A stretch of 64,000 nt of DNA from Burkholderiaceae bacterium. GTDB taxonomy: Bacteria; Pseudomonadota; Gammaproteobacteria; Burkholderiales; Burkholderiaceae_E. The stretch's first letter is position 1. The number at the start of each line of letters is the position of its first letter. Made by a program: the position numbers and the translations under genes. Location of the stretch: positions 62,001 to 126,000 of the forward strand of contig JAMLIR010000004.1 in assembly GCA_023954045.1 (NCBI GenBank), in the 5' to 3' direction. Positions 1 through 64,000 of the stretch are shown here, one piece after another. The notes under the pieces were generated by a model. That model was not told the origin of the DNA. It did not search any database and was given only the letters and a program-made list of their open reading frames with translations.

Positions 1-461
1 GCGCCGTCGCGCGTCGCGGTCGTCGCGATCGCCGCGACGTCCGAGCCGGCGTCGGGCTCGGAGAGCGCGAACGCCGCGAGCTTGCGCCCGGCCACCACGT
101 CGGGGAGGTAGCGGCGCTGCTGCGCCTCGGTGCCCGCGAGGGTGATCGAGCCGCTGCCCAGCCCCTGCATCGCGAACGCGAAATCGGCCAGGCCCGAATG
201 CCAGGCGAGCGTCTCGCGCGCGACGCACAGCGAGCGCGTGTCGATCGAGTCGAAGGCTCCGCCCCACGCCTTGCCGGCGCAGTAGCGCAGCCAGCCGTCG
301 CGGCCCAGGTCGGCCACCAGCCGCCTGCAGGTCGCGTCGACGTCGGTTTCGTGCTCGTGCCCGTGCGCGAGCCGGGCGGCGGCCCACTGCTCGAGCGCGC
401 GCGCCTGCTCGCGGTGGGCGTCGTCGAGGAAGGGCCAGGTGAAGTGACTGCGGTCGGGCAT
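1..461 (-). CDS. Acyl-CoA dehydrogenase, N-terminal part (cut by window edge)
   Basis: This is the first 153 codons of a flavin acyl-CoA dehydrogenase; the C-terminal part lies beyond the left edge. Translating the minus strand from the ATG at 461 gives an alpha-helical N-terminal domain followed by the family signature FALSEPDAGSD at residues 131-141, which in this family lies at the FAD/acyl-CoA site. Such enzymes oxidise acyl-CoA to 2-enoyl-CoA and pass electrons to ETF. The gene diverges from the crotonase/CoA-ligase operon across a 216-nt control region, so the two units are probably co-regulated and belong to one acyl-CoA pathway. The substrate cannot be told from this fragment. Confidence 0.88.
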   Translation of the reverse strand, partial: MPDRSHFTWPFLDDAHREQARALEQWAAARLAHGHEHETDVDATCRRLVADLGRDGWLRYCAGKAWGGAFDSIDTRSLCVARETLAWHSGLADFAFAMQGLGSGSITLAGTEAQQRRYLPDVVAGRKLAAFALSEPDAGSDVAAIATTATRDG

Positions 462-531
462 CGGTTTCTCCGGGGCAGGGCGGGGCGTCGGTCGCGATCC
501 GCGCCGGGACCGGATTCCCCGATCGCCGCGC

Positions 532-560
532 TTGATTTCTCCAGGCGATGCGCCTACGAT
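532..560 (+). promoter_or_regulatory. Sigma-70-type promoter for the crotonase operon
   Basis: A TTGATT -35 element (532-537) and a TACGAT -10 element (555-560) are separated by exactly 17 nt. Transcription would start near 567 and read into the crotonase gene at 678. The palindrome at 561-582 lies over the predicted start site, which is a classic repressor position. This is inferred from consensus match and spacing only. Confidence 0.55.
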
Positions 561-582
561 ACTGAATGAGCGTTCATTCAGT
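561..582. promoter_or_regulatory. Perfect inverted repeat, probable TetR operator
   Basis: Two perfect 9-nt arms, ACTGAATGA and TCATTCAGT, flank the 4-nt spacer GCGT. The site abuts the -10 element of the predicted crotonase promoter and lies between that operon and the divergent acyl-CoA dehydrogenase. A TetR-family gene is second in the operon (1510), so autoregulation is the simplest reading. A related core, AATGAACGTTCA, recurs at 2258-2269. Confidence 0.6.
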
Positions 583-608
583 CAAGTGAACGCGCAAGTC
601 AAGTGAAC
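580..608. repeat. Direct repeat AGTCAAGTGAAC x2
   Basis: The 12-nt word AGTCAAGTGAAC occurs at 580-591 and again at 597-608, a 17-nt period. It lies immediately downstream of the palindromic operator and inside the predicted 5' leader of the crotonase operon. It could be a second regulator site or a local duplication. Confidence 0.45.
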
Positions 609-677
609 CCGTAACCGAGCCCCGCCCCCGCAGGCCGGTCCGCGACCCCGGCGGGGCGACATCCCGGAGATCATCGC

Positions 678-1496
678 ATGTACAAGCTCAAGGCCGCAGA
701 GTGGCGTCCCCAGCACTTCAAGTGGCAGGTGCAGGACAACGTCGCGATCGTCACCCTGAACCGTCCCGACCGGAAGAATCCGCTCACCTTCGAAAGCTAC
801 GCCGAATTGCGCGACACGTTCCACCGGCTGCAGTACGCCGAGGACGTCCGCGCGGTGGTGATCACCGGCGAGGGCGGCAACTTCTGCTCCGGCGGCGACG
901 TGCACGAGATCATCGGGCCGCTCACGAAGATGGACATGAACGGGCTGCTGACCTTCACGCGGATGACCGGCAACCTGGTGAAGGAGATGCGCACCTGCCC
1001 GCAGCCGATCGTCGCCGCGGTCGACGGCGTCTGCGCGGGCGCCGGGGCGATCCTGTCGATGGCTTCGGACCTGCGCTACGCGACGCCGGAGACGAAGACC
1101 GCGTTCCTGTTCGTCCGCGTCGGACTCGCGGGTTGCGACATGGGCGCGTGCGCGATCCTGCCGCGGATCATCGGCCACGGCCGCGCGAGCGAGCTGCTCT
1201 ACACCGGGCGCGCGATGAGCGCCGACGAGGGCAAGGCCTGGGGCTACTTCAACGACGTGGTCCCGCAGGCGCAGGTGCTGCAGAAGGCGATCGACATGGC
1301 AAGATCGCTCGCGACCGGGCCGGCGTTCGCGCACTTCATGACGAAGAAGTGCCTGCACCAGGAGTGGAACCAGACGATCGAGCAGGCGCTGGAGACCGAG
1401 GCCGAGGCGCAGGCGATCTGCATGCAGACGCAGGACTTCACGCGCGCGTACAACGCCTTCGTCGCGAAGGAGAAGCCGAAGTTCGAGGGCAACTGA
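678..1496 (+). CDS. Enoyl-CoA hydratase/isomerase (crotonase) family protein with atypical active site
   Basis: A 272-residue crotonase-superfamily protein. The oxyanion-hole segments are recognisable ([10 protein letters not shown] around residue 72 and CAGAGA around residue 118). Neither catalytic glutamate of classical hydratases is present: the GGG-x-E position reads GAGAI and the x-P-E position reads FVRVG. An aspartate in GLAGCDMG (D154) instead matches the position of the acidic residue in dienoyl-CoA isomerases. From memory it resembles the crotonase found in aerobic 2-aminobenzoyl-CoA gene clusters, but no such monooxygenase is nearby. The ATG at 678 follows a GGAG about 10 nt upstream. 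It is first in an operon with a TetR regulator, a second crotonase and a CoA ligase. The reaction is unknown. Confidence 0.85.
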
Positions 1497-1509
1497 GGAA
1501 GGCGCCGCG

Positions 1510-2208
1510 GTGAAGTCACCCGAGCACGTCGCCAGCGTCGTCACCGACCCGAAGCTGGTCGGGGAGCGGCGCGCCGGCATCCTCGACGCGGCGGTGCGGC
1601 TGTTCGCCGAGAACGGCTACTACGTGACGACGATCCAGCAGATCGCCAAGGCGAGCGGCGTCAGCATCGGGCTGATCTACCAGTACTTCGGCGACAAGGA
1701 CGACATCCTGTTCCTGTCGCTGAAGCGCGTCCTCGATCGGTACGAGACCGAGATCCCGGCGCGGCTCGAAGGCGTCTCGCACCCGGTCGACCGGCTGTGC
1801 ACCGCGGTCTGGGCCTACTGCTCGATCGTCGACGAACTGCGCCAGGCGGCGGTGCTCACCTACCGGTCCACCGGCTCGCTGCGCCCCGATCGAAGGGCGC
1901 TGATCCAGCAGGCCGAATTGCGGACCAACCGCCTGCTCGAGCGCTGCGTGCGCGACTGCGTCGACGGCGGCTACATGCGCGAGGTCGACGAATTCCTGCT
2001 CGTCTACCAGCTGGTGATGTTCTGCCACGCATGGGCGTTGAAGAACTGGGCGATGCGCGAGCGCTTCCACCTGGCCGGCTACGTGTCGGGCGGCATTGCG
2101 CTGCTGATCGAGCCGTTCCTCGCGGCGCGAGGCAAGACGGCGCTGGCCGCGCTGCGCCGTCGCAGCCGCGACTTCTCCGGCGCCCCGGCGGGCAGCGCCC
2201 CGGGCTGA
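1510..2208 (+). CDS. TetR/AcrR-family transcriptional regulator
   Basis: A 232-residue regulator starting with GTG. The N-terminal helix-turn-helix is typical: an LFAENGYYVTTIQQIA segment, then SGVSIGLIYQYFGDKDD near residues 50-66. The remainder is a helical ligand-binding domain, as in regulators that respond to acyl-CoA or aromatic acids. It sits 13 nt after the atypical crotonase and before the second crotonase. The palindromes at 561-582 and about 2256-2273 are its best operator candidates, which would make it an autoregulatory repressor of this acyl-CoA operon and possibly of the divergent dehydrogenase. The effector is unknown. Confidence 0.9.
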   Translation: MKSPEHVASVVTDPKLVGERRAGILDAAVRLFAENGYYVTTIQQIAKASGVSIGLIYQYFGDKDDILFLSLKRVLDRYETEIPARLEGVSHPVDRLCTAVWAYCSIVDELRQAAVLTYRSTGSLRPDRRALIQQAELRTNRLLERCVRDCVDGGYMREVDEFLLVYQLVMFCHAWALKNWAMRERFHLAGYVSGGIALLIEPFLAARGKTALAALRRRSRDFSGAPAGSAPG

Positions 2209-2251
2209 CCCGGGGCGGACCACCGACTCCCCTGCACGGAGGTGCGACATC

Positions 2252-3097
2252 GTGATCAATGAACGTTCACCGACGCAGGCGCCGCAGCCGGCCGCCCGGC
2301 CGCAGGCGACCGTGCATCCCGGCGCTGGCACCGCGCCGATCTCGCTGGCGATCGACGGGGGCGTCGCGGTCGCGACGCTGTGCAGGCCGCCGGTCAATGC
2401 GGTCGACGACGCGTGGATCGCCCGCCTGAACGCCGTGCTCGACGAGGCCGAAGGCGACGGGCAGGTCCGCGTACTGTGGATCCGCAGCGCGCAGCGCGTG
2501 TTCTGCGCAGGCGCCGACCTGGAATTCATGCGGCAGCGCTTCGCGACCGAGGCGGGGCGGCGCGCGATGATCGACTTCACGCGCCGGCTGCAGCAGGTGT
2601 ACGCGCGCATCGAGCGCAGCGCGCTCGTGTCGGTCGCCGAGATCGGCGGCGCGGCGCTCGGCGGCGGCTTCGAGCTGGCGCTGGCCTGCGACCTCAGGGT
2701 GGTCGCCGACGAGGCGCGGCTCGGCCTGCCCGAGGCGCGGCTCGGCCTGCTTGCGGCCGCCGGCGGCACGCAGCGGATGACGCGGATCTGCGGCGAGGCG
2801 ACCGCGCGGCGGCTGATCCTCGGCGCCGAGGCGGTGCAGGGAGCCGAGGCGGTCGCCCTCGGCCTGGCGCAGTGGCGCGCGCCTGCGGCCGAGCTGCAGG
2901 CGACGGCCAGCGCGATCGCCGAGCGCATCGCGGGCCTGCCGGGCCCGGCGCTTCGCGAGAGCAAGCGCTGCATCGCCGCCGCGCTCGATCCGCGGCAGGA
3001 CGGCTACGAGGTCGAGCTCGACGGCAGCGGCGCGCTGCTGGCGCTCGAGGAGACGCAGGCTCGCGTGCGCCGCTTCCTGGACCGCGATGCTTCGTGA
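2252..3097 (+). CDS. Enoyl-CoA hydratase/isomerase family protein
   Basis: A 281-residue crotonase with a conventional active site. GAALGGGFELALACD carries the first glutamate, and GLPEARLGLLAAAGGTQRM carries the second together with the GGTQR motif, so hydration of 2-enoyl-CoA or double-bond isomerisation is plausible. The GTG start at 2252 has a strong GGAGGTG ribosome site at 2238-2244. The first ~35 residues are Pro/Ala-rich and outside the fold. An operator-like AATGAACGTTCA lies at codons 3-6. It forms an operon with the TetR gene upstream and the CoA ligase 41 nt downstream. Confidence 0.88.
   Translation: MINERSPTQAPQPAARPQATVHPGAGTAPISLAIDGGVAVATLCRPPVNAVDDAWIARLNAVLDEAEGDGQVRVLWIRSAQRVFCAGADLEFMRQRFATEAGRRAMIDFTRRLQQVYARIERSALVSVAEIGGAALGGGFELALACDLRVVADEARLGLPEARLGLLAAAGGTQRMTRICGEATARRLILGAEAVQGAEAVALGLAQWRAPAAELQATASAIAERIAGLPGPALRESKRCIAAALDPRQDGYEVELDGSGALLALEETQARVRRFLDRDAS
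2256..2273. promoter_or_regulatory. Second copy of the operator-like core
   Basis: The palindromic core TGAACGTTCA (2260-2269) lies in AATGAACGTTCA, which differs by one base from AATGAGCGTTCA in the upstream operator at 561-582. The outer arms do not match. The site sits just after the GTG start of the second crotonase. It may be a weaker regulator site or coincidence. Confidence 0.35.
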
Positions 3098-3138
3098 CAG
3101 GCCAGAGGGCCCGCACAGGGCCCCGTGAGGGAGGGACG

Positions 3139-4809
3139 ATGGAGGCGATGCAGGTCGACCCGCGCAGGATCGCGATGGAGCGCGAGCGCGGCTTCTGGCC
3201 GGACCGCGTGCTCACCGACTACCTGGACCGCTGGATCGTCGAGAAGGGCAACGCGACCGCGCTGATCGGCTACCGGGAGGAGACCGGCGCCACGGTGCGC
3301 CTGAGCTGGCGCGAGCTCGGCGAGCGCGTGGCGCGGATCGCGCAGGGTCTGGCCGCGCGTGGCGTCGGCCCGGGCGACGTCGTCTCGCTGCAGCTGCCGA
3401 ACTGGTGGGAGTTCGTCGCGGTGCACCTGGCGTGCCTGCGCATCGGCGCGATCACGAATCCGCTGATGCCGATCTTCCGGCACCGCGAGCTGTCGTTCAT
3501 GATCGGGCACGCCGAGTCGAAGGTGTTCATCGCGCCGTCGCGCTTTCGCGGCTTCGACCACGGCGGGCTCGCGCGCTCGCTGAGCTACGAGCTGCCGACG
3601 CTGCAGCACGTGTTCCTCGTCGACGGGGAGGGCGCCGACTCGTTCGAGGGCGCGCTGCTGGCGCAGCCCGCCGACGCCGCGTTCATGCGCGGCACCGCGG
3701 TCGACGGCAACGGCCTGGTGCAGCTGCTCTACACCTCGGGCACGACCGGCGAGCCGAAGGGCGTGCTGCACACGTCGAACACGCTGCTGTGCACGATCCT
3801 GCAGTTCATCCGGCGGCTCGAATGCTCGGACCGCGACGTCGTCTTCATGCCGTCGCCGCTCGCGCACCAGGCCGGATTCGCCTACGGGCTGATGCTCGGC
3901 GTGATCCTGGGCGCGCCGATCGTGCTGCTAGACATCTGGCATCCACGGCGCGCGGTCGAGCTGATGGAGCAGTACCGCGCGACCTACACCTTCGCGTCGA
4001 CCCCGTTCCTCGCCGACCTGGCGCAGTTCGACGGCATCGAGCAGCGCGACCTGCGCGCGTTCCGCATGTTCGTCACCTCGGGGGCGCCGATCCCGCCGAT
4101 CGTCGTCAAGCAGGCGCGGGAGAACCTCGGGGTCACCGTCGTCGCGAGCTGGGGGATGAGCGAGGTCTGCTCGGCGACGACCACGCTGCTGTCCGGGCAC
4201 AAGGTCGAGGAGAGCGACGGCATCGCCGTCCCCGGCTCCGAGGTCAAGGTCGTCGACGACAAGGGACGCGAGATGCCGCGCGGGGAGCAGGGGTCGCTGC
4301 GCGTGCGCAGCTCGGCGCTGTTCGTCGGCTACCTGAAGCGGCCGCAGCTCTATTCGGTCGACGACGAAGGCTGGTTCAACACCGGCGACATCGCGCGGAT
4401 GGACGAGGAGGGCTACATCCGGATCTGCGGGCGCGAGAAGGACATCGTGATCCGCGGCGGCGAGAACATCCCGGTGGTCGAGATCGAGGCGGCCCTGTAC
4501 AGGATGCCGGGCATCCTCGAGGCGGCGATCGTCGGCATGCCCGATCCGCGCCTGGGCGAGCGCGCCTGCGCGTTCGTCGCGGTCCACCCCGGCGCCCAGG
4601 TCGACATGGCGGCGATGCGCGCGTTTCTCGACGAGCAGAAGATCAGCAAGAGCTTCTGGCCCGAGCGGCTCGAGGTGCTCGAGCAGCTGCCGCGCAATCC
4701 CACCGGCAAGGTGCTCAAGTTCGTGCTGCGCCAGATGGCGCAGAAGCTCGCCGACGCGCAGGCCGCGCAGGCCGCGCAGGGCGGCGGGCAGCCCGGGCCC
4801 GCGTCATGA
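3139..4809 (+). CDS. Acyl-CoA synthetase, cyclohexanecarboxylate-CoA ligase-like (AliA type)
   Basis: A 556-residue AMP-forming acyl-CoA ligase that would activate a carboxylic acid with ATP and CoA. Visible motifs are the P-loop-like YTSGTTGEPKG at residues 198-208, the A5 region SWGMSEVCS, the GWFNTGDIARMDEEG hinge region, and the PTGK lysine (K524) of the C-terminal lid. The N-terminal pattern with NPLMPIFRHRELSFM resembles AliA-type alicyclic or medium-chain acid ligases, but that rests on recall. The ATG at 3139 has a GAGGGAGG ribosome site. The frame stays open far upstream across the preceding gene, but no family homology begins there. It supplies the CoA thioester for the crotonases and dehydrogenase next door. 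Confidence 0.88.
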   Translation: MEAMQVDPRRIAMERERGFWPDRVLTDYLDRWIVEKGNATALIGYREETGATVRLSWRELGERVARIAQGLAARGVGPGDVVSLQLPNWWEFVAVHLACLRIGAITNPLMPIFRHRELSFMIGHAESKVFIAPSRFRGFDHGGLARSLSYELPTLQHVFLVDGEGADSFEGALLAQPADAAFMRGTAVDGNGLVQLLYTSGTTGEPKGVLHTSNTLLCTILQFIRRLECSDRDVVFMPSPLAHQAGFAYGLMLGVILGAPIVLLDIWHPRRAVELMEQYRATYTFASTPFLADLAQFDGIEQRDLRAFRMFVTSGAPIPPIVVKQARENLGVTVVASWGMSEVCSATTTLLSGHKVEESDGIAVPGSEVKVVDDKGREMPRGEQGSLRVRSSALFVGYLKRPQLYSVDDEGWFNTGDIARMDEEGYIRICGREKDIVIRGGENIPVVEIEAALYRMPGILEAAIVGMPDPRLGERACAFVAVHPGAQVDMAAMRAFLDEQKISKSFWPERLEVLEQLPRNPTGKVLKFVLRQMAQKLADAQAAQAAQGGGQPGPAS

Positions 4810-4872
4810 CGGCCGGCGGCGGCATCCAGTAGACTTGGCGGCTGCGCCAGTCTCCCGGATCCGCTGCCCGGC

Positions 4873-6152
<1,280 letters not shown>

Positions 6153-6153
<1 letters not shown>

Positions 6154-7379
6154 TGCAGGCGCCCGCGCCGGCGCGCGCCGCGCCGTCCTACCTGCCGGTG
6201 CTGCTGTTCGGCTGCGCGATCCTCGTGATCTCGACCGGCGTGCGCTCGTCGTTCGGGCTGTTCCTGCCCGAGATGACGCAGGCGCGGGGCTGGTCGCGCG
6301 AGACCTTCTCGTTCGCGATCGCGCTGCAGAACCTGATGTGGGGGCTGGGCGGCTCGTTCCTCGGCGCGATGGCCGACAAGTACGGGTCGATGCGCACGCT
6401 GCTGCTGGGGGCGGTGCTCTACGTGGCCGGTTTCCTCGGCATGGCGTGGGCGGGGTCCGGCGCCGCGCTCTCGCTGTCGGCAGGCATCGTGATGGGCATC
6501 GCGATCGGCGGGACCTCGTTCGGCATCATCCTCGCGACGCTCGGGCGGATCGTGCCCGCCGAGCAGCGCAGCTTCGCGTTCGGCATCGGCGTCGCCGCCG
6601 GCTCGTTCGGGCAGTTCCTGTTCCTGCCGCTGGCCGGCAAGCTGATCGCGGCGCTCGGCTGGCAGGCGGCGCTGCTCGTGCACGCGGCGATCGTCGCGGC
6701 GATCCTGCTGCTCGCGCTCGGCGTGCGCGGCGAGCACGAGGCGTCGACGCGCGCGGGACCGGTGCGGCTCGCCGACGCGCTGCGCGGCGCGATCGCCGAC
6801 CGCAGCTTCCACCTGCTGTTCTGGGGCTACTTCGTCTGCGGGCTGCAGGTGGTGTTCATCCAGCTGCACCTGCCGGCGTACCTGCTCGACAAGGGGATGT
6901 CGGCCAACGTCGGCGCGACCGCAGTCGCGCTGATCGGACTGTTCAACGTGGCCGGCTCGTTCGCCGCGGGCGTGCTCGGCCAGAAGTTCTCGCGCAAGTG
7001 GCTGCTGGCGGCGATCTACGTCGCGCGCTCGGTCGTGATCGGCCTGTTCCTGCTCGCGCCGCTCGGGCAGGTGTCGGTCTACCTGTTCAGCGCGGCGATC
7101 GGGTTGCTCTGGCTGTCCACGGTCCCGCTCACGAACGCGCTGGTCGGCCAGCGCTGGGGCGTGCAGTACCTGGGCCTGCTCGGCGGCGTCGTCTTCCTCG
7201 GCCACCAGATCGGCAGCTTCCTCGGCGCCTGGCTGGGCGGCCGCTTCTTCGACCTGTTCGGCAACTACGACTACGCGTGGGCGATGGTGATCGCGTTCGG
7301 CGCCTTCGCTGCGCTGGTCCACGCGCCGATCGACCAGCGGCCGATCGGCGAGCGACGCGCCGCGGCGGCCGCCGCATAG
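6153..7379 (+). CDS. Major facilitator superfamily transporter
   Basis: A 408-residue inner-membrane protein with about 12 hydrophobic segments and the MFS loop-2/3 motif in GAMADKYGSMRT near residues 70-81. The N-terminal part, with RSSFGLFLPEMTQARGWSR, resembles monocarboxylate/OFA-type permeases. The ATG at 6153 shares its A with the hemL stop (TGATG), so translation is coupled. An antiporter or organic-acid uptake role is likely; the substrate cannot be read from sequence. It ends facing the thiolase gene, 43 nt away. Confidence 0.85.
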
Positions 7380-7422
7380 CCGCCGTCGGCCGCGGCGCGC
7401 CGGCCGTCGCGCGGCTCGCGGG

Positions 7423-8607
7423 TCAGGCGCGCTCGAAGATCGCGGCGATTCCCTGTCCGCCGCCGATGCACATCGTGACCAGCGCGTGGCGCGCGCCGGT
7501 GCGCTGCAGTTCGTAGACCGCCTTCACGGTGATCAGCGCGCCGGTCGCGCCGACCGGGTGGCCGATCGAGATGCCCGAGCCGTTGGGATTGACCCGCGCC
7601 GGATCGAGCCCCAGGTCGCGCGTGACCGCGAGCGCCTGCGCCGCGAACGCCTCGTTGGCCTCGACGACGTCGATCTGGTGCGCCTGCAGGCCGGCCTTCT
7701 CGAGCGCCTTGCGCGACGCGGGCACCGGGCCGATTCCCATGTAGGCCGGGTCGACCCCGGCGTGCGCGTACGAGACCAGCCGCGCCAGCGGCGCGAGCCC
7801 GCGCGCCTCGGCGGCGCGCCGCTCCATCAGCACCAGCGCGGCCGCGGCGTCGTTGATCCCGGACGCGTTGCCCGGCGTCACGGTGCCGTCCTCCTTCAGG
7901 AACACCGGCTTGAGCTTGCGCATGTCCTCGATCGTCGCGTCGTGGCGGATGTGCTCGTCGGCGTCGAACACCGTGGTTCCCTTGCGCGACTTCAGCTCGA
8001 TCGGCAGGATCTGCGACCTGAAGCGGCCCTCGCGGGTCGCGACCGACGCGCGTCGATGGCTCTCGACGGCCAGCGCGTCCTGGTCCTCGCGCGTGATGCC
8101 CCACTTCTTCGCGACGTTCTCGGCGGTTACGCCCATGTGGATGTTCTGGAACGGGTCGTGCAGCGCGCCGGTCATCATGTCGACGACGCGCGCGTCGCCC
8201 ATTCGCGCGCCCCAGCGCGCGGCCGGCATCGAGTACGGGCCGCGGCTCATCACCTCGGCGCCGCCGGCGACGGCCGCGTCGGCGTCGCCCAGCAGGATCG
8301 CCTGCGCCGCCGAGACGATCGCCTGCATCCCGGACCCGCACAACCGGTTCAGCGTCATCGCCGGCACGTCCTGCGACAGGCCGCCTTCGAGCGCGGCCAC
8401 GCGCGCGAGGTACATGTCGCGCGGCTCGGTGTTGATCACGTGCCCGAACACGACGTGATGGACGTCGCCGGCGCCGAGCCCGGCGCGCGCGACCGCCTCG
8501 CGCACCACCATCGCGCCGAGCTGGGTCGGCGAGTGGTCCTTGAGGCTTCCCCCGAAGGTGCCCACGGCGGTGCGCACCGCGCTGACGACGACGACTTCAC
8601 GGTTCAT
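7423..8607 (-). CDS. Thiolase (acetyl-CoA C-acyltransferase family)
   Basis: A 394-residue biosynthetic/degradative thiolase. The acylated cysteine is C90 in LNRLCGSGMQAI, the histidine is H350 in GISIGHPVGATG and the second cysteine is C380 in CIGGGQG, so the Cys-His-Cys set is complete. It would condense two acetyl-CoA or cleave 3-ketoacyl-CoA. The ATG at 8607 has an AGGAGG-like site (GGAGGAATCGCAATG). Given the nearby PHB depolymerase, it could serve PHB synthesis or beta-oxidation; resemblance to BktB/PhaA types does not settle which. Confidence 0.92.
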   Translation of the reverse strand: MNREVVVVSAVRTAVGTFGGSLKDHSPTQLGAMVVREAVARAGLGAGDVHHVVFGHVINTEPRDMYLARVAALEGGLSQDVPAMTLNRLCGSGMQAIVSAAQAILLGDADAAVAGGAEVMSRGPYSMPAARWGARMGDARVVDMMTGALHDPFQNIHMGVTAENVAKKWGITREDQDALAVESHRRASVATREGRFRSQILPIELKSRKGTTVFDADEHIRHDATIEDMRKLKPVFLKEDGTVTPGNASGINDAAAALVLMERRAAEARGLAPLARLVSYAHAGVDPAYMGIGPVPASRKALEKAGLQAHQIDVVEANEAFAAQALAVTRDLGLDPARVNPNGSGISIGHPVGATGALITVKAVYELQRTGARHALVTMCIGGGQGIAAIFERA

Positions 8608-8671
8608 TGCGATTCCTCCAATCGGATGGTGGTTCGGTATCCCGGCCCCGGCTCGCGACCGGGGCGGGCGG

Positions 8672-9364
8672 TCAATGCAGCGTCGCTCCGCCGCGGGCGC
8701 GCCGCACGCGTCCGCGAAACAGCGTCTGGAGCACGCGCGTCGTGCCGAGGTTGACCATCGCCTGCCCGATCGAGTGCGCCTCGTCGGCCGCGATGTCCAG
8801 CGTGACGTCGGCGCCGGCCGCGCTCAGCCCGCGGTACGCACGCTCGGCGTGCACCGCGGGCACGAGGCTGTCGAACTCGCCGTGCAGCAGGTGGATGGTC
8901 GGCGCGACCCGCTCGTCGGGCGCGATCGGCCGGGCGAGCTGGCCCGCGTACGATACGACGATCGACGCAAGCGCCGCGTGCGAGCGGGCCAGTTCGAGCG
9001 CGACGGTCGCCCCCTGCGAGAACCCGACGACGATCGTGCGCGAGCCGTCGATGCCGGTGGTGCGCTGGAGCGCCTCGAGCCGCTGCGCCACCACGGCGCA
9101 GGCGTCCTCGATCCGCGGCTGCCGGTCGGCGGAGACGCCGCGGCTGTCGAACCAGTCCCTGCCGCGGTCCAGCGAGCCGGCGCGCAGCGCCTCCAGGATC
9201 GCCGCGGTCGCCCCGGGGAACTTCAGCTGCCAGGCGAGGGCGATCGGTGCGAACGCCTCGGCGCTCGATCCCGCGCCGTGCAGGAACACGAGAAGCCGGC
9301 GCGGCGCCCGCGGCGACTGGGGCGGCAACTCGAGCCACAATTGGCCGGCCCGGTTCAACTGCAA
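8672..9364 (-). CDS. Alpha/beta-hydrolase, carboxylesterase/phospholipase family (YpfH-like)
   Basis: A 230-residue serine hydrolase. The oxyanion region is LLVFLHGAGSSAE, the nucleophile is S116 in GFSQGATVAL, the acid is the Asp in HGEFDSLVP and the His is in DEAHSIGQAM. This is the arrangement of the short carboxylesterase/thioesterase-like group. No signal peptide is visible, so it is cytoplasmic. It lies 64 nt upstream of the thiolase on the same strand and 7 nt downstream of pit, so it is probably co-transcribed. The substrate is unknown. Confidence 0.85.
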   Translation of the reverse strand: MQLNRAGQLWLELPPQSPRAPRRLLVFLHGAGSSAEAFAPIALAWQLKFPGATAAILEALRAGSLDRGRDWFDSRGVSADRQPRIEDACAVVAQRLEALQRTTGIDGSRTIVVGFSQGATVALELARSHAALASIVVSYAGQLARPIAPDERVAPTIHLLHGEFDSLVPAVHAERAYRGLSAAGADVTLDIAADEAHSIGQAMVNLGTTRVLQTLFRGRVRRARGGATLH

Positions 9365-9371
9365 CGGACTC

Positions 9372-10382
9372 CTAGAGGATTTTCGACCCGACCCACCAGC
9401 CGACCGCCGCCATCGCCGCCGAAGCGGGAATGGTGAGGATCCAGGCCCAGACGATGTTGCCGGCCAGCCCCCAGCGCACCGCCGAGAACTTGTGCGACGA
9501 GCCCACGCCGACGATCGCGCCGGTGATCGTGTGCGTCGTCGACACCGGGATCCCGAAGCCGGACGCGATGAACAGCGTCATCGCTCCGCCGGCTTCCGCG
9601 CAGAAGCCGCCGACCGGCTTGAGCTTGGTGATCTTCTGGCCCATCGTCTTGACGATGCGCCAGCCGCCGAACAGCGTTCCGAGACCGATCGCCAGGTAGC
9701 ACGACAGCACGACCCAGTACGGCGGATGGTGCTCGCCGGTCGAGCTCAGGCCCGCCGCGATCAGCAACAGCCAGATGACGCCCATCGTCTTCTGGGCGTC
9801 GTTGCTGCCGTGGCCGATGCTGTAGAGCGCCGACGAGACGAGCTGCATGCGACGGAACCAGCGGTCGGTGCCGCGCGGCGTCGAGCGGAAGAACGCCCAC
9901 GAGACCGCGAGCATCAGCGCCGACCCGAGGATGAATCCGAGCGTCGGCGAGATCACGATGAACAGCGCGACCTTGGTGATCCCCGTCCCCAGCAGCGACC
10001 CGGTGCCGGACTTCGCGATCGTCGCGCCGATCAGCCCGCCGATCAGCGCGTGCGAGGAGCTCGACGGAATGCCGGACCACCAGGTGATCACGTTCCACAC
10101 GAGCGCGCCCACCAGCGCCCCGAAGATCACGACGTGGTCGACGACGGCGGGGTCGACGATGCCCTTGCCGACGGTCGCCGCGACCCGCAGCTCGAACATG
10201 AACAGCGCGATGACGTTGAAGACGGCCGCCCAGACCACCGCCTGGTACGGCTTGAGCACGCCGGTCGACACGATCGTGGCGATCGAGTTCGCCGCGTCGT
10301 GGAAGCCGTTCAGGAAATCGAACAACAGCGCCAGCGCCACCAGGAGGACCAGCACCGAGAAGCTGATCTGCAGCGTCGTCAT
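9372..10382 (-). CDS. pit: Low-affinity inorganic phosphate transporter, Pit family
   Basis: A 336-residue membrane transporter of the PiT family, which imports phosphate (as metal-phosphate) with protons. Both inverted-repeat signatures are present: GFHDAANSIATIV near residues 27-39 and GHGSNDAQKTMGV in the second half, plus the conserved SSSHALIGGLIGA. The start is the ATG at 10382, which overlaps the stop of the DUF47 gene by 4 nt. The frame is open further upstream, but only inside that neighbour. The DUF47-pit pairing is a standard phosphate-transport unit. Confidence 0.93.
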   Translation of the reverse strand: MTTLQISFSVLVLLVALALLFDFLNGFHDAANSIATIVSTGVLKPYQAVVWAAVFNVIALFMFELRVAATVGKGIVDPAVVDHVVIFGALVGALVWNVITWWSGIPSSSSHALIGGLIGATIAKSGTGSLLGTGITKVALFIVISPTLGFILGSALMLAVSWAFFRSTPRGTDRWFRRMQLVSSALYSIGHGSNDAQKTMGVIWLLLIAAGLSSTGEHHPPYWVVLSCYLAIGLGTLFGGWRIVKTMGQKITKLKPVGGFCAEAGGAMTLFIASGFGIPVSTTHTITGAIVGVGSSHKFSAVRWGLAGNIVWAWILTIPASAAMAAVGWWVGSKIL

Positions 10383-11014
10383 GCGTTCTCGAGAACGACG
10401 CCTTCGATCACGTTGGCGACGTCCTCGCACTTGTCGGACACCGCCTCGAGCAGCTCGTAGATCGCCTTGAGCTTGATCAGCTGGCGCACGTCGCCTTCGT
10501 CGCGAAACAGCTTCGACATCGCCGATCGCATCACCCGGTCGGCGTCGGACTCCAGCCGGTCGATCTCGGTGCAGATCTTCAGGATCGTCTCGGCGTTCTC
10601 CATGCTGTCGAGCAGGTTCACCGCCGCCTTGACGCGGTCGCAGCACATCTCGTTGATCTCGGCGAGCTGCTGCGCCTCGGGCGAGATCCGCTGCAGGTCG
10701 TAGAGCATCGCCGACTCGGCGACGTCCTGGATCAGGTCGAGGATGTCGTCCATCCGCGTGATCAGGCTGTGGATGTCGTCGCGATCGAACGGCGTGATGA
10801 ACGTCTTGTGCAGCAGCGTGACGGTCTCGTGCGTGACCTTGTCGGCGTCCTTCTCGGCCCGGTCGATCGCGTCGATGTGCTGGCGCCGCGCGGCGACGTC
10901 GCCGTAGTCGCTCATCAGCCGCGCCAGCGCCCGGCTGCCGGTCGCGATGTGCTCGGCGTGCTGGTCGAACAACTCGAAGAAGTTGCCCTCGCGGGGCATC
11001 AGGCGTCCGAACAT
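10379..11014 (-). CDS. DUF47 (PhoU-like) phosphate-transport accessory protein
   Basis: A 211-residue, mostly alpha-helical cytoplasmic protein of the DUF47/PhoU-like family. Acidic, metal-ligand-like helices such as HDLITRMDD-type segments (here DIHSLITRMDDILDLIQD) and repeated Glu/Asp/His clusters support this. These proteins act next to Pit transporters and are thought to regulate them. It is translationally coupled to pit through an ATGA overlap. The ATG at 11014 opens the unit, with 91 nt to the next gene upstream. Confidence 0.9.
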   Translation of the reverse strand: MFGRLMPREGNFFELFDQHAEHIATGSRALARLMSDYGDVAARRQHIDAIDRAEKDADKVTHETVTLLHKTFITPFDRDDIHSLITRMDDILDLIQDVAESAMLYDLQRISPEAQQLAEINEMCCDRVKAAVNLLDSMENAETILKICTEIDRLESDADRVMRSAMSKLFRDEGDVRQLIKLKAIYELLEAVSDKCEDVANVIEGVVLENA

Positions 11015-11105
11015 GCGGCGTTCCTGGGCGGATGGGCGTCGGGCCGAGCCGTGGCGGCGTGCCGGCGGGAATTCGCAGCGAAGGGTAACAGAAATGCCCC
11101 GCCGC

Positions 11106-11549
11106 TCAGCGCGACCCGCCCGGGAGTGCGCGGCGCGCCGCGCACTCCAGATATGCGGCCGCGTCGGGCGGCGCGCCGTCGCGTTGCGAGCGCCAGATCA
11201 CCTCGGCGAGGCACTCGAGGAGCGCGTGAGCGGCCTCGTGCTGCGACCCGGTGCTGTGCAGCAGCCGTTCCCAGGCGGCGCGGATCCCGGGCGGCTGGTC
11301 GACCTGCAGCTGCTCGGCCACCGCGAGATGCAGCGACAGGTGCAGGAAAGGATTCCCGCGACCGGATTCCGGGCCGAAGTCGGCCGCGAGCGCCTCCTCG
11401 GGCGCGGCGAGCAGCGCGTGGTACTCGGGGTGCAGCAGGATCCAGTCGAGCGCGATCGCCTCGAGCGGCGACAGCGGCAGGCGCTCGCCGTGCTTGCGCC
11501 AGGTCTCGCAGAAGAAGCGGCGCACGTCCTCGCGCGAGGGATCGAACAT
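11106..11549 (-). CDS. DUF1841 family protein
   Basis: A 147-residue protein I recognise as the DUF1841 family, common in beta- and gammaproteobacteria. The start MFDPSREDVRRFF and the central block NPFLHLSLHLAVAEQLQVD with PPGIR are characteristic. The central His pair (HLSLHLAV) may be functional, but no biochemical role is established. It is 36 nt downstream of nth on the same strand. No signal peptide or membrane segment is seen. Confidence 0.85.
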   Translation of the reverse strand: MFDPSREDVRRFFCETWRKHGERLPLSPLEAIALDWILLHPEYHALLAAPEEALAADFGPESGRGNPFLHLSLHLAVAEQLQVDQPPGIRAAWERLLHSTGSQHEAAHALLECLAEVIWRSQRDGAPPDAAAYLECAARRALPGGSR

Positions 11550-11585
11550 GCCCGGACTCTCGCGCGCAGGCAGGGGCCGCGACGC

Positions 11586-12245
11586 TCAGGCCTTCGCCGC
11601 GCGGGGCGCGGGCGGCGGCGTCTTGGGCCGGTAGTCGCAGAGATCCGCGATCGGGCAGCGCCAGCACTGCGGCTTCGTCGCCTTGCAGACGTAGCGGCCG
11701 TGCAGGATCAGCCAGTGGTGGCAGTCGTGCAGGTACTGCGGCGGAACGAACCGCGTGAGCCGGCGCTCGACTTCGAGCGGCGTGCGCCCCTTCGCGAGAC
11801 CGGTGCGGTTCGCGACCCGGAAGATGTGCGTGTCGACCGCGATCACCGGCTCGCCGAACGCGACGTTCAGCACCACGTTGGCGGTCTTGCGGCCCACGCC
11901 CGGCAGCCGCTCGAGCTCCTCCCGGGTGCGCGGCACCTCGCCGCCGTGCTCGGCCAGCAGGATCCCGCAGGCCTGGACGATGTGCTTCGCCTTCGACCGG
12001 TAGAGCCCGATCGTGCGCACGTATTCGCTCAGGCCCTCGACTCCGAGCGCGGCGATCGCCGCCGGCGTGTTCGCGACGCGGAACAGCTCGCGGGTCGCGA
12101 GGTTGACGCTGCGGTCGGTGGCCTGCGCGGACAGGATCACCGCGACCAGCAGCTCGAACGGCGTGCGGTACTCGAGCTCGGTCGTCGGCCTGGGGTTCAG
12201 CGCCTTCAGCCGCGCGAAGATCCCGGCGCGTCGCGCGGGGTTCAC
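11586..12245 (-). CDS. nth: Endonuclease III (DNA glycosylase/AP lyase)
   Basis: A 219-residue base-excision repair enzyme removing oxidised pyrimidines. The helix-hairpin-helix is [14 protein letters not shown], whose Lys is the catalytic amine, followed by the catalytic Asp in [14 protein letters not shown]. The C-terminal [4Fe-4S] loop has the pattern C-x6-C-x2-C-x5-C ([17 protein letters not shown]). The GTG start overlaps the rsxB stop by 4 nt. The nth/rsxB pair is typical of proteobacteria. Confidence 0.95.
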
Positions 12246-12967
12246 CGACGGTTCCCGTTTTCGGGCGCCGGGCCGGTCGCGGCGCCGGACGCGTCGCCGC
12301 GCCGGGACAGTCCGTGGGCGGCCGCGCGCTCGCGCGCGCGCCGCAGCGCCGCCTCGATCACGGCGCGCTTGCGCCGCGCGGCTTCGGCGTCGGCCTCCGC
12401 TTCGGAGCCGTCGCCGTGCGCATCCAGGGCTTCGAGCTTGCGCGCCGCGCGCTGCGCGAGGCGCAGGTCGTGCTCGGCGCGACGGCGCGCGAGCCGCTCG
12501 CGCCGCGCGTCGTGGCGCGTGCGGGCCGCGCGTGCCTCGTCGTCACGCCAGGGCGCTGCCGGCACGAGCTCGCGCATCTCGATGCAATCGACCGGGCAGG
12601 GCGGCACGCACAGGTCGCAGCCGGTGCACAGCGCGCCGATCACCGTGTGCATCCGGCGCGGCGCGCCGATGATCGCGTCGACCGGGCAGGCCGCGATGCA
12701 CTTCGTGCAGCCGATGCACAGCGCCGGGTCGATCCACGCAATGCGCCGCGGCTGCTCGCGCCCGCAGGCCGGGTCCAGCGGCAACTCGGCGCGCCCGAGC
12801 AGCTGCGCGAGCCGCCGGATCCCCTCGGTGCCGCCCGGCGGGCAGCGGTTGATCGCCGCCTCGCCCGCGGCGATCGCCTCGGCGTACGGCCGGCAGCCCG
12901 CGAACCCGCACTTCGTGCACTGCGTCTGCGGCAGCAGCGCGTCGATCGCGTCGACAGGGGGACTCAC
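12242..12967 (-). CDS. rsxB: RnfB/RsxB-type ferredoxin, stand-alone
   Basis: A 241-residue iron-sulfur protein. The N-terminal RnfB-type cluster motif uses C17, C20, C25 and C42 (CTKCGFAGC, then CPPGG). It is followed by two [4Fe-4S] ferredoxin motifs, [16 protein letters not shown] and [16 protein letters not shown]. The usual N-terminal membrane helix of RnfB is missing, as in the soluble RsxB found beside nth in betaproteobacteria. The C-terminal ~70 residues are Arg/Ala/Glu-rich and probably helical. The GTG start at 12967 overlaps the phaZ stop by 4 nt. It probably carries electrons to an unknown partner; no rnfACDGE genes are in the window. Confidence 0.88.
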
Positions 12968-14238
12968 GCCACGACGCGCAACTTCGTCCGCTGCCTGCTC
13001 GAGGCGATGAAGTCGCGCACCTGCGGATAGATGATCTCGCGCCAGCGGCGTCCGCTGAAGATCCCGTAGTGGCCCGCGCCCTGCGCCGTCAGGTGGCGCT
13101 TCATCGACTTCGGCAGCCCGGTGCACAGGTCGTGCGCGGCCTGCGTCTGCCCCTGTCCCGAGATGTCGTCGAGCTCGCCCTCGATCGTGAACAGCGCCAC
13201 CCTGCGGATGTCGCCGGGCGCGACCCGCTGGCGCTTGCCCTCGAACCAGACGTGCCAGCGGCCCAGCGGCAGCGCGTGGTCCTGGAACACGGTGCGGATC
13301 GTGTCCAGGTAATACTCGGCCGGGAGGTCGAGCACCGCGTTGTATTCGTCGTAGAAGCGGCGGTGCACTTCGGCGTCGTCGAGGTCGCCCTTGACCAGGC
13401 TCAGGTAGTAGTCCCAGTGCGAGGTGACGTGGCGGTCGGGGTTCATCGCGACGAAGCCCGCGTGCTGCAGGAAGCCCGGGTAGACCCGCCGGCCGGCGCC
13501 GGGGTAGCGGGCCGGCACCCGGTAGATGACGGTGCGCTCGAACCACTCGAAGCTGCGCGTCTGGGCGAGGTTGTTGACCTGGGTCGGCGAGCGCCGCGTG
13601 TCGATCGGGCCGCCCATCATCGTCATCGAGCGCGGCACCGCCGGATCGTCCAGCGAGGACATCAGCGAGATCGCGCCGAGCACCGGCACCGTCGGCTGGC
13701 ACACCGACATCACGTGGACGTCGGGGCCGAGATGGCGGATGAAGTCGATCGCGTAGCCGACGTAGTCGTCGAGCTGGAAGTTGCCCTCGGCGAGCGGCAC
13801 CATCCGCGCGTCGATCCAGTCGGTGATGTAGACCGTGTGGTCGGGCAGCAGCGCGTGCACCGTGTCGCGCAGCAGCGTCGCGTGGTGCCCCGACAGCGGC
13901 GCGAACACCAGCACCACCGGGTCGTCGCGCCGGTGCGCGAGCGCGTCGGGCAGCAGCCGCTCGAACTTGAGCAGGCGACAGAACGGCCGCGAGACCTCGA
14001 TGCGCTCGACGACGGTGACCTCGCGACCTTCGATGCGCGTCGAGCGCAGGTCGAACCCGGGCTTCTCGTATTCCTTGCCGAGCCGGTGCATCAGTTCGAG
14101 CCCGGCCGAGATCCGGTTGGCGAAGGGCATGTAGGAGAGCGGGCTGTACGGATTCGTGTACAGCTGGCTCATCGAGTCGGCCCAGTGCGACAGCGGGTTC
14201 AGGAAGGCGCGCTGGGCTTCGCGGATGTCGTAAAGCAT
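12964..14238 (-). CDS. phaZ: Intracellular polyhydroxybutyrate depolymerase
   Basis: A 424-residue enzyme hydrolysing stored PHB granules. The start [20 protein letters not shown] is the familiar PhaZ N-terminus, which selects the ATG at 14238 over an open frame reaching 14316. The nucleophile is a cysteine, C180 in [12 protein letters not shown], rather than the serine of extracellular depolymerases; this is the PhaZa1 type. [19 protein letters not shown] segment and the final [16 protein letters not shown] block, which supplies the His, also fit. A GGAG lies 7 nt upstream. A palindromic site and promoter lie at 14261-14299. Confidence 0.92.
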
Positions 14239-14260
14239 TCGGGCTCCGGATCGGCCACCG

Positions 14261-14299
14261 ATTGCATGCAATTTATCCGCAGCTTGTTGCGGCGCGCAA
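14261..14299 (-). promoter_or_regulatory. phaZ promoter with palindromic ATTGCATGCAAT
   Basis: On the minus strand a TTGCGC -35 (14299-14294) and ATAAAT -10 (14276-14271) are spaced by 17 nt. The perfect 12-nt palindrome ATTGCATGCAAT (14261-14272) touches the -10 and sits 22 nt before the phaZ start codon. TGC/GCA-rich sites are the type bound by the PHA repressor PhaR, so PhaR control is a reasonable guess. The phaR gene is not in this window. Confidence 0.45.
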
Positions 14300-14337
14300 G
14301 AAATCTTTTTGCACAAACGTGCCGGAAAACCCGACGT

Positions 14338-17300
14338 TCATTCCGCATTGCGACATTGCGCGATCCAGGCGGCCGTCTGGCGCTCCTGCAGCGCGTTCTG
14401 GGCCAGGCGCCCGGCCAGGGCCGGGAAATCGACCCGATCGAGCGGCTGGTCCTGGTTGAAGCACGAGAAGACGTAGGTGACCGCGCCCGTCCCGGGGTCG
14501 CGGTGCGGCTGCAGGCACTGCGCGCAGACCTCTTTCATCATGCACTGCATCGGCGAGTTGATCGAGCCGAGCGCGCGGTGCCGCGGCTTCAGGTACGGGG
14601 CGAGCTGCGCGTGGCGCGCGGCGGCGACGGCGGCCATCATCCGGTCGGAGCCGATCGCGATGATCCGGTCGGCGTCCTGCAGGCGCAGCGCGCCGGGGGC
14701 GGACAGGTCCGACAGCTCGCCGCGCGCCCAGGCGAGCATCGCCTCGACGATGTTGCCGACGACGCTGCGGTCCTGCGGCCGGCCCGGCTCGAAGCCGGGG
14801 GCTTCGTCGCAGCACCAGACGATCGTGTCGGCCGCGGCCTCGATCTCGGCGACCTTGTAGCGGTCGATCCGCTTCTTGTAGCCGGCGAAGTAGAGCACCC
14901 GGGAGCCCGCCGCGCGGAACGCCGCCCCGATCGAGAACAGCACCGCGTTGCCCAGGCCGCCGCCGACCAGCACGACCGTCTCGCCGGCTTCGATCTCGGT
15001 CGGCGCGCCGGTCGGCCCCATCAGGACGACCGGCTCGCCGGGGCGCAGGTCCGCGCACAGGTTCGACGAGCCGCCCATCTCGAGCACGATCGTGGACACG
15101 AGACCGCGCTCGCGGTCGACCCAGGCGCCGGTGAGCGCGAGGCCCTCCATCGCCAGCGTCGTCGGCAGCCCGTCGACGCTCACCCGCCGCGCCCGCGCCT
15201 CGAAGTTCTGCAGCCGGTAGAACTGGCCGGGCTCGAAGCGCCGCGCGGCCATCGGCGCGCGCACCACGACCTCGACGATGTTCGGGGTGAGGCGCTCGAC
15301 GCGTTCGACGCGCGCGCGCAACAGGTCGTCCAGGCGCCCGGCGAAGGCGTCGAAGGCGCCCGTCGAAGCCGGCGGCCGGCGCTCGAGCACGCTGCAGACG
15401 ACCGGGTAGCCGTGGCGCGCCGAGGCCATTGCCTTGACCACGTTGCCGAAGTAGCTCGGGTGCAGGTCGCCGAAGAACGACATCATCCGGCCGTCGTCGA
15501 GGCGCGCGAGCAGCACCTGCGCGACATCGGGCTTGGCGTTGCCGCGCGCGGGCCTGACCGGCTTGCCCTCGGGGTCGATCGCGCGGAAGTAGCGTCCGTC
15601 GAGCTCGAAGTGCGCCGCGTCCTCGCGCGCGAGCACGGTGTTCGGCTGCGTGCCGGCCGCGATGAAGACGGTGCGTGCGGGCGCGCGCCAGGCCTCCCCG
15701 TCGCGCCACTGGCCGTCGTCGCCGCGCAGCTGGCGCGCGAACGTGATCGATTCGACCGCGCCGTGGGCGTCGACGTCGATGCGGGTGGGGGCGAGGCATT
15801 CGGCGAAGCGGATGCCTTCCTCGAGCGCCTTCTCGACCTCCTCGTGGTTCAGCGTGTACGAAGGGCTGTCGACCAGCCGCTTGCGGTAGGCGATCGTCGC
15901 GCCGCCCCACTGCTGCAGCAGCTCGGCGATGCGCGGCGCGCGCCCCTCGCGCCGCGCGGCTTCGCGCTCGGCGCGGATCGCGCGGCCATGCGCGAGGAAC
16001 TCGTCGGCGACGGCCGCGTCCTCGGCACGCCAGCCGGCGCGCGCGCCGGCTTCGCCGAGCCGCGCGGCGAGCGCCTCGTGCCGCGCGAGGAACTTCCCGA
16101 TCTGGGCCGCGTAGTAGGCGAGCGACTCGGTCGCGGTGTCGATCGCGGTGAGACCGCCGCCGATCACCACCACCGGCAGCCGCAGCTGCATGTTGGCCAG
16201 CGAGTCGGCGCGCGCGGCGCCGGTGAGCTGCAGCGCCATCAGGAAGTCGCTCGCGGTGCGCACGCCGCGCGCGAGACCGTTGGGAATGTCGAGCGTCGTC
16301 GGCTTGCCGGCGCCCATTGCCAGCGCGACGTGGTCGAAGCCGAGCGCGAACGTGTCGTCGACGGCGATCGTGCTGCCGAAGCGCACGCCGCCGATCAGCG
16401 CGAAGCGCTCGCGGCGCTCGAGCAGCAGCCGCACCAGCTTCAGGAAGTTCTTGTTCCAGCGTACCGTGATGCCGTACTCGGCCACGCCGCCGAAGCCCGC
16501 CATCACGCGGTCGTCCAGCGGCTCGTACAGGTCGCGCACGTCGCGCACCGGCCCGAAGGGCGCGCGCGTGCCGTCGGCGCGCACGCCGCCCAGGCGCTCG
16601 TCGAGCGGCTCGATCTTCAGGCCGTCGATGCCGACCACGCCGTGTCCTTCGTTGAGCAAATGGTGCGCGAGCGTGAAGCCGGCCGGCCCCATGCCGACCA
16701 CCATCACCCGGTAGCCGCTGTCGGGCTTCGGCAGCGGCCGGCGCAGGTTCAGCGGGTTCCAGCGGGTGAGCAGCGAATAGATCTCGAAGCCCCAGGGCAG
16801 CTCGAGCACGTCCTTCAGCGTACGCGTCTCGGCTTGCGGGATGTCGACCGGCGTCTGCTTCTGGTAGATGCAGGCCTTCATGCAGTCGTTGCAGATCCGG
16901 TGCCCGGTGGCCGCCATCATCGGGTTGTCGATCGCGATCATCGCCAGCGCCGCGATCGAGTGGCCCTGCGTCTTGAGCTTGTGGAACTCGGAGATGCGTT
17001 CCTCGAGCGGGCAGCCGGCCAGGTTCACGCCGAACAGCGAGCGCTTCCAGGCGGCCTCGCCGGTGGGGCCCGGCTTCTCGCGGATGCCCTTCGAGCAGGA
17101 GTCCTTTCCCTGCTCGTGGCACCAGATGCAGTAGTTGGCCTGGTCGAGCGCGCCGCGCAGGTCGGTGCCGGCGTCGGTCAGCGCGAAGCCTTCGCGACGG
17201 CGCAGGTGGTCGGGCTCGATCGTGAACACCCGGACGCCGTCCTCGTCGCGCTCGCGGGCGTGGCCGAGGAGGCGCATCGGGTCGGTCTTCGTCGGCAGCG

Positions 17301-17910
17301 CGAACAGCACGTCGCCGGTGTGGCGCCGGCGCCCCGCTTCGGTGGTCGCGGCCCAGGCGCTGTAGCGCAGCGCGACGCCGAGACGCGCGCGCGCCGCCTC
17401 GCGATCCTGCAGGCCCGCGGCTTCGTCGGCCTCTTCGCGCTGCCAGGCGAGCACCGCGCGCGCGAACGCGAGTTCGCCGAACGGCCCGCCGAGCCACGCT
17501 TCGATCTGGCGCAGCGCGGCGTCGGCGTCGAAGCCTTCGAGCTCCGTTGCACGCAATTTCGCCGCTTCGCGCCGCACGAACTTGGTCTTGACTTCGTAGA
17601 GCGGGTCGAGCTCGTGGTGCCGTCGACGCAGCGCGGCGAGCGCGTCGCCGATGCCGAACAGCGCGCCGACGAACGCATCGACGTGCGGGGCAAGCTCGAT
17701 CAGCAGCGCCGCCTCGTCGTACGGGCCCGGCGCCGGGCCGTCATCCCTGCTCGCGCGGTGCGCCGCCCTGGCACCCTCGAGCCGCTGCGCAAGCGCCGCG
17801 TCGGCCGTGCGCAGCGCGTCGACGAACGCGGCATCGACGCGAAGCAGCCCGTCGGACGAGTACAGGTCCTGAAAGGCCAGTCCGTGGGCGAGGGCGAGCG
17901 GTCGGTCCAA
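14338..17910 (-). CDS. Fused GltD/NfnB-like and PyrK/NfnA-like NAD(P)H:acceptor oxidoreductase
   Basis: A 1190-residue multi-cofactor flavoprotein. Residues ~1-250 are a helical region I do not recognise. Cysteine sets follow at C261/C264/C272 and C340/C343/C347, resembling the N-terminal [4Fe-4S] region of GltD. A FAD Rossmann motif VGMGPAG is near 400 and an NAD(P) motif VIGGGLTAIDTATE near 580. From about 860 the protein turns into a ferredoxin-reductase domain (FEPGQFYRLQNFE, VVLVGGGLGNAVLFS near 975). It ends with a PyrK-type Cys cluster C1123, C1129, C1132, C1150. The order matches NfnB followed by NfnA. The start is TTG at 17910 with an AAGGAA site; no better start is seen after the upstream gene stop. 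It is co-oriented with the flavoprotein and ferredoxin genes, so ferredoxin-NAD(P)H exchange is likely. Electron bifurcation is speculative. Confidence 0.8.
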   Translation of the reverse strand: MDRPLALAHGLAFQDLYSSDGLLRVDAAFVDALRTADAALAQRLEGARAAHRASRDDGPAPGPYDEAALLIELAPHVDAFVGALFGIGDALAALRRRHHELDPLYEVKTKFVRREAAKLRATELEGFDADAALRQIEAWLGGPFGELAFARAVLAWQREEADEAAGLQDREAARARLGVALRYSAWAATTEAGRRRHTGDVLFALPTKTDPMRLLGHARERDEDGVRVFTIEPDHLRRREGFALTDAGTDLRGALDQANYCIWCHEQGKDSCSKGIREKPGPTGEAAWKRSLFGVNLAGCPLEERISEFHKLKTQGHSIAALAMIAIDNPMMAATGHRICNDCMKACIYQKQTPVDIPQAETRTLKDVLELPWGFEIYSLLTRWNPLNLRRPLPKPDSGYRVMVVGMGPAGFTLAHHLLNEGHGVVGIDGLKIEPLDERLGGVRADGTRAPFGPVRDVRDLYEPLDDRVMAGFGGVAEYGITVRWNKNFLKLVRLLLERRERFALIGGVRFGSTIAVDDTFALGFDHVALAMGAGKPTTLDIPNGLARGVRTASDFLMALQLTGAARADSLANMQLRLPVVVIGGGLTAIDTATESLAYYAAQIGKFLARHEALAARLGEAGARAGWRAEDAAVADEFLAHGRAIRAEREAARREGRAPRIAELLQQWGGATIAYRKRLVDSPSYTLNHEEVEKALEEGIRFAECLAPTRIDVDAHGAVESITFARQLRGDDGQWRDGEAWRAPARTVFIAAGTQPNTVLAREDAAHFELDGRYFRAIDPEGKPVRPARGNAKPDVAQVLLARLDDGRMMSFFGDLHPSYFGNVVKAMASARHGYPVVCSVLERRPPASTGAFDAFAGRLDDLLRARVERVERLTPNIVEVVVRAPMAARRFEPGQFYRLQNFEARARRVSVDGLPTTLAMEGLALTGAWVDRERGLVSTIVLEMGGSSNLCADLRPGEPVVLMGPTGAPTEIEAGETVVLVGGGLGNAVLFSIGAAFRAAGSRVLYFAGYKKRIDRYKVAEIEAAADTIVWCCDEAPGFEPGRPQDRSVVGNIVEAMLAWARGELSDLSAPGALRLQDADRIIAIGSDRMMAAVAAARHAQLAPYLKPRHRALGSINSPMQCMMKEVCAQCLQPHRDPGTGAVTYVFSCFNQDQPLDRVDFPALAGRLAQNALQERQTAAWIAQCRNAE

Positions 17911-17936
17911 GGCGGTTCCTTCGTCGTCGGTGGCGT

Positions 17937-19397
17937 TCAGGCCGTGGGCGGCACCCACGGGGCGGGGGTCAGCCGGCGCTTGCCGTCCTTCGTCTTGCGC
18001 AGGCCGGGCTCGTCGAGGCCGGTGCGGTCCCAGAGCTGGCAGGTGACCTCCTCGTGCTTCTCGTCGAGCGCCTCGCAATAGTTCGCGTAGATGCACAGGT
18101 CGACGGCATCGCCGTGACCGGTACGCACCTTCAGGAACCAGTCGGGATCGGCGAGGCTCGTGCGCGCGAAGCCGACGACGTCGGCGCGATCGGTGGCGAG
18201 CAGCTCTTCGGCCTGGCCGAAGCCGTGGATACCGCCCGCGACGACGACTGGTGTCGCGAATCCTGCGGCGCGAATCGCCGCGCGGATTCGAGCCGACGCC
18301 TCGACGTTGCGTCCGAACGGGCCGCGTTCGTCCGACACGTGGTGCGGCATGCATTCGTAGCCGCTCGGGCCGGTGTAGGGGTAAGCGGACCGGCCGATCG
18401 CCGGCTGCTTCGCGTCTTCGAATTTCCCGCCGCGCGACAGCGACAGGAAGTCCATGCCCGCACGCGCGAACGCGACGCCGAAATGGGCCGCGTCGTCCAC
18501 GGTCGAACCGCCGGCAATGCAGTCCTCGGACAGGAAGCGGCAGCCGACCGCGTAGTCGGCGCCGACCTCGGCGCGCACCCGTTCGAACACTTCCAGCGCA
18601 AGCCGCACTCGCCCCTCGCGCGAGCCGCCGTAGCCGTCGTCGCGGGTGTTCAGCGCCGACAGGAACGATGCCATCGTGTAGGCGTGCGCATAGTGAAGCT
18701 CGACGCCGTCGAAGCCGGCCTCGCGCGCGCGGCGCGCGGCCGCGGCGAACAGGCCGGGTAGTACCTGCGGCAACTCGCGGATGTGCGGCAGGTGCGTGTC
18801 GGTCACGCGTTCGCGCGCGCCCATCCTCAGCGCTTCGAGTTCGCGTGCATCGAGCACTTCGGCGAGGCGCTCCTGCGCAAGGCCGAGCAGCGCCTGCCGA
18901 ACCGCTTCCTGCGGGGCGTCGTCGAGCCCGAGCGCCGAGCGGTGCCGGTCGGTGATCCGCAGGTGCTGGCCCAGGAACTTCGCGGGGTCGGGGCGACGAC
19001 GAATCGACAGGAAGTCGATCAGCTGGATGAACAGCTTCGTTTCGCCGCCGCTCGCCTGCCTGACCGCGTCGACGATGCGCCGCAGGCCGGGCACGAAGCG
19101 GTCATGCCCGATCCGCAGCAGCGGTCCGCTCGGCACGTCTCGGATCCCGGTCGCCTCGAGCACGATCGCGCCGGGGCGCCCCGCAGCGAAGCGCGCGTAC
19201 CAGTCGACGTTGTCGTCGGTGACGAACCCGTCTTCGGTGGCCCGCCACGGCACCATCGCGGGAACCCAGGTGCGGGTCGCGAGCCTGAACGGTCCGGCTT
19301 CGAGCGGGCTGAACAGCCGCGAACGGCTCGCCTCGTCGCGCGACGGCCACGGGCCGGGTTTCGTCTTCCACTTGATCTTTTGCGGAGGGCGCCACAT
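17937..19397 (-). CDS. NADH:flavin oxidoreductase, old yellow enzyme family
   Basis: A 486-residue FMN TIM-barrel protein. It starts with LFSPLEAGPFRLATRTWVPAM and carries the OYE blocks FDGVELHYAHAYTMASFLS, NTRDDGYGGS, VGCRFLSEDC and the C-terminal phosphate-binding VVVAGGIHGFGQAEELL with VGFARTSLADPDW. It lacks the FAD/NAD domains of 2,4-dienoyl-CoA reductase. It retains Cys residues near the end (CIYANYCEALDEKHEEVTC), reminiscent of the Fe-S site that follows the barrel in that group. It sits 55 nt after fdxA and 26 nt before the fused Nfn-like gene. It probably reduces an alpha,beta-unsaturated or N-heterocyclic compound using electrons from its neighbours. Confidence 0.85.
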   Translation of the reverse strand: MWRPPQKIKWKTKPGPWPSRDEASRSRLFSPLEAGPFRLATRTWVPAMVPWRATEDGFVTDDNVDWYARFAAGRPGAIVLEATGIRDVPSGPLLRIGHDRFVPGLRRIVDAVRQASGGETKLFIQLIDFLSIRRRPDPAKFLGQHLRITDRHRSALGLDDAPQEAVRQALLGLAQERLAEVLDARELEALRMGARERVTDTHLPHIRELPQVLPGLFAAAARRAREAGFDGVELHYAHAYTMASFLSALNTRDDGYGGSREGRVRLALEVFERVRAEVGADYAVGCRFLSEDCIAGGSTVDDAAHFGVAFARAGMDFLSLSRGGKFEDAKQPAIGRSAYPYTGPSGYECMPHHVSDERGPFGRNVEASARIRAAIRAAGFATPVVVAGGIHGFGQAEELLATDRADVVGFARTSLADPDWFLKVRTGHGDAVDLCIYANYCEALDEKHEEVTCQLWDRTGLDEPGLRKTKDGKRRLTPAPWVPPTA

Positions 19398-19452
19398 GCG
19401 GGGCTCCTCGTTGCCGATCGCCGCGGCCTCGCCCCGCCGGCCCGGCGCCCGC

Positions 19453-19776
19453 TCAGCGTTCCAGGTACTGCAGCTTCTCCTGCACGTCCTTCCAGTGCTC
19501 GGCGTCGGGCAGCGGGTCCTTGGTGCGGGTGATGCTGGGCCAGGCCTTCGACAGATCGGCGTTCAGCGCGACGAACGACTGCTGGTCGGCCGGCACGTCC
19601 TCCTCGGCCTTGATCGCCTCGACGGGACACTCGGGGATGCAGACCGCGCAGTCGATGCACTCGTCCGGGTCGATGACCAGCATGTTCGGCCCCTCGCGGA
19701 AGCAGTCGACCGGACAGACGTCGACGCAGTCGGTGTAGCGGCAGCGGATGCAGGACTCGAGGACGACGTGGGTCAT
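19453..19776 (-). CDS. fdxA: 7Fe ferredoxin ([3Fe-4S][4Fe-4S])
   Basis: A 107-residue ferredoxin of the FdxA type. The N-terminal cysteines C9, C17 and C21 ([13 protein letters not shown], with C12 and C25 extra) and the second set C40, C43, C46, C50 ([12 protein letters not shown]) fit one [3Fe-4S] and one [4Fe-4S] cluster. The C-terminal extension after about residue 60 is typical of this family. It is the first gene of the minus-strand redox unit and leaves the same control region as the nicotinate operon. It is therefore the obvious candidate donor for the ferredoxin-dependent Hnr reductase encoded across the divide. Confidence 0.92.
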
Positions 19777-19802
19777 GGCACGCGATTCCGGATTGGCACT
19801 TA

Positions 19803-19831
19803 TTGACGCGCATATTAGCGTGGAGTAATTT
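19803..19831 (+). promoter_or_regulatory. Promoter for the nicotinate operon
   Basis: A TTGACG -35 (19803-19808) and TAATTT -10 (19826-19831) are spaced by 17 nt and point toward the molybdenum hydroxylase genes. The predicted start is near 19838, leaving a leader of about 65 nt that contains the palindrome at 19846-19865. It overlaps the divergent fdxA promoter. Confidence 0.55.
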
Positions 19832-19841
19832 CGCTGCGCAA
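19812..19841 (-). promoter_or_regulatory. Promoter for the fdxA redox unit
   Basis: On the minus strand a TTGCGC -35 (19841-19836) and TAATAT -10 (19817-19812) are spaced by 18 nt, directing transcription to fdxA at 19776. It lies on top of the plus-strand promoter, so one bound regulator could control both directions. Confidence 0.5.
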
Positions 19842-19848
19842 CGCTAAT
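19814..19848. promoter_or_regulatory. Inverted repeat ATTAGCGT-N19-ACGCTAAT
   Basis: Perfect 8-nt arms at 19814-19821 and 19841-19848 enclose the overlapping -10/-35 elements of the two divergent promoters. The spacing of the arm centres, about 27 nt, would suit a dimer-of-dimers or a LysR-type site. It is a candidate shared operator for the nicotinate and ferredoxin units. Confidence 0.45.
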
Positions 19849-19865
19849 GAAGCGATTGCTTCATT
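19846..19865. promoter_or_regulatory. Palindrome AATGAAGC-GATT-GCTTCATT
   Basis: A perfect 8-nt inverted repeat with a 4-nt spacer, in the predicted 5' leader just after the plus-strand start site. Size and symmetry fit a TetR-family operator. The TetR gene at 33321, within this operon, is the natural candidate to bind it. Confidence 0.55.
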
Positions 19866-19904
19866 GGCCCAGTCGCCCGCGAAACTCCCCGGGATTGCTC
19901 CGCA

Positions 19905-20825
19905 GTGGTCACCAGCCAGCACCAGGCACCCGTTTCCGACGGCCGCGCGCCGCGCTACGAGCGCGCCGCCGACCTCGACTCGGCGCTGCGCCGGCTCGCC
20001 GAAGGCGGCTGGACGCCGCTCGCCGGCGGGACCGACTTCTATCCGGCACGCGTCGGCCGGCCGGTGCGCGAGTCGCTGCTCGACCTCTCCAGGCTCGACG
20101 GGCTGCGCGGCGTCCGCGCGGCGGCGCAAGGCGACGCGGGCGCCTGGCGCATCGGCGCGCTGACGACCTGGTCGGATCTCGCTCGCGCGCCGCTGGACGG
20201 CGCGCTGGCGGCGCTGCAGCAGGCGGCGCGCGAGGTGGGCGGCGTCCAGGTCCAGAACCAGGCGACGATCGGCGGAAACCTGTGCAACGCGTCGCCGGCG
20301 GCCGACGGCGTGCCGGCGCTGCTGGCGCTCGATGCGCGGGTCGAGCTCGCCAGCGTGCGCGGCAGGCGCGTGCTGGCGCTCGACGAGTTCGTGCTTGGCA
20401 ACCGGCGCACCGCGATCGCGCCCGACGAGCTGCTCACCGCGGTCATCGTTCCGCGCAGGTCGCCCCGCGCGCTGTCGCGCTTCGTCAAGCTCGGTCATCG
20501 GCGCTACCTGGTGATCTCGATCGCGATGGCGGCGGTGGGTGTGGACTTCGACGACGACGATCGCGTGTCGCACTGCGCGGTGGCGGTCGGAGCCTGTTCG
20601 GCCGCCGCGCTGCGCCTGCCGGCCGTCGAAGCGGCGATGCAGGGCACTCCGCGCGCGCGGCTGGCCGGGCGCTTCGACGCGCTGCCGGTCGACGACGCGT
20701 TCGCGCCGCTCGCGCCGATCGACGACGTGCGCGGCACGGCCGCTTACCGCCGCGAGGCGGCCGTCGAACTGCTGCGCCGGATCTTCGCCGAACTGGCGGC
20801 CACCGGTCCCGGAGGCGCGCGGTGA
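19905..20825 (+). CDS. Molybdenum hydroxylase FAD subunit (probable nicotinate dehydrogenase)
   Basis: A 306-residue FAD-binding subunit of the xanthine dehydrogenase family (CoxM/NdhF type). Flavin motifs are LAGGTDFYPA near residues 36-45 and QNQATIGGNLCNASPAADG near residues 115-133. The C-terminal CO-dehydrogenase flavoprotein domain follows. The GTG at 19905 is the first plausible start; its ribosome site is weak. The next gene overlaps by 4 nt and encodes the Fe-S and molybdenum parts. In the proposed pathway the complex hydroxylates nicotinate at C6 using water and passes electrons through FAD to NAD(P)+ or ferredoxin. The substrate assignment comes from the hnr and ena neighbours, not from this sequence. 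Confidence 0.85.
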   Translation: MVTSQHQAPVSDGRAPRYERAADLDSALRRLAEGGWTPLAGGTDFYPARVGRPVRESLLDLSRLDGLRGVRAAAQGDAGAWRIGALTTWSDLARAPLDGALAALQQAAREVGGVQVQNQATIGGNLCNASPAADGVPALLALDARVELASVRGRRVLALDEFVLGNRRTAIAPDELLTAVIVPRRSPRALSRFVKLGHRRYLVISIAMAAVGVDFDDDDRVSHCAVAVGACSAAALRLPAVEAAMQGTPRARLAGRFDALPVDDAFAPLAPIDDVRGTAAYRREAAVELLRRIFAELAATGPGGAR

Positions 20826-23722
20826 ACCGGCGCGAAACCGCGGTCGCCGTGCCGGAGCACGCGCAGGCGATCCGCTTCGAGGTCAACGGACGGTCGGTCG
20901 CGGTGCGCGCATCGCCGGCGACGCGGCTCTCCGACTGCCTGCGCGACGAGCTCGGCCTGACCGGGACGAAGATCGGCTGCCACGCCGGCGACTGTGGCGC
21001 CTGCACCGTGCTGCTCGACGGCCAGCAGGCGTGCGCCTGCCTGGTCGCCGTCGGCCAGTGCGAGGGCCGCGCCGTCACGACGGTCGAAGCGCTGGGCGCC
21101 GCGGCGCCCGGATCGCAGGCCGCAGTGCTGCGCCAGGCGTTCGTCGACCACGGCGCCGCGCAGTGCGGCATCTGCACGCCCGGCATGCTGATGGCGGGGC
21201 TCGACGTGCTGCGCCGTCACCCGCAGCCGACCGAGCAGCAGGTGCTCGACGGGCTCGGCGGCGTGCTGTGCCGCTGCACCGGTTACCGGAAGATCGTCGA
21301 GGCGGTGGTGGCGGCGGGCGCCGCGGGCCGCGGCGGCGCTGCCCCGGCCGCCCGGGTGGCCGCACCGCTCGAATCGATCGACGCCGGCTGCGCCGTCGGC
21401 GCCCGGTTGCCGCGGCTCGACGCGGCGGACAAGGTCGACGGCCGGCTCGCCTACGGCGCCGACCGCGCGCCGGCCGACGCCTGCTGGCTGAAGGTGGTGC
21501 GCTCGCCGCATCCGTCGGCGAATTTCGAGTACGGCGACCTCGACGCCTTCGTCGCCGCGCACCCCGGCCTGCTCGGCGTCGTCGTCGCCGCCGACATCCC
21601 GAACAACCGCTTCGCGATCTTCCCCGACCTGCGCGACCAGCCCGCGATCGCCGAGGGCAGGGTGCGCATGCGCGGCGAGGCGGTGCTGGTGCTCGCGGGC
21701 GAGCGCGAGGCCGTCGAGGCGATCGACGCCGGATCGGTGCCGATCCGCTGGCAGCCGCTGCCGGCGCTCGAGCAGCCCGAGGCGGCACTGGCGGCGGGCG
21801 CGCCGGCGCTGCACGAGCGCTGGCCCGACAACGTGCTGTGCCGCGGCCGCGTGGCGCGCGGCGACGTCGACGCGGCGGTCGCCGCGGCGCCGCTCGCGGT
21901 CAGTGCGACGATGCGCACCGCCTACGTCGAGCACGCCTACATCGAGCCCGAGGCCGGCTACGCGCAGTGGACGACCGAGGACGGCGTCGAGCGCGTCACC
22001 GTGTTCGCCTGTACGCAGACGCCGTACATGGATCGCGACGAGCTCGCCTGGATGTTCGGCCTGAAGCCGAAGCAGGTGCGCATCGTGCCCTCCGGCGTCG
22101 GCGGCGGCTTCGGCGGCAAGCTCGACATCTCGATCCAGCCGCTGCTGGCGGCTGCTTCGCGCAAGTTCGGCCGGCCGGCGCGCATCGTCTACACGCGGCC
22201 CGAGTCGATGGCCTCGACCACCAAGCGGCATCCGGCCCGGATGAGCGCGACGCTGGCGGCCGACCGTGACGGCAGGCTGCTCGCCTACGACTTCGAGGGC
22301 GACTTCAACACCGGCGCCTATTCGTCGTGGGGACCCACGGTCGCGAACCGGGTGCCGATCCACGCGAGCGGGCCGTACCGCGTTGCCGCGGTGCGGGCGC
22401 TGACGCGCGCGGTCTACACGAACAACGCGATCGCCGGCGCGTTCCGCGGCTTCGGCGTGCCGCAGGCGACGCTTCTGACCGAGACGCTGGTCGACATGCT
22501 GGCCGAACGGCTCGGCGCCGATCCGCTCGAATTGCGCCTCGAGCAGGCGCTGCGCGCGGGCGACACGACCCCGACCGGGCAGCGGCTCGCCGCCAGCGTG
22601 GGCATGCGCGCGTGCCTCGACGCGTTGCGGCCGCCGTGGCGCGAAGCGCGCGTGCGCGCCGAGGCGTTCAACGCGGACCGTGCCGCTGCCGGGGAGGGCG
22701 CGGACCCGGGGGCGCTCGCGGACGCCGGCTCCAGCGACCCGCATCGCCGTTACGCTTCGCACAAGCGCCGCGGTGTCGGGATCGCCTGCATGTGGTACGG
22801 AATCGGCAACACCGTGATCGCCAATCCGTCGTCGATGCAGGTCGGCCTGCGCCGCGACGGCCGCTTCATGCTCTACAACGGCGCGGTCGACATCGGCCAG
22901 GGCACCTACACGGTCATGGCGCAGATCTGCGCCGACGCGCTGGGCGTCCCGGTGGCGCTGATCGACCAGACCGTCGCCGACACCGACCTGACGCTCGACG
23001 CGGGCAAGAGCTCGGCGTCGCGGCAGACCTTCGTGTCGGGCAATGCGGCGAGGGCTGCCGGGGCGGACCTGCGCGCGCGCCTGCTGGAAATGCTCGGCCT
23101 TCCGGCGCACGCCCGGCTCGCGCTCGACGGCACGGTGCTCGGCGGCGAGGTCGACGGACGCGCCGCCTCGCTCGACCTCGGCACGCTGCCCGCCGACGAG
23201 CGCGGCGACGTCGCGCTCGGCAGCGGCCACTTCGATCCGCCGACGGTGCCGCTCGACGCGGACGGCCAGGGCGTGCCGTACGCGACCTACGGCTTCGCGG
23301 CGCAGTTCGCCGAGGTCGAGGTCGACGTCGCGCTCGGCACCGTGCGGGTGCTGGCGATCCACGCTGCGCACGACGTCGGCCGGGCGGTGAATCCGACCCA
23401 GGTCGAGGGCCAGATCCACGGCGGCATCGCCCAGGGGCTCGGCCTCGCGCTGATGGAGGAATACCACTCGGGCCGCACCGACAACCTGCACGACTACCTG
23501 ATTCCGACCGCGGGCGACGTCCCGCCGATCGTGGTGCATCTGGTCGAGGACGCCGAGCCGCTCGGCCCCTACGGCGCCAAGGGCGTCGGCGAGCCGGCGC
23601 TGGTCGCGACCGCGCCGGCGATCCTGAACGCGATCCACCACGCGACCGGCGTGCGCATGGACCAGGTTCCGGTGACGCCGGACCGGCTGCGCGCCGCGCT
23701 GCGCCCCGGAGATTCCCGATGA
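20822..23722 (+). CDS. Molybdenum hydroxylase, fused [2Fe-2S] and molybdopterin subunit (probable nicotinate dehydrogenase)
   Basis: A 966-residue fusion of the small and large subunits of a xanthine dehydrogenase-type enzyme. Residues ~15-170 hold two [2Fe-2S] domains: a plant-type one (GCHAGDCGACTVLL) and a helical one (CGICTPGM with CRCTGYRKIVEA). From about residue 195 the molybdopterin part begins, with GVGGGFGGKLD, GAFRGFGVPQ, and the active-site Glu in AKGVGEPALVATAPAI near the end. No cytochrome c domain is present, unlike NicB of aerobic pseudomonads, so the FAD subunit is the probable electron exit. GTG at 20822 and the hnr ATG both use 4-nt overlaps, making a tightly coupled unit. 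Confidence 0.88.
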   Translation: MNRRETAVAVPEHAQAIRFEVNGRSVAVRASPATRLSDCLRDELGLTGTKIGCHAGDCGACTVLLDGQQACACLVAVGQCEGRAVTTVEALGAAAPGSQAAVLRQAFVDHGAAQCGICTPGMLMAGLDVLRRHPQPTEQQVLDGLGGVLCRCTGYRKIVEAVVAAGAAGRGGAAPAARVAAPLESIDAGCAVGARLPRLDAADKVDGRLAYGADRAPADACWLKVVRSPHPSANFEYGDLDAFVAAHPGLLGVVVAADIPNNRFAIFPDLRDQPAIAEGRVRMRGEAVLVLAGEREAVEAIDAGSVPIRWQPLPALEQPEAALAAGAPALHERWPDNVLCRGRVARGDVDAAVAAAPLAVSATMRTAYVEHAYIEPEAGYAQWTTEDGVERVTVFACTQTPYMDRDELAWMFGLKPKQVRIVPSGVGGGFGGKLDISIQPLLAAASRKFGRPARIVYTRPESMASTTKRHPARMSATLAADRDGRLLAYDFEGDFNTGAYSSWGPTVANRVPIHASGPYRVAAVRALTRAVYTNNAIAGAFRGFGVPQATLLTETLVDMLAERLGADPLELRLEQALRAGDTTPTGQRLAASVGMRACLDALRPPWREARVRAEAFNADRAAAGEGADPGALADAGSSDPHRRYASHKRRGVGIACMWYGIGNTVIANPSSMQVGLRRDGRFMLYNGAVDIGQGTYTVMAQICADALGVPVALIDQTVADTDLTLDAGKSSASRQTFVSGNAARAAGADLRARLLEMLGLPAHARLALDGTVLGGEVDGRAASLDLGTLPADERGDVALGSGHFDPPTVPLDADGQGVPYATYGFAAQFAEVEVDVALGTVRVLAIHAAHDVGRAVNPTQVEGQIHGGIAQGLGLALMEEYHSGRTDNLHDYLIPTAGDVPPIVVHLVEDAEPLGPYGAKGVGEPALVATAPAILNAIHHATGVRMDQVPVTPDRLRAALRPGDSR

Positions 23723-25272
23723 CCCAGCCCATCGGCTCGAACGCGATCGGCGAGCAGTTCGACGCGCCGCAGGAGCCGTCGGCGCCCGCCGCCGAGGTCG
23801 TCGCCGCGCGCGCGCCCGAGAAGATGGCGGCGAACAAGATCCAGTGCGATGCCTGTCCGGTGCTGTGCCAGATCAGCGAGGGCCGGCTCGGCGCCTGCGA
23901 TCGCTGGGGCAACGTCGGCGGCGTGCTCACCCGCACCGATCCGGTGGTGCTGCTCAGGCGCCCCGGCGCCGAGGTGGTCCCGAGCACGGTCGAAGCCTGG
24001 GACGGCGCGCTGCTGAACAACGCGCCGGTGTTCGTGTCGGGCGTCGCGAGCGGCACCACCTATCCCGACTACAAGCCCGCGCCGTTCATCGTCGGCAGCC
24101 GTCACGAGGGCGTCGACATGGTCACCGTCGTGACCGAAGGCATCTTCAGCTACTGCAGCTTCAAGGTGAAGATCGACACCGACCGCTACCTCGGCCCCGA
24201 GCAGGCGACGGTGCGGCACCGCGGCGAGGCGGTGGGCCACGTGACGACGATCGAGTACGGCTCGCAGTTCCTGTCGCTGGGGGGCGTGCACCACCTGACC
24301 GGCGGCTCGAAGAAGGAAGGCCGCGTCACCTGCGAGCTGATGATGGCGCTGGGCAACTGCCAGTCCGTCGACCTCGAGATCGAAGGCGGTGCGCAGCTGA
24401 CGGTGCAGGCCGGGCGCGCGCCGCGCATCAACGGCGTCGAGGAGCAGCGCATGCGCGTCGGTTGCGGCTCGGCGACGATCGGCATCTTCGCGCGCCAGTG
24501 GTTCGGCCACGTCGACGAGGTGGTGGTGGTCGACGACCACATCACCGGCGTGCTGAGCGAACACCAGGCCGGGCGCTGCCTCGACATGCCGCCCTCGGGC
24601 ATCCGCATCCGCGGGCGCAAGTCGACGCCGGGCCGCTACTTCCAGGTCGCCAGCCCCGGCACCGGCTGGGGCGGCACCGACATCGAGGACCCGCTGTCGA
24701 TCGTCGAGGGCTGGGACCCGAAGGTGGCGCACCCGGGCCTGCGCCTGCTGATGGTCTCGACCACCGGCGAGCACGCCGAGTGGTTCGAGCTCGACGAGGC
24801 CCTGCGGCCGCAGCGCGCGCCGATGCCGGCCGCGGTGCGCAAGGTGGTCGAGCGCATCGGCGAGAACTGCGAGCCCGCGCTCGCGACCGTGCTCTTCGTC
24901 GGCGGGGCGGGAGGCAGCCTGCGCGCCGGCGTCACCGAGAACCCGGTGCTGCTCACGCGCTCGATCAAGGACCTGCTCACCAACGTCACCTGCGGCGGCG
25001 CGCCGGCCTACGTCTGGCCCGGCGGCGGCATCACGGTGATGGTCGACGTCACGCGGATGCCGGCGAACTCGTTCGGCAGCGTGCCGACGCCGGCGATCGT
25101 CGCGCCGATCGAGTTCACGATGCGCCGCGAGGTCTACGCGGCGCTCGGCGGTCACGTCGACCGGGTGCGGCCCGTCGAGGACGTCGTCGCCACCGAGCGG
25201 CACCGGATCGTCGACGCGCTTCCGATCAATCCGTGGCCGCTGGCCGGCGCGCCAACGAGAGGGTCGCGATGA
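23719..25272 (+). CDS. hnr: 6-Hydroxynicotinate reductase
   Basis: A 517-residue protein I recognise as the Hnr family, first defined in Eubacterium barkeri nicotinate fermentation. There the enzyme reduces 6-hydroxynicotinate to 1,4,5,6-tetrahydro-6-oxonicotinate with ferredoxin and carries covalent flavin and Fe-S clusters. Here a cysteine set C43, C46, C50, C60 (CDACPVLC) follows a Pro/Ala-rich lead. Conserved blocks such as GIFSYCSFKVKIDTDRYLG, LTGGSKKEGRVTCELMMALG, GCGSATIGIF (residues 248-257) and WPGGGITVMVDV follow. The ATG at 23719 overlaps the molybdenum subunit stop; the frame is open upstream only inside that gene. The adjacent hydroxylase, enamidase and ApbE-like gene strengthen the call. 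Confidence 0.82.
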   Translation: MTQPIGSNAIGEQFDAPQEPSAPAAEVVAARAPEKMAANKIQCDACPVLCQISEGRLGACDRWGNVGGVLTRTDPVVLLRRPGAEVVPSTVEAWDGALLNNAPVFVSGVASGTTYPDYKPAPFIVGSRHEGVDMVTVVTEGIFSYCSFKVKIDTDRYLGPEQATVRHRGEAVGHVTTIEYGSQFLSLGGVHHLTGGSKKEGRVTCELMMALGNCQSVDLEIEGGAQLTVQAGRAPRINGVEEQRMRVGCGSATIGIFARQWFGHVDEVVVVDDHITGVLSEHQAGRCLDMPPSGIRIRGRKSTPGRYFQVASPGTGWGGTDIEDPLSIVEGWDPKVAHPGLRLLMVSTTGEHAEWFELDEALRPQRAPMPAAVRKVVERIGENCEPALATVLFVGGAGGSLRAGVTENPVLLTRSIKDLLTNVTCGGAPAYVWPGGGITVMVDVTRMPANSFGSVPTPAIVAPIEFTMRREVYAALGGHVDRVRPVEDVVATERHRIVDALPINPWPLAGAPTRGSR

Positions 25273-26135
25273 ACGCCGGCGCGGCCTGGGCCCGCTTCGG
25301 CGACGGGCGCTGGCACTTCCAGCACGGGCCGATCGACCTGGTCATAGGCGTCGACGGCGACGCGGCCGCGGTCGGGCTTGCGCTCGCGTCGGCCTGGGCG
25401 CGCTTCGCGGGGGTGCTCGACGAGCTGGTCGGCGAACTCGCGCTGTTGCGCGCACCGTGCGCGCCGGCGGCGCGCGGCGACGCGCCGCGCGGCCCGATCG
25501 CGCGCCGGATGGCCGAGGCCTGCCGACCGTACGCCGAGCGCTTCGGCCTGTTCGTCACGCCGATGGCGGCGGTGGCGGGCAGCGTCGCGCAGGAGATCGT
25601 CGCGCACTTCGCCCGTCCGGGCATTCGCCGCGCCTGGGTCAACAACGGCGGCGACATCGCGCTGTGGCTCGCCGACGGCGCGTCGGTCGACGTCGGCATG
25701 GTCACCGACCTCGCCGCGCCGTCGATCGACGGCCGACTGCGCATCGCCGACACCGACGCGCCGCGCGGCATCGCGACCTCGGGCTGGCGCGGCCGCAGCT
25801 TCTCGCTCGGCGTGGCCGACGCGGTCACGGTGCTCGCCGACACCGCCGCGATGGCCGACGCCGCGGCGACGATGATCGCCAACGCGGTCGACATCGATCA
25901 CCCGGCAGTGCAGCGCGCGCCGGCATCCTCGCTGCGGGACGACAGCGACCTGGGCGAGCGGCTGGTCACGGTCTCGGTCGGCGCGCTGCCGGCCGACGCC
26001 GTCGCGGACGCGCTCGGGCGCGGCGAGCGCTTCGCGCGACGCTGCATCGACCTCGGGCTGGTCTCGCAGGCGATGTTGTCGCTGCAGGGGCGTTCGCGTA
26101 TCGTCGCCGATCACCGCATCGAGGCGCTGGCATGA
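25269..26135 (+). CDS. UPF0280 / ApbE-like protein, possible flavin transferase for Hnr
   Basis: A 288-residue UPF0280 family protein related to ApbE FAD:protein FMN transferases. The ApbE-like blocks are AWVNNGGDIALWL near residues 124-136 and, later, GIATSGWRGRSFSLGVADAV followed by AAMADAAATMIANAVD, where ApbE carries its metal and FAD residues. It is wedged by 4-nt overlaps between hnr and the AA_synth gene. The E. barkeri Hnr contains covalent flavin, so a dedicated flavinylation role is a reasoned inference. A canonical ApbE acceptor motif is not obvious in this Hnr. Confidence 0.8.
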   Translation: MNAGAAWARFGDGRWHFQHGPIDLVIGVDGDAAAVGLALASAWARFAGVLDELVGELALLRAPCAPAARGDAPRGPIARRMAEACRPYAERFGLFVTPMAAVAGSVAQEIVAHFARPGIRRAWVNNGGDIALWLADGASVDVGMVTDLAAPSIDGRLRIADTDAPRGIATSGWRGRSFSLGVADAVTVLADTAAMADAAATMIANAVDIDHPAVQRAPASSLRDDSDLGERLVTVSVGALPADAVADALGRGERFARRCIDLGLVSQAMLSLQGRSRIVADHRIEALA

Positions 26136-26722
26136 TCGAGATCCGTCGAGTCTGGACGCAGGTCGAGGACGTCTTCCACGAGTTCGGGCCGCGCGGCGCG
26201 CGTCCGCAGCGACGCGGCGTGCTCGCGGTGGTGCTGGCCAATCCCTACTCGGGCCGCTACGAGCCGGACATCGTGCCGATGATGGAGGCGTTGAAGCCGG
26301 TCGGGGTCGAACTCGCGCAGCGGCTGCTCGCCGCAATGAAGCTCGAGCCGGCGGCGATCCAGTCGTACGGCAAGGGCGGCATCGTCGGCGTCGACGGCGA
26401 GTCCGAGCACGGTCACCTGTGGCACGTGCCCGGCGGCTACGCGATGCGCGAACTGCTCGAGGGCCGCGGCGTCAGCACGAAGGCGATCGTGCCGTCGAAC
26501 ACCAAGGTGGGCGGACCCGGCACGCACATCGACATCCCGATGACCCACGTCAACGCCAGCTACGTGCGCAGCCACTTCGACACGATCGAGGTCGGCGTGC
26601 CCGGCGCGCCCGCGGGCGACGAGATCGTGTTCTTCCTCGCGATGAGCACGGGCGCACGCATTCACGAACGGGTCGGCGGCCTGCGCGCCGACCAGATCAA
26701 GGGCGAGGACGGGCTGCGCTGA
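26132..26722 (+). CDS. AA_synth (PF06684, DUF1185) family protein, first copy
   Basis: A 196-residue protein of the AA_synth/DUF1185 family, whose known structures show a chorismate-mutase-like fold and have no proven reaction. Family blocks are VVLANPYSGRYEPDIVPMM, KGGIVGVDGESEHGHLWH, NTKVGGPGTHIDIPMTH and YVRSHFDTIEVGVP. The ATG at 26132 overlaps the UPF0280 stop by 4 nt. The next gene is a paralogue with the same blocks. The fixed place between hnr and the transporter suggests a step or chaperone role in nicotinate breakdown, but the function is not known. Confidence 0.82.
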   Translation: MIEIRRVWTQVEDVFHEFGPRGARPQRRGVLAVVLANPYSGRYEPDIVPMMEALKPVGVELAQRLLAAMKLEPAAIQSYGKGGIVGVDGESEHGHLWHVPGGYAMRELLEGRGVSTKAIVPSNTKVGGPGTHIDIPMTHVNASYVRSHFDTIEVGVPGAPAGDEIVFFLAMSTGARIHERVGGLRADQIKGEDGLR

Positions 26723-26756
26723 GCGCGGGGCCGTCCGCAACCGACAGGAGCAGCCG

Positions 26757-27341
26757 ATGCCGGCCGACATCCGCAAGCTGATCGTCACCGTCGACGAGAC
26801 GCGCATCGAAATGGGCCGCAAGGTCGAGCCGCCGACGCGGCGCGCGCTGGCGATCGCCGTGATCGCCAACCCGTACGCGGGCCGATACGTCGAGCAGCTC
26901 GACGAGCTGGTCGCGATCGGCGAGGAGCTCGGCGGGCTGCTGGGCGCGCGCTGCGTCGAGGCGCTCGGGATCGCGCCGGGCCAGGCCGAGAGCTACGGCA
27001 AGGCCGCGATCGTCGGCGAGAAGGGCGAGCTCGAGCACGCGGCGGCGATCCTTCACCCGAAGCTCGGCGCCCCGCTGCGCAAGGCGGTCGAGAAGGGGGC
27101 GGCACTGGTGCCGTCGGCGAAGAAGATGGGCGGGCCGGGCACCGCGATCGACGTGCCGCTCGGCCACAAGGACGCGGCCTACGTGCGCAGCCATTTCGAC
27201 GCGATCGAGGCGCGCGTGCCCGATGCGCCGCGCGCCGGCGAGATCGTCGTCGCCGTCGCGGTCACGGACAGCGGCCGGCCGCTGGCGCGCATCGGCGGGC
27301 TGCAGAAGCACGAGATCCAGGGCAAGGACGGTTTGCGCTGA
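26757..27341 (+). CDS. AA_synth (PF06684, DUF1185) family protein, second copy
   Basis: A 194-residue paralogue of the preceding gene with the same order of blocks: AVIANPYAGRYVEQLDELV, GKAAIVGEKGELEHAAAIL, KKMGGPGTAIDVPLGHKDA and YVRSHFDAIEARVPDAP. The His-containing segment differs (ELEHAAAI versus ESEHGHLWH), so the two are diverged paralogues rather than a recent duplication. A GACAGGAG ribosome site precedes the ATG at 26757; the gap to the first copy is 34 nt. They may form a heteromer. Confidence 0.82.
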   Translation: MPADIRKLIVTVDETRIEMGRKVEPPTRRALAIAVIANPYAGRYVEQLDELVAIGEELGGLLGARCVEALGIAPGQAESYGKAAIVGEKGELEHAAAILHPKLGAPLRKAVEKGAALVPSAKKMGGPGTAIDVPLGHKDAAYVRSHFDAIEARVPDAPRAGEIVVAVAVTDSGRPLARIGGLQKHEIQGKDGLR

Positions 27342-27417
27342 GCGCGCGGCCGCAGCGCCGGGCCGCGGGCCTTTCCGCGGACGGATTCGTTGTGACGACT
27401 ACAGGACGGAGACCAGC

Positions 27418-28611
27418 ATGAGGAAGAGACTGCTTGCCACCCTGTTCGCGGCGTGCGCGTTCGGCGCCGGCGCTCAGGCCCAGACGCCGATCCGCATCGG
27501 CGAGCTGAACAGCTACAAGGCGCAACCGGCGTTCCTGGACCCGTACAAGAAGGGCTGGGAGCTGGCGGTCGAGGAGATCAATGCGTCCGGCGGGCTGCTC
27601 GGCCGCAAGGTCGAGGTCGTCTCGCGAGACGACAACGGCAATCCCGGCGACGCGGTGCGGGTAGCCGAGGAGCTGGTGTCGCGCGAGAAGGTCGACCTGA
27701 TCTTCGGCACCTTCCTGTCGCACATCGGCCTGGCCGTCACCGACTTCGCCAGGCAGCGCAAGGTGTTCTTCCTCGCCGCCGAGCCGCTGACCGACAAGAT
27801 CACCTGGCAGAACGGCAACCGCTACACCTACCGGCTGCGCCCGAGCACCTACATGCAGACCGCGATGCTGGTGCCCGAGGCGGCGAAGCTGAAGAAGAAG
27901 CGCTGGGCGATCGTCTATCCGAACTACGAGTACGGACAGTCGGCCGCGGCGACGTTCAAGCAGTTGCTGAAGGCCGCGCAACCCGACGTCGAGTTCGTCG
28001 CCGAGCAGGCGCCGGCGCTCGGCCGGGTCGACGCGGGCGCGGTGGTGCAGGCGCTCGCCGACGCGAAGCCCGACGCGATCTTCAACGTGCTGTTCGGCGC
28101 CGACCTCGCCAAGTTCGTCCGCGAGGGCAGCACGCGCGGACTGTTCAAGGACCGCGCGGTCGTGAGCCTGCTCTCGGGCGAACCCGAGTACCTCGATCCG
28201 CTGAAGGACGAGGCGCCCGAAGGGTGGATCGTCACCGGCTACCCGTGGTACGGGATCGACACGCCGCAGCACAAGCGCTTCCTCGAGGCCTACCAGAAGC
28301 GCTGGAACGACTATCCGCGGCTCGGCTCGATCGTCGGCTACTCGTCGATGATGTCGGTCGCCGCCGGCATCCGCAGGGCCGGGAGCACCGACACCGAGAA
28401 GCTGATCGCCGCATTCAAGGGCCTGAAGGTCGACACGCCGTTCGGCGCGATGGTCTATCGCCCCGAGGACAACCAGTCGACGATGGGCGCGTACGTCGGC
28501 GTGACCACGGTGCGCGACGGCAAGGGCGTCATGAAGGACTACCGCTACGTCGACGGGGCGTCGGTGCTGCCGAACGCGGAGGAGACCCGCAAGCTGCGCC
28601 CGGCCGACTGA
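27418..28611 (+). CDS. ABC transporter substrate-binding protein, LIV/aromatic-acid type
   Basis: A 397-residue periplasmic binding protein of the LivJ/Leu-Ile-Val superfamily. A classical signal peptide covers residues 1-21 (MRKRLLATLFAACAFGAGAQ, then A before QTPIRIG). The mature part has the family pattern KKGWELAVEEINASGGLLGR and VEVVSRDDNGNPGDAVRVAEEL. The ATG at 27418 is chosen because the signal peptide starts there. It precedes the matching permease and ATPase genes by 17 nt. Such proteins often bind aromatic or carboxylic acids, so nicotinate or a relative is the likely ligand by context. Confidence 0.9.
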   Translation: MRKRLLATLFAACAFGAGAQAQTPIRIGELNSYKAQPAFLDPYKKGWELAVEEINASGGLLGRKVEVVSRDDNGNPGDAVRVAEELVSREKVDLIFGTFLSHIGLAVTDFARQRKVFFLAAEPLTDKITWQNGNRYTYRLRPSTYMQTAMLVPEAAKLKKKRWAIVYPNYEYGQSAAATFKQLLKAAQPDVEFVAEQAPALGRVDAGAVVQALADAKPDAIFNVLFGADLAKFVREGSTRGLFKDRAVVSLLSGEPEYLDPLKDEAPEGWIVTGYPWYGIDTPQHKRFLEAYQKRWNDYPRLGSIVGYSSMMSVAAGIRRAGSTDTEKLIAAFKGLKVDTPFGAMVYRPEDNQSTMGAYVGVTTVRDGKGVMKDYRYVDGASVLPNAEETRKLRPAD

Positions 28612-28628
28612 GAAGCGGTCGTCGCTGA

Positions 28629-30545
28629 ATGGTCTCGGGCTTCGCGGTCCAGCTGCTCAACGGGCTGGCCGGCGCGTCGACGCTGTTCCTGATCGCCGTC
28701 GGCCTGTCGCTGATCTTCGGGGTCACGCGAATCGTCAATTTCGCGCACGGCTCGATGTTCATGATCGGGCTGTACGTCGCGTACTCGTCGACGCAGTGGC
28801 TGATGCCGGCGCTGGGCGGCGGCGCGCTCGGGTTCTGGCTGTCGATCCTGCTTGCCGCGCTCGCGGTGGGCGGGCTCGGGGCGCTGGTCGAGCTGCTGAT
28901 CCTGCGCCGCATCTACGGCGCGCCCGAGCTGTTCCAGCTGCTCGCCACCTTCGCGGTGGTCCTGATGCTGCGCGACGCGGCGCTGGCGATCTGGGGGCCC
29001 GACGACCTGCTCGGGCCGAAGGCGCCCGGGATGAAGGGCGCGATCGACGTGCTGGGTCGCCAGTTCCCGCAGTACGACCTGTTCCTGATCTTCGTCGGGC
29101 CGGCGGTGCTCGCGCTGCTCTGGCTGCTGTTGCGGCGCACGCGGCTCGGCGTGCTGATCCGTGCCGCCACGCAGGACCGCGAGATGGTGGGCGCGCTCGG
29201 CGTCAACCAGGCGTGGCTGTTCACCGGCGTGTTCGCGCTCGGCTCGGCGCTGGCCGCGCTGGGCGGCGCGCTGCAACTGCCGCGCGAGCCCGCCAACCTC
29301 GCGCTCGACATGACGACGATCGGCGACGCGTTCGTGGTGGTCGTCGTCGGCGGGATGGGCAGCATTCCGGGCGCCTACCTCGCCGCGCTGGTCATTGCCG
29401 AGATCAAGGCGATCTGCTACGGCATCGGCACCGTCGAGGTGCTCGGGTCGAGCTTCTCGTTCTCGAAGCTGACGCTGGTGGTCGAGTTCCTGGTGATGGC
29501 CGCGGTGCTGATCTGGCGCCCGTGGGGGCTGCTCGGCAAGCCGCAGGGCGCGGTACGCAGCGCCGCCGCCGCCGAGGCGCCGATCCGGCCGATGTCGCGG
29601 GCGGGCGTCGCGGCGGTGGGCGCGCTCGCGGTCGCGCTGCTTGCGCTGCCGCTGCTCGGCGACTCGTTGCCGTACCTGACCGTGCTGATGATCGACGTCC
29701 TGATCGCCGTGCTGTTCGCGACCAGCCTGCACTTCATCATGGGTCCCGGCGGGATGCACTCGTTCGGGCACGCGGCGTACTTTGGCCTGGGCGCGTACGG
29801 CGCGGCGGCGCTGCTCAAAGGGCTGGCGCTGCCGATGGAGCTCGCACTGGCGCTCGCGCCGCTCGCCGCGCTCGCCGGCGGGCTGCTGTTCGGATGGTTC
29901 GCGGTGCGACTCTCGGGCGTCTATCTCGCGATGCTGACGCTGGCCTTCGCGCAGATCGTCTGGTCGATCGTCTTCCAGTGGGACGACGTGACCGGGGGCA
30001 GCAACGGGATGGTGGGCATCTGGCCGTCGGAGCGCTTCGCGTCGAAGACCGCGTACTACTACCTGACGCTGGCGCTGGTCGGCGCGAGCGTGTATGCGCT
30101 GCGCCGGATGCTGTTCGCGCCGTTCGGCTATGCGATGCGCGCCGGGCGCGACTCGCCGCTGCGCGCCGAGAGCACCGGCATCGGCGTGATCGGCGTGCAC
30201 TGGGCGGGCTTCGCTGCGGCGGCGCTGTTCTGCGGGCTGGCCGGCGCGCTCTACGCGTTCGGCAAGGGCTCGATCTCGCCCGAGACGATCCACGTCGGGC
30301 GCTCGATCGACGGGCTGGTCATGGTGCTGCTCGGCGGCGTGCAGACGCTGGCGGGCCCGATCGTCGGCAGCGCGGTGTTCACCTGGCTGCAGGATTCGGT
30401 CAGTCGCGCGACCGATTACTGGCGCGCGCTGCTCGGGCTGGCGATCCTCGGGCTGGTGCTCGCGTTCCCGCAGGGCATCGTCGGCGGTCTCGCCGCCGCG
30501 TGGGAGCGCTGGCGCTGGCGCGTCGCGCCGGGAGCACGCCGGTGA
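28629..30545 (+). CDS. Fused LivH-LivM ABC transporter permease
   Basis: A 638-residue inner-membrane protein joining both permeases of a LIV-type importer. The LivH half spans residues ~1-305 (GLSLIFGVTRIVNFAHGSM, and GGMGSIPGAYLAALVIAE in the coupling region). After a linker rich in Ala the LivM half follows (MGPGGMHSFGHAAYFGLGAY, AVRLSGVYLAMLTLAFAQ, GGVQTLAGPIVGSAVF). Each half has about 8-10 hydrophobic segments. Usually these are two genes; here one polypeptide would build the whole channel. The next ATPase gene overlaps by 4 nt. Confidence 0.9.
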   Translation: MVSGFAVQLLNGLAGASTLFLIAVGLSLIFGVTRIVNFAHGSMFMIGLYVAYSSTQWLMPALGGGALGFWLSILLAALAVGGLGALVELLILRRIYGAPELFQLLATFAVVLMLRDAALAIWGPDDLLGPKAPGMKGAIDVLGRQFPQYDLFLIFVGPAVLALLWLLLRRTRLGVLIRAATQDREMVGALGVNQAWLFTGVFALGSALAALGGALQLPREPANLALDMTTIGDAFVVVVVGGMGSIPGAYLAALVIAEIKAICYGIGTVEVLGSSFSFSKLTLVVEFLVMAAVLIWRPWGLLGKPQGAVRSAAAAEAPIRPMSRAGVAAVGALAVALLALPLLGDSLPYLTVLMIDVLIAVLFATSLHFIMGPGGMHSFGHAAYFGLGAYGAAALLKGLALPMELALALAPLAALAGGLLFGWFAVRLSGVYLAMLTLAFAQIVWSIVFQWDDVTGGSNGMVGIWPSERFASKTAYYYLTLALVGASVYALRRMLFAPFGYAMRAGRDSPLRAESTGIGVIGVHWAGFAAAALFCGLAGALYAFGKGSISPETIHVGRSIDGLVMVLLGGVQTLAGPIVGSAVFTWLQDSVSRATDYWRALLGLAILGLVLAFPQGIVGGLAAAWERWRWRVAPGARR

Positions 30546-31321
30546 GCGCGCTGCTGCAGGTGCGGGGGCTGCGCAAGGCGTTCGGCGGCGTGCAGGCGGT
30601 CGAGGGCGTGAGCTTCGATCTCGCCGCCGGAGAGCTGCTGGCGATGATCGGACCGAACGGCGCCGGCAAGTCGACCTGCTTCAACATGATCAACGGCCAG
30701 CTCGCGCCCGATGCCGGCAGCGTCGTGCTGGCCGGCCGCGAGATCGCCGGGCGACCGCCGCGCGAGATCTGGCGGCTCGGGGTCGGGCGCACGTTCCAGG
30801 TGGCGGCCACCTACGCGTCGATGACGGTGGCCGAGAACGTGCAGATGGCGCTGCTGTCGCACCACGGGAAGCTGTTCCGGCTCTGGCCGCGCGCGGCGTC
30901 GCTGCATCGCGACGAGGCGCTCGAGCTGCTGGCCGCGGTGGGCCTGCGCGACCGGGCCGACGAACCGTGCAGCACGCTCGCCTACGGCGACATCAAGACG
31001 GTCGAGCTGGCGATCGCGCTGGCGAACCAGCCGTCGCTGCTGCTGATGGACGAGCCGACCGCGGGCATGGCGCCGCAGGAGCGCAACGCGCTGATGCAGC
31101 TCACCCGCAGGCTCGTCAAGGAGCGCGGCATCGGCGTGCTGTTCACCGAGCACAGCATGGACGTGGTGTTCGCGCACGCCGACCGGATCATGGTGCTGGC
31201 GCGCGGGCACCTGATCGCGCAGGGCGCGCCCGAGGCGATCCGCGACGACGCGCAGGTGCGCGAGGTCTACTTCGGCAGCGGACGGCTGGTGAAGGCGGCG
31301 CGCGCCGGGGACGCGCGATGA
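30542..31321 (+). CDS. LIV-type ABC transporter ATP-binding protein (LivG-like)
   Basis: A 259-residue ATPase. Walker A is GPNGAGKST near residues 38-46, the signature region reads STLAYGDIKTVELAIAL in place of a textbook LSGGQ, as is usual for LivG proteins, and Walker B is LLLMDEPTAGMAP. The C-terminal LivG-like tail ends VREVYFGSGRLV. The GTG start at 30542 overlaps the permease stop. With the LivF-like partner it powers uptake through the fused permease. Confidence 0.92.
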   Translation: MSALLQVRGLRKAFGGVQAVEGVSFDLAAGELLAMIGPNGAGKSTCFNMINGQLAPDAGSVVLAGREIAGRPPREIWRLGVGRTFQVAATYASMTVAENVQMALLSHHGKLFRLWPRAASLHRDEALELLAAVGLRDRADEPCSTLAYGDIKTVELAIALANQPSLLLMDEPTAGMAPQERNALMQLTRRLVKERGIGVLFTEHSMDVVFAHADRIMVLARGHLIAQGAPEAIRDDAQVREVYFGSGRLVKAARAGDAR

Positions 31322-32061
31322 GCGGGAGCGCCACCGGCGGGAACACCGTCAGTGCGCCGCTGCTCGCGGTGCGCGGGCTCGACGCGTGGTACGGGCGCGC
31401 GCAGGTGCTGTTCGGCGTCGACCTGGAGGTCGGCGACGGCGAGGTCGTCGCGCTGATGGGCCGCAACGGCGCCGGCAAGAGCACGACGATGAAGGCGATC
31501 ATGGGACTGCTCGCCTCGCGCGCGGGCGAGATCGTCTTCGCCGGCGAGCGCATCGACGGGCTGGAGCCGTTCCGGATCAGCCGCGCCGGCCTCGGCTACG
31601 TTCCGGAAGACCGACGCATCTTCACCGACCTGACCGTGCTCGAGAACCTCGAGGTCGGCAGGCGCCCGCCGCGCGCCGGCGCGCCGGCCTGGACGGTCGA
31701 GCGGCTGTTCGCGCTGTTCCCGAACCTCGGGCGCATGCCCGAGCGCCCCGGGGGCAGGATGAGCGGGGGCGAGCAGCAGATGCTCAGCGTCGCGCGCACG
31801 CTGATGGGCAATCCGCGCCTGGTGCTGCTCGACGAGCCGTCGGAGGGCGTCGCGCCGGTGATCGTCGAGCAGATGGCCGACATGATCGTCGAACTGAAGC
31901 AGCAGGGGCTGTCGGTGCTGCTGTCGGAGCAGAACGTCGCGTTCGCCTCGGCGGTGAGCGACCGGGCCTACGTGCTCGAGAAGGGGCAGGTGAAGTTCGC
32001 CGGAACGATGGCCGGGCTCGACGCCGACGAGGCGGTGCGCCGCCAGTATCTCGCCGTATGA
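31318..32061 (+). CDS. LIV-type ABC transporter ATP-binding protein (LivF-like)
   Basis: A 247-residue ATPase. Walker A is GRNGAGKSTT, the signature is MSGGEQQMLSVAR and Walker B is LVLLDEPSEGVAP, followed by SEQNVAFA with the family-typical EQN segment. The first ~14 residues (MSGSATGGNTVSAP) are an unstructured lead; a later start is possible, but the ATG overlap with the LivG stop supports this one. It is last in the transporter set, 60 nt before ena. Confidence 0.92.
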   Translation: MSGSATGGNTVSAPLLAVRGLDAWYGRAQVLFGVDLEVGDGEVVALMGRNGAGKSTTMKAIMGLLASRAGEIVFAGERIDGLEPFRISRAGLGYVPEDRRIFTDLTVLENLEVGRRPPRAGAPAWTVERLFALFPNLGRMPERPGGRMSGGEQQMLSVARTLMGNPRLVLLDEPSEGVAPVIVEQMADMIVELKQQGLSVLLSEQNVAFASAVSDRAYVLEKGQVKFAGTMAGLDADEAVRRQYLAV

Positions 32062-32121
32062 GGCGGCGCGCCGCCGCCGGTGGCGCGCCGCGGTTCGAAC
32101 GCAGGCACAGGAGGAAACGCC

Positions 32122-33324
32122 ATGGCGATTGCCGCAAGCGCTGAGAAATCCGGAAAGGTCGTGATCCGCAACGTCGGACTGATGCTCTCCGGGGACATCG
32201 ACCGTCCGATCCTCGACGCGGATACCGTCGTCGTCGAGGACGGGCTGATCGCGGCGATCGGCCGGGAGAAGGACTGCGACGCCGGCGCCGCCGCGCGCGT
32301 CGTCGATGCGAAGGGCACCGCGCTCGCGCCCGGCCTGATCGACTCGCACGTGCATCCGGTCTTCGGCGACTGGACCCCGCGGCAGAACCAGCTCGGCTGG
32401 ATCGAGTCGTGCATGCACGGCGGCGTCACGACGATGGTGTCGGCCGGCGAGGTGCACCTGCCGGGCCGGCCGAAGGACGTGGTCGGCGTCAAGGCGCTCG
32501 CGATCACCGCGCAACGCGCGTTCGACGGGATGCGCGCGGCAGGCGTGGGCGGGGGCGTCAAGGTGCTCGCCGGCGCGCCGGTGCTCGAGAAGGGGATGGT
32601 CGAATCCGACTTCGCCGAGATGGCCGCGGCCGGCGTCAGGCTGCTCGGCGAGATCGGGCTGGGGTCGGTCAAGGCCGGCGACGAGGCGGCGCGGATGGTC
32701 GCCTGGGCGCGCCGCCACGGCATCCAGAGCACGATCCACACCGGCGGGCCGTCGATCCCGGGCTCGGGCCTGATCGACGAGCAGGTGGTCCTCGAGGCCG
32801 ACGCCGACGTGATCGGGCACATCAACGGCGGCCACACCTCGCTGTCGTACAAGGCCGTGTGCACGCTGTGCGAGAAGAGCTCGCGGGCGATGGAGATCGT
32901 GCACAACGGCAACGAGCGCATCGCGATCCTCACCGCGCGGCACGCGATCGAGCTGAAGTGCCCGCACCGGGTGATCCTCGGCACCGACGCGCCGGCGGGC
33001 TCGGGGGTGCAGCCGCTGGGCATCCTGCGGCTGGTCGCGCTGATCTCGAGCATGGCCGACATCCCGGCCGAGATCTGCTTCGGCTTCGCCACGGGCAACA
33101 CCGCGCGGATGCGCGGGCTGCGCCAGGGGCTGCTCGAGGTCGGGCGCCCGGCCGACTTCGTGTTCATGGACCGCGCGCAGCACTCGGCGGGGCGCGACCT
33201 GCTCGAGAGCGTTCGGCTCGGCGACATCCCCGGCGTCGGCATGGTGATGATCGACGGGATCGTCCGCTGCCAGCGCAGCCGCAACACCCCGCCGGCGGTC
33301 GAGGTGCCGGCGATCGTCGCGTGA
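32122..33324 (+). CDS. ena: Enamidase (1,4,5,6-tetrahydro-6-oxonicotinate hydrolase)
   Basis: A 400-residue amidohydrolase that I match closely, from memory, to Eubacterium barkeri Ena, which opens the tetrahydro-oxonicotinate ring to give ammonia and 2-formylglutarate with an Fe-Zn centre. Metal-site residues are in place: H76 and H78 (DSHVHP), E177 (GEIGLGSVK), H206 (IHTGGPSIPGSG), H233 (GHINGGHTS) and D289 (GTDAPAGSGVQPLGILR). The C-terminal SRNTPPA is also shared. The ATG at 32122 has a GGAGGAAAC ribosome site and is preferred over an in-frame start at 32080. Together with hnr it defines the reductive nicotinate route. Confidence 0.88.
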   Translation: MAIAASAEKSGKVVIRNVGLMLSGDIDRPILDADTVVVEDGLIAAIGREKDCDAGAAARVVDAKGTALAPGLIDSHVHPVFGDWTPRQNQLGWIESCMHGGVTTMVSAGEVHLPGRPKDVVGVKALAITAQRAFDGMRAAGVGGGVKVLAGAPVLEKGMVESDFAEMAAAGVRLLGEIGLGSVKAGDEAARMVAWARRHGIQSTIHTGGPSIPGSGLIDEQVVLEADADVIGHINGGHTSLSYKAVCTLCEKSSRAMEIVHNGNERIAILTARHAIELKCPHRVILGTDAPAGSGVQPLGILRLVALISSMADIPAEICFGFATGNTARMRGLRQGLLEVGRPADFVFMDRAQHSAGRDLLESVRLGDIPGVGMVMIDGIVRCQRSRNTPPAVEVPAIVA

Positions 33325-34028
33325 GCCGCGAGCGCGCGATGCCGGGGGCGAGCGGGCGCACGCGGACCGCGTCGGCCGTGCCGGAGGCGCCGCCGCGGCG
33401 TCGCCGCGACGCCGAGGCGACGCGCGCGCGAATCCTGAAGGCGGCAGCGGTCGAGTTCGCCCAGCACGGCTTCGCCGGCGGGCGCGGCGACCGGATCGCG
33501 CAACGCGCGCGCTCGAGCGAGCGCATGGTCTACTACTACTTCGGCAGCAAGGACGGGCTGTTCCGCGCGGTGCTCGAGGGCGCGTACGCGTCGCTGCGCG
33601 ACGCCGAGCGGGCGGTGCAGCTCGATCCCGACGACCCGGTCCGGGCGCTCGAGCAGTTCTGCCGCTTCGTCTGGCGCTACTACGCCGACCATCCCGGCTT
33701 CATCAGCGTGCTGAACACCGAGAACCTGCACCGTGCGCGCCACCTGCGAAAGTCCGGGCGCCTCGACGAGCTCGTCGGGCCGGTCGTCGGGCTGCTGTCC
33801 CAGCTGCTGGCCGACGGCCAGGCACGCGGCGTGTTCCGCCGCGACGTCGACCCGGCGGACCTGTACGTGGCGATCGCCGGGCTCGGCTACTTCCGGCTGT
33901 CGAACCGGCACACGCTGTCGGCGGTGCTCGGTCGCGACATGGCGGAGCCGGAAGGCCTCGAGCGCTACTGGGTCGAGGCCGCGCGCATGGTGAGCGGCTA
34001 CGTGCGCGGCGATCGCGATCGCTTATGA
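33321..34028 (+). CDS. TetR/AcrR-family regulator, probable nicotinate-operon regulator
   Basis: A 235-residue regulator (229 if the ATG at 33339 is used). The GTG at 33321 overlaps the ena stop by 4 nt, the habit of this operon. After a basic Pro/Arg-rich lead, the TetR DNA-binding domain is clear ([18 protein letters not shown], then [20 protein letters not shown]). The C-terminal domain includes [12 protein letters not shown]. By position it should control the nicotinate genes, probably through the palindrome at 19846-19865, with nicotinate or 6-hydroxynicotinate as effector. That is inference. Confidence 0.87.
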
Positions 34029-34089
34029 TGGATGCCCCCGCGCGCCGACCCGGCACGCGGCGCTCACCCGTCGCTTCCCCGGCACGCCG

Positions 34090-35265
34090 ATGATCATCAC
34101 CTCGCTGCTCGACACCGATCTCTACAAGTTCACGATGATGCAGGTCGTGCTGCATCACTTCCCGGGCGCGCAGGTCGAGTACCGGTTCAAGTGCCGCAAC
34201 GAGGGAATCGACCTGCGTCCGTACGTCGGCGCGATCCAGGAGGAGATCCAGAACCTCTGCTCGCTGCGCTTCAGGCAGCGCGAACTCGACTACCTGCGCA
34301 GCTTCCGGTTCATCAAGAGCGACTTCGTCGATTTCCTCGGCCTGTTCCAGATGAACTCGAAGTACATCACGGTGGCGCCTTCGCCGAAGGACAACGGCGA
34401 GATCGACATCGTGATCCGCGGGCCGTGGCTGCACACGATCCTGTTCGAGATCCCGGTGCTCGCGATCGTCAACGAGATCTACTTCCGCGAGACGGTAGGC
34501 GTTCCCGACTACGCCGAGGGGCGCCGGCGCCTCGACGAGAAGATCGCGCTGATCTCCGGCCATCCCGATCTCGAGGGGATCCGCATCGCCGACTACGGAA
34601 CGCGGCGGCGCTTCTCGCGGCTGTGGCACGAGGAAGTCCTGCAGATCTGCAAGGCGAAGCTCGGGCCGATCTTCGCCGGCACCTCCAACGTGATGTACGC
34701 GATGCACCACGGCGTCACGCCGCTGGGCACGATGGCGCACGAGTACCTGCAGGCCTGCCAGGCGCTCGGCCCGCGCCTTCGCGACACGCAGGTGTTCGGC
34801 TTCGAGATGTGGGCGCGCGAGTACCGCGGAGACCTGGGCATCGCGCTGTCCGACGTCTACGGCATGAGCGCGTTCCTGCGCGACTTCGACATGTACTTCT
34901 GCAAGCTGTTCGACGGCGCGCGGCACGATTCGGGGGATCCCTACGAGTGGGGCGAGCGGCTGATCGCGCACTACGAGGCGAACCGCGTCGACCCGAAGAC
35001 CAAGACGCTGGTGTTCTCCGACGCGCTGACCTTCCCGCTGATGGTCGAGCTGTACAAGCGGTTTCGCGATCGCACGCGGATCGCGTTCGGGATCGGCACC
35101 AACCTGACCAACGACCTCGGCTACGTGCCGCTGCAGATCGTGATCAAGATGGTGCGCTGCAATGGCCAGCCGGTGGCCAAGCTCTCGGACACGCCGGCGA
35201 AGAACATGTGCGACGACGAGGCGTACCTGAAATACCTGCGCCAGGTCTTCGACATCAAGGGCTGA
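34090..35265 (+). CDS. pncB: Nicotinate phosphoribosyltransferase
   Basis: A 391-residue NAD-salvage enzyme making nicotinate mononucleotide from nicotinate and PRPP. The start [19 protein letters not shown] and the block [11 protein letters not shown] are diagnostic. The conserved His lies in [20 protein letters not shown], a segment typical of bacterial PncB, and [11 protein letters not shown] binds phosphate. It lies 61 nt after the TetR gene at the end of the catabolic operon. Salvage and breakdown therefore compete for the same substrate from adjacent genes. Confidence 0.96.
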
Positions 35266-35275
35266 TCGCTATAAT
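35248..35275 (+). promoter_or_regulatory. TATAAT -10 giving a near-leaderless transcript
   Basis: A perfect TATAAT lies at 35270-35275. A weak -35 (TTCGAC at 35248-35253, 16-nt spacer) overlaps the last codons of pncB. Transcription would start at about 35282, right at the ATG at 35283, giving an almost leaderless mRNA. No ribosome-binding site is seen in the 17-nt gap. Confidence 0.45.
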
Positions 35276-35282
35276 CCGCGCG

Positions 35283-36248
35283 ATGAGCCAGCGACCGAAA
35301 CTCCTGATCACCCGGAAGGTGTTCCCCGAAGTCGTCGAGCGCCTCGCTGCGCACTTCGACATCGACTCGAACCAGGACGACGAGGACTGGCCGCGCGCCA
35401 CGCTGCTCGCCCGCGCGGCCGACCGCGACGCGCTGTTCGTCGTAGCCACCGATCGCGTCGATCGCGAGCTGCTCGCGGCCTGCCCGCGGCTGAAGGTCGT
35501 CGCCACCGGCTCGGTCGGCTACAACCACATCGACCTCGCCGCCTGCGCGGAGCGCGGCGTTGCGGTCAGCAACACGCCTGACGTGCTCACCGAAGCGACC
35601 GCCGACATGGCCTGGGCGCTGCTGATGGCGACCGCGCGCCGCGTCTGCGAGTCCGAGCACTGGCTGCGCGCCGGCAAGTGGGGGCGCTGGGCGTTCGACC
35701 AGTGGCTGGGCGCCGACGTCTTCCGGACGACGCTCGGCATCGTCGGCATGGGCCGGATCGGCTCCGCGGTGGCGCGCCGCGCGCGCGGCTTCGAGATGAA
35801 GATCCTCTATCACAACCGCAGCCGCGCCGCGAACGAGGCCGAGCTCGGCGCGCGCCGGGTGGGGCTCGACGAGCTGCTGCGCGAGTCCGACCACGTGGTG
35901 CTGGTGCTGCCGTACTCGCCGGCGACGCACCACGCGATCGGCGCGCGGGAGCTCGCGGCAATGAAGCCGACGGCGACGCTGGTCAACATCGCGCGCGGCG
36001 GCATCGTCGACGACGCGGCGCTGGTCGTGGCCCTTCGCGCCGGCCGCATTGCCGGGGCCGGGCTCGACGTCTTCGAGAACGAACCGGCGCTCGATCCGGG
36101 GCTGCTGACGGTTCCCAACGTGGTGCTCACGCCGCACGTCGGAAGCGCCACGCGAAGCTCGCGCGTCGGCATGGCGATGCTCGCGGCCGAGAACCTGGTG
36201 GCCTTCGCGACCGGCGCGGCGCTGCCGACGCCGGTCGCCGCGGGCTGA
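35283..36248 (+). CDS. D-2-hydroxyacid dehydrogenase (glyoxylate/hydroxypyruvate reductase-like)
   Basis: A 321-residue NAD(P)-dependent D-isomer-specific 2-hydroxyacid dehydrogenase. The cofactor motif is GIVGMGRIGSAVA near residues 155-167. The catalytic Arg is in VNIARGGIVDD, the Glu in GLDVFENEPALD, and the His in LTPHVGSATRSS. The substrate loop VATGSVGYNHIDL resembles glyoxylate reductases. It starts 17 nt after pncB with its own TATAAT, so it may be expressed separately. It is not the beta-hydroxyacid type known to reduce 2-formylglutarate in E. barkeri. Confidence 0.9.
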   Translation: MSQRPKLLITRKVFPEVVERLAAHFDIDSNQDDEDWPRATLLARAADRDALFVVATDRVDRELLAACPRLKVVATGSVGYNHIDLAACAERGVAVSNTPDVLTEATADMAWALLMATARRVCESEHWLRAGKWGRWAFDQWLGADVFRTTLGIVGMGRIGSAVARRARGFEMKILYHNRSRAANEAELGARRVGLDELLRESDHVVLVLPYSPATHHAIGARELAAMKPTATLVNIARGGIVDDAALVVALRAGRIAGAGLDVFENEPALDPGLLTVPNVVLTPHVGSATRSSRVGMAMLAAENLVAFATGAALPTPVAAG

Positions 36249-36275
36249 TCGGCAACGGCAGCTGCGGGAGCGACG

Positions 36276-36551
36276 ATGTCCGAGATCCACCTCCAGCGCA
36301 AGCACAGGCTCGGGTTGAAGAAGGCTCGCGAGGCCGCGCAGAAGGTCGCCGACGAGATGGCCGAGTCGTTCGACATGGAGAGCGAATGGGACGGCAACGA
36401 GCTGCGCTTCGCGCGTTCGGGCGTGACGGGTTGCCTGCGGGTGACGAAGGACCTGGTCGTGCTCGAGGCGAAGCTCGGTTTCCTGCTCGCCGCCTTCAAG
36501 CCCCGGATCGAGGAGAAGCTCGAGAAGGAATTCGACCGCTACTTCGCCTGA
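36276..36551 (+). CDS. Polyhydroxyalkanoic acid system (PHA granule) family protein
   Basis: A 91-residue protein of the PHA_gran_rgn family: MSEIHLQRKHRLGLKKAREA, then a central WDGNELRFARSGVTGCLRV and a C-terminal LLAAFKPRIEEKLEKEFDR. The fold resembles a small start-like/Bet v1-like alpha-beta layer; family members are found on or near PHA granules. No catalytic residues are known. It stands between the hydroxyacid dehydrogenase and the antiporter and adds to the PHB-related genes spread across the window. Confidence 0.85.
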   Translation: MSEIHLQRKHRLGLKKAREAAQKVADEMAESFDMESEWDGNELRFARSGVTGCLRVTKDLVVLEAKLGFLLAAFKPRIEEKLEKEFDRYFA

Positions 36552-36573
36552 CACCGTCCTCCCGGAGCCCGAC

Positions 36574-37830
36574 TTGACACCCACTGCGATCCAGCTCGGC
36601 GGCGCGATCCTGTTCGCGATCGCGGTCGTCCACACGTTCTCGGCGAAGTTCTTCGAGCGGCTCGCGCACGCGCAGCCCGCGCACGCCGGAATCTGGCACC
36701 TGCTGGGCGAAGTCGAGGTCGTCTTCGGCTTCTGGGCGATGGTGCTGATCGTCTACATGGCGCTCGTCGGGGGCGGCGGCCAGGCGCAGCACTACCTCGA
36801 GTCGCGCAACTACACCGAGCCGATGTTCGTGTTCGTGATCATGGTGATCGCCGCGAGCCGCCCGATCCTGCGTTTCGCGCTGGGCTGCGTGCAGTGGACC
36901 GCGCGCATCCTGCCGATGCCGGCGGCAATGGCCGACTACTTCCTCGCGCTGTCGCTGATTCCGCTGCTCGGCTCGTTCATCACCGAGCCGGCGGCGATGA
37001 CGCTGGCCGCGCTGATGTTGCGCGACCGCTTCTACAGCAGGGGGCTGTCGACGCGGCTGCAGTACGCGACGATCGGCGTGCTGTTCGTCAACGTCTCGAT
37101 CGGGGGGACGCTGACGCCGTACGCGGCGCCGCCGGTGCTGATGGTCGCGAGCACCTGGAGCTGGGATCTCGCCCACATGCTGACGCACTTCGGCTGGCGC
37201 TCGGCGCTCGCGGTGGTCGTCAACGCGCTCGGGGTGACGCTGCTGTTCCGCGGCGAGTTGCGCAACGTCGCGGGGGCGGGCGGGCCGGTCGGCGAGCCGG
37301 TTCCGCTCGCGCTGATCGTCGTGCACCTGCTGTTCCTCGCCGGCGTCGTCGTGTTCGCGCACCACCCGGTCGTGTTCATGGGGCTGTTCCTGTTCTTCCT
37401 CGGCGTGGCGCACGGCTACGGCCGCTTCCAGGACCGCCTGATCCTGCGCGAGGGCCTGCTCGTCGCGTTCTTCCTCGCGGGCCTGGTCGTACTCGGCGGG
37501 CAGCAGCAGTGGTGGCTGCAGCCGCTGCTCGAGCGGATGAGCCCGACCGCCGTCTACTACGGCGCGACCGCGCTGACGGCGATCACCGACAATGCGGCGC
37601 TCACCTATCTCGGCTCGCTGGTGCAGGGCCTCACCGACGAGTTCAAGTACTCGCTGGTGGCCGGCGCCGTCACCGGCGGCGGCCTGACGGTGATCGCGAA
37701 CGCGCCGAACCCGGCGGGCTATTCGATCCTGAAGGGCAACTTCGCGGACGAGGAAATCAGCGCGCTCGGCCTGCTCGCGGCTGCGCTGATCCCGACGCTG
37801 GTCGCGATCGCGGCGTTCCGGGCGATCTGA
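36574..37830 (+). CDS. Putative Na+/H+ antiporter (PF07399-like)
   Basis: A 418-residue polytopic membrane protein with about 11 hydrophobic stretches. GSFITEPAAMTLAALMLRD, NVSIGGTLTPYAAPPVLMV and ITDNAALTYLGSLVQGL are conserved polar-in-membrane segments of the putative Na+/H+ antiporter group (Na_H_antiport_3). It starts with TTG at 36574, preceded by CCCGGAG. The gene converges with the acyl-CoA-binding protein gene 61 nt away. Ion specificity is untested. Confidence 0.8.
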   Translation: MTPTAIQLGGAILFAIAVVHTFSAKFFERLAHAQPAHAGIWHLLGEVEVVFGFWAMVLIVYMALVGGGGQAQHYLESRNYTEPMFVFVIMVIAASRPILRFALGCVQWTARILPMPAAMADYFLALSLIPLLGSFITEPAAMTLAALMLRDRFYSRGLSTRLQYATIGVLFVNVSIGGTLTPYAAPPVLMVASTWSWDLAHMLTHFGWRSALAVVVNALGVTLLFRGELRNVAGAGGPVGEPVPLALIVVHLLFLAGVVVFAHHPVVFMGLFLFFLGVAHGYGRFQDRLILREGLLVAFFLAGLVVLGGQQQWWLQPLLERMSPTAVYYGATALTAITDNAALTYLGSLVQGLTDEFKYSLVAGAVTGGGLTVIANAPNPAGYSILKGNFADEEISALGLLAAALIPTLVAIAAFRAI

Positions 37831-37891
37831 GGCGCCGGGCGCGGCCCGAGGCCGGACGCCGCGGCGCCGCCCGGCCGCGCCTGCGGCCCCC

Positions 37892-38149
37892 TCATCCCTT
37901 CAGGCTGTCGACCAGCGCGATGTACTGCTTCATCGCGTCGTCGCGTCCCGTGCCCTTCAGCTCGTTCCAGGCGTCCCACTTGGCGCGGCCGACCATGTCG
38001 GTGAAGCCGGGCCGCTTGCCCTCGACCTCGCCCGCGGTGGCCTGCTTGTACAGCGCGTAGAGCTTGAGCAGGGTCATGTTGTCGGGACGCTCGGGCAGGT
38101 TCTTCGAATCCGCCACGGCCTGCTCGAACTGCGAACTCAGGTCGGCCAT
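37892..38149 (-). CDS. Acyl-CoA-binding protein
   Basis: An 85-residue four-helix acyl-CoA-binding protein. Hallmarks are the N-terminal FEQAVADSKNLPERP, the ligand-binding LLKLYALYKQATAGEVEGKR and PGFTDMVGRAKWDAWNELKG. It holds medium/long-chain acyl-CoA in the cytosol. The ATG at 38149 has a GAGGAGGAAT ribosome site. It diverges from the wax-ester synthase gene across 75 nt, so its likely partner in the cell is that acyl-CoA-consuming enzyme. Confidence 0.93.
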   Translation of the reverse strand: MADLSSQFEQAVADSKNLPERPDNMTLLKLYALYKQATAGEVEGKRPGFTDMVGRAKWDAWNELKGTGRDDAMKQYIALVDSLKG

Positions 38150-38224
38150 GATTCCTCCTCGGGTTGTCGGCCAAGTATGATAGCAACGCTCCAGCGGCCG
38201 ATCCGCCGCGCGCACGGAGGAAAC

Positions 38225-39688
38225 ATGGCCCGCGAAAGGATGTCGAGCGTCGATACCGCCTGGCTGCGGATGGACAGCTCGCGGAACCTGATGATGATCG
38301 TCGGGGTGTTCGTGTTCGCCCGGCGCGTGGGCTGGGACGAGATCGCGCAGGTTCTCGAGGAGCGGCTGCTGAAGTTCGCGCGCTTCCGGCAGCGGATCGA
38401 GACCGACGCGATCGGCCACTACTGGGTCGACGACGAGGGGTTCGACATCCGGCACCATCTCGAGCGGGCGCGGCTGCGCCGCGGCGGCGACCGCGAGCTG
38501 CAGCGCCTCACCGCCCGGCTCGCGGTGAAGCCGCTCGATCCCGCGCGTCCGCTCTGGCAGTTCCACCTGGTCGAGAACTACGACGGCACCAGCGCGATGG
38601 TGACGCGGATGCACCACTGCATCGCCGACGGCATCGCGCTGGTCCGGGTGATGCTGTCGCTGACCGACGCGGTCGCGCCGGCGGACGACGAGGACAGCGC
38701 CGACGACCCGCCGGAGCTCGAGTCGAATCCCTGGGAGCCCTACCTGGAGCCGATCACCCGGGGGACGGTCGCGGCGATCGACGCGACCGGGACGCTGGTG
38801 ACGAAGTCGCTCGACGTCGTCGCGAACCCCGACCGGCTGGTGGGCTACGCGCAGACCGGCAGCCAGGTCGTGCGCGACACGCTCGCGATCCTGCTGATGT
38901 CCGACGACACGCACACGCGGCTCAAGGGCACGCCTGGCGGGCGCAAGGCGTTCGCCTGGAACGACCCGCTGCCGCTCGACGAGGTCAAGGCGGTCTGCAA
39001 GGGGATGGGCGCCTCGGTCAACGACGTGCTGCTCTCGTGCGTGGCCGGCGCGTTGCGGCGCTACCTGCTGGGCAACGGCGACGAGGTCGCCGAGGACTGC
39101 GAGGTCCGCGCGATGGTGCCGGTGAACCTGCGGCCGGCGGCCGAGCCGATCCACGAGCTCGGCAACCGCTTCGGGCTGGTCCCCCTGTGCCTGCCCGTGG
39201 GCATCGCGAACCCGATCGCCAGGGTGAGCGAGGTGCGCCGGCGGATGGCCGAGCTGAAGGCGAGCTACCAGCCGATCATCGCCTACCTGATGCTGGGCGC
39301 AGCGGGCGTGCTGCCGCACGCGCTGCAGACGCAGATCCTCGAGTACCTCGGCAACAAGGGCAGCGCGGTGATGACCAACGTGCCGGGGCCCGCCGAGGCG
39401 ATCAGCATGGCGGGCGTGCCGCTGTCGCGGATGATGTTCTGGGTGCCGCAGTCGGGCGACATCGGCATCGGCGTGTCGATCCTCTCGTACGCCGGCGGCG
39501 TCCAGTTCGGCGTGATGAGCGACACCGCGCTGTGCCCCGATCCGCAGGCGATCATCGACGGCTTCGCGCCCGAGTTCGAGCGGCTGGTGCTGGCGCTCGC
39601 GATGCTGCCCAACGGTTTCCTGCTCGGGCGCGAACCCGAGCCCGGCGAGCTCGAGCACGCGCTGCTGCTGGAGGCGTCGTGCAGTTGA
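38225..39688 (+). CDS. Wax ester synthase/diacylglycerol acyltransferase (WS/DGAT)
   Basis: A 487-residue WS/DGAT family acyltransferase that esterifies acyl-CoA to fatty alcohol or diacylglycerol. It opens with RMSSVDTAWLRM, carries the catalytic HHCIADG at residues 130-136, and has the later NDVLLSCVAGALRRYL and NVPGPAEAISMAG blocks typical of the family. The ATG at 38225 has GGAGGAAAC in front and is preferred to an in-frame ATG at 38177. The acyl-CoA-binding protein is divergent next door, and a fatty acyl-CoA reductase is encoded at 55904, so wax ester storage is plausible. Confidence 0.92.
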   Translation: MARERMSSVDTAWLRMDSSRNLMMIVGVFVFARRVGWDEIAQVLEERLLKFARFRQRIETDAIGHYWVDDEGFDIRHHLERARLRRGGDRELQRLTARLAVKPLDPARPLWQFHLVENYDGTSAMVTRMHHCIADGIALVRVMLSLTDAVAPADDEDSADDPPELESNPWEPYLEPITRGTVAAIDATGTLVTKSLDVVANPDRLVGYAQTGSQVVRDTLAILLMSDDTHTRLKGTPGGRKAFAWNDPLPLDEVKAVCKGMGASVNDVLLSCVAGALRRYLLGNGDEVAEDCEVRAMVPVNLRPAAEPIHELGNRFGLVPLCLPVGIANPIARVSEVRRRMAELKASYQPIIAYLMLGAAGVLPHALQTQILEYLGNKGSAVMTNVPGPAEAISMAGVPLSRMMFWVPQSGDIGIGVSILSYAGGVQFGVMSDTALCPDPQAIIDGFAPEFERLVLALAMLPNGFLLGREPEPGELEHALLLEASCS

Positions 39689-40272
39689 GCGCGGACGACG
39701 CGCAGGCCGGGCGCGTGCTGGCGTTCTGGTTCGACGGGACCGACGGGGCGGGGCGCGGGCGCGTGCGCGCCGAGTGGTTCGGCAAGGATCCCGCGTTCGA
39801 CGAGGAGATCCGCCGCGAGTTCGGCGCGCTGATCGAGCACGCGCTCGCGGGCGGTTGCGATCGCTGGTCGCTCGCGGCGTCCACGGCGCCGGCGCTGGTC
39901 CTCGTCCTCGACCAGCTCACGCGCAACGCGTTCCGCGACACGCCGCGGATGTTCGCAGGCGACGCGATCGCGCTGGCCACGGCGCGACGCATCGTCGCCG
40001 CAGGCTGGGACCGCGACTACGACGCGCTGCACCGCTGGTTCTGCTACATGCCGTTCGAGCACTCCGAGTCGATCGACGACCAGCGCGAGTCGTTGCGCCT
40101 GTTCGGCCAGCTTCGCGACGACCCGCTGGCGGGCGGCGCCTGGCCATGGGCGGTGCGCCACCACGAGATCGTGGAGCGCTTCGGCCGGTTTCCCCACCGC
40201 AACGTGATCCTCGGGCGGACGTCCACCGCCGCCGAGGAGGCGTTCCTGCGCGAGCCCGGCTCGCGGTTCTGA
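39679..40272 (+). CDS. DUF924 family protein
   Basis: A 197-residue protein of DUF924. The blocks VLAFWFDG, EWFGKDPAFDEEIRREFG, LVLVLDQLTRNAFRDTP, FCYMPFEHSESIDDQ and GRFPHRNVILGR are diagnostic. The fold is predicted as TPR-like helical, with no known reaction. The GTG at 39679 overlaps the WS/DGAT gene by 10 nt, so it is translationally linked to lipid storage. The conserved HSE and FPHRN residues suggest an enzymatic or binding site. Confidence 0.9.
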   Translation: MQLSADDAQAGRVLAFWFDGTDGAGRGRVRAEWFGKDPAFDEEIRREFGALIEHALAGGCDRWSLAASTAPALVLVLDQLTRNAFRDTPRMFAGDAIALATARRIVAAGWDRDYDALHRWFCYMPFEHSESIDDQRESLRLFGQLRDDPLAGGAWPWAVRHHEIVERFGRFPHRNVILGRTSTAAEEAFLREPGSRF

Positions 40273-40315
40273 GCCGCGGGCGATGGGTCCGGTCGGCATC
40301 CGCGCCTGACCCGCC

Positions 40316-43300
40316 GTGGCGCTGCACCTGCGCTTCGACCACCGCTTCGACCGGCTCGCCGACGCGCTGCTCGACGCGCTCGACGGGCAGCCGGCGGGCG
40401 GCGACGGCGACCCGTTCGCCGAGCGCACCGTGATCGTGCCGAGCGTCGGCGTCGGCCGGTGGCTGCAGCAGCGCGACGCGCACCGCCACGGCGTGAGCAC
40501 GCGCCTGCGGCCCGAGTTCGCCGGGCGCTGGCTGTGGCGGACGATGCGCGCGACGATGCCGGACCTGCCCGAGCGCTCGCCGTTCGAGCCCGAACGGGTA
40601 CGCTGGCTGCTGATGCAGCTGCTGGGCGAATTGCCCGATGCGCCCGAGTTCGCGCTGGTGCGCAAGCGGGTGCGCGACGAGGGGGCGCTCGCGCGGCTGG
40701 CACTGGCCGAGGTGCTCGCTGCGCGATTCGAGCGCTATCTCGCTTACCGGCGCGACTGGCTCGCGCGCTGGCAGCGCGGCCGGTGGGCGCACGGCGAGCG
40801 GCCGCTCGGTCCGCACGAGGCCTTGCAGCGCTGGCTCTGGCAGCGCCTGCTCGAGCGGCTCGCCGGCATTCGCGACGAGCACCCGTACGACCGGTTCGCG
40901 CGGCTGCTCGAGGCCGGCGAAGCGTCGACGCGGCGCGCGCTCGGCGTCTCGCGCGTGGCGCTGCTCGGCCGGCTGGACCTGTCGCCGGAACAGTTCGGTC
41001 TGTTCGGGCGCCTGTCGGAGTGGGTCGACGTCTGGCTGTTCGCGCCGGACCCTTGCCGCGAGCTCTGGACCGACATGCTCGATTCGCGCGAGCTCGCGGC
41101 GATCCGCGAGCAGCGGCCCGACGTCGCCTGGCTCTACGAGGGCGAGCCGGCGCTGCTCGGCAACTGGGGGCGCGCGCAGCGCGACTTCGTCGCGCAGGTG
41201 CTGTCGCTCGAGGAGCGCTTCGGCGCGCAGGCCGAAGCGCCCGGCCGCGACGAGCCCTGGCCGTTCGGCGACGGGGGCCGCACGCCTCCGGCCGGCACGC
41301 TGCAGGCGCTGCAGGCGGCGGTGTTCCTGCGCAGCGACGAGCCGTGGCGCGTGGCGGGCGGCGACGACGGCTCGATCGCGGTGCTGGGCGCGCACGGCTT
41401 CGTGCGCCAGGCCGAGGTGCTGTACGAGCGGCTGCTCGAGTGCTTCGAGACGCTGCCTGGCCTGCTGCCCGAGGAGGTGGTCGTCTTCTGCGCCGATCTC
41501 GAGTCGGCCGCGCCGGCGATCGAGGGCGTCTTCGACAGCCAGCCCGAGCCGCGCCGGATCCCGTTCGCGATCAGCGGGCGCGCGCCGCGGGCCGATCCGC
41601 TCGTCGCCGCGGTCCAGGCGCTGCTCGACATGACGCTGCGCGCGGTGTCGGCGCCGGCGCTCGACGCGTGGCTGCGCAACCCGGCGGCGATGGAGGCGCT
41701 CGGGCTGGACGCGGCCGAGGTCGAGCAGCTGGCGGGCTGGCTCGAGGCGGCGGGCGCGCGCCGCGGGCTGGACGACCAGGACGGCGCGCCCAAGCACAAC
41801 CTGCGCGCGGCCATCGACCGCCTGCTCGCCGGCGCCGCGCTCGGAGCGACGGGAGTGGTCGGCGACCTGGTCGCGGTGCCGGGCGCGCAGGGCACGCGCG
41901 GGCGAGTCCTCGAGGCGTGGCTGCCGGTCGGCGACGCGCTGGTGCAGCTGCGCGCCGCGGCGCGATCGCCGCGCCCGATCGTCGACTGGTGCGCCGTGCT
42001 CGGCGATGCGATCGAGGCGGTCTTCGGCGGCGTGCGCCGGCACGCGCCCGGCTTGCAGCGGGTGCGCGATGCGCTGTCCGACCTGCTGGCCGGCGCCGCG
42101 GGCATGCCGGCCGTCGCGCTCGATGCCGCGGCGTTCGAGCGCGCGTTTGCCGACGCGCTGGCGCGCGGCGTGACTGCCGCGATGCCCGCCGGCGCCGTGA
42201 CCGTATGCCCGCTCGGCGGCCTGCCCGGCGTGCCGTTCCGCGTCGTCTGCCTGTTCGGGATGGACGAGGGCGCATTCCCGCGCCAGGGCGCGCGCGACGA
42301 ACTCGACCTGATGCGCCGCGCGCCGCGCTTCGGCGACCGCCTGGCGCGGATCGACGACCGCGGCATCTTCCTCGATGCGGTGCTCGCCGCCCGCGACCGG
42401 CTGCTGGTGCTGTGCCGCAGCCGCAATGCGCGCGACGACACGCCGCTGAATCCGTCACCGCTGGTCGCCGAGCTGCTCGCCTGCCTGTCGGCCCGGCTGG
42501 GGCCGGCAGCTTCGGCGGCGACGTTCGAGGCGCCGCGACGCCGGCACCCCGAGCTCCACGGCCCGCCGGCGCTGCTCGAGCATCCGCTGCACCCGTTCTC
42601 GGTACGCAACTTCGCCGGCCGCGGCAGCTACGCGCGGGAATGGCTTGCGACGGCCCGCGAACTGGATCGGCCGTTGCGCGAGCGCGCGCCCGGCATCGGC
42701 GCGCTTGCCGACTTCGACCCCGGGTTCGCCGCGCAGTCGCCGGACGCGGGCGAGTCGACGGGCGTCGCGACGATGCCGGTCGCATCACTGCGCGACGCGC
42801 TGGCCGATCCGGCCGCCACCTGGCTGCGCGTGGCGCTCGGCCTGCGGCTGCTGCGCGAGCGCGCGCCCCCGGACGAAGCCGAGCCGCTGTGGACCGACGA
42901 AGACGACCGGGCGCTGGTGCAGTCGTGCGCGGAGCGCCTGCTGGCCGGCGAGGACGACGCCGGCGTCGCCGCCGAGCTGGCACTGGCGCCGCCGACCGCC
43001 GCGGGCGCGCCGGGACGCAGCCACGCGCAGTCGATCGTCAGGCGCGCGCGCGGGCTCGTCGACGATGCGCTGTCCGCTGCAGGGGCGGGCGCGGCGTCGG
43101 CGGCCGCGGCCGATGCGTCGTCTGCTCCGGCGGCTTCGCCGTCGCCGCCGGCGGCCTCGTCGTCGCTGCTCGAATTCGAGCTCGACGGTGCGCGCCTGAC
43201 CGCGCCCACGCCGGCGCTCGACGCGGCGAACGCCCCGGTGTTCGTGACCGCGTTTCCGCTGGGTCCGCACGCACTGATCGATGCCTGGCTGCGTACCGCG

Positions 43301-43735
43301 CTGTGGCGCGCGGCGCACGGCGACGGCGCGCCGGCGCGGCTCGTGTCGCCCGACTATGCGATCGAGTTGCACTGCCGCGATCCGCGGCGCAGCCTGCGCC
43401 ACGCGCTCGAATGGGCCGCCCGGATCCGGCGCGAGCCGCTGGCGCTGTTTCCGCGCAGCTGGCTGCGCTACGCGCTGACGCTGGCCCGGCCGTCGCGCGG
43501 CGGTGCGGCCCAATCCCCGGAGGCGCGCGAGCGCGCCGCCCGCGAGCGCGCGCGCGAGGTGCTCGCCGGCGGCGACTTCGGCGGGCGCACGCCGGAACTC
43601 GCACGGCCTGCCGCACAGGCGCTGTTCCGTGATGCCGAGCCCGACCTCGCGCAGGTGCTGGCGCTCGGCGAGCGCGCCTACCGTCCGGTCTTCGACGACA
43701 TCGCGGTCCGCGCCCGGCGCGAGGAGGAGGCGTGA
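40316..43735 (+). CDS. recC: Exodeoxyribonuclease V gamma subunit
   Basis: A 1139-residue RecC, the Chi-recognising subunit of RecBCD. Family marks are VIVPSVGVGRWLQQRDA near the start, an inactive-helicase core (VARQ-type FVRQAEVLYERLLECFE and PFAISGR), CPLGGLPGVPFRVVCLFGMD and HPLHPFSVRNF. The C-terminal third contains an Ala/Ser/Pro-rich linker (about 43080-43165). The start is GTG at 40316, 43 nt after the DUF924 gene. recB overlaps its end by 4 nt. Confidence 0.92.
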   Translation: MALHLRFDHRFDRLADALLDALDGQPAGGDGDPFAERTVIVPSVGVGRWLQQRDAHRHGVSTRLRPEFAGRWLWRTMRATMPDLPERSPFEPERVRWLLMQLLGELPDAPEFALVRKRVRDEGALARLALAEVLAARFERYLAYRRDWLARWQRGRWAHGERPLGPHEALQRWLWQRLLERLAGIRDEHPYDRFARLLEAGEASTRRALGVSRVALLGRLDLSPEQFGLFGRLSEWVDVWLFAPDPCRELWTDMLDSRELAAIREQRPDVAWLYEGEPALLGNWGRAQRDFVAQVLSLEERFGAQAEAPGRDEPWPFGDGGRTPPAGTLQALQAAVFLRSDEPWRVAGGDDGSIAVLGAHGFVRQAEVLYERLLECFETLPGLLPEEVVVFCADLESAAPAIEGVFDSQPEPRRIPFAISGRAPRADPLVAAVQALLDMTLRAVSAPALDAWLRNPAAMEALGLDAAEVEQLAGWLEAAGARRGLDDQDGAPKHNLRAAIDRLLAGAALGATGVVGDLVAVPGAQGTRGRVLEAWLPVGDALVQLRAAARSPRPIVDWCAVLGDAIEAVFGGVRRHAPGLQRVRDALSDLLAGAAGMPAVALDAAAFERAFADALARGVTAAMPAGAVTVCPLGGLPGVPFRVVCLFGMDEGAFPRQGARDELDLMRRAPRFGDRLARIDDRGIFLDAVLAARDRLLVLCRSRNARDDTPLNPSPLVAELLACLSARLGPAASAATFEAPRRRHPELHGPPALLEHPLHPFSVRNFAGRGSYAREWLATARELDRPLRERAPGIGALADFDPGFAAQSPDAGESTGVATMPVASLRDALADPAATWLRVALGLRLLRERAPPDEAEPLWTDEDDRALVQSCAERLLAGEDDAGVAAELALAPPTAAGAPGRSHAQSIVRRARGLVDDALSAAGAGAASAAAADASSAPAASPSPPAASSSLLEFELDGARLTAPTPALDAANAPVFVTAFPLGPHALIDAWLRTALWRAAHGDGAPARLVSPDYAIELHCRDPRRSLRHALEWAARIRREPLALFPRSWLRYALTLARPSRGGAAQSPEARERAARERAREVLAGGDFGGRTPELARPAAQALFRDAEPDLAQVLALGERAYRPVFDDIAVRARREEEA

Positions 43736-46700
43736 GCACCGACCTGTCGGCCCACCCGGTGTTCGACGCCGGGATCCTCGAGGGGCTGCACCTGCTCGAG
43801 GCAGACGCCGGCACGGGCAAGACCTGGACCATCGCCGGGCTGGTCGTGCGCGCGCTCGTCGAACGCGGGCTCGGCATCGAGCAGCTGCTCGTCGTGACCT
43901 TCACCAACGCGGCGACCGCCGAGCTCGGCGCGCGCATCCGGCAGCGCATCGCGCAGCTCGAGCGGCTGCTCGACGACCGCCTCGCGGGGCGCGCCAGCGC
44001 GGTCGACGAGCCCTTCTGCGTCGCGTATGCGGCCAGGCTCGACGACGACGCGGCGCGCAGCGCCCGATCGGCGCTGCGCATCGCGCTCGCCCGGGTCGAC
44101 GAGATGGCGGTCCACACGATCCACGGTTTCTGCCAGCGCGTGATCGACGAGCACGCGCTGTCGATCGGCGTGGCGGCGGGCCTGCCGGTGAGCGCCGGCA
44201 GCGCCGCGCCCGAACTGGCCCGGCTTGCGGACTGGTGGCGCGCGCAGGCGCGCGAGGCGTCGGCCGCGCGGATGCTGGCGTTCGGGATGGCGGGCCTCGC
44301 CCCCGCTTCGTTGCGCGCGGCCGTGCACGCGATCGCCGCGAGCCCGCTGGCGCGGATCGCGCCCGCCGGCGGCGACTGGCGACGGATCGAGGACGCGCTT
44401 GCGGCGCTGCGCGGCGAACTCGGCGCCGCGCTGGAACGCGAGGGGCGTGCGCTGCTCGACTGGATCGCCGTCAAGGGCAACGCCGACGGCAAGCGCTTCC
44501 GGGTCGACTGGGCGACGAAATGGCTCGACGCGCTGCGCCGCTTCTGCGCGGACCCGCAGCCCGCGTCGCTCCCCGAAGCGGCGGGCAGGCTCGCGGCGCG
44601 TCGCTTCGGCGAGCGCACGCCGCCGTCGTCGATTCCGGAGATCTGCGAGCGACTGGTCGAGCTGGCCGCGGACATCGAGCGCCTGCCGGCCTGGATCGCG
44701 CAGGAGCTCGCCGCCGCAGCGGCGGCCGCGCGCGCCGACGATCTCGCGCAGGCGCAGGCGCTCGGCTTCGACGACCTGCTGCGCGTCGTCCACGACGCGC
44801 TCGCCGACCCCGAGGGCGGCCCGGCGCTGGCGCGCGCGCTGCGCGAGCGCTATCCGATGGCGCTGATCGACGAGTGCCAGGACACCGATCCGCTGCAGTG
44901 GGGGATCTTCCGGCGCATCCACGTCGACGAGGCGCCGGGCGGCGCCGGCGGGGTCGCGCGCGCACTGGTGCTGGTCGGCGATCCGAAGCAGGCGATCTAC
45001 GCGTTCCGCGGCGCCGACGTCTACTCGTACCTGGACGCGCGCGACGCGATCGTTCGACTGCACCGGCTGGGCGAGAACCAGCGTTCGAGCCCCGCCCTGA
45101 TCGCCGCGGTCAACGCGCTGTTCCGGCGCGAGCGTCCGTTCCTCGTCGACGAGATCGGGTTCTCCGACGCCGGCGTCGGGGCGCGGCCGCGGCGCGGGCT
45201 CGCGGTCCCCGACGAGGGCGAGCGCGCGGCGCTCACGCTGGTGCGGCTCGAGGCCGCCGACGACGCCGGATGGCTCGATGCCGCGGCCGCGCGGCGGCAG
45301 GCGGTCGGCGCCTGCGTCGCCGAGATCGGCCGGCTGGTCCGCGGCGGCGCGCGGCTCGGCGAATCGGCGCTGCGCCCGGCCGACATCGCGGTCCTGGTCA
45401 ACACCCACCGGCAGGGCACCGAGATCAAGCGCGCGCTCGCCGCGGCCGGCATCGGGGCGGCCGAGGTGTCGCGCGACAGCGTGCTGGCGACGCTCGAGTG
45501 CGCGGAGCTGATGCGCATCGTCGCCGCGATCGCCGATCCCGCCGACCCGGGCCTGCTGCGCGCGGCGCTCGCGACGACCCTATTGGGCGAGGATGCCGAC
45601 GCGCTGCTCGCGCTCGATGCCGACCCGGGCCGCGCGCTTCAGGCCGCGGCACGCTTCGCGCGTGCGCGCGAGGACTGGCAGCGCCACGGACCGATCGCGG
45701 CATTGCGCAGGCTGATCCGCGACGAAGGCGTCGGCGCCCGGCTGGCCGCGACGCGCGACGGCGACCGTCGGCTCACCAACCTGATGCACCTGGTCGAGCT
45801 GCTCGGCGACGACGAAGACGCGCGGCGCGGCCCGCAGCCGGCACTGCAGGCGTGGGCGCGTCGGCGCGCCGGCGGCGCGACCGACGAGCGCGAGACCGAA
45901 GAACTGCGCCTCGAGAGCGACGAGGACCTGGTGCGCATCCTGACGGTCCACAAGAGCAAGGGGCTCGAGTTCCCGGTGGTGTTCCTGCCGTACGCGTGGT
46001 CGGGAAGGGCGCCCGGAACCGCGAATCCGCGCACCTGGCACGAGCGCACCCCCGACGGCGGGTGGCGCGCGGTGCTCGACTTCCTGCCGACGCCGGAGGC
46101 CGAGCGGCAGTTCGCCGCCGAGTGGCACGGCGAGGCACTGCGGGCGATGTACGTGGCGCTCACCCGTGCCGAACAGCGCTGCTACCTGTTCTGGGGCGTC
46201 GCGTCCGGCGCGCAGTTCTCGCCGCTCGCCTGGTTGCTCGCCGACGTCGACCCGTCCACGCAGCACGACTGGCGTCCGGGGTTCAAGGCGCCGCCGCCGC
46301 TCGACGACGGCGTGATCGACCGCGGCCTCGACGCGTGGCGATCGCGCGCGAGCGCGGGCGAGCCTGGCGCGCTGCGCGTCGTGTCCGCGTCCGCGCTGGC
46401 GGCCGGCGAAGAGGGCACCCGCGCGAGCGACCGGCCTGCGGGCGAGGGACGCGCCGTCGAGGCCCGCGCGGAGCGCGCTACCGTGCCAGCCGTGCCCGGC
46501 GTCGCGGCCCCGGCAGCCGAGGGCGCGCCCCTCCTCGCTGCGCGTCCCTGGCATGCGACGATCGCCGCGCCGCGGGTGACGACCAGCTTCACCGCGATCG
46601 TCTCGGCGCTGCAGGACGACGACGGCGGCAACGCGCGCGCGCAGGACGCGGCCGAGCGTCCCGACCACGACCAGCGGCCCACTGCGCTCGAACCAGGGGT

Positions 46701-47451
46701 GCCGGCGGGCGAGTCGTCGATCCGCTTCCGCTTTCCGGCGGGCGCCCAGGCCGGCGTCTGCCTGCACGGGGTGCTCGAGGACGCGCGCTTCGACGCCCGC
46801 TTCGACCGGCGAGCGGTCGCCGAACGGCTGGCACGCGCCGGCTTCCGGCGCTTCGATCCCGAGCAGGTCTCGGACTGGCTCGAGCAGGTCGTCGCCACGC
46901 CGATGCGCGCGGCGCAGGGCGAGACCATCCGCCTGCCCGAGGTGCCGATGGCGCGCCAGGTGCGCGAGCTCGATTTCCTGCTCGCCGGCGACGCGGTGTC
47001 CGACCGCGCGCTGATCGAGGCGGTCGACGCCGAGTTCAGGCTGGATGCCGCAGTCGGCGCCGCGCGCTGGAGCGGCTTCCTGCGCGGCTTCGTCGACCTC
47101 GTGTTCGAGCACGGCGGCCGCTACTACCTGCTCGACTGGAAGAGCAACCACCTGGGCGACACGCCCGCGCACTATTCGGCCGCGGCGCTCGGCGCGGCGA
47201 TGCGCGCGGGCGCCTATCCGCTGCAGGCGTGCCTGTACGCGCTCGCGCTGCACCGCTGGCTGCGCCGGCGACTGCGCGGCTACGACTACGAGCGGGACTT
47301 CGGGGGAGCGCTCTACGTGTTCCTGCGGGGCGCGGGGCTCGCTGCGCCGGGTGTCGACGGCGCGGGCGTGCACGCGATCCGCCCGAGCGCGAAGCTGATG
47401 GACAGGCTCGACCGCCTGTTGGCCACGGTGCCGGAGGACGCACTGCGATGA
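43732..47451 (+). CDS. recB: Exodeoxyribonuclease V beta subunit
   Basis: A 1239-residue UvrD-type helicase-nuclease. Walker A ADAGTGKT lies at residues 24-31, and VVTFTNAATAELGARIR, HTIHGFCQRVI, LIDECQDTDPLQWGIF and LTVHKSKGLEFPVVFLPY are helicase motifs. The C-terminal nuclease has FVDLVFEHGG and the catalytic LLDWKSNHLG near residue 1136. A poorly conserved, charged linker (about 46350-46700) separates the two. GTG at 43732 overlaps recC, and recD overlaps the end: a C-B-D operon for double-strand break repair and degradation of foreign linear DNA. Confidence 0.95.
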   Translation: MSTDLSAHPVFDAGILEGLHLLEADAGTGKTWTIAGLVVRALVERGLGIEQLLVVTFTNAATAELGARIRQRIAQLERLLDDRLAGRASAVDEPFCVAYAARLDDDAARSARSALRIALARVDEMAVHTIHGFCQRVIDEHALSIGVAAGLPVSAGSAAPELARLADWWRAQAREASAARMLAFGMAGLAPASLRAAVHAIAASPLARIAPAGGDWRRIEDALAALRGELGAALEREGRALLDWIAVKGNADGKRFRVDWATKWLDALRRFCADPQPASLPEAAGRLAARRFGERTPPSSIPEICERLVELAADIERLPAWIAQELAAAAAAARADDLAQAQALGFDDLLRVVHDALADPEGGPALARALRERYPMALIDECQDTDPLQWGIFRRIHVDEAPGGAGGVARALVLVGDPKQAIYAFRGADVYSYLDARDAIVRLHRLGENQRSSPALIAAVNALFRRERPFLVDEIGFSDAGVGARPRRGLAVPDEGERAALTLVRLEAADDAGWLDAAAARRQAVGACVAEIGRLVRGGARLGESALRPADIAVLVNTHRQGTEIKRALAAAGIGAAEVSRDSVLATLECAELMRIVAAIADPADPGLLRAALATTLLGEDADALLALDADPGRALQAAARFARAREDWQRHGPIAALRRLIRDEGVGARLAATRDGDRRLTNLMHLVELLGDDEDARRGPQPALQAWARRRAGGATDERETEELRLESDEDLVRILTVHKSKGLEFPVVFLPYAWSGRAPGTANPRTWHERTPDGGWRAVLDFLPTPEAERQFAAEWHGEALRAMYVALTRAEQRCYLFWGVASGAQFSPLAWLLADVDPSTQHDWRPGFKAPPPLDDGVIDRGLDAWRSRASAGEPGALRVVSASALAAGEEGTRASDRPAGEGRAVEARAERATVPAVPGVAAPAAEGAPLLAARPWHATIAAPRVTTSFTAIVSALQDDDGGNARAQDAAERPDHDQRPTALEPGVPAGESSIRFRFPAGAQAGVCLHGVLEDARFDARFDRRAVAERLARAGFRRFDPEQVSDWLEQVVATPMRAAQGETIRLPEVPMARQVRELDFLLAGDAVSDRALIEAVDAEFRLDAAVGAARWSGFLRGFVDLVFEHGGRYYLLDWKSNHLGDTPAHYSAAALGAAMRAGAYPLQACLYALALHRWLRRRLRGYDYERDFGGALYVFLRGAGLAAPGVDGAGVHAIRPSAKLMDRLDRLLATVPEDALR

Positions 47452-49133
47452 CGCGCGCCGCCGAACCCGGTGCCCGGCTCGCGCGCGAATTCGGCCGCGC
47501 GATGCAGGCGCTGCACCTGCGGATGGAGGGCGGCGCCGGAAGCGCCGCGTCGGTCGGGCGCTGGGCCGAACTCGCCTGGCGCGAGGCCGACGCCGGCCAC
47601 GTCTGCGTCGACGTTCCCGACGAGGCCGGGCGCGCGGCGCTGGTTGCCAGCCCCGTCGTCGGAACCGTCGGCGAGCCCCGTCCGTTGGCCCTCGATCGCG
47701 GCGCGCTGTACCTGCACCGCCTGTGGCGCGCCGAAGCGACGCTGGCGCGCGAGGTGCGCGCGCTCGACGCGAGCGCGCCGCTGCCGTGCGACGGCGGCAT
47801 CGCGGCCGCGGTCGGCGCGGTGTTCGACCGCGCCGATCCGGCCGATCCGCAGCAGCGCGCGGTCGCCTGCGCGCTCGAGCGCCGGCTCACGGTCCTGTCG
47901 GGCGGGCCCGGCACCGGCAAGACGACGACGCTCGCGCGCCTGCTGGTGGCTTTCGCGCGCGCGGCGCCGCAGGCGCGCATCGCCTACGCGGCGCCCACCG
48001 GCAAGGCGGCGGCGCGGCTGGCGCAGTCGCTGGCCGCGCAGCTGGCGGGGCTGGATCCCTCGGGCGAATTGCGTGCGCGCCTGCCGGGGTCGGGACAGAC
48101 GGTTCACCGGCTGCTCGGGCGGGGCGCGGGCGACTCCGGCGCGGCGCGGCTCGAGCACGACCTCGTGATCGTCGACGAGGCCTCGATGCTGGACATCGAG
48201 CTCGCGGCGCGGCTGTTCGCGTCGGCCGGGCCGGCGACGCGGCTGGTGCTCGCCGGCGATCGCGACCAGCTCGCGTCGGTCGAGGCGGGCGCCGTGTTCG
48301 CCGACCTGTGTGCGGCGCCGCTGGGCGGGGTGGTGGTGCTCGAGCGCAATTACCGGCAGCAGGACGCGCCCGACATCGGCGCGCTGGCTGCCCGGATCCG
48401 CGCGCCGGTCGCGGCCGGCGTCGCGGCCGGGGTCGAGGCTGGCCCGCTCGACTGGCCGGCGTCGATCGCGCTGGCGCCGCCGTCGGCGCCGGCGATCGTC
48501 GAAGAGGCGCTCGATGCCTGGCGCGAGGCGCTGGCCGCGATCGGGTCGGGCGCCGCGGCGTCGCAGGTGCTCGCCGCCTACGACCGGCACCGGGTGCTCG
48601 TCGCGATGCGCGAGGGCCCGCACGGCGCCGATGCGCTCAATGCCGCGATCGCCTCACGCGTTCGCCGGCTCGCGCCGGGGCGCAACGCCGGGGACTGGTA
48701 TGCTGGAAGGTTCGCGATGGTGACGAAGAACGAACCGGGACTCGGGCTGTTCAATGGCGACGTCGGGGTGTGCCTGCCGCATCCCGAGCGTGGCGCGCGC
48801 GACGGCGACCTCGTCGTGGCGTTCGACGGCGCGCAGGGCGTACGCCTGTTTCCGATCCTGCAGATGCCTGCGTGCCAGGACGCCTGGGCCATGACGGTCC
48901 ACAAGGCCCAGGGGTCAGAGTTCGAGTCGGTCGCGCTCGTTCCGGCTGCGGCGGGCCACGCACTGAACACCCGCGAGCTCGTCTACACCGGGGTCACCCG
49001 CGCGCGCCGGCGCCTGAGCGTCTGGGGCTCGCGCGAGGCGATCGAGGAGGCGGCGAGCCGCCCGACGCGGCGCCACGGCCGGCTGGCCGAGCGGCTGGCC
49101 GAGCCGCAATCCGATCCTGCCGGGCGCCGATGA
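47448..49133 (+). CDS. recD: Exodeoxyribonuclease V alpha subunit
   Basis: A 561-residue 5'-3' helicase of RecBCD. Walker A is GGPGTGKTTT at residues 152-161. Further motifs are AAPTGKAAARL, VIVDEASMLDIELAARL, LAGDRDQLASVEAGAVFADL, and the late VHKAQGSEFESV and YTGVTRARRRL. The first ~150 residues form the RecB-contact domain. The ATG at 47448 overlaps the recB stop, and the SulP gene starts on its own stop. Confidence 0.94.
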   Translation: MTRAAEPGARLAREFGRAMQALHLRMEGGAGSAASVGRWAELAWREADAGHVCVDVPDEAGRAALVASPVVGTVGEPRPLALDRGALYLHRLWRAEATLAREVRALDASAPLPCDGGIAAAVGAVFDRADPADPQQRAVACALERRLTVLSGGPGTGKTTTLARLLVAFARAAPQARIAYAAPTGKAAARLAQSLAAQLAGLDPSGELRARLPGSGQTVHRLLGRGAGDSGAARLEHDLVIVDEASMLDIELAARLFASAGPATRLVLAGDRDQLASVEAGAVFADLCAAPLGGVVVLERNYRQQDAPDIGALAARIRAPVAAGVAAGVEAGPLDWPASIALAPPSAPAIVEEALDAWREALAAIGSGAAASQVLAAYDRHRVLVAMREGPHGADALNAAIASRVRRLAPGRNAGDWYAGRFAMVTKNEPGLGLFNGDVGVCLPHPERGARDGDLVVAFDGAQGVRLFPILQMPACQDAWAMTVHKAQGSEFESVALVPAAAGHALNTRELVYTGVTRARRRLSVWGSREAIEEAASRPTRRHGRLAERLAEPQSDPAGRR

Positions 49134-50902
49134 ACCAGCAGCTCCTGCACCGGCTGTTCCCGTTCCTGCGCTGGTGGCCGCGCGTGGACCGGCACAGCGT
49201 GCGCGCCGACCTGATCGCCGGCCTCGTCGGCGCGCTGATGGTGCTGCCGCAGGGCATCGCGTTCGCGACGCTGGCAGGCCTGCCGCCCGCCTACGGCCTG
49301 TACTGCGCGATCGTGCCGACCATCGTCGCGGGGCTGTACGGCTCGTCGATGCACACGGTCTCGGGACCGACCAACGCGCTGTCGCTGATGACGTTCGCGG
49401 CGCTCGCGCCGCTGGCGACGCCGGGCTCGTCCGACTACATCCAGATGGCGGCGACGCTCGCGTTCCTGACCGGCCTGTGCATGCTCGCGCTCGGCGCGCT
49501 GCGGCTCGGCGTGCTGGTCAACTTCATCTCGCAGCCGGTGATCGTCGGCTTCACGGCCGGCGCGGGCATCCTGATCCTGGTGAGCCAGATCGGCCCGCTG
49601 ACCGGCATCCCGGTGCCCCAGGGCGCATCGTTCGCGCGCACGCTCGCGCTCGTCGGCGCCGGCCTCGGCGAACTGAAGCCGGCGGTCGTCGCGGTCGCGC
49701 TGGCGACCATCGGCGTCAGCTGGGGCGTGCGGCGCTTTCGCCCGCGCTGGCCCAGCGTCGTGATCGCGATGCTGGCCGGTGTCGGGGTCGCGATCGCGCT
49801 GAATCTCGCGCTGGGCGGCGAGCACACCGGCATCACGATGCTCGACCCGATCGCGCGGCGATTGCCGCCGTTCTCGTGGCCGCACCTCGACCCCGGCGCC
49901 CTCGGACAACTGAGCGGCGTGTCGGTCGCCGTCGCGATCGTCTCGCTGACCCAGTCGATCTCGATCGCCAAGGCGATCGCGCTGCGCAGCGGCCAGCGCA
50001 TCGACGGCAACCAGGAGTTCATCGGCCAAGGCCTGTCGAACATGGCCGCCGGCCTGTTCTCCGGCTTTCCGACCAGCGCGTCGGTGAACCGGTCGGGCCC
50101 CAACTTCGAGGCCGGCGCCGTCACGCCGCTCGCCGCGGTGTTCGCCGGCATCCTGCTGGCGATCATCGTGCTGATGTTCGCGCCGCTGGTCGCGTGGCTT
50201 CCGCTGCCCGCGGTCGCCGGCGTGCTGTGCCTCGCCGGCTGGTCGCTGATCGACGTGAAGCGGATCCGCGCGACGCTGCGCATGAGCCGGCCCGAAGGCG
50301 GAGTGCTGCTGCTCACGATGTTCGCCACGCTCGTGATGCGGCTCGAGGTCGCGGTGCTCGTCGGCGTCGCGACGTCGCTGGTGCTGTACCTGAACCGCAC
50401 CTCGCGACCCACGATGCAGAGCCTGGTGCCCGACGGCCGAAGCCAGGAGCGCGGATTGGTCCCGGTCGAGGCCGATCGCCGCGAGTGTCCGCAGCTGAAG
50501 ATCATGAGCGTCGAAGGTTCGATCTATTTCGGCGCGGTCAATCACGTCGCGACGCACTTCGACACGCTGCGCGAGTTCACGCCCGCGCAGAAGCACCTGC
50601 TGCTCATCGCGCGCAACGTCAACTTCGTCGACGTCGCCGGCGCCGACCTGCTGGTCTCGGAGGCCAGGCGCCGCGTCTCCGACGGCGGCGCGCTCTACCT
50701 CTACGGGCTGCGCCCGCAGGTCGAGGCGTTCCTGCAGCGCGGCGACGCGATCGAGACCATCGGCCCGCGGCGGGTGTTCGCCAGCAAGAGCGTCGCCATC
50801 GCCGATATCTTCACCCGACTCGACCCGGAGATCTGCCGCCGCTGCACCGCGCGGATCTTCTACGAGTGCCAGCAGGTCGAGCAGGTCAGCGACGACGGCT
50901 GA
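49130..50902 (+). CDS. SulP-family anion transporter with STAS domain
   Basis: A 590-residue SLC26/SulP membrane transporter. The N-terminal domain has VLPQGIAFATLAGLPPAYGL, SGPTNALSLM and GLSNMAAGLFSGFPTSASV, all family-typical. A cytoplasmic STAS domain occupies about residues 455-560 (SIYFGAVNHVATHF, NFVDVAGADLLVSEARR). It ends in a Cys-bearing tail (EICRRCTARIFYECQ). Candidate substrates are sulfate, bicarbonate or dicarboxylates. The ATG overlaps the recD stop by 4 nt, an unexpected coupling, and its 3' end overlaps the convergent gene by 17 nt. Confidence 0.9.
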   Translation: MNQQLLHRLFPFLRWWPRVDRHSVRADLIAGLVGALMVLPQGIAFATLAGLPPAYGLYCAIVPTIVAGLYGSSMHTVSGPTNALSLMTFAALAPLATPGSSDYIQMAATLAFLTGLCMLALGALRLGVLVNFISQPVIVGFTAGAGILILVSQIGPLTGIPVPQGASFARTLALVGAGLGELKPAVVAVALATIGVSWGVRRFRPRWPSVVIAMLAGVGVAIALNLALGGEHTGITMLDPIARRLPPFSWPHLDPGALGQLSGVSVAVAIVSLTQSISIAKAIALRSGQRIDGNQEFIGQGLSNMAAGLFSGFPTSASVNRSGPNFEAGAVTPLAAVFAGILLAIIVLMFAPLVAWLPLPAVAGVLCLAGWSLIDVKRIRATLRMSRPEGGVLLLTMFATLVMRLEVAVLVGVATSLVLYLNRTSRPTMQSLVPDGRSQERGLVPVEADRRECPQLKIMSVEGSIYFGAVNHVATHFDTLREFTPAQKHLLLIARNVNFVDVAGADLLVSEARRRVSDGGALYLYGLRPQVEAFLQRGDAIETIGPRRVFASKSVAIADIFTRLDPEICRRCTARIFYECQQVEQVSDDG

Positions 50903-52304
50903 GGCCGCGCCCGCCGGGCGGCGCTTCCGCGCGCTCGCCGCGTCCGGCGAGGGCGCGTTCCCCGCGTCCTGAAAAGACGCGCTCCATCTCGCGCCGGAAC
51001 GCCACCGCCGGGTCCTTCGCGTCGATCGCGACGTCGCCCCAGCGCAGCGGCGCGCCGGCCGGCACCCGCCTCCTCAGCCTTGCGCGATGCGCCAGGCCCA
51101 GCGGCAGGCCGCCGATCGCCAGCGAGTCGGAAGAGGGCATCAGCGTTCCGTAGACGGTGAACCCGCCCTCGCCGTCGAGCGTCTCGCCGCGCGCGAGGTC
51201 GCGCTTGGCCGTGGCGACCACGTCGCCGTGCCAGGCTTCGGCCGCGCCGGTGGGCTCGCGCCGCAGCCCGACCGAGGCGACGCTGATGCCCAGCTCGAGC
51301 CCGATCAGGTGATAGGGCTTGTACATCGCAGTGATGTTACCGCTGCGATCGGTGACCAGCCCGTACTCGCGGAAGCAGCGGCGCACGTAGTCCGAGTCGC
51401 CGGCGAAGGTCACGAAGACGCCCCAGCGCAGGTCGCGGAACACCGGCCGCCCGTCGCGCTCGACGCTCGAGATCACCTCGACCTGGCCGCGATGCTGCAG
51501 TTGCCCGCCGTCCTCGCGAGGGCACAGGACCTGCGCCAGGTCGTCGACGCCGCAGGGCGGGAATGCCAGCCCGCCGGGTGCGGGGCGCAGGCCGGTCGCG
51601 TTGGCCACCGCGGCCATCTCGATCGCCGACTTCGTGCCGTCGAGGAACGAGTTGAACATCCGGGCATTCATGCCGCCGACCCTGGCGTCCTCGGCGCTCA
51701 ACCCGTAGTGGGTCCAGACCGTGTCCGGGGTCGAGCGGTGGTACTCGGGCAGGTACTTCGTACCCTTGCCGGCGGCGATGACCTCGAAGCCGGCCGCGCG
51801 CGCCCAGTCGACCATCTCGCAGATCAGCGCCGGCTGGTCGCCGTAGGCGAGCGAATAGACGATGCCCGCTTCGCGCGCCCGGCGCGCGAGCAGCGGGCCC
51901 GCCAGCGCGTCGGCCTCGACGTTGACCATGACGACGTGCTTACCATGCCGGCAGCACGCGAGCACGTGCGCGATGCCGGCCGCCGGCTGCCCCGTCGCGT
52001 CGACGACGATCTCCACCTCGGGGGCCGCGATCAGCGCCTGCGCGTCGTCGAGCAGCCGGGTCGTTCCGTTGCGGGCGGCTTCCGCGAGCGTGCGCGCGCG
52101 CAGCGCGTCCGCCGGCCAGCCGACGCGCGCGAGCGCGGTCCTCGCCCGCGCCGGCGAGAGGTCTGCGACCCCGACGAGGTGGATGCCCGGCGTGCGGCGC
52201 GCCTGCGACAGGTACATCGACCCGAACTTGCCGGCCCCGATCAGGCCGACGCGCAGCGGCCGTCCTTCGTCGGCGCGCTCGCGCAGCATCCGATGCAGGT
52301 TCAT
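50886..52304 (-). CDS. NAD(P)-binding oxidoreductase with SAF domain (homoserine dehydrogenase-like)
   Basis: A 472-residue protein with an N-terminal Rossmann domain (VGLIGAGKFGSMYL near residues 19-32), a homoserine-dehydrogenase-like middle (VVDATGQPAAGIAHV, GKHVVMVNVEADAL, DQPALICEMVDWAR) and a C-terminal SAF domain (KRDLARGETLDGEG, ...VPAGAPLRWGDVAID). This architecture is widespread but poorly characterised; reported relatives act on sugar acids and small carbonyls. The ATG at 52304 is the natural start; the open frame upstream is inside the next gene. The 30-residue tail is Arg/Gly-rich. Confidence 0.82.
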   Translation of the reverse strand: MNLHRMLRERADEGRPLRVGLIGAGKFGSMYLSQARRTPGIHLVGVADLSPARARTALARVGWPADALRARTLAEAARNGTTRLLDDAQALIAAPEVEIVVDATGQPAAGIAHVLACCRHGKHVVMVNVEADALAGPLLARRAREAGIVYSLAYGDQPALICEMVDWARAAGFEVIAAGKGTKYLPEYHRSTPDTVWTHYGLSAEDARVGGMNARMFNSFLDGTKSAIEMAAVANATGLRPAPGGLAFPPCGVDDLAQVLCPREDGGQLQHRGQVEVISSVERDGRPVFRDLRWGVFVTFAGDSDYVRRCFREYGLVTDRSGNITAMYKPYHLIGLELGISVASVGLRREPTGAAEAWHGDVVATAKRDLARGETLDGEGGFTVYGTLMPSSDSLAIGGLPLGLAHRARLRRRVPAGAPLRWGDVAIDAKDPAVAFRREMERVFSGRGERALAGRGERAEAPPGGRGLSRRR

Positions 52305-52314
52305 GCGCGCGCGG

Positions 52315-53088
52315 CTATTCGATCTCGCTGCGCGCCATTTCGACGTCGAGACGCTCCATCGCGTCCATCGGCTCGAAGGCGGCGGCTTCGGCATACAGCG
52401 CCTCGGCCTGCTTCAGCGCCTTCTTGCCCTCGAGCATCACCAGGCCGTTCGCGTACTCGACGCGGGCGATCGCCGAGTCGGGGTTCAGCTCGAGCGCCTT
52501 GCGGAACAGCCGAAGGCCCTCGTCGCGCTTCGCGCCGTAGGTCATCCCGCCGATCATCGCCCCGACCTTGTCGATCACCTCGGCGTGGAAGGTGCCGAGC
52601 GCGATGTGCGCGTCGGCGTGCTTCGGCGCGAGCCTGATCGCCTGCGTCAGCGCGTCGCGGACCTTGCCCCCCAGCCCCTGCGCCAGCGCCTTGGCCACCG
52701 AGATGCCCTGTCCATAGCGGCCGATCGCGTACGCGTACAGGTAGAACGCGTTGGCGTCCTTCGGAGCGGCCGCCTGCTGCGCCTCGCAGCGCGCGGCGAC
52801 CTCCTGGAACAGCTCGAGCTTTCGCTTCTCCGATTTCTCGAGGTAGTTCGCATAGATGTTCGTCGCCTTGTTCGCGACGTTCAGGCCGGCTGCGCCCGCC
52901 TCCAGTCCCGCCTCGGCGGCCTGCTGGAAGCGCCCGGCGTGATACTCGATCCAGGCCGCCGCCACCGCGTCGTCCTTCGGGAAGGGCTCGCAATCGCCGC
53001 GGTGCAGCCGCGCCCAGTGCTTCTTCAGCGTGGCGGGCGTGTACTCGTATTGCCTGTCGGCGTGGGGAAACGCGGTCCATCTGGCCAT
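52315..53088 (-). CDS. TPR-like hypothetical protein
   Basis: A 257-residue helical protein I cannot name. Successive helical pairs such as AAAWIEYHAGRFQQAAEAGL, ALTQAIRLAPKHADAHIALG and LFRKALELNPDSAIARVEYA look like tetratricopeptide repeats, suggesting a protein-protein scaffold. The start MARWTAFPHADRQYEYTPAT is taken at the ATG 53088 with a GGAG upstream; a longer open frame to 53262 is Arg-rich and unconvincing. It lies 10 nt upstream of the SAF oxidoreductase and 28 nt downstream of the TetR gene. Confidence 0.75.
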   Translation of the reverse strand: MARWTAFPHADRQYEYTPATLKKHWARLHRGDCEPFPKDDAVAAAWIEYHAGRFQQAAEAGLEAGAAGLNVANKATNIYANYLEKSEKRKLELFQEVAARCEAQQAAAPKDANAFYLYAYAIGRYGQGISVAKALAQGLGGKVRDALTQAIRLAPKHADAHIALGTFHAEVIDKVGAMIGGMTYGAKRDEGLRLFRKALELNPDSAIARVEYANGLVMLEGKKALKQAEALYAEAAAFEPMDAMERLDVEMARSEIE

Positions 53089-53116
53089 GGTCGGCTCCGG
53101 GGTCGGGTTCGTCGGT

Positions 53117-53776
53117 TCAGCTGCGGATGTATTCCTGCGACAGGCGCGCGAACAGCTCGCGTCCCTCGGGTTCGAGCCACGGCGCGAGCATCGAGAGCAC
53201 CTGGTAGGCGCCACGCGCCATCGCCGCGCTCTGGTATTCCGCCTCGCCGAAGCGGCGGGCATTGCGGATGTACTCGAACGAGAGCCAGTAGGTCGCGACG
53301 ACCACCATGTTGGTCGCCAGCGACTCGACCTCGCGGCCCGCGCCGCTCAGCGATCCGCTCGCCGCGAGCGACTGGCACAGCACCCGCGCGGCGGCCGTCT
53401 TGCGGTCGACGATCGTGCGGAAGTGCATCTCGAGGCGACGGTTGCGCGACAGCAGGTCGTTCAGGTCGCGGTAGATGAAGCGGTAGCGCCAGATCGACTC
53501 GAACAGCAGGTGCAGGAACAGCCAAGCGTCCTCGAAGTGAACCTCGCGGCGCAGCGGACCGTCGAGCAGCGGATCGATCTCGCGCTCGAACTGCTCGAAC
53601 AGCGCGTCGACGATGTCGTCCTTGTTCCGGAAGTGATAGTAGAGGTTGCCGGGGCTGATGTTCATCTCGTCGGCGATCGCGCTGGTCGTGACGTTCGGCT
53701 CGCCCAGGTCGTTGAACAGCCGCAGCGACAGAGCCAGGATGCGCTCACGGGTGCGCCGCGGCGGCTTTCGCTGCAT
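53117..53776 (-). CDS. TetR-family regulator, PhaD-like
   Basis: A 219-residue TetR protein. The DNA-binding domain reads ILALSLRLFNDLGEPNVTTS, followed by MNISPGNLYYHFRNKDDIVD, a pattern shared with PhaD, the TetR protein of Pseudomonas pha loci. The C-terminal domain carries RYRFIYRDLNDLLSRN and LEMHFRTIV. With a patatin and a phasin gene just upstream on the same strand, a role in sensing acyl-CoA or PHA precursors is a reasonable guess, but TetR proteins with this HTH are common. Confidence 0.88.
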   Translation of the reverse strand: MQRKPPRRTRERILALSLRLFNDLGEPNVTTSAIADEMNISPGNLYYHFRNKDDIVDALFEQFEREIDPLLDGPLRREVHFEDAWLFLHLLFESIWRYRFIYRDLNDLLSRNRRLEMHFRTIVDRKTAAARVLCQSLAASGSLSGAGREVESLATNMVVVATYWLSFEYIRNARRFGEAEYQSAAMARGAYQVLSMLAPWLEPEGRELFARLSQEYIRS

Positions 53777-53918
53777 GGTTCCTCCGTCGGATGTCCGGCC
53801 GCGGCGCGGCGCGTGGGTCGTGATCCGCGACGCTCGTCGCGCATCCCCTTGCCGCGATCTTACCGTGCCCGCGTCGGTGCGCGGCGCCGCCCGGGGCCGG
53901 TGCGCGCGAGCCGGTCCG

Positions 53919-55166
53919 TCAGGCGCCGGCGCCCGCCTGGCGCGCGCCGACGATTTCCAGCGCGCGATCGAGGTCGTCCAGCGTGCGGCCCAGGCGATCG
54001 AGCGCGGCGCCGGCCCGCGTCAGGCGCGCCTGCGCGTCGGTGCGCAGTTCGCGCACCAGGCGACGGGCCGGGTGACGCAGCACCGCGGTATTGATCGAGA
54101 GGCCGTGGCGCCGCAGCACCGGATCGAGTTCGGAGTGCCGCGCCAGCAGGTCGGCGCGGGTCGCCAGGTAGGCGTGCTCGCACAGCCGGCGCCGGCTCGA
54201 CAGGCTGAAAATGTTCGTGAAGAACGTGTCGGCGTCGTCGCGACGCGGCTCGAACAGCACGACGTCCGAGCCCGGGTGGGTGACCCGGTATTTCGCGAGC
54301 CCGACCGTCATCCGCGAACGGATCGCGGTGCGGATCGTCTGCGCCATCACCGTGCTGATCCCCGACCGGGAGATGCGGCGCGCGCCTGCGTGGCCCGCGT
54401 AGTAGGGCACCAGCGGATTCAGGCACAGCACCAGCCCCACGCCATACTCCAGCGCCACCGACGCGTGCACCGTCTTGTTCAGCGCGCCGTCGAGGTAGTG
54501 GCGCGTGCCGATCCGCACCGGCGCGAACAGGCCGGGCACCGCGCTCGAAGCGATCGCGGCGCGCGAGATCGGGACATGGTCGTAGCCCGGCGAGCCGAAC
54601 TCGACCGGGTCCCCCGAATCGATGTCGGTCGCGACGATCCGCAGCGGCGCGCGCGTGCGCCGGAAATCGTTGGTGCGCCCCGGTTGCGACAGCAGGTGCG
54701 CCAGCTTGCGCTCGGCCGGGCTGCCGTCGACCAGGCCGTTGGGCAGCAGCCGCAGGCCACGTTCGATCGCGCGCCACAGTGCCGCCTGCGGTCCGAGCAG
54801 CGCCTCGTTCAGGCCGGCACCGACCGAAGCGCCCAGGCCGGCGGGCGCGGCGCGCAGCGCGCGCCGCCATTCGCGAAACGCCGGCCGCAGCAGCAGCGCC
54901 GGGTCGAACGCGGTGTCGCCCTCCTCGTCCTCGACGAACATCCGCACCATCCGGTGCGGCGACACGCCGTTGACCAGCCCTGCGCCGATGAAGGCGCCGG
55001 CACTCACCCCCACGTAGGCGTCGAGCCGCGTGAGGTCGAGGCCGTCGATCGCCTCGGCCAGCGCGCACAGCGCACCCAGTTCGTAGGCGGCGCCGAGGAA
55101 GCCGCCGCCGGCGAGCGCCAGTCCGATCCGTCCGGGCGTGCCCGGCGGCGTGCGATTCATCGCCAT
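53919..55166 (-). CDS. Patatin-like phospholipase
   Basis: A 415-residue patatin-family lipid acyl hydrolase. The oxyanion loop is LALAGGGFLG (residues 16-25), the nucleophile is S55 in GVSAGAFIG and the catalytic Asp is D226 in YLDGALNKT, so the Ser-Asp dyad is complete. A conserved second half (ISTVMAQTIRTAIRSR) follows. Two in-frame starts exist, ATG 55166 and ATG 55160; neither has a strong ribosome site. It lies 29 nt after the phasin gene. Hydrolysis of phospholipids at granule or membrane surfaces is plausible. Confidence 0.87.
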   Translation of the reverse strand: MAMNRTPPGTPGRIGLALAGGGFLGAAYELGALCALAEAIDGLDLTRLDAYVGVSAGAFIGAGLVNGVSPHRMVRMFVEDEEGDTAFDPALLLRPAFREWRRALRAAPAGLGASVGAGLNEALLGPQAALWRAIERGLRLLPNGLVDGSPAERKLAHLLSQPGRTNDFRRTRAPLRIVATDIDSGDPVEFGSPGYDHVPISRAAIASSAVPGLFAPVRIGTRHYLDGALNKTVHASVALEYGVGLVLCLNPLVPYYAGHAGARRISRSGISTVMAQTIRTAIRSRMTVGLAKYRVTHPGSDVVLFEPRRDDADTFFTNIFSLSSRRRLCEHAYLATRADLLARHSELDPVLRRHGLSINTAVLRHPARRLVRELRTDAQARLTRAGAALDRLGRTLDDLDRALEIVGARQAGAGA

Positions 55167-55195
55167 TGCCGCTGCGCGCGGCCCGGACGCTGCGC

Positions 55196-55702
55196 TCAGG
55201 CCGCGGCCTTGCGGCGCGGGGCCTTCCTGGCCGGAGCCTTCGCAGCCGCCTTGCGGGCCGCGGGGGCCTTGCGCGTCTTCACCGGCGTCGCGCCGCTGAG
55301 CGCCTGGACGTTGTCGTTGAGCGTCTCGACCCGGTGCATCAATGCCTGGATGTCCTTGCTGGTCGGCACGCCGAGGCGCTTGAGCGCGCGCGACACCCGA
55401 TCCTCGAACACCTGCTCGAGCTTGTCCCACGAGTGCGTGGCCTGCTTGGTGATGTCGCCGGCCGCCTTGCTCATCTTGCCGGTGACCTCGCCGATCTTCT
55501 CTTCGGTCATCGCCCGCGTGCGCCGCTGGATGCCGAGGCCTTCCTTGACCAGCGCCTCGAACACCTTGCCGCCTTCCTCCTGCGCCTTCGAGAACGCGCC
55601 GAGCCCGGCCAGCCAGATCTGCTGCGCCGAGTCGCGGACCGCCGCAGCCAGCTGCTTGCCCTCGGACTTGCTCTCTGCCATTGCCTTGAGTTTCTTGACC
55701 AT
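55196..55702 (-). CDS. Phasin (poly-granule-associated, PhaI/PhaF type)
   Basis: A 168-residue PHA-granule coat protein. The phasin part (QIWLAGLGAFSKAQEEGGKV, FEALVKEGLGIQRRTR) is amphipathic and helical, followed by a coiled-coil-like VETLNDNVQALSG. The tail from about residue 143 is a histone H1-like run of Ala, Lys, Arg and Pro (KAPAARKAAAKAPARK), as in PhaF, which tethers granules to DNA. The ATG at 55702 begins the minus-strand unit and faces the fatty acyl-CoA reductase gene across 201 nt. Confidence 0.9.
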   Translation of the reverse strand: MVKKLKAMAESKSEGKQLAAAVRDSAQQIWLAGLGAFSKAQEEGGKVFEALVKEGLGIQRRTRAMTEEKIGEVTGKMSKAAGDITKQATHSWDKLEQVFEDRVSRALKRLGVPTSKDIQALMHRVETLNDNVQALSGATPVKTRKAPAARKAAAKAPARKAPRRKAAA

Positions 55703-55833
55703 GACGCTGTTCCTCGTCGTTGATGCATCGGCGGATCGGCCGGCGCGGTGGGGTTGTCGATCAGGCGATTGCCTGCAACCACAGTCTAGGCACAGCCGGT
55801 AGAGCGAGCACACTAAAGGAGCGCCGTCGCCGA

Positions 55834-55839
55834 TACAAT
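55834..55839 (+). promoter_or_regulatory. Possible -10 (TACAAT) for the fatty acyl-CoA reductase gene
   Basis: TACAAT at 55834-55839 is a good -10 match 64 nt before the chosen ATG, but no convincing -35 lies 16-18 nt upstream. The 201-nt gap 55703-55903 otherwise holds only the ribosome sites of the two divergent genes. Confidence 0.3.
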
Positions 55840-55903
55840 GGCCGGCGCCGGCAGCGCGCAAGGCGCGGGCGGCGCACCACCTTCGTTGGCGTCGGGGGGA
55901 CCC

Positions 55904-57898
55904 ATGAACTACTTCATCACCGGAGCGACCGGCTTCATCGGCCGCCGGCTCGTGCGCAGGATCCTCGAGCGCCGCGGCGCGGTCGTCTACTTCCTGGCGC
56001 GCGACGCCTCGCCCGAGAAGCTCGCGCCGCTGTACGCCGCCTGGGGGGTCGACGCCAGCCGCGCGATCCCCGTGGTCGGCGACATCGCCCAGCCCGGCCT
56101 CGGGCTGCGGGCGGCCGACCGCAAGCGGCTCGAGGGCAAGATCCGCCACATGTTCCACCTCGCGGCGATCTACGACCTGAAGGCGGGCGCCGAGGAACAG
56201 ATCGCGGTCAACGTCGAGGGCACGCGCAACGTCGTCGCGTTCGCCAACGCGATCGGCGTCGGATGCCTGCACCACGTCTCGTCGATCGCGGCGGCCGGGC
56301 TCTACGAGGGGGTGTTCCGCGAGGACATGTTCGAGGAGGCCGAGAACCTCGAGCATCCGTACTACGCGACCAAGCACGAGTCCGAAGGCATCGTGCGCCG
56401 CGAGGCGAAGGTGCCGTTCCGCGTGTACCGGCCGGGGCTGGTCGTCGGCGACTCGCGCACCGGCGAGATGGACAAGATCGACGGCCCCTACTATTTCTTC
56501 AAGCTGATCCAGCGCCTGCGCCAGATCGTGCCGTCGTGGATGCCGACGATCGGCATCGAGGGCGGGCGCATCAACATCGTTCCGGTCGACTTCGTCGTCG
56601 CGGCGCTCGACCACATCGCCCACGCCAAGGGGCTGGACGGCGGCTGCTTCCACCTCGTCGACCCCGAGCCGATGCGGGTGGGCGACCTGCTCAACGCGTT
56701 CGCGAAGGCCGCGCACGCGCCGCTGATGTCGATCCGCGTGAACGCCGCGCTGATCGGCTTCATCCCGAAGAGCGTCAAGAAGGGATTGATGGCGCTCACG
56801 CCGGTGCGGCGCATCCGCAGGGCGATCATGAAGGACCTCGGGCTGCCCGACGACATCCTGCAGTTCGTCAACTATCCGACGCGCTTCGACTGCCGGGAAA
56901 CGCTGGCCGCGCTCAAGGGAAGCGGGATCGAATGCCCGCGGCTCGACGACTACGCTTGGGTCCTGTGGGACTACTGGGAGCGGCACCTCGACCCCGACCT
57001 GTTCATCGACCGCACGCTGAAGGGGCAGGTCGGCGGCAAGGTGGTGCTGATCACCGGCGGCTCCTCGGGGATCGGGCTGGCTGCCGCGCGCAAGATCGCC
57101 GCCGCCGGCGCCACCGCCGTGATCTGCGGACGCGACGAGTCCAAACTCGACGAGGCCAGGCGGATCGTCGCGGCCGACGGCCACGAGCTGGTGACCTACT
57201 CGGTCGACCTCGCGAGCACCGAGGATTGCGACCGGATGACGCGCTGGCTGGTCGACCGCTTCGGCGGCGTCGACGTGCTGGTGAACAACGCCGGGCGCTC
57301 GATCCGCCGCGGCATCGAATCGAGCTTCGAGCGCTTCCACGACGTCGAGCGCACGATGCAGCTGAACTACTTCGGCGCGGTGCGCGTCACGATGGGGCTG
57401 CTGCCGAAGATGATCGAGCGTCGCCGTGGCCACATCGTCAACATCAGTTCGATCGGCGTGCTCACCAACGCGCCGCGCTTCTCGGCCTACGTCGCGTCGA
57501 AGGCCGCGCTCGACGCCTGGACGCGCTGCGCGGCCAGCGAGTTCACCGACGTCGGCGTCACGTTCACGACGATCAACATGCCGCTGGTGCGCACGCCGAT
57601 GATCGCGCCCACGAAGCTCTACCAGAACGTGCCGACGCTCTCGCCCGAAGAGGCGGCCGACCTGGTGAGCCAGGCGATCGTCTACAAGCCGGTGCGCATC
57701 GCGACGCGGCTCGGCATCGCCGGGCAGGTGATGCACGCGCTGATGCCGAGGATCATGCAGATCGTGATGAACACCTCGTTCAGGATGTTCCCCGATTCGG
57801 ACGCGGCCCGGGCCGGCAAGGAGGGGGGTGGCAAGCCCCCGCAGCTCAGCGCCGATCAGGTTGCGTTCCAGCAGCTGATGCGCGGGATCCACTTCTAG
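55904..57898 (+). CDS. Fatty acyl-CoA reductase, two-domain alcohol-forming type
   Basis: A 664-residue fusion of an extended SDR and a classical SDR. It aligns end to end, from memory, with the Marinobacter four-electron fatty acyl-CoA reductase (Maqu_2220 type) that makes fatty alcohols with NADPH. The N-terminal domain has NYFITGATGFIGRR, the active pair Y153/K157 (HPYYATKHES) and GEMDKIDGPYYFFK. The C-terminal domain has ITGGSSGIGLA near residue 383, VDVLVNNAGRSIRRG and Y529/K533 (FSAYVASKAALDAW). The last residues QLMRGIHF match the family end. The ATG at 55904 is preferred to 55838 because the Rossmann strand starts there. The 3' end overlaps the convergent hydrolase by 53 nt. Confidence 0.9.
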   Translation: MNYFITGATGFIGRRLVRRILERRGAVVYFLARDASPEKLAPLYAAWGVDASRAIPVVGDIAQPGLGLRAADRKRLEGKIRHMFHLAAIYDLKAGAEEQIAVNVEGTRNVVAFANAIGVGCLHHVSSIAAAGLYEGVFREDMFEEAENLEHPYYATKHESEGIVRREAKVPFRVYRPGLVVGDSRTGEMDKIDGPYYFFKLIQRLRQIVPSWMPTIGIEGGRINIVPVDFVVAALDHIAHAKGLDGGCFHLVDPEPMRVGDLLNAFAKAAHAPLMSIRVNAALIGFIPKSVKKGLMALTPVRRIRRAIMKDLGLPDDILQFVNYPTRFDCRETLAALKGSGIECPRLDDYAWVLWDYWERHLDPDLFIDRTLKGQVGGKVVLITGGSSGIGLAAARKIAAAGATAVICGRDESKLDEARRIVAADGHELVTYSVDLASTEDCDRMTRWLVDRFGGVDVLVNNAGRSIRRGIESSFERFHDVERTMQLNYFGAVRVTMGLLPKMIERRRGHIVNISSIGVLTNAPRFSAYVASKAALDAWTRCAASEFTDVGVTFTTINMPLVRTPMIAPTKLYQNVPTLSPEEAADLVSQAIVYKPVRIATRLGIAGQVMHALMPRIMQIVMNTSFRMFPDSDAARAGKEGGGKPPQLSADQVAFQQLMRGIHF

Positions 57899-58808
57899 GG
57901 CCGGCGGCCGCCTCGATCGCCTCGAGCGCGCGCGACCAGATCGCGCGGTCGTACGCGAGCTCGACGTGCCCGCGGGCGGCGACCTCGATCGTGCGCGCGC
58001 CCTCCAGCGTCTGGATCGGCTGCGGGGCGACGATGTTGTCGTGCAGCGACAGGATCACGGTGAACGGCGGGCGTTGCTGGCCGGCTTCGCGCGCGGCCAG
58101 GTCGCGCAGCCAGCTGCTGTCGAGCCGCATCTGCGCGACGTTGCGGCCACAGGCGAAGCGCGCGAGCCAGGTGCCGCGATGCGGCGTGCCGAGCGTCACC
58201 ACGGCGCCGATCGCGGCGCTGCCGTGCCGCGCGAGGAACGCCCGGGTCGCGAGCCCGCCCATGCTGTGCGCGACCACGGCCACCTGCGCCGCGCCGGTGC
58301 GCGCGCGCAGGCGCTCGACGCCGGCGGCGACGATCGCCACGTAGTCGTCGATCGGGCCGAACGCCGGCTCGAGGTTGACCGACTCGACCGGATGCCCGCG
58401 CGCGGCGAGCCAGCGCGCGAACGGACGCCAGATGCCGCGGTTGCAGAAGTAGCCGTGCACGAGGAGCACCGGCGTGCGCGCGCGGCTGTCGCCGCTGGCC
58501 AGCGGCCGCGCCCCGTAGAGCACCTGGGCGTAGAAGAAGGTGCGCAGCGACACGGCCACTTCGCCGGCCCACGCGCGTAGCGCGGCGGGAAGGCCCGGGT
58601 GCAGGTCGGGGCGGGTGCGACGTCGCAGCCAGGCTGCGATCGCGAACTGGTTGGCGAGAACGGCTGCGTGCGCCAGCGCGGCCACCGCGGCCGCACCGGC
58701 CAGCGCCAGCGCCGCCGGCCAGTCGCGCGCCTGGTTCAGCCACAGGGCCAGCGCCGCGACGGCGAGCGCGACCATGGCCACCAGCACGCCGAGCAGCCGC
58801 TGGATCAT
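57846..58808 (-). CDS. Alpha/beta-hydrolase, lipase-like, membrane-anchored
   Basis: A 320-residue hydrolase. Residues ~1-50 contain two hydrophobic segments (LLGVLVAMVALAVAALALWL, and a second), so it is probably anchored in the inner membrane. The catalytic core has PVLLVHGYFCNRGIW, the Ser in VAHSMGGLATRAF, TLGTPHRGTWLARF, the Asp in LHDNIVAPQ and the His in RGHVELAYD. It resembles triacylglycerol lipases. The start is ATG 58808. It lies 5 nt downstream of the GMC oxidase, and its 3' end overlaps the reductase gene. Confidence 0.86.
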   Translation of the reverse strand: MIQRLLGVLVAMVALAVAALALWLNQARDWPAALALAGAAAVAALAHAAVLANQFAIAAWLRRRTRPDLHPGLPAALRAWAGEVAVSLRTFFYAQVLYGARPLASGDSRARTPVLLVHGYFCNRGIWRPFARWLAARGHPVESVNLEPAFGPIDDYVAIVAAGVERLRARTGAAQVAVVAHSMGGLATRAFLARHGSAAIGAVVTLGTPHRGTWLARFACGRNVAQMRLDSSWLRDLAAREAGQQRPPFTVILSLHDNIVAPQPIQTLEGARTIEVAARGHVELAYDRAIWSRALEAIEAAAGPRSGSRASAAGTQPDRR

Positions 58809-58813
58809 CGGCG

Positions 58814-60442
58814 TCAGCCGGCCGGATCGGCGAGCGCCGGCGCCGCGCGGCCGGTGAGCCGCGTGGCCAGGCCGCTGGCCAGTCGCGCGGTGATGCCGTA
58901 GATCGACAGCTGGGGATTGGCCCCGATCGACGTCGGGAAGATCGAACCGTCGTGCACCGAAACGTTGGCCAGCTGCCAGTGAACGCCGTCGGGCCGCACG
59001 ACGCCGCGCCGCTCGTCGCCGGCGATCGCGCAGCCGCCCATCACGTGGGCCGAGACGACGCGCAACAACAGCGGTTTCATCGGCAGCGCGCCGATCGCCG
59101 CGCGCGCTTCGGGCCAGCTGCGGTAGCCGACGGCCAGCTCGTGCACCGGGTAGACCGCCTTCGCGCCGGCCTCGAACTGGATCTGCGCCATCGACAGCAG
59201 CGCGCGGCGCGCGCCGTCGAACACGTAGTCGGTCAGCGGGTAGTCGAGCACCGGCGAGCCGTCCGCGCGCAGCTCGACGCGGCCGCCGGCGGCCTGCGGG
59301 TGGAAGCCGTCGCGCAACAGCGCGAGCAGCGCGTGCGTGTGGGCGAATTCCTTCATCTGCTGCGCGTGCGGCTCGCCGAAGCCGTGCAGCGTGGTCGCGA
59401 ACAGCACCGGATGAATCGGCGGCGCTTCGAGCTTGTAGCCGATCGGGCCGTCGATCGGCTGGCCGTCGAGGAAGTGGTCGCTGTAGATGGTCTGCGGCGC
59501 CCCCGAGAAGCCGTCGACGCGCTGCTCGAAGGTCGCCGCCGAGACCACGACGGGGTGCAGGAAAGTGCGCGCGCCGGTCAGGCTGTGCGGGTCGGGAGCT
59601 CTCGAGCGCAGCAGCAGCGCGGGGCTGTTGATGGCGCCGCCCGACAGCACGAAGTGCGTCGCGCGGATCCGCGTGGCGCGGCCGCTCGGCCTCAGCCCCT
59701 CGGCGTCGAGCCAGTGCACCTCGAGCGCGTCGGCCCGCCCGCCGGCGAGCTCGAGCCGCGCCGCCCGGGCCCGCGTGAACAGCGTCGCGCCCGCGTCCAG
59801 CGCGGCCGGGACCGTCGTCACGAGCATCGACTGCTTGGCGTTCGTCGGGCAGCCCATCCCGCAATAGCCTAGGTTCAGGCAGCCGCGAACGTTGCGCGGA
59901 ATCGCGGGCGCCGGAATGCCCAGCCTGCCGGCGCCGCGCCGAAGCAGGTCGTTGTTCTCGTTCGGCGGCGCGAGCCATGGCCCGATCGAGAGCCTGCGCT
60001 CGACGCGCTCGAACCAGGGAAACAGCGCCTCGGGCGTGAAGTCGGCGAGCCCGTAGTGCTCGCGCCACCAGTCGAGCGTGGGCGTCGGCGTGCGAAAGCT
60101 CGAGGTCCAGTTGACCGTGGTCGAACCGCCGACGCAGCGCCCCTGGAGGATGTTGATCGCCTTGTCCTTGGTCTTGCGCGCGGCCGATTCCTGGTACAGC
60201 TGCGGGTAGGCGTCGGCTTCGCGCATGCGGAAGTCGCGCGAGCTCTTCAGCGGGCCTTCCTCGATCATCAGCACGCGCAGCCCGGCGCGCGCGAGGATCT
60301 CGGCGCTGATGCCGCCGCCGGCGCCCGTTCCGACGATGACCACGTCGCAGTCCACCTGCTCCGGCAGCGTCGCCGACGTCGCGTCCAGCACCTTCCAGCC
60401 GCGCGCGAGGCCCTCGGCGATCGGGTCGGGAAAACTGCTCAT
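58814..60442 (-). CDS. GMC-family oxidoreductase (long-chain alcohol/cholesterol oxidase type)
   Basis: A 542-residue FAD alcohol oxidase/dehydrogenase. The FAD site is VVIVGTGAGGGISAEILARA near residues 34-53, GGSTTVNWTSSF is the GMC signature region, and a Cys-rich CLNLGYCGMGCPTNAKQSM follows. The C-terminal HVMGGCAIAGD carries the catalytic His, and GANPQLSIYGITARLA closes the FAD domain. It has no signal of its own; the small Tat-signal protein 49 nt upstream probably carries it across the membrane. Next to a fatty alcohol-forming reductase, a fatty alcohol is a likely substrate. Confidence 0.88.
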   Translation of the reverse strand: MSSFPDPIAEGLARGWKVLDATSATLPEQVDCDVVIVGTGAGGGISAEILARAGLRVLMIEEGPLKSSRDFRMREADAYPQLYQESAARKTKDKAINILQGRCVGGSTTVNWTSSFRTPTPTLDWWREHYGLADFTPEALFPWFERVERRLSIGPWLAPPNENNDLLRRGAGRLGIPAPAIPRNVRGCLNLGYCGMGCPTNAKQSMLVTTVPAALDAGATLFTRARAARLELAGGRADALEVHWLDAEGLRPSGRATRIRATHFVLSGGAINSPALLLRSRAPDPHSLTGARTFLHPVVVSAATFEQRVDGFSGAPQTIYSDHFLDGQPIDGPIGYKLEAPPIHPVLFATTLHGFGEPHAQQMKEFAHTHALLALLRDGFHPQAAGGRVELRADGSPVLDYPLTDYVFDGARRALLSMAQIQFEAGAKAVYPVHELAVGYRSWPEARAAIGALPMKPLLLRVVSAHVMGGCAIAGDERRGVVRPDGVHWQLANVSVHDGSIFPTSIGANPQLSIYGITARLASGLATRLTGRAAPALADPAG

Positions 60443-60491
60443 CGGGCGGAGGCTCCGTCGGAAATCCGGTTGCGCGCGAGGCGGGGGCAGG

Positions 60492-60986
60492 TCACAGCGC
60501 CGGCGGCCCGCCGTAGCCGATCGCCGGCCAGTGCGCGGGGTCGGCGTACCAGCTGCCGGTGACGAGGTCGTGCAGCGCGTGGTAGGCGCTCTGCAGCAGC
60601 GCCAGCCGGTGGGTTCGCCACGACTGCAGCGCCGCCGAAACCTCGGCCACGCCGGCGTCGCGCCACGACGCGGCCAGCCCGGTGAGCGCGAAACGCGTCG
60701 GCGCGATTGCCATCAGCGCGAACAGCTGGGCGAGCTCGTCCTGCGCAGCCGGCGAAAGCGCTGCGATCGCCGTCTCGACGGCCGCGCTCGCCTGGCCGAT
60801 CGCCTGCGCGCGCTGCGCACCGTCGGAGGGCAGGGCGCCTTCGAGGATGGCGGGGACGACGCCTGCGAGCACTTCGCGACGGTTGGCGACCGGGTCGCGG
60901 GCGGCCAGCCACGACGCTGCGCCACCAGCCGCCAGCAACGCACCGCCGGCAAGGCCGAGCTTCAGGAAAGTCCGACGTCGAACCAT
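60492..60986 (-). CDS. Tat-signal small subunit partner of the GMC oxidase
   Basis: A 164-residue protein whose N-terminus is a twin-arginine leader (VRRRTFLKLGLAGGALLAAG), followed by a helical domain with no catalytic motif. Small Tat proteins of this size next to GMC oxidoreductases resemble the gamma subunit of gluconate 2-dehydrogenase-type complexes, which pulls the folded flavoprotein through the Tat system. No haem-binding CxxCH is present here or next door. The start is ATG 60986. Confidence 0.75.
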   Translation of the reverse strand: MVRRRTFLKLGLAGGALLAAGGAASWLAARDPVANRREVLAGVVPAILEGALPSDGAQRAQAIGQASAAVETAIAALSPAAQDELAQLFALMAIAPTRFALTGLAASWRDAGVAEVSAALQSWRTHRLALLQSAYHALHDLVTGSWYADPAHWPAIGYGGPPAL

Positions 60987-61088
60987 GCGGCGATTCTAGG
61001 CGAGCCCGCTAGAGGTCCATCTCTAAAGAGGCCGGCGAGCCACGCCGGCCCTTGGAGGCGCGAGCCGGCTGCGGCAGACTGCGTTCCC

Positions 61089-61799
61089 ATGGATCACGGC
61101 GAGCGGCTGCAGCAGGCGGCGAAGGAGGTGGCGCGGCTGCGCGCTTCGATCGCATCCGATCCGCAGGCGCGGGCCTGGGTCCACTCGGTCAAGAGCTGGC
61201 AGGCGCACCGGCTCGCGCGCACGCACCGCGACCTTCTCGCCGAGCCGCGTCACGGTGCGGCCGCACGCTTCTTCCTGCAGGACCTCTACGGGGCCAAGGA
61301 CTTCTCGCAGCGCGACGCCGAACTGGCGCGCATCGTGCCGATGCTCGTGCGGCTGCTGCCGGACGCGGCACTCGCCACGATTGCGGACGCGATCGAGATG
61401 GACGCGCTGTCCGAGCGCCTCGATCTCGCAATGGCCCGGCTGCTGCGCGAGCCCGACCCGCTGGCGATCGACGAGCCGGCCTATGCCGACGCGTACCGGA
61501 CCACCGGGACGCGGCGCGAGCGCGAGCACCAGCTCGAGCTGATCGTGACGATCGGCCGCTCGCTCGACCGCCTGGTGCGCCATCCGATGCTCGGCCGACT
61601 GCTCAAGGCGATGGCCGGACCGGCGCGCGTCGCGGGCCTGTCGCAGATGCACGACTTCCTGGCGCGGGGGTTCGACGCGTTTCGCGCGATCGGCGGCGCC
61701 TCGGACTTCCTCGGGCGCATCGAGAGCCGCGAGAGGGCGATCCTCGAGGCGCTGTATGCCGGGGCGCGGGCCGACTGGAGCGAGCGGCCCCCGGCTTGA
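61089..61799 (+). CDS. Conserved hypothetical protein
   Basis: A 236-residue helical protein that I recognise only as a conserved proteobacterial hypothetical. Its best-kept block is RHGAAARFFLQDLYGAKDFS, followed by QRDAELARIVPMLVRLLP. No signal peptide, membrane segment or enzyme motif is visible. The ATG at 61089 is used; the frame is open upstream across the antisense gene but without family features. The rpsF -35 element overlaps its stop codon. Confidence 0.78.
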   Translation: MDHGERLQQAAKEVARLRASIASDPQARAWVHSVKSWQAHRLARTHRDLLAEPRHGAAARFFLQDLYGAKDFSQRDAELARIVPMLVRLLPDAALATIADAIEMDALSERLDLAMARLLREPDPLAIDEPAYADAYRTTGTRREREHQLELIVTIGRSLDRLVRHPMLGRLLKAMAGPARVAGLSQMHDFLARGFDAFRAIGGASDFLGRIESRERAILEALYAGARADWSERPPA

Positions 61800-61824
61800 G
61801 CCCGTCGTAGGGCTCGGCTATAAT
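61796..61824 (+). promoter_or_regulatory. Strong sigma-70 promoter of the rpsF operon
   Basis: TTGAGC (61796-61801) and a perfect TATAAT (61819-61824) are spaced by exactly 17 nt. The -35 overlaps the stop codon of the preceding gene. Transcription from about 61831 leaves a 185-nt leader before rpsF. Confidence 0.8.
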
Positions 61825-61920
61825 TCCCGGTTCCTTGCCGCACGGTGTATCGACGCTATTGCGCCGGCGGCCATTGTCCACAAGGTACGCCCGCGCGACG
61901 GGCACGCGTCACGACAGCCG

Positions 61921-61971
61921 GCGGCCGAGAGGCCGCATGGAACCGTTGGCCCGGACGGGCCGATGGAACGG
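61921..61971 (+). promoter_or_regulatory. Structured leader of the rpsF operon
   Basis: Two hairpins are visible. GCGGCC (61921-61926) pairs with GGCCGC (61931-61936) around a GAGA loop. GGCCC (61948-61952) pairs with GGGCC (61957-61961), with an outer helix CCGTT (61943-61947)/AACGG (61967-61971) and a 5-nt bulge on the 3' side. Such leaders bind the S6:S18 complex for feedback control in many bacteria; the expected CCG bulge is not clearly seen here. Confidence 0.4.
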
Positions 61972-62015
61972 CTGGCCGTGGCGTCGCCGCGAGGGTGTCC
62001 GCACCAGGAGAACCG

Positions 62016-62381
62016 ATGCGTCACTACGAAATCGTGCTGATCGTCCACCCCGACCAGAGCGAGCAGGTGCCCGCGATGATCGAGCGGTACAAGGCGATGA
62101 TCGAAGCCCAGGAAGGCAAGGTCCACCGGATCGAGGACTGGGGGCGGCGCCAGCTGGCCTACCCGATCCAGAAGGTCGCGAAGGCCCACTACGTGCTGGC
62201 CAACATCGAATGCGGCAAGCCCACGCTCGACGAGCTCGAGCACGCGTTCCGCTTCAACGACGCGGTGCTGCGGCACCTGATCGTCGCGATGAAGAAGGCC
62301 GAGACGGGCGCGTCGCCGATGTGGAAGCAGATCCAGAAGGAAGAGGCCCGCAAGGCCGCTTCCGAGACGACGCAGGCCTGA
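62016..62381 (+). CDS. rpsF: 30S ribosomal protein S6
   Basis: A 121-residue S6, which binds 16S rRNA with S18 in the platform of the small subunit. [20 protein letters not shown] and the block [20 protein letters not shown] are diagnostic. The C-terminal tail ([14 protein letters not shown]) is typical of betaproteobacteria. The ATG at 62016 has ACCAGGAG in front and opens the rpsF-priB-rpsR-rplI operon. Confidence 0.97.
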
Positions 62382-62418
62382 AGGCGCCGGCGTCAGGGCG
62401 ACGGCGGCGACCCGCGCA

Positions 62419-62748
62419 GTGGGGAGCGAAGCTGCAACGACGGCCAACCGCGTCGAGCTGTCCGGGGTGCTGGTCGAGCGCGAGGCGCTGCGCTACACCC
62501 CGGCGGGCGTCGCGATGCTGAACGCGCGACTGAGCCACGGTTCCGAAGTGCGCGAGGCGGGGCACCCGAGGCAGCTCGAATTCGAGGTGGCGGTGCGCTT
62601 CGCGGGCTCGATCGCGGCGCGCGCCGACAGGCTGGCACTCGGAGAGCAGGTCCTCGTCACCGGCTTCCTCGCGCCGCGCCGCCGCCAGTCGAAGTCGCTC
62701 GTGCTGCACGTCACCGATTTCGCGTCGCCGGACCGATCAACGAACTGA
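62419..62748 (+). CDS. priB: Primosomal replication protein N
   Basis: A 109-residue OB-fold single-strand DNA-binding protein that helps PriA restart replication. NRVELSGVLVEREALRYTPA is the PriB start, and the strand pattern ends VLVTGFLAPRRRQSKSLVLH. The GTG at 62419 adds about nine residues before the fold; a shorter start is possible. The position between rpsF and rpsR is the standard place for priB. Confidence 0.92.
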   Translation: MGSEAATTANRVELSGVLVEREALRYTPAGVAMLNARLSHGSEVREAGHPRQLEFEVAVRFAGSIAARADRLALGEQVLVTGFLAPRRRQSKSLVLHVTDFASPDRSTN

Positions 62749-62772
62749 ATCGACAGGGAAAGAGAGAACACC

Positions 62773-63048
62773 ATGGCCACTTTTCGCCGCGGTTCCAAGG
62801 ACAAGAAACCTCGCCGTCCGTCGCAGAGCGCGCTGTTCAAGCGCAAGAAGTTCTGCCGCTTCACGGCCGAGAAGATCGAGTGGATCGACTACAAGGATGT
62901 CGACCTGCTGAAGGACTTCATCACCGACACCGGCAAGATCATCCCGGCGCGCCTGACCGGCACCAAGGCGCGCTACCAGCGCCAGCTGCAGGACGCGATC
63001 AAGCGCGCGCGCTTCCTCGCGCTGCTGCCGTACACCGACAACCACTGA
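62773..63048 (+). CDS. rpsR: 30S ribosomal protein S18
   Basis: A 91-residue basic protein. After a Lys/Arg-rich lead ([20 protein letters not shown]) comes the conserved core [18 protein letters not shown] and the rRNA-binding [19 protein letters not shown]. It pairs with S6. The ATG at 62773 has an AGGGAAAGAGAG leader 24 nt after priB. The single Cys does not form a zinc motif. Confidence 0.97.
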
Positions 63049-63064
63049 GCCGGGGAACACCGAG

Positions 63065-63517
63065 ATGCAAGTCATCCTGCTCGAAAAGCTCGTCAACCTG
63101 GGCCAGCTCGGCGACGTCGTGAAGGTGCGCGACGGCTACGCGCGCAACTACCTGATCCCGCAGGGCAAGGCGCGCCGCGCCACCGACGCGGCGATCAAGG
63201 AATTCGAGGCGCGCCGCGCCGAGCTCGAGAAGGCGCAGGCCGATCGCCTGACTGCCGCCCAGGCCCTGGGCGAGAAGCTCGACGGCGCCACGATCCGGAT
63301 CACCGAGAAGGCCGGCGTCGACGGCCGCCTGTTCGGTTCGGTCACCAACTTCGACATCGCCGAGAACCTGAAGAAGCAGGGCTTCGCGGTCGAGAAGGGC
63401 ATGGTGCGGATGCCGGGCGGGCCGCTGAAGTCGATCGGCGACGCCACCGTCGACGTCGCGCTGCACAGCGACGTGGTCGTCCGGATCACGGTGTCGGTCG
63501 CGGCCGAGTCCGCCTGA
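63065..63517 (+). CDS. rplI: 50S ribosomal protein L9
   Basis: A 150-residue L9, which bridges the large subunit near the L1 stalk. [20 protein letters not shown] and the [17 protein letters not shown] block are the N-terminal rRNA-binding domain. A long connecting helix follows and then the C-terminal domain ([20 protein letters not shown]). Its ATG lies 17 nt after rpsR; a terminator follows 24 nt after its stop. Confidence 0.97.
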
Positions 63518-63541
63518 TCGCGCACCGCGATCCAATGGTGA

Positions 63542-63570
63542 ACGGGGCGCCGCGGCGCCCCGTTTTTCTC
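63542..63570 (+). terminator. Rho-independent terminator after rplI
   Basis: A perfect 22-nt palindrome (63542-63563; arm ACGGGGCGCCG and its complement) can fold as a 9-bp GC-rich stem with a 4-nt loop. It is followed by a T-run, TTTTT, at 63563-63567. It separates the ribosomal operon from dnaB. Confidence 0.88.
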
Positions 63571-63617
63571 TAAGATGTGGGGCTGATCCCCAGCTCCACC
63601 GCCGCCCCCGAGCTTCG

Positions 63618-64000
63618 ATGTCCGCAGTCCCGAGTTCCACGCCGGGCGACGATCCGCAGGTCGCCGCGCTGCGCGTGCCGCCGCACTCGATCGAGGCCGA
63701 GCAGGCAGTCCTCGGCGGATTGCTGCTGGACAACACGGCCTTCGACCGCGTCGCCGACGTGCTGCGCGAGGAGGACTTCTACCGGCACGATCACCGGCTG
63801 ATCTGGCACCAGATCGCGCGGCTGATCGAGCGCAGCCAGCCGGCCGACGTCGTCACCGTCTACGAGGCGCTGCAGTCGCTGGGCAAGGCCGAGGAGGCGG
63901 GCGGGCTCGCCTACCTGAACTCGCTCGCGCAGGAGACGCCGTCGGCCGCCAACATCCGCCGCTACGGCGAGATCGTTCGCGACCGCTCGATCCTGCGCAA
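63618..64000 (+). CDS. dnaB: Replicative DNA helicase, N-terminal part (cut by window edge)
   Basis: The first 127 codons of DnaB. After a Pro/Ser-rich lead, the N-terminal domain begins at LRVPPHSIEAEQAVLGGLLL, followed by ADVLREEDFYRHDHRLIW, SQPADVVTVYEAL and GGLAYLNSLAQETPSAANI, all DnaB hallmarks. The helicase domain lies beyond the right edge. rplI-dnaB order is conserved in many proteobacteria. The ATG is at 63618, 48 nt after the terminator. Confidence 0.95.
   Translation, partial: MSAVPSSTPGDDPQVAALRVPPHSIEAEQAVLGGLLLDNTAFDRVADVLREEDFYRHDHRLIWHQIARLIERSQPADVVTVYEALQSLGKAEEAGGLAYLNSLAQETPSAANIRRYGEIVRDRSILR

Follow-up and report, generated by a model that had tools for sequence, protein, structure and literature searches.

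A probable front end of reductive nicotinate catabolism in a Burkholderiaceae genome, and the close association of its Hnr and UPF0280 genes

The window, a 64,000-nucleotide stretch of a Burkholderiaceae genome (50 contigs totalling 4.02 Mb, completeness 97%, a single Hnr copy), holds at 19905–35265 a run of plus-strand frames that overlap or are separated by short gaps. The run begins with a molybdenum hydroxylase whose presumed substrate is nicotinate, encoded as an FAD subunit (19905–20825; PF00941, E 2.6e-36, and PF03450) and a fused [2Fe-2S] and molybdopterin subunit (20822–23722; PF02738, E 1.8e-74, PF20256, PF01799, PF00111 and PF01315), followed by Hnr in its short form (23719–25272), a UPF0280/COG2122 protein with an ApbE fold, which we propose as an Hnr maturation factor and perhaps flavin transferase (25269–26135; NF003322), and two PF06684 (DUF1185) paralogues, a (26132–26722; E 2.9e-64) and b (26757–27341; E 6.8e-73). 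A LIV-type importer comes next, made up of a periplasmic binding protein (27418–28611; PF13458, E 3.8e-73) and three open frames for a fused LivH-LivM-type permease (28629–30545; 68% identity to the annotated permease of locus L002), a LivG-type ATPase (30542–31321; 71% to an L002 ABC gene) and a LivF-type ATPase (31318–32061; 68% to an L002 ABC gene). The enamidase Ena (32122–33324), a TetR-family regulator (33339–34028, with 33321 as a possible start; PF00440 and PF17938) and PncB, the nicotinate phosphoribosyltransferase of NAD salvage (34090–35265; TIGR01514 at 461.7 bits, cut-off 269.55, and NF003704), complete the run. Divergent from it, on the minus strand, lie genes for an FdxA-type ferredoxin (19453–19776; NF045490 FdxA_Protbact, 170.6 bits against a cut-off of 135), an NADH:flavin oxidoreductase (Oxidored_FMN; 17937–19397; PF00724, E 4.4e-37) and a large FAD/[4Fe-4S] oxidoreductase (14338–17940, start codon uncertain; PF07992, 4.2e-12). 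An earlier sequence-only reading had listed the hydroxylase, Hnr, enamidase, LIV importer, TetR gene and pncB, all of which are indeed there in a single plus-strand run at the right coordinates; its account of the run stands, with matches far stronger than chance would give, but its inventory had passed over UPF0280, both PF06684 genes and the divergent ferredoxin/flavoprotein set (14338–19776). A betaproteobacterial host, as that reading supposed, would be consistent with the relatives found.

Ena aligns over residues 11–395 with 2VUN, the enamidase of Eubacterium barkeri (E 2.2e-111, 48% identity), the next PDB match falling to 1.4e-6. This full-length match to the characterised E. barkeri enzyme, together with the conservation of H76, H78, E177, H206, H233 and D289, which we take to be the metal ligands of Ena, in 81 of 81 aligned sequences, bears out the earlier description of an enamidase with the full metal-ligand set. 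Judged by orthology and these ligands, Ena would hydrolyse 1,4,5,6-tetrahydro-6-oxonicotinate. When used to scan a public genome collection, the enamidase alignment picked up at least 548 confirmed relatives, and we retained the best 80 loci. Among these best 80, a profile located Hnr in the same stretch at 63; where the locus spanned 21 kb or more, it did so in 33 of 38 cases. The enzyme assignments behind the proposed reductive nicotinate route survived these comparisons. At L050 and L077, Hnr lay elsewhere in the genome, outside the enamidase locus, and an Ena–PF06684 pair was found in genomes without Hnr at L129 and L136 (G012, G212) and at L010, L056 and L080 (G311, G315, G318). In eight Hnr loci, a gene for the hydantoinase/oxoprolinase HyuA scored above 300 bits, and none of the eight has Ena within the stretch examined; L112 and L119, where the end of the stretch truncates HyuA, likewise had no Ena. 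Since HyuA is present where Ena is absent, an ATP-dependent lactam hydrolase may replace Ena in the HyuA loci.

The hydroxylase has all of its FAD, two [2Fe-2S] and Mo domains (Pfam) and belongs to the xanthine dehydrogenase (XDH) type. Its Mo/Fe-S subunit is matched by the nicotinate dehydrogenase of E. barkeri, 3HRD (A 1.2e-71, B 3e-61, D 1.3e-33), and, as the best PDB match, by aldehyde oxidoreductase 1SIJ (1.2e-109); because aldehyde oxidoreductases outscore 3HRD, the assignment of nicotinate to this enzyme is a presumptive one. In eight Hnr loci (L002, L004, L074, L079, L102, L106, L113 and L116), the XDH type is replaced by a hydroxylase that we call NicAB-type from the nicA/nicB annotation of L004 and 50–72% similarity to the L002 gene, a name that no NCBIfam model confirms. 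NicAB had been cast as the alternative to the Hnr route, a contrast that does not hold up, since NicAB-type hydroxylases also co-occur with Hnr. Two of these stretches, L102 (= G102) and L116 (= G179), come from the window's own genus and combine the NicAB-type hydroxylase with PncB, which adjoins the cluster there as it does in the window.

Hnr itself drew no match from Pfam or NCBIfam at E 0.001, and its single PDB match was unrelated (0.57). Its homologues occur in 26 plasmid records at 61–71% identity, 17 of the 26 being annotated '6-hydroxynicotinate reductase', and an Hnr fragment at the edge of the Acetobacterium bakii locus L008 shares 42% identity with it across 388 aa; the full-length A. 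bakii Hnr matched the profile of our Hnr alignment A6 at 1.4e-221. The AF2 model of Hnr has a pLDDT of 85 and a pTM of 0.81. All 50 rows of A6 conserve C43, C46, C50, C60, C249 and C384, the first four of which form the core Fe-S motif CxxCxxxCx9C in the window Hnr. This motif is missing from the L017 Hnr (outside A6), which for that reason is not among the 58 Hnr sequences that we classed by the N-terminal 2[4Fe-4S] ferredoxin domain. The domain is present in 33 of them (the long form; loci L012–L054, from Bacillota, Desulfobacterota-type, archaeal, Armatimonadota and similar records) and absent from 25 (the short form; the window, plasmid loci L002–L007 and loci L055–L086, mostly alpha-/betaproteobacterial). 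Two short-form records are titled acidobacterial MAGs. A sample of 300 genomes from the window's order gave 24 with Hnr (E 1e-30), and one of 291 genomes from the class of Acetobacterium gave two (G310 and G581); Hnr also turned up in records of anaerobes including Oscillibacter, Dysosmobacter, Pseudoflavonifractor and Anaerotruncus colihominis.

Short-form Hnr presumably takes its electrons from an outside donor, for which FdxA as carrier and the large FAD/Fe-S protein on the donor side are possible candidates. The latter is GltD-like, with a C-terminus resembling PyrK/dihydroorotate dehydrogenase electron-transfer proteins, and its matches to PF14691 (4e-5) and NF005128 (715 bits against a cut-off of 1072) lie below the respective cut-offs. 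A homologue of the large protein adjoins the cluster in L100, L102 and L109, FdxA homologues are found in stretches L079, L100, L102, L109, L110 and L116, and Fpr-type reductases occur in 15 cluster stretches; no homologue of the Oxidored_FMN protein was seen in the related stretches mapped.

The association between Hnr and UPF0280 is the new, testable part of our findings, and this near-perfect tie could matter more than the cluster itself. UPF0280 was detected in 24 of the 300 genomes of the order (E 1e-10), and 23 genomes carry both genes (Fisher's p = 4e-32 over the 300 genomes, kinship ignored). Among these genomes, G126 alone has Hnr but not UPF0280; its assembly is 78% complete, and the contig ends within Hnr, ahead of the expected place of UPF0280. 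G084 alone has UPF0280 but not Hnr: it retains PF06684 and the importer as well, and neither the 14 kb inspected (L098) nor a search of the genome revealed a recognisable Hnr. Among the best 80 loci of the at least 548 enamidase relatives, 57 of the 59 that could be tested have UPF0280 immediately after Hnr (56 by tblastn, and L042 by profile, with UPF0280 about 0.4 kb behind Hnr). The other two are L034, with 700 bp of sequence left, and L073, where UPF0280 was not found and Hnr is truncated by the contig end; four further Hnr loci that end within 220 bp are outside the 59. The two genes also adjoin in all six plasmid loci, and in G310 and G581 the immediate neighbour of Hnr is a high-scoring, Hnr-type UPF0280 (E 5e-96 and 6e-92). 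One TAG interrupts the UPF0280 frame of G254.

The window UPF0280 scores 362.1 bits against NF003322 (cut-off 290) and has the ApbE fold across nearly its entire chain, at a considerable distance in sequence: it gave no match to the Pfam ApbE model PF02424 at 0.001, the protein of G002 matches that model at 5.1e-4, below its cut-off, and ApbE chains match the UPF0280 profile only at E 0.05–0.22. The ADxxxT stretch, presumably metal-binding in ApbE, is kept in UPF0280 and aligns with that of ApbE. Missing from UPF0280, with a gap in the profile alignment, is the HHxxDPxTG stretch, and the ApbE target motif D-x-x-[ST]-G-A-[ST] was found in none of 59 Hnr sequences; both features set the pair apart from the ApbE/Ftp/FmnB FMN transferases, in which the catalytic His lies within HHxxDPxTG (PMC12052999).

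A second branch of the family points to another client. UPF0280 occurs in 37 of the 291 genomes of A. bakii's class, and in 35 of the 37 the sole version is a short, distantly related type (E 3e-29 to 2e-21). We searched 24 genomes, two of them archaeal, for HcyBio (PF01837, DUF39) and found it 0.56–0.84 kb from short-type UPF0280 in 13 of 13 searched genomes of that class and in none of the 9 searched there that have no UPF0280; of the archaeal genomes, G314 has HcyBio and G313 does not. A. bakii (G310) has both UPF0280 types, each next to its own client. Hnr and HcyBio/DUF39 profiles are not significantly similar to each other; a short V-D-x-V-T-x-x-T...[SC]-x-S-G-like stretch looks alike in both clients, with 7 of 100 shuffled profiles scoring equally, and could be a modification target. 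An association of the same COG2122/UPF0280 family with a client enzyme has a precedent in the DUF39-NIL/ferredoxin homocysteine system (PMC5764234); in the window, the client is Hnr and the UPF0280 protein belongs to a longer subfamily (NF003322).

Hnr of E. barkeri reportedly contains a covalently bound flavin (as stated in an abstract). We put at roughly even chances the proposal that UPF0280 is a dedicated partner of Hnr, most likely maturing it and perhaps attaching the covalent flavin. More tentatively, and with somewhat less than an even chance of being right, UPF0280/COG2122 proteins might be cytosolic, client-dedicated protein-modifying enzymes with an ApbE fold and altered active and target sites, one branch maturing Hnr, presumably via flavin, and the other DUF39. 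The tie between the two genes opens a concrete and cheap test of how Hnr acquires its reported covalent flavin, and it would add a second client to the UPF0280 family, whose part in homocysteine synthesis lacks an explanation.

As a whole, we consider the cluster quite likely to be the front end of reductive nicotinate catabolism, in which the ring is probably reduced and hydrolysed and not split with oxygen. The LIV-type importer would probably bring in nicotinate, which the XDH-type hydroxylase would convert to 6-hydroxynicotinate. Hnr, most likely matured by UPF0280, perhaps through covalent flavin attachment, would reduce this with outside electrons (from FdxA and the divergent FAD/Fe-S protein, or Fpr-type reductases in relatives) to 1,4,5,6-tetrahydro-6-oxonicotinate, from which Ena would release 2-formylglutarate and ammonia, the PF06684 proteins speculatively acting near or after ring opening. 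Carbon would then probably leave through glutarate and glutaryl-CoA and not by the B12 route of E. barkeri. Glutaryl-CoA dehydrogenase, a common gene, is encoded in the genome (G000:C4; 3D6B, E 1.6e-226). Its presence fits the glutarate route described for Azorhizobium in PMC3511419.

The same genes might serve the degradation of another N-heterocyclic acid, a pyridine or pyridone carboxylate, with Hnr and Ena shifted in substrate. Such a shift would accommodate the closeness of the hydroxylase to aldehyde oxidoreductases, with 3HRD not on top, as well as the Ena–PF06684 pairs in genomes without Hnr and the HyuA that accompanies the absence of Ena in eight Hnr loci. We nevertheless hold it to be unlikely, given that Ena keeps 48% identity to its E. 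barkeri counterpart and the ligand positions, and that in relatives from the window's genus this module goes together with a NicAB-type hydroxylase and PncB. Moreover, strain SG-6C carries such a cluster and, according to PMC3511419, degraded both nicotinate and 6-hydroxynicotinate in tests with growing and with resting cells. Nicotinate as the substrate of the cluster is thus supported indirectly.

For the Hnr–UPF0280 pair, the co-occurrence could reflect joint transfer of one gene block with no direct functional link, and related genomes are in any case non-independent samples; the cluster is compact and found on plasmids, so hitch-hiking would also produce co-occurrence. Against this, both genes are kept though non-adjacent in 4 of the 23 genomes (G029 and G157 have them on separate contigs, G118 at a distance of about 14 kb and G284 at about 24 kb), the pair stays together in several loci where Ena, PF06684 or the hydroxylase type is missing or replaced, and it spans Bacillota, Desulfobacterota-type and one archaeal record, all of which make transfer alone an improbable explanation to us. 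Rather more plausible, though still short of an even chance, is that UPF0280 is not a flavin transferase and helps Hnr otherwise, through Fe-S/persulfide chemistry, as a chaperone or by catalysis of its own. The near full-chain ApbE fold, the retained ADxxxT stretch with its presumed metal-binding role and the covalent flavin reported for Hnr speak for a transferase, whereas the absence of the His-containing stretch from UPF0280 and of the target motif from Hnr, and the proximity of the other branch to DUF39/HcyBio in 13 of 13 genomes, speak against one. According to PMC5764234, COG2122 is required for homocysteine synthesis in Desulfovibrio, its homology seemingly stops short of the flavin-binding region of ApbE, and a persulfide role is suggested.

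The cluster is of a kind already known from published proteobacterial and E. barkeri clusters. The nicotinate fermentation cluster of E. barkeri was reportedly described by Alhapel et al. in 2006, its first three genes being said to occur also in nine Proteobacteria, and the Mo hydroxylase, Hnr and Ena are what it shares with the window. A. bakii L008, whose gene content we take to be the E. barkeri set, has Mo, B12-binding, PrpF and MutL genes, genes resembling those of 3-hydroxyisobutyrate dehydrogenase, PEP mutase/isocitrate lyase and aconitase and, below Pfam's cut-off, a serine-dehydratase-like gene; it also has UPF0280 and one PF06684 gene. Unlike the anaerobe type, the window Hnr has no N-terminal 2[4Fe-4S] domain. 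In the window genome (97% complete), 2-methyleneglutarate mutase (Mgm) is matched through its B12-binding domain only, and Hmd gave no match in a search run without a positive control. The Mo subunit of the window is fused to the Fe-S subunit, whereas that of E. barkeri is split into L and M (PMC5746545). The sequence-only reading knew the reductive route outside E. barkeri from physiology alone; proteobacterial Hnr clusters are in fact already in print, for Azorhizobium caulinodans, Bradyrhizobium, Rhodopseudomonas and Bradyrhizobiaceae SG-6C (PMC3511419). From these, the window differs in its regulator and electron-donor neighbours and in the XDH type of its hydroxylase; several of the Afipia, Aquabacter and Xanthobacter stretches that we mapped have a NicAB-type enzyme next to Hnr. 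The cluster thus extends a known nicotinate route to another genome, and at 24 of 300 genomes of the order with Hnr, the route is not rare.

Both PF06684 paralogues share their family with BB2672 (3BYQ) and SPO0826 (2QTP), structures for which a role in amino-acid metabolism was suggested, partly from branched-chain transporter neighbours (PMC2954203). Many of the nicotinate clusters mapped, that of the window included, contain a transporter of this kind, so the published inference needs re-reading, and nicotinate clusters offer a simpler one. We speculate that the two PF06684 proteins work close to ring opening or further along the pathway. Paralogues a and b score 216.2 and 244.3 bits (gathering threshold 27), and a profile of both types matches 2QTP at 5e-91. 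In the order sample, PF06684 frequently but not always accompanies Hnr: 20 of the 24 genomes with Hnr have it, against 18 of the 276 without (p = 4e-17). Among the loci compared, paralogue a occurs only in the alpha/betaproteobacterial cluster type, and paralogue b in anaerobe-type clusters too.

The UPF0280 protein, encoded directly behind Hnr (6-hydroxynicotinate reductase) in the cluster, belongs to a family of two branches, one found beside Hnr and the other, in 13 genomes of the class of Acetobacterium bakii, beside DUF39/HcyBio, the homocysteine-synthesis family. A. bakii carries both branches (G310:C1 and G310:C76). In genome G254, the UPF0280 frame is interrupted by one in-frame TAG (G254:C31:236182-236988), which may reflect a sequencing error or a decayed gene. 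Residues 131-146 of Hnr resemble the conserved Cys region of DUF39, a short stretch for which 7 of 100 shuffles scored equally well.

HyuA-type hydantoinase genes lie within eight Hnr loci (L003, L004, L006, L007, L100, L101, L114 and L117), and Ena (enamidase) is absent from the covered stretch of each. Pairs of Ena-like and PF06684 (DUF1185) genes occur at five loci (L129, L136, L010, L056 and L080) in genomes without Hnr. Besides the two PF06684 paralogues of the cluster, the host genome has a third, which adjoins its glutaryl-CoA dehydrogenase gene (L108:6653-8587, G000:C4), an arrangement not found in 13 other PF06684 stretches (L125-L137). Hnr, UPF0280, PF06684 and Ena are all present in gut-type anaerobes, namely the Oscillibacter, Dysosmobacter, Anaerotruncus colihominis and Pseudoflavonifractor records at loci L013, L015, L016, L017 and L019, and such bacteria could possibly contribute to vitamin B3 loss in the gut. 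The Hnr of L017 is missing the core Fe-S stretch. Archaeal records with Hnr are L030, an Archaeoglobi MAG, and L157 (G314, the Hecatellales MAG of L050).

Divergent from the cluster lie genes for FdxA, an Oxidored_FMN protein and a large GltD/PyrK-like protein (window 14338-19776), whose products may be electron donors to Hnr. The cluster is likewise flanked by FdxA and large GltD/PyrK-like genes at loci L100, L102 and L109. A tRNA-Phe called by ARAGORN inside pncB, the nicotinate phosphoribosyltransferase gene (window 34235-34308, minus strand), is probably false, since Rfam, judged at gathering score, has no match anywhere in the window. Downstream of the cluster are two ordinary genes, encoding a putative Na+/H+ antiporter (window 36577-37827; PF07399) and a WS/DGAT acyltransferase (window 38177-39685; PF03007).
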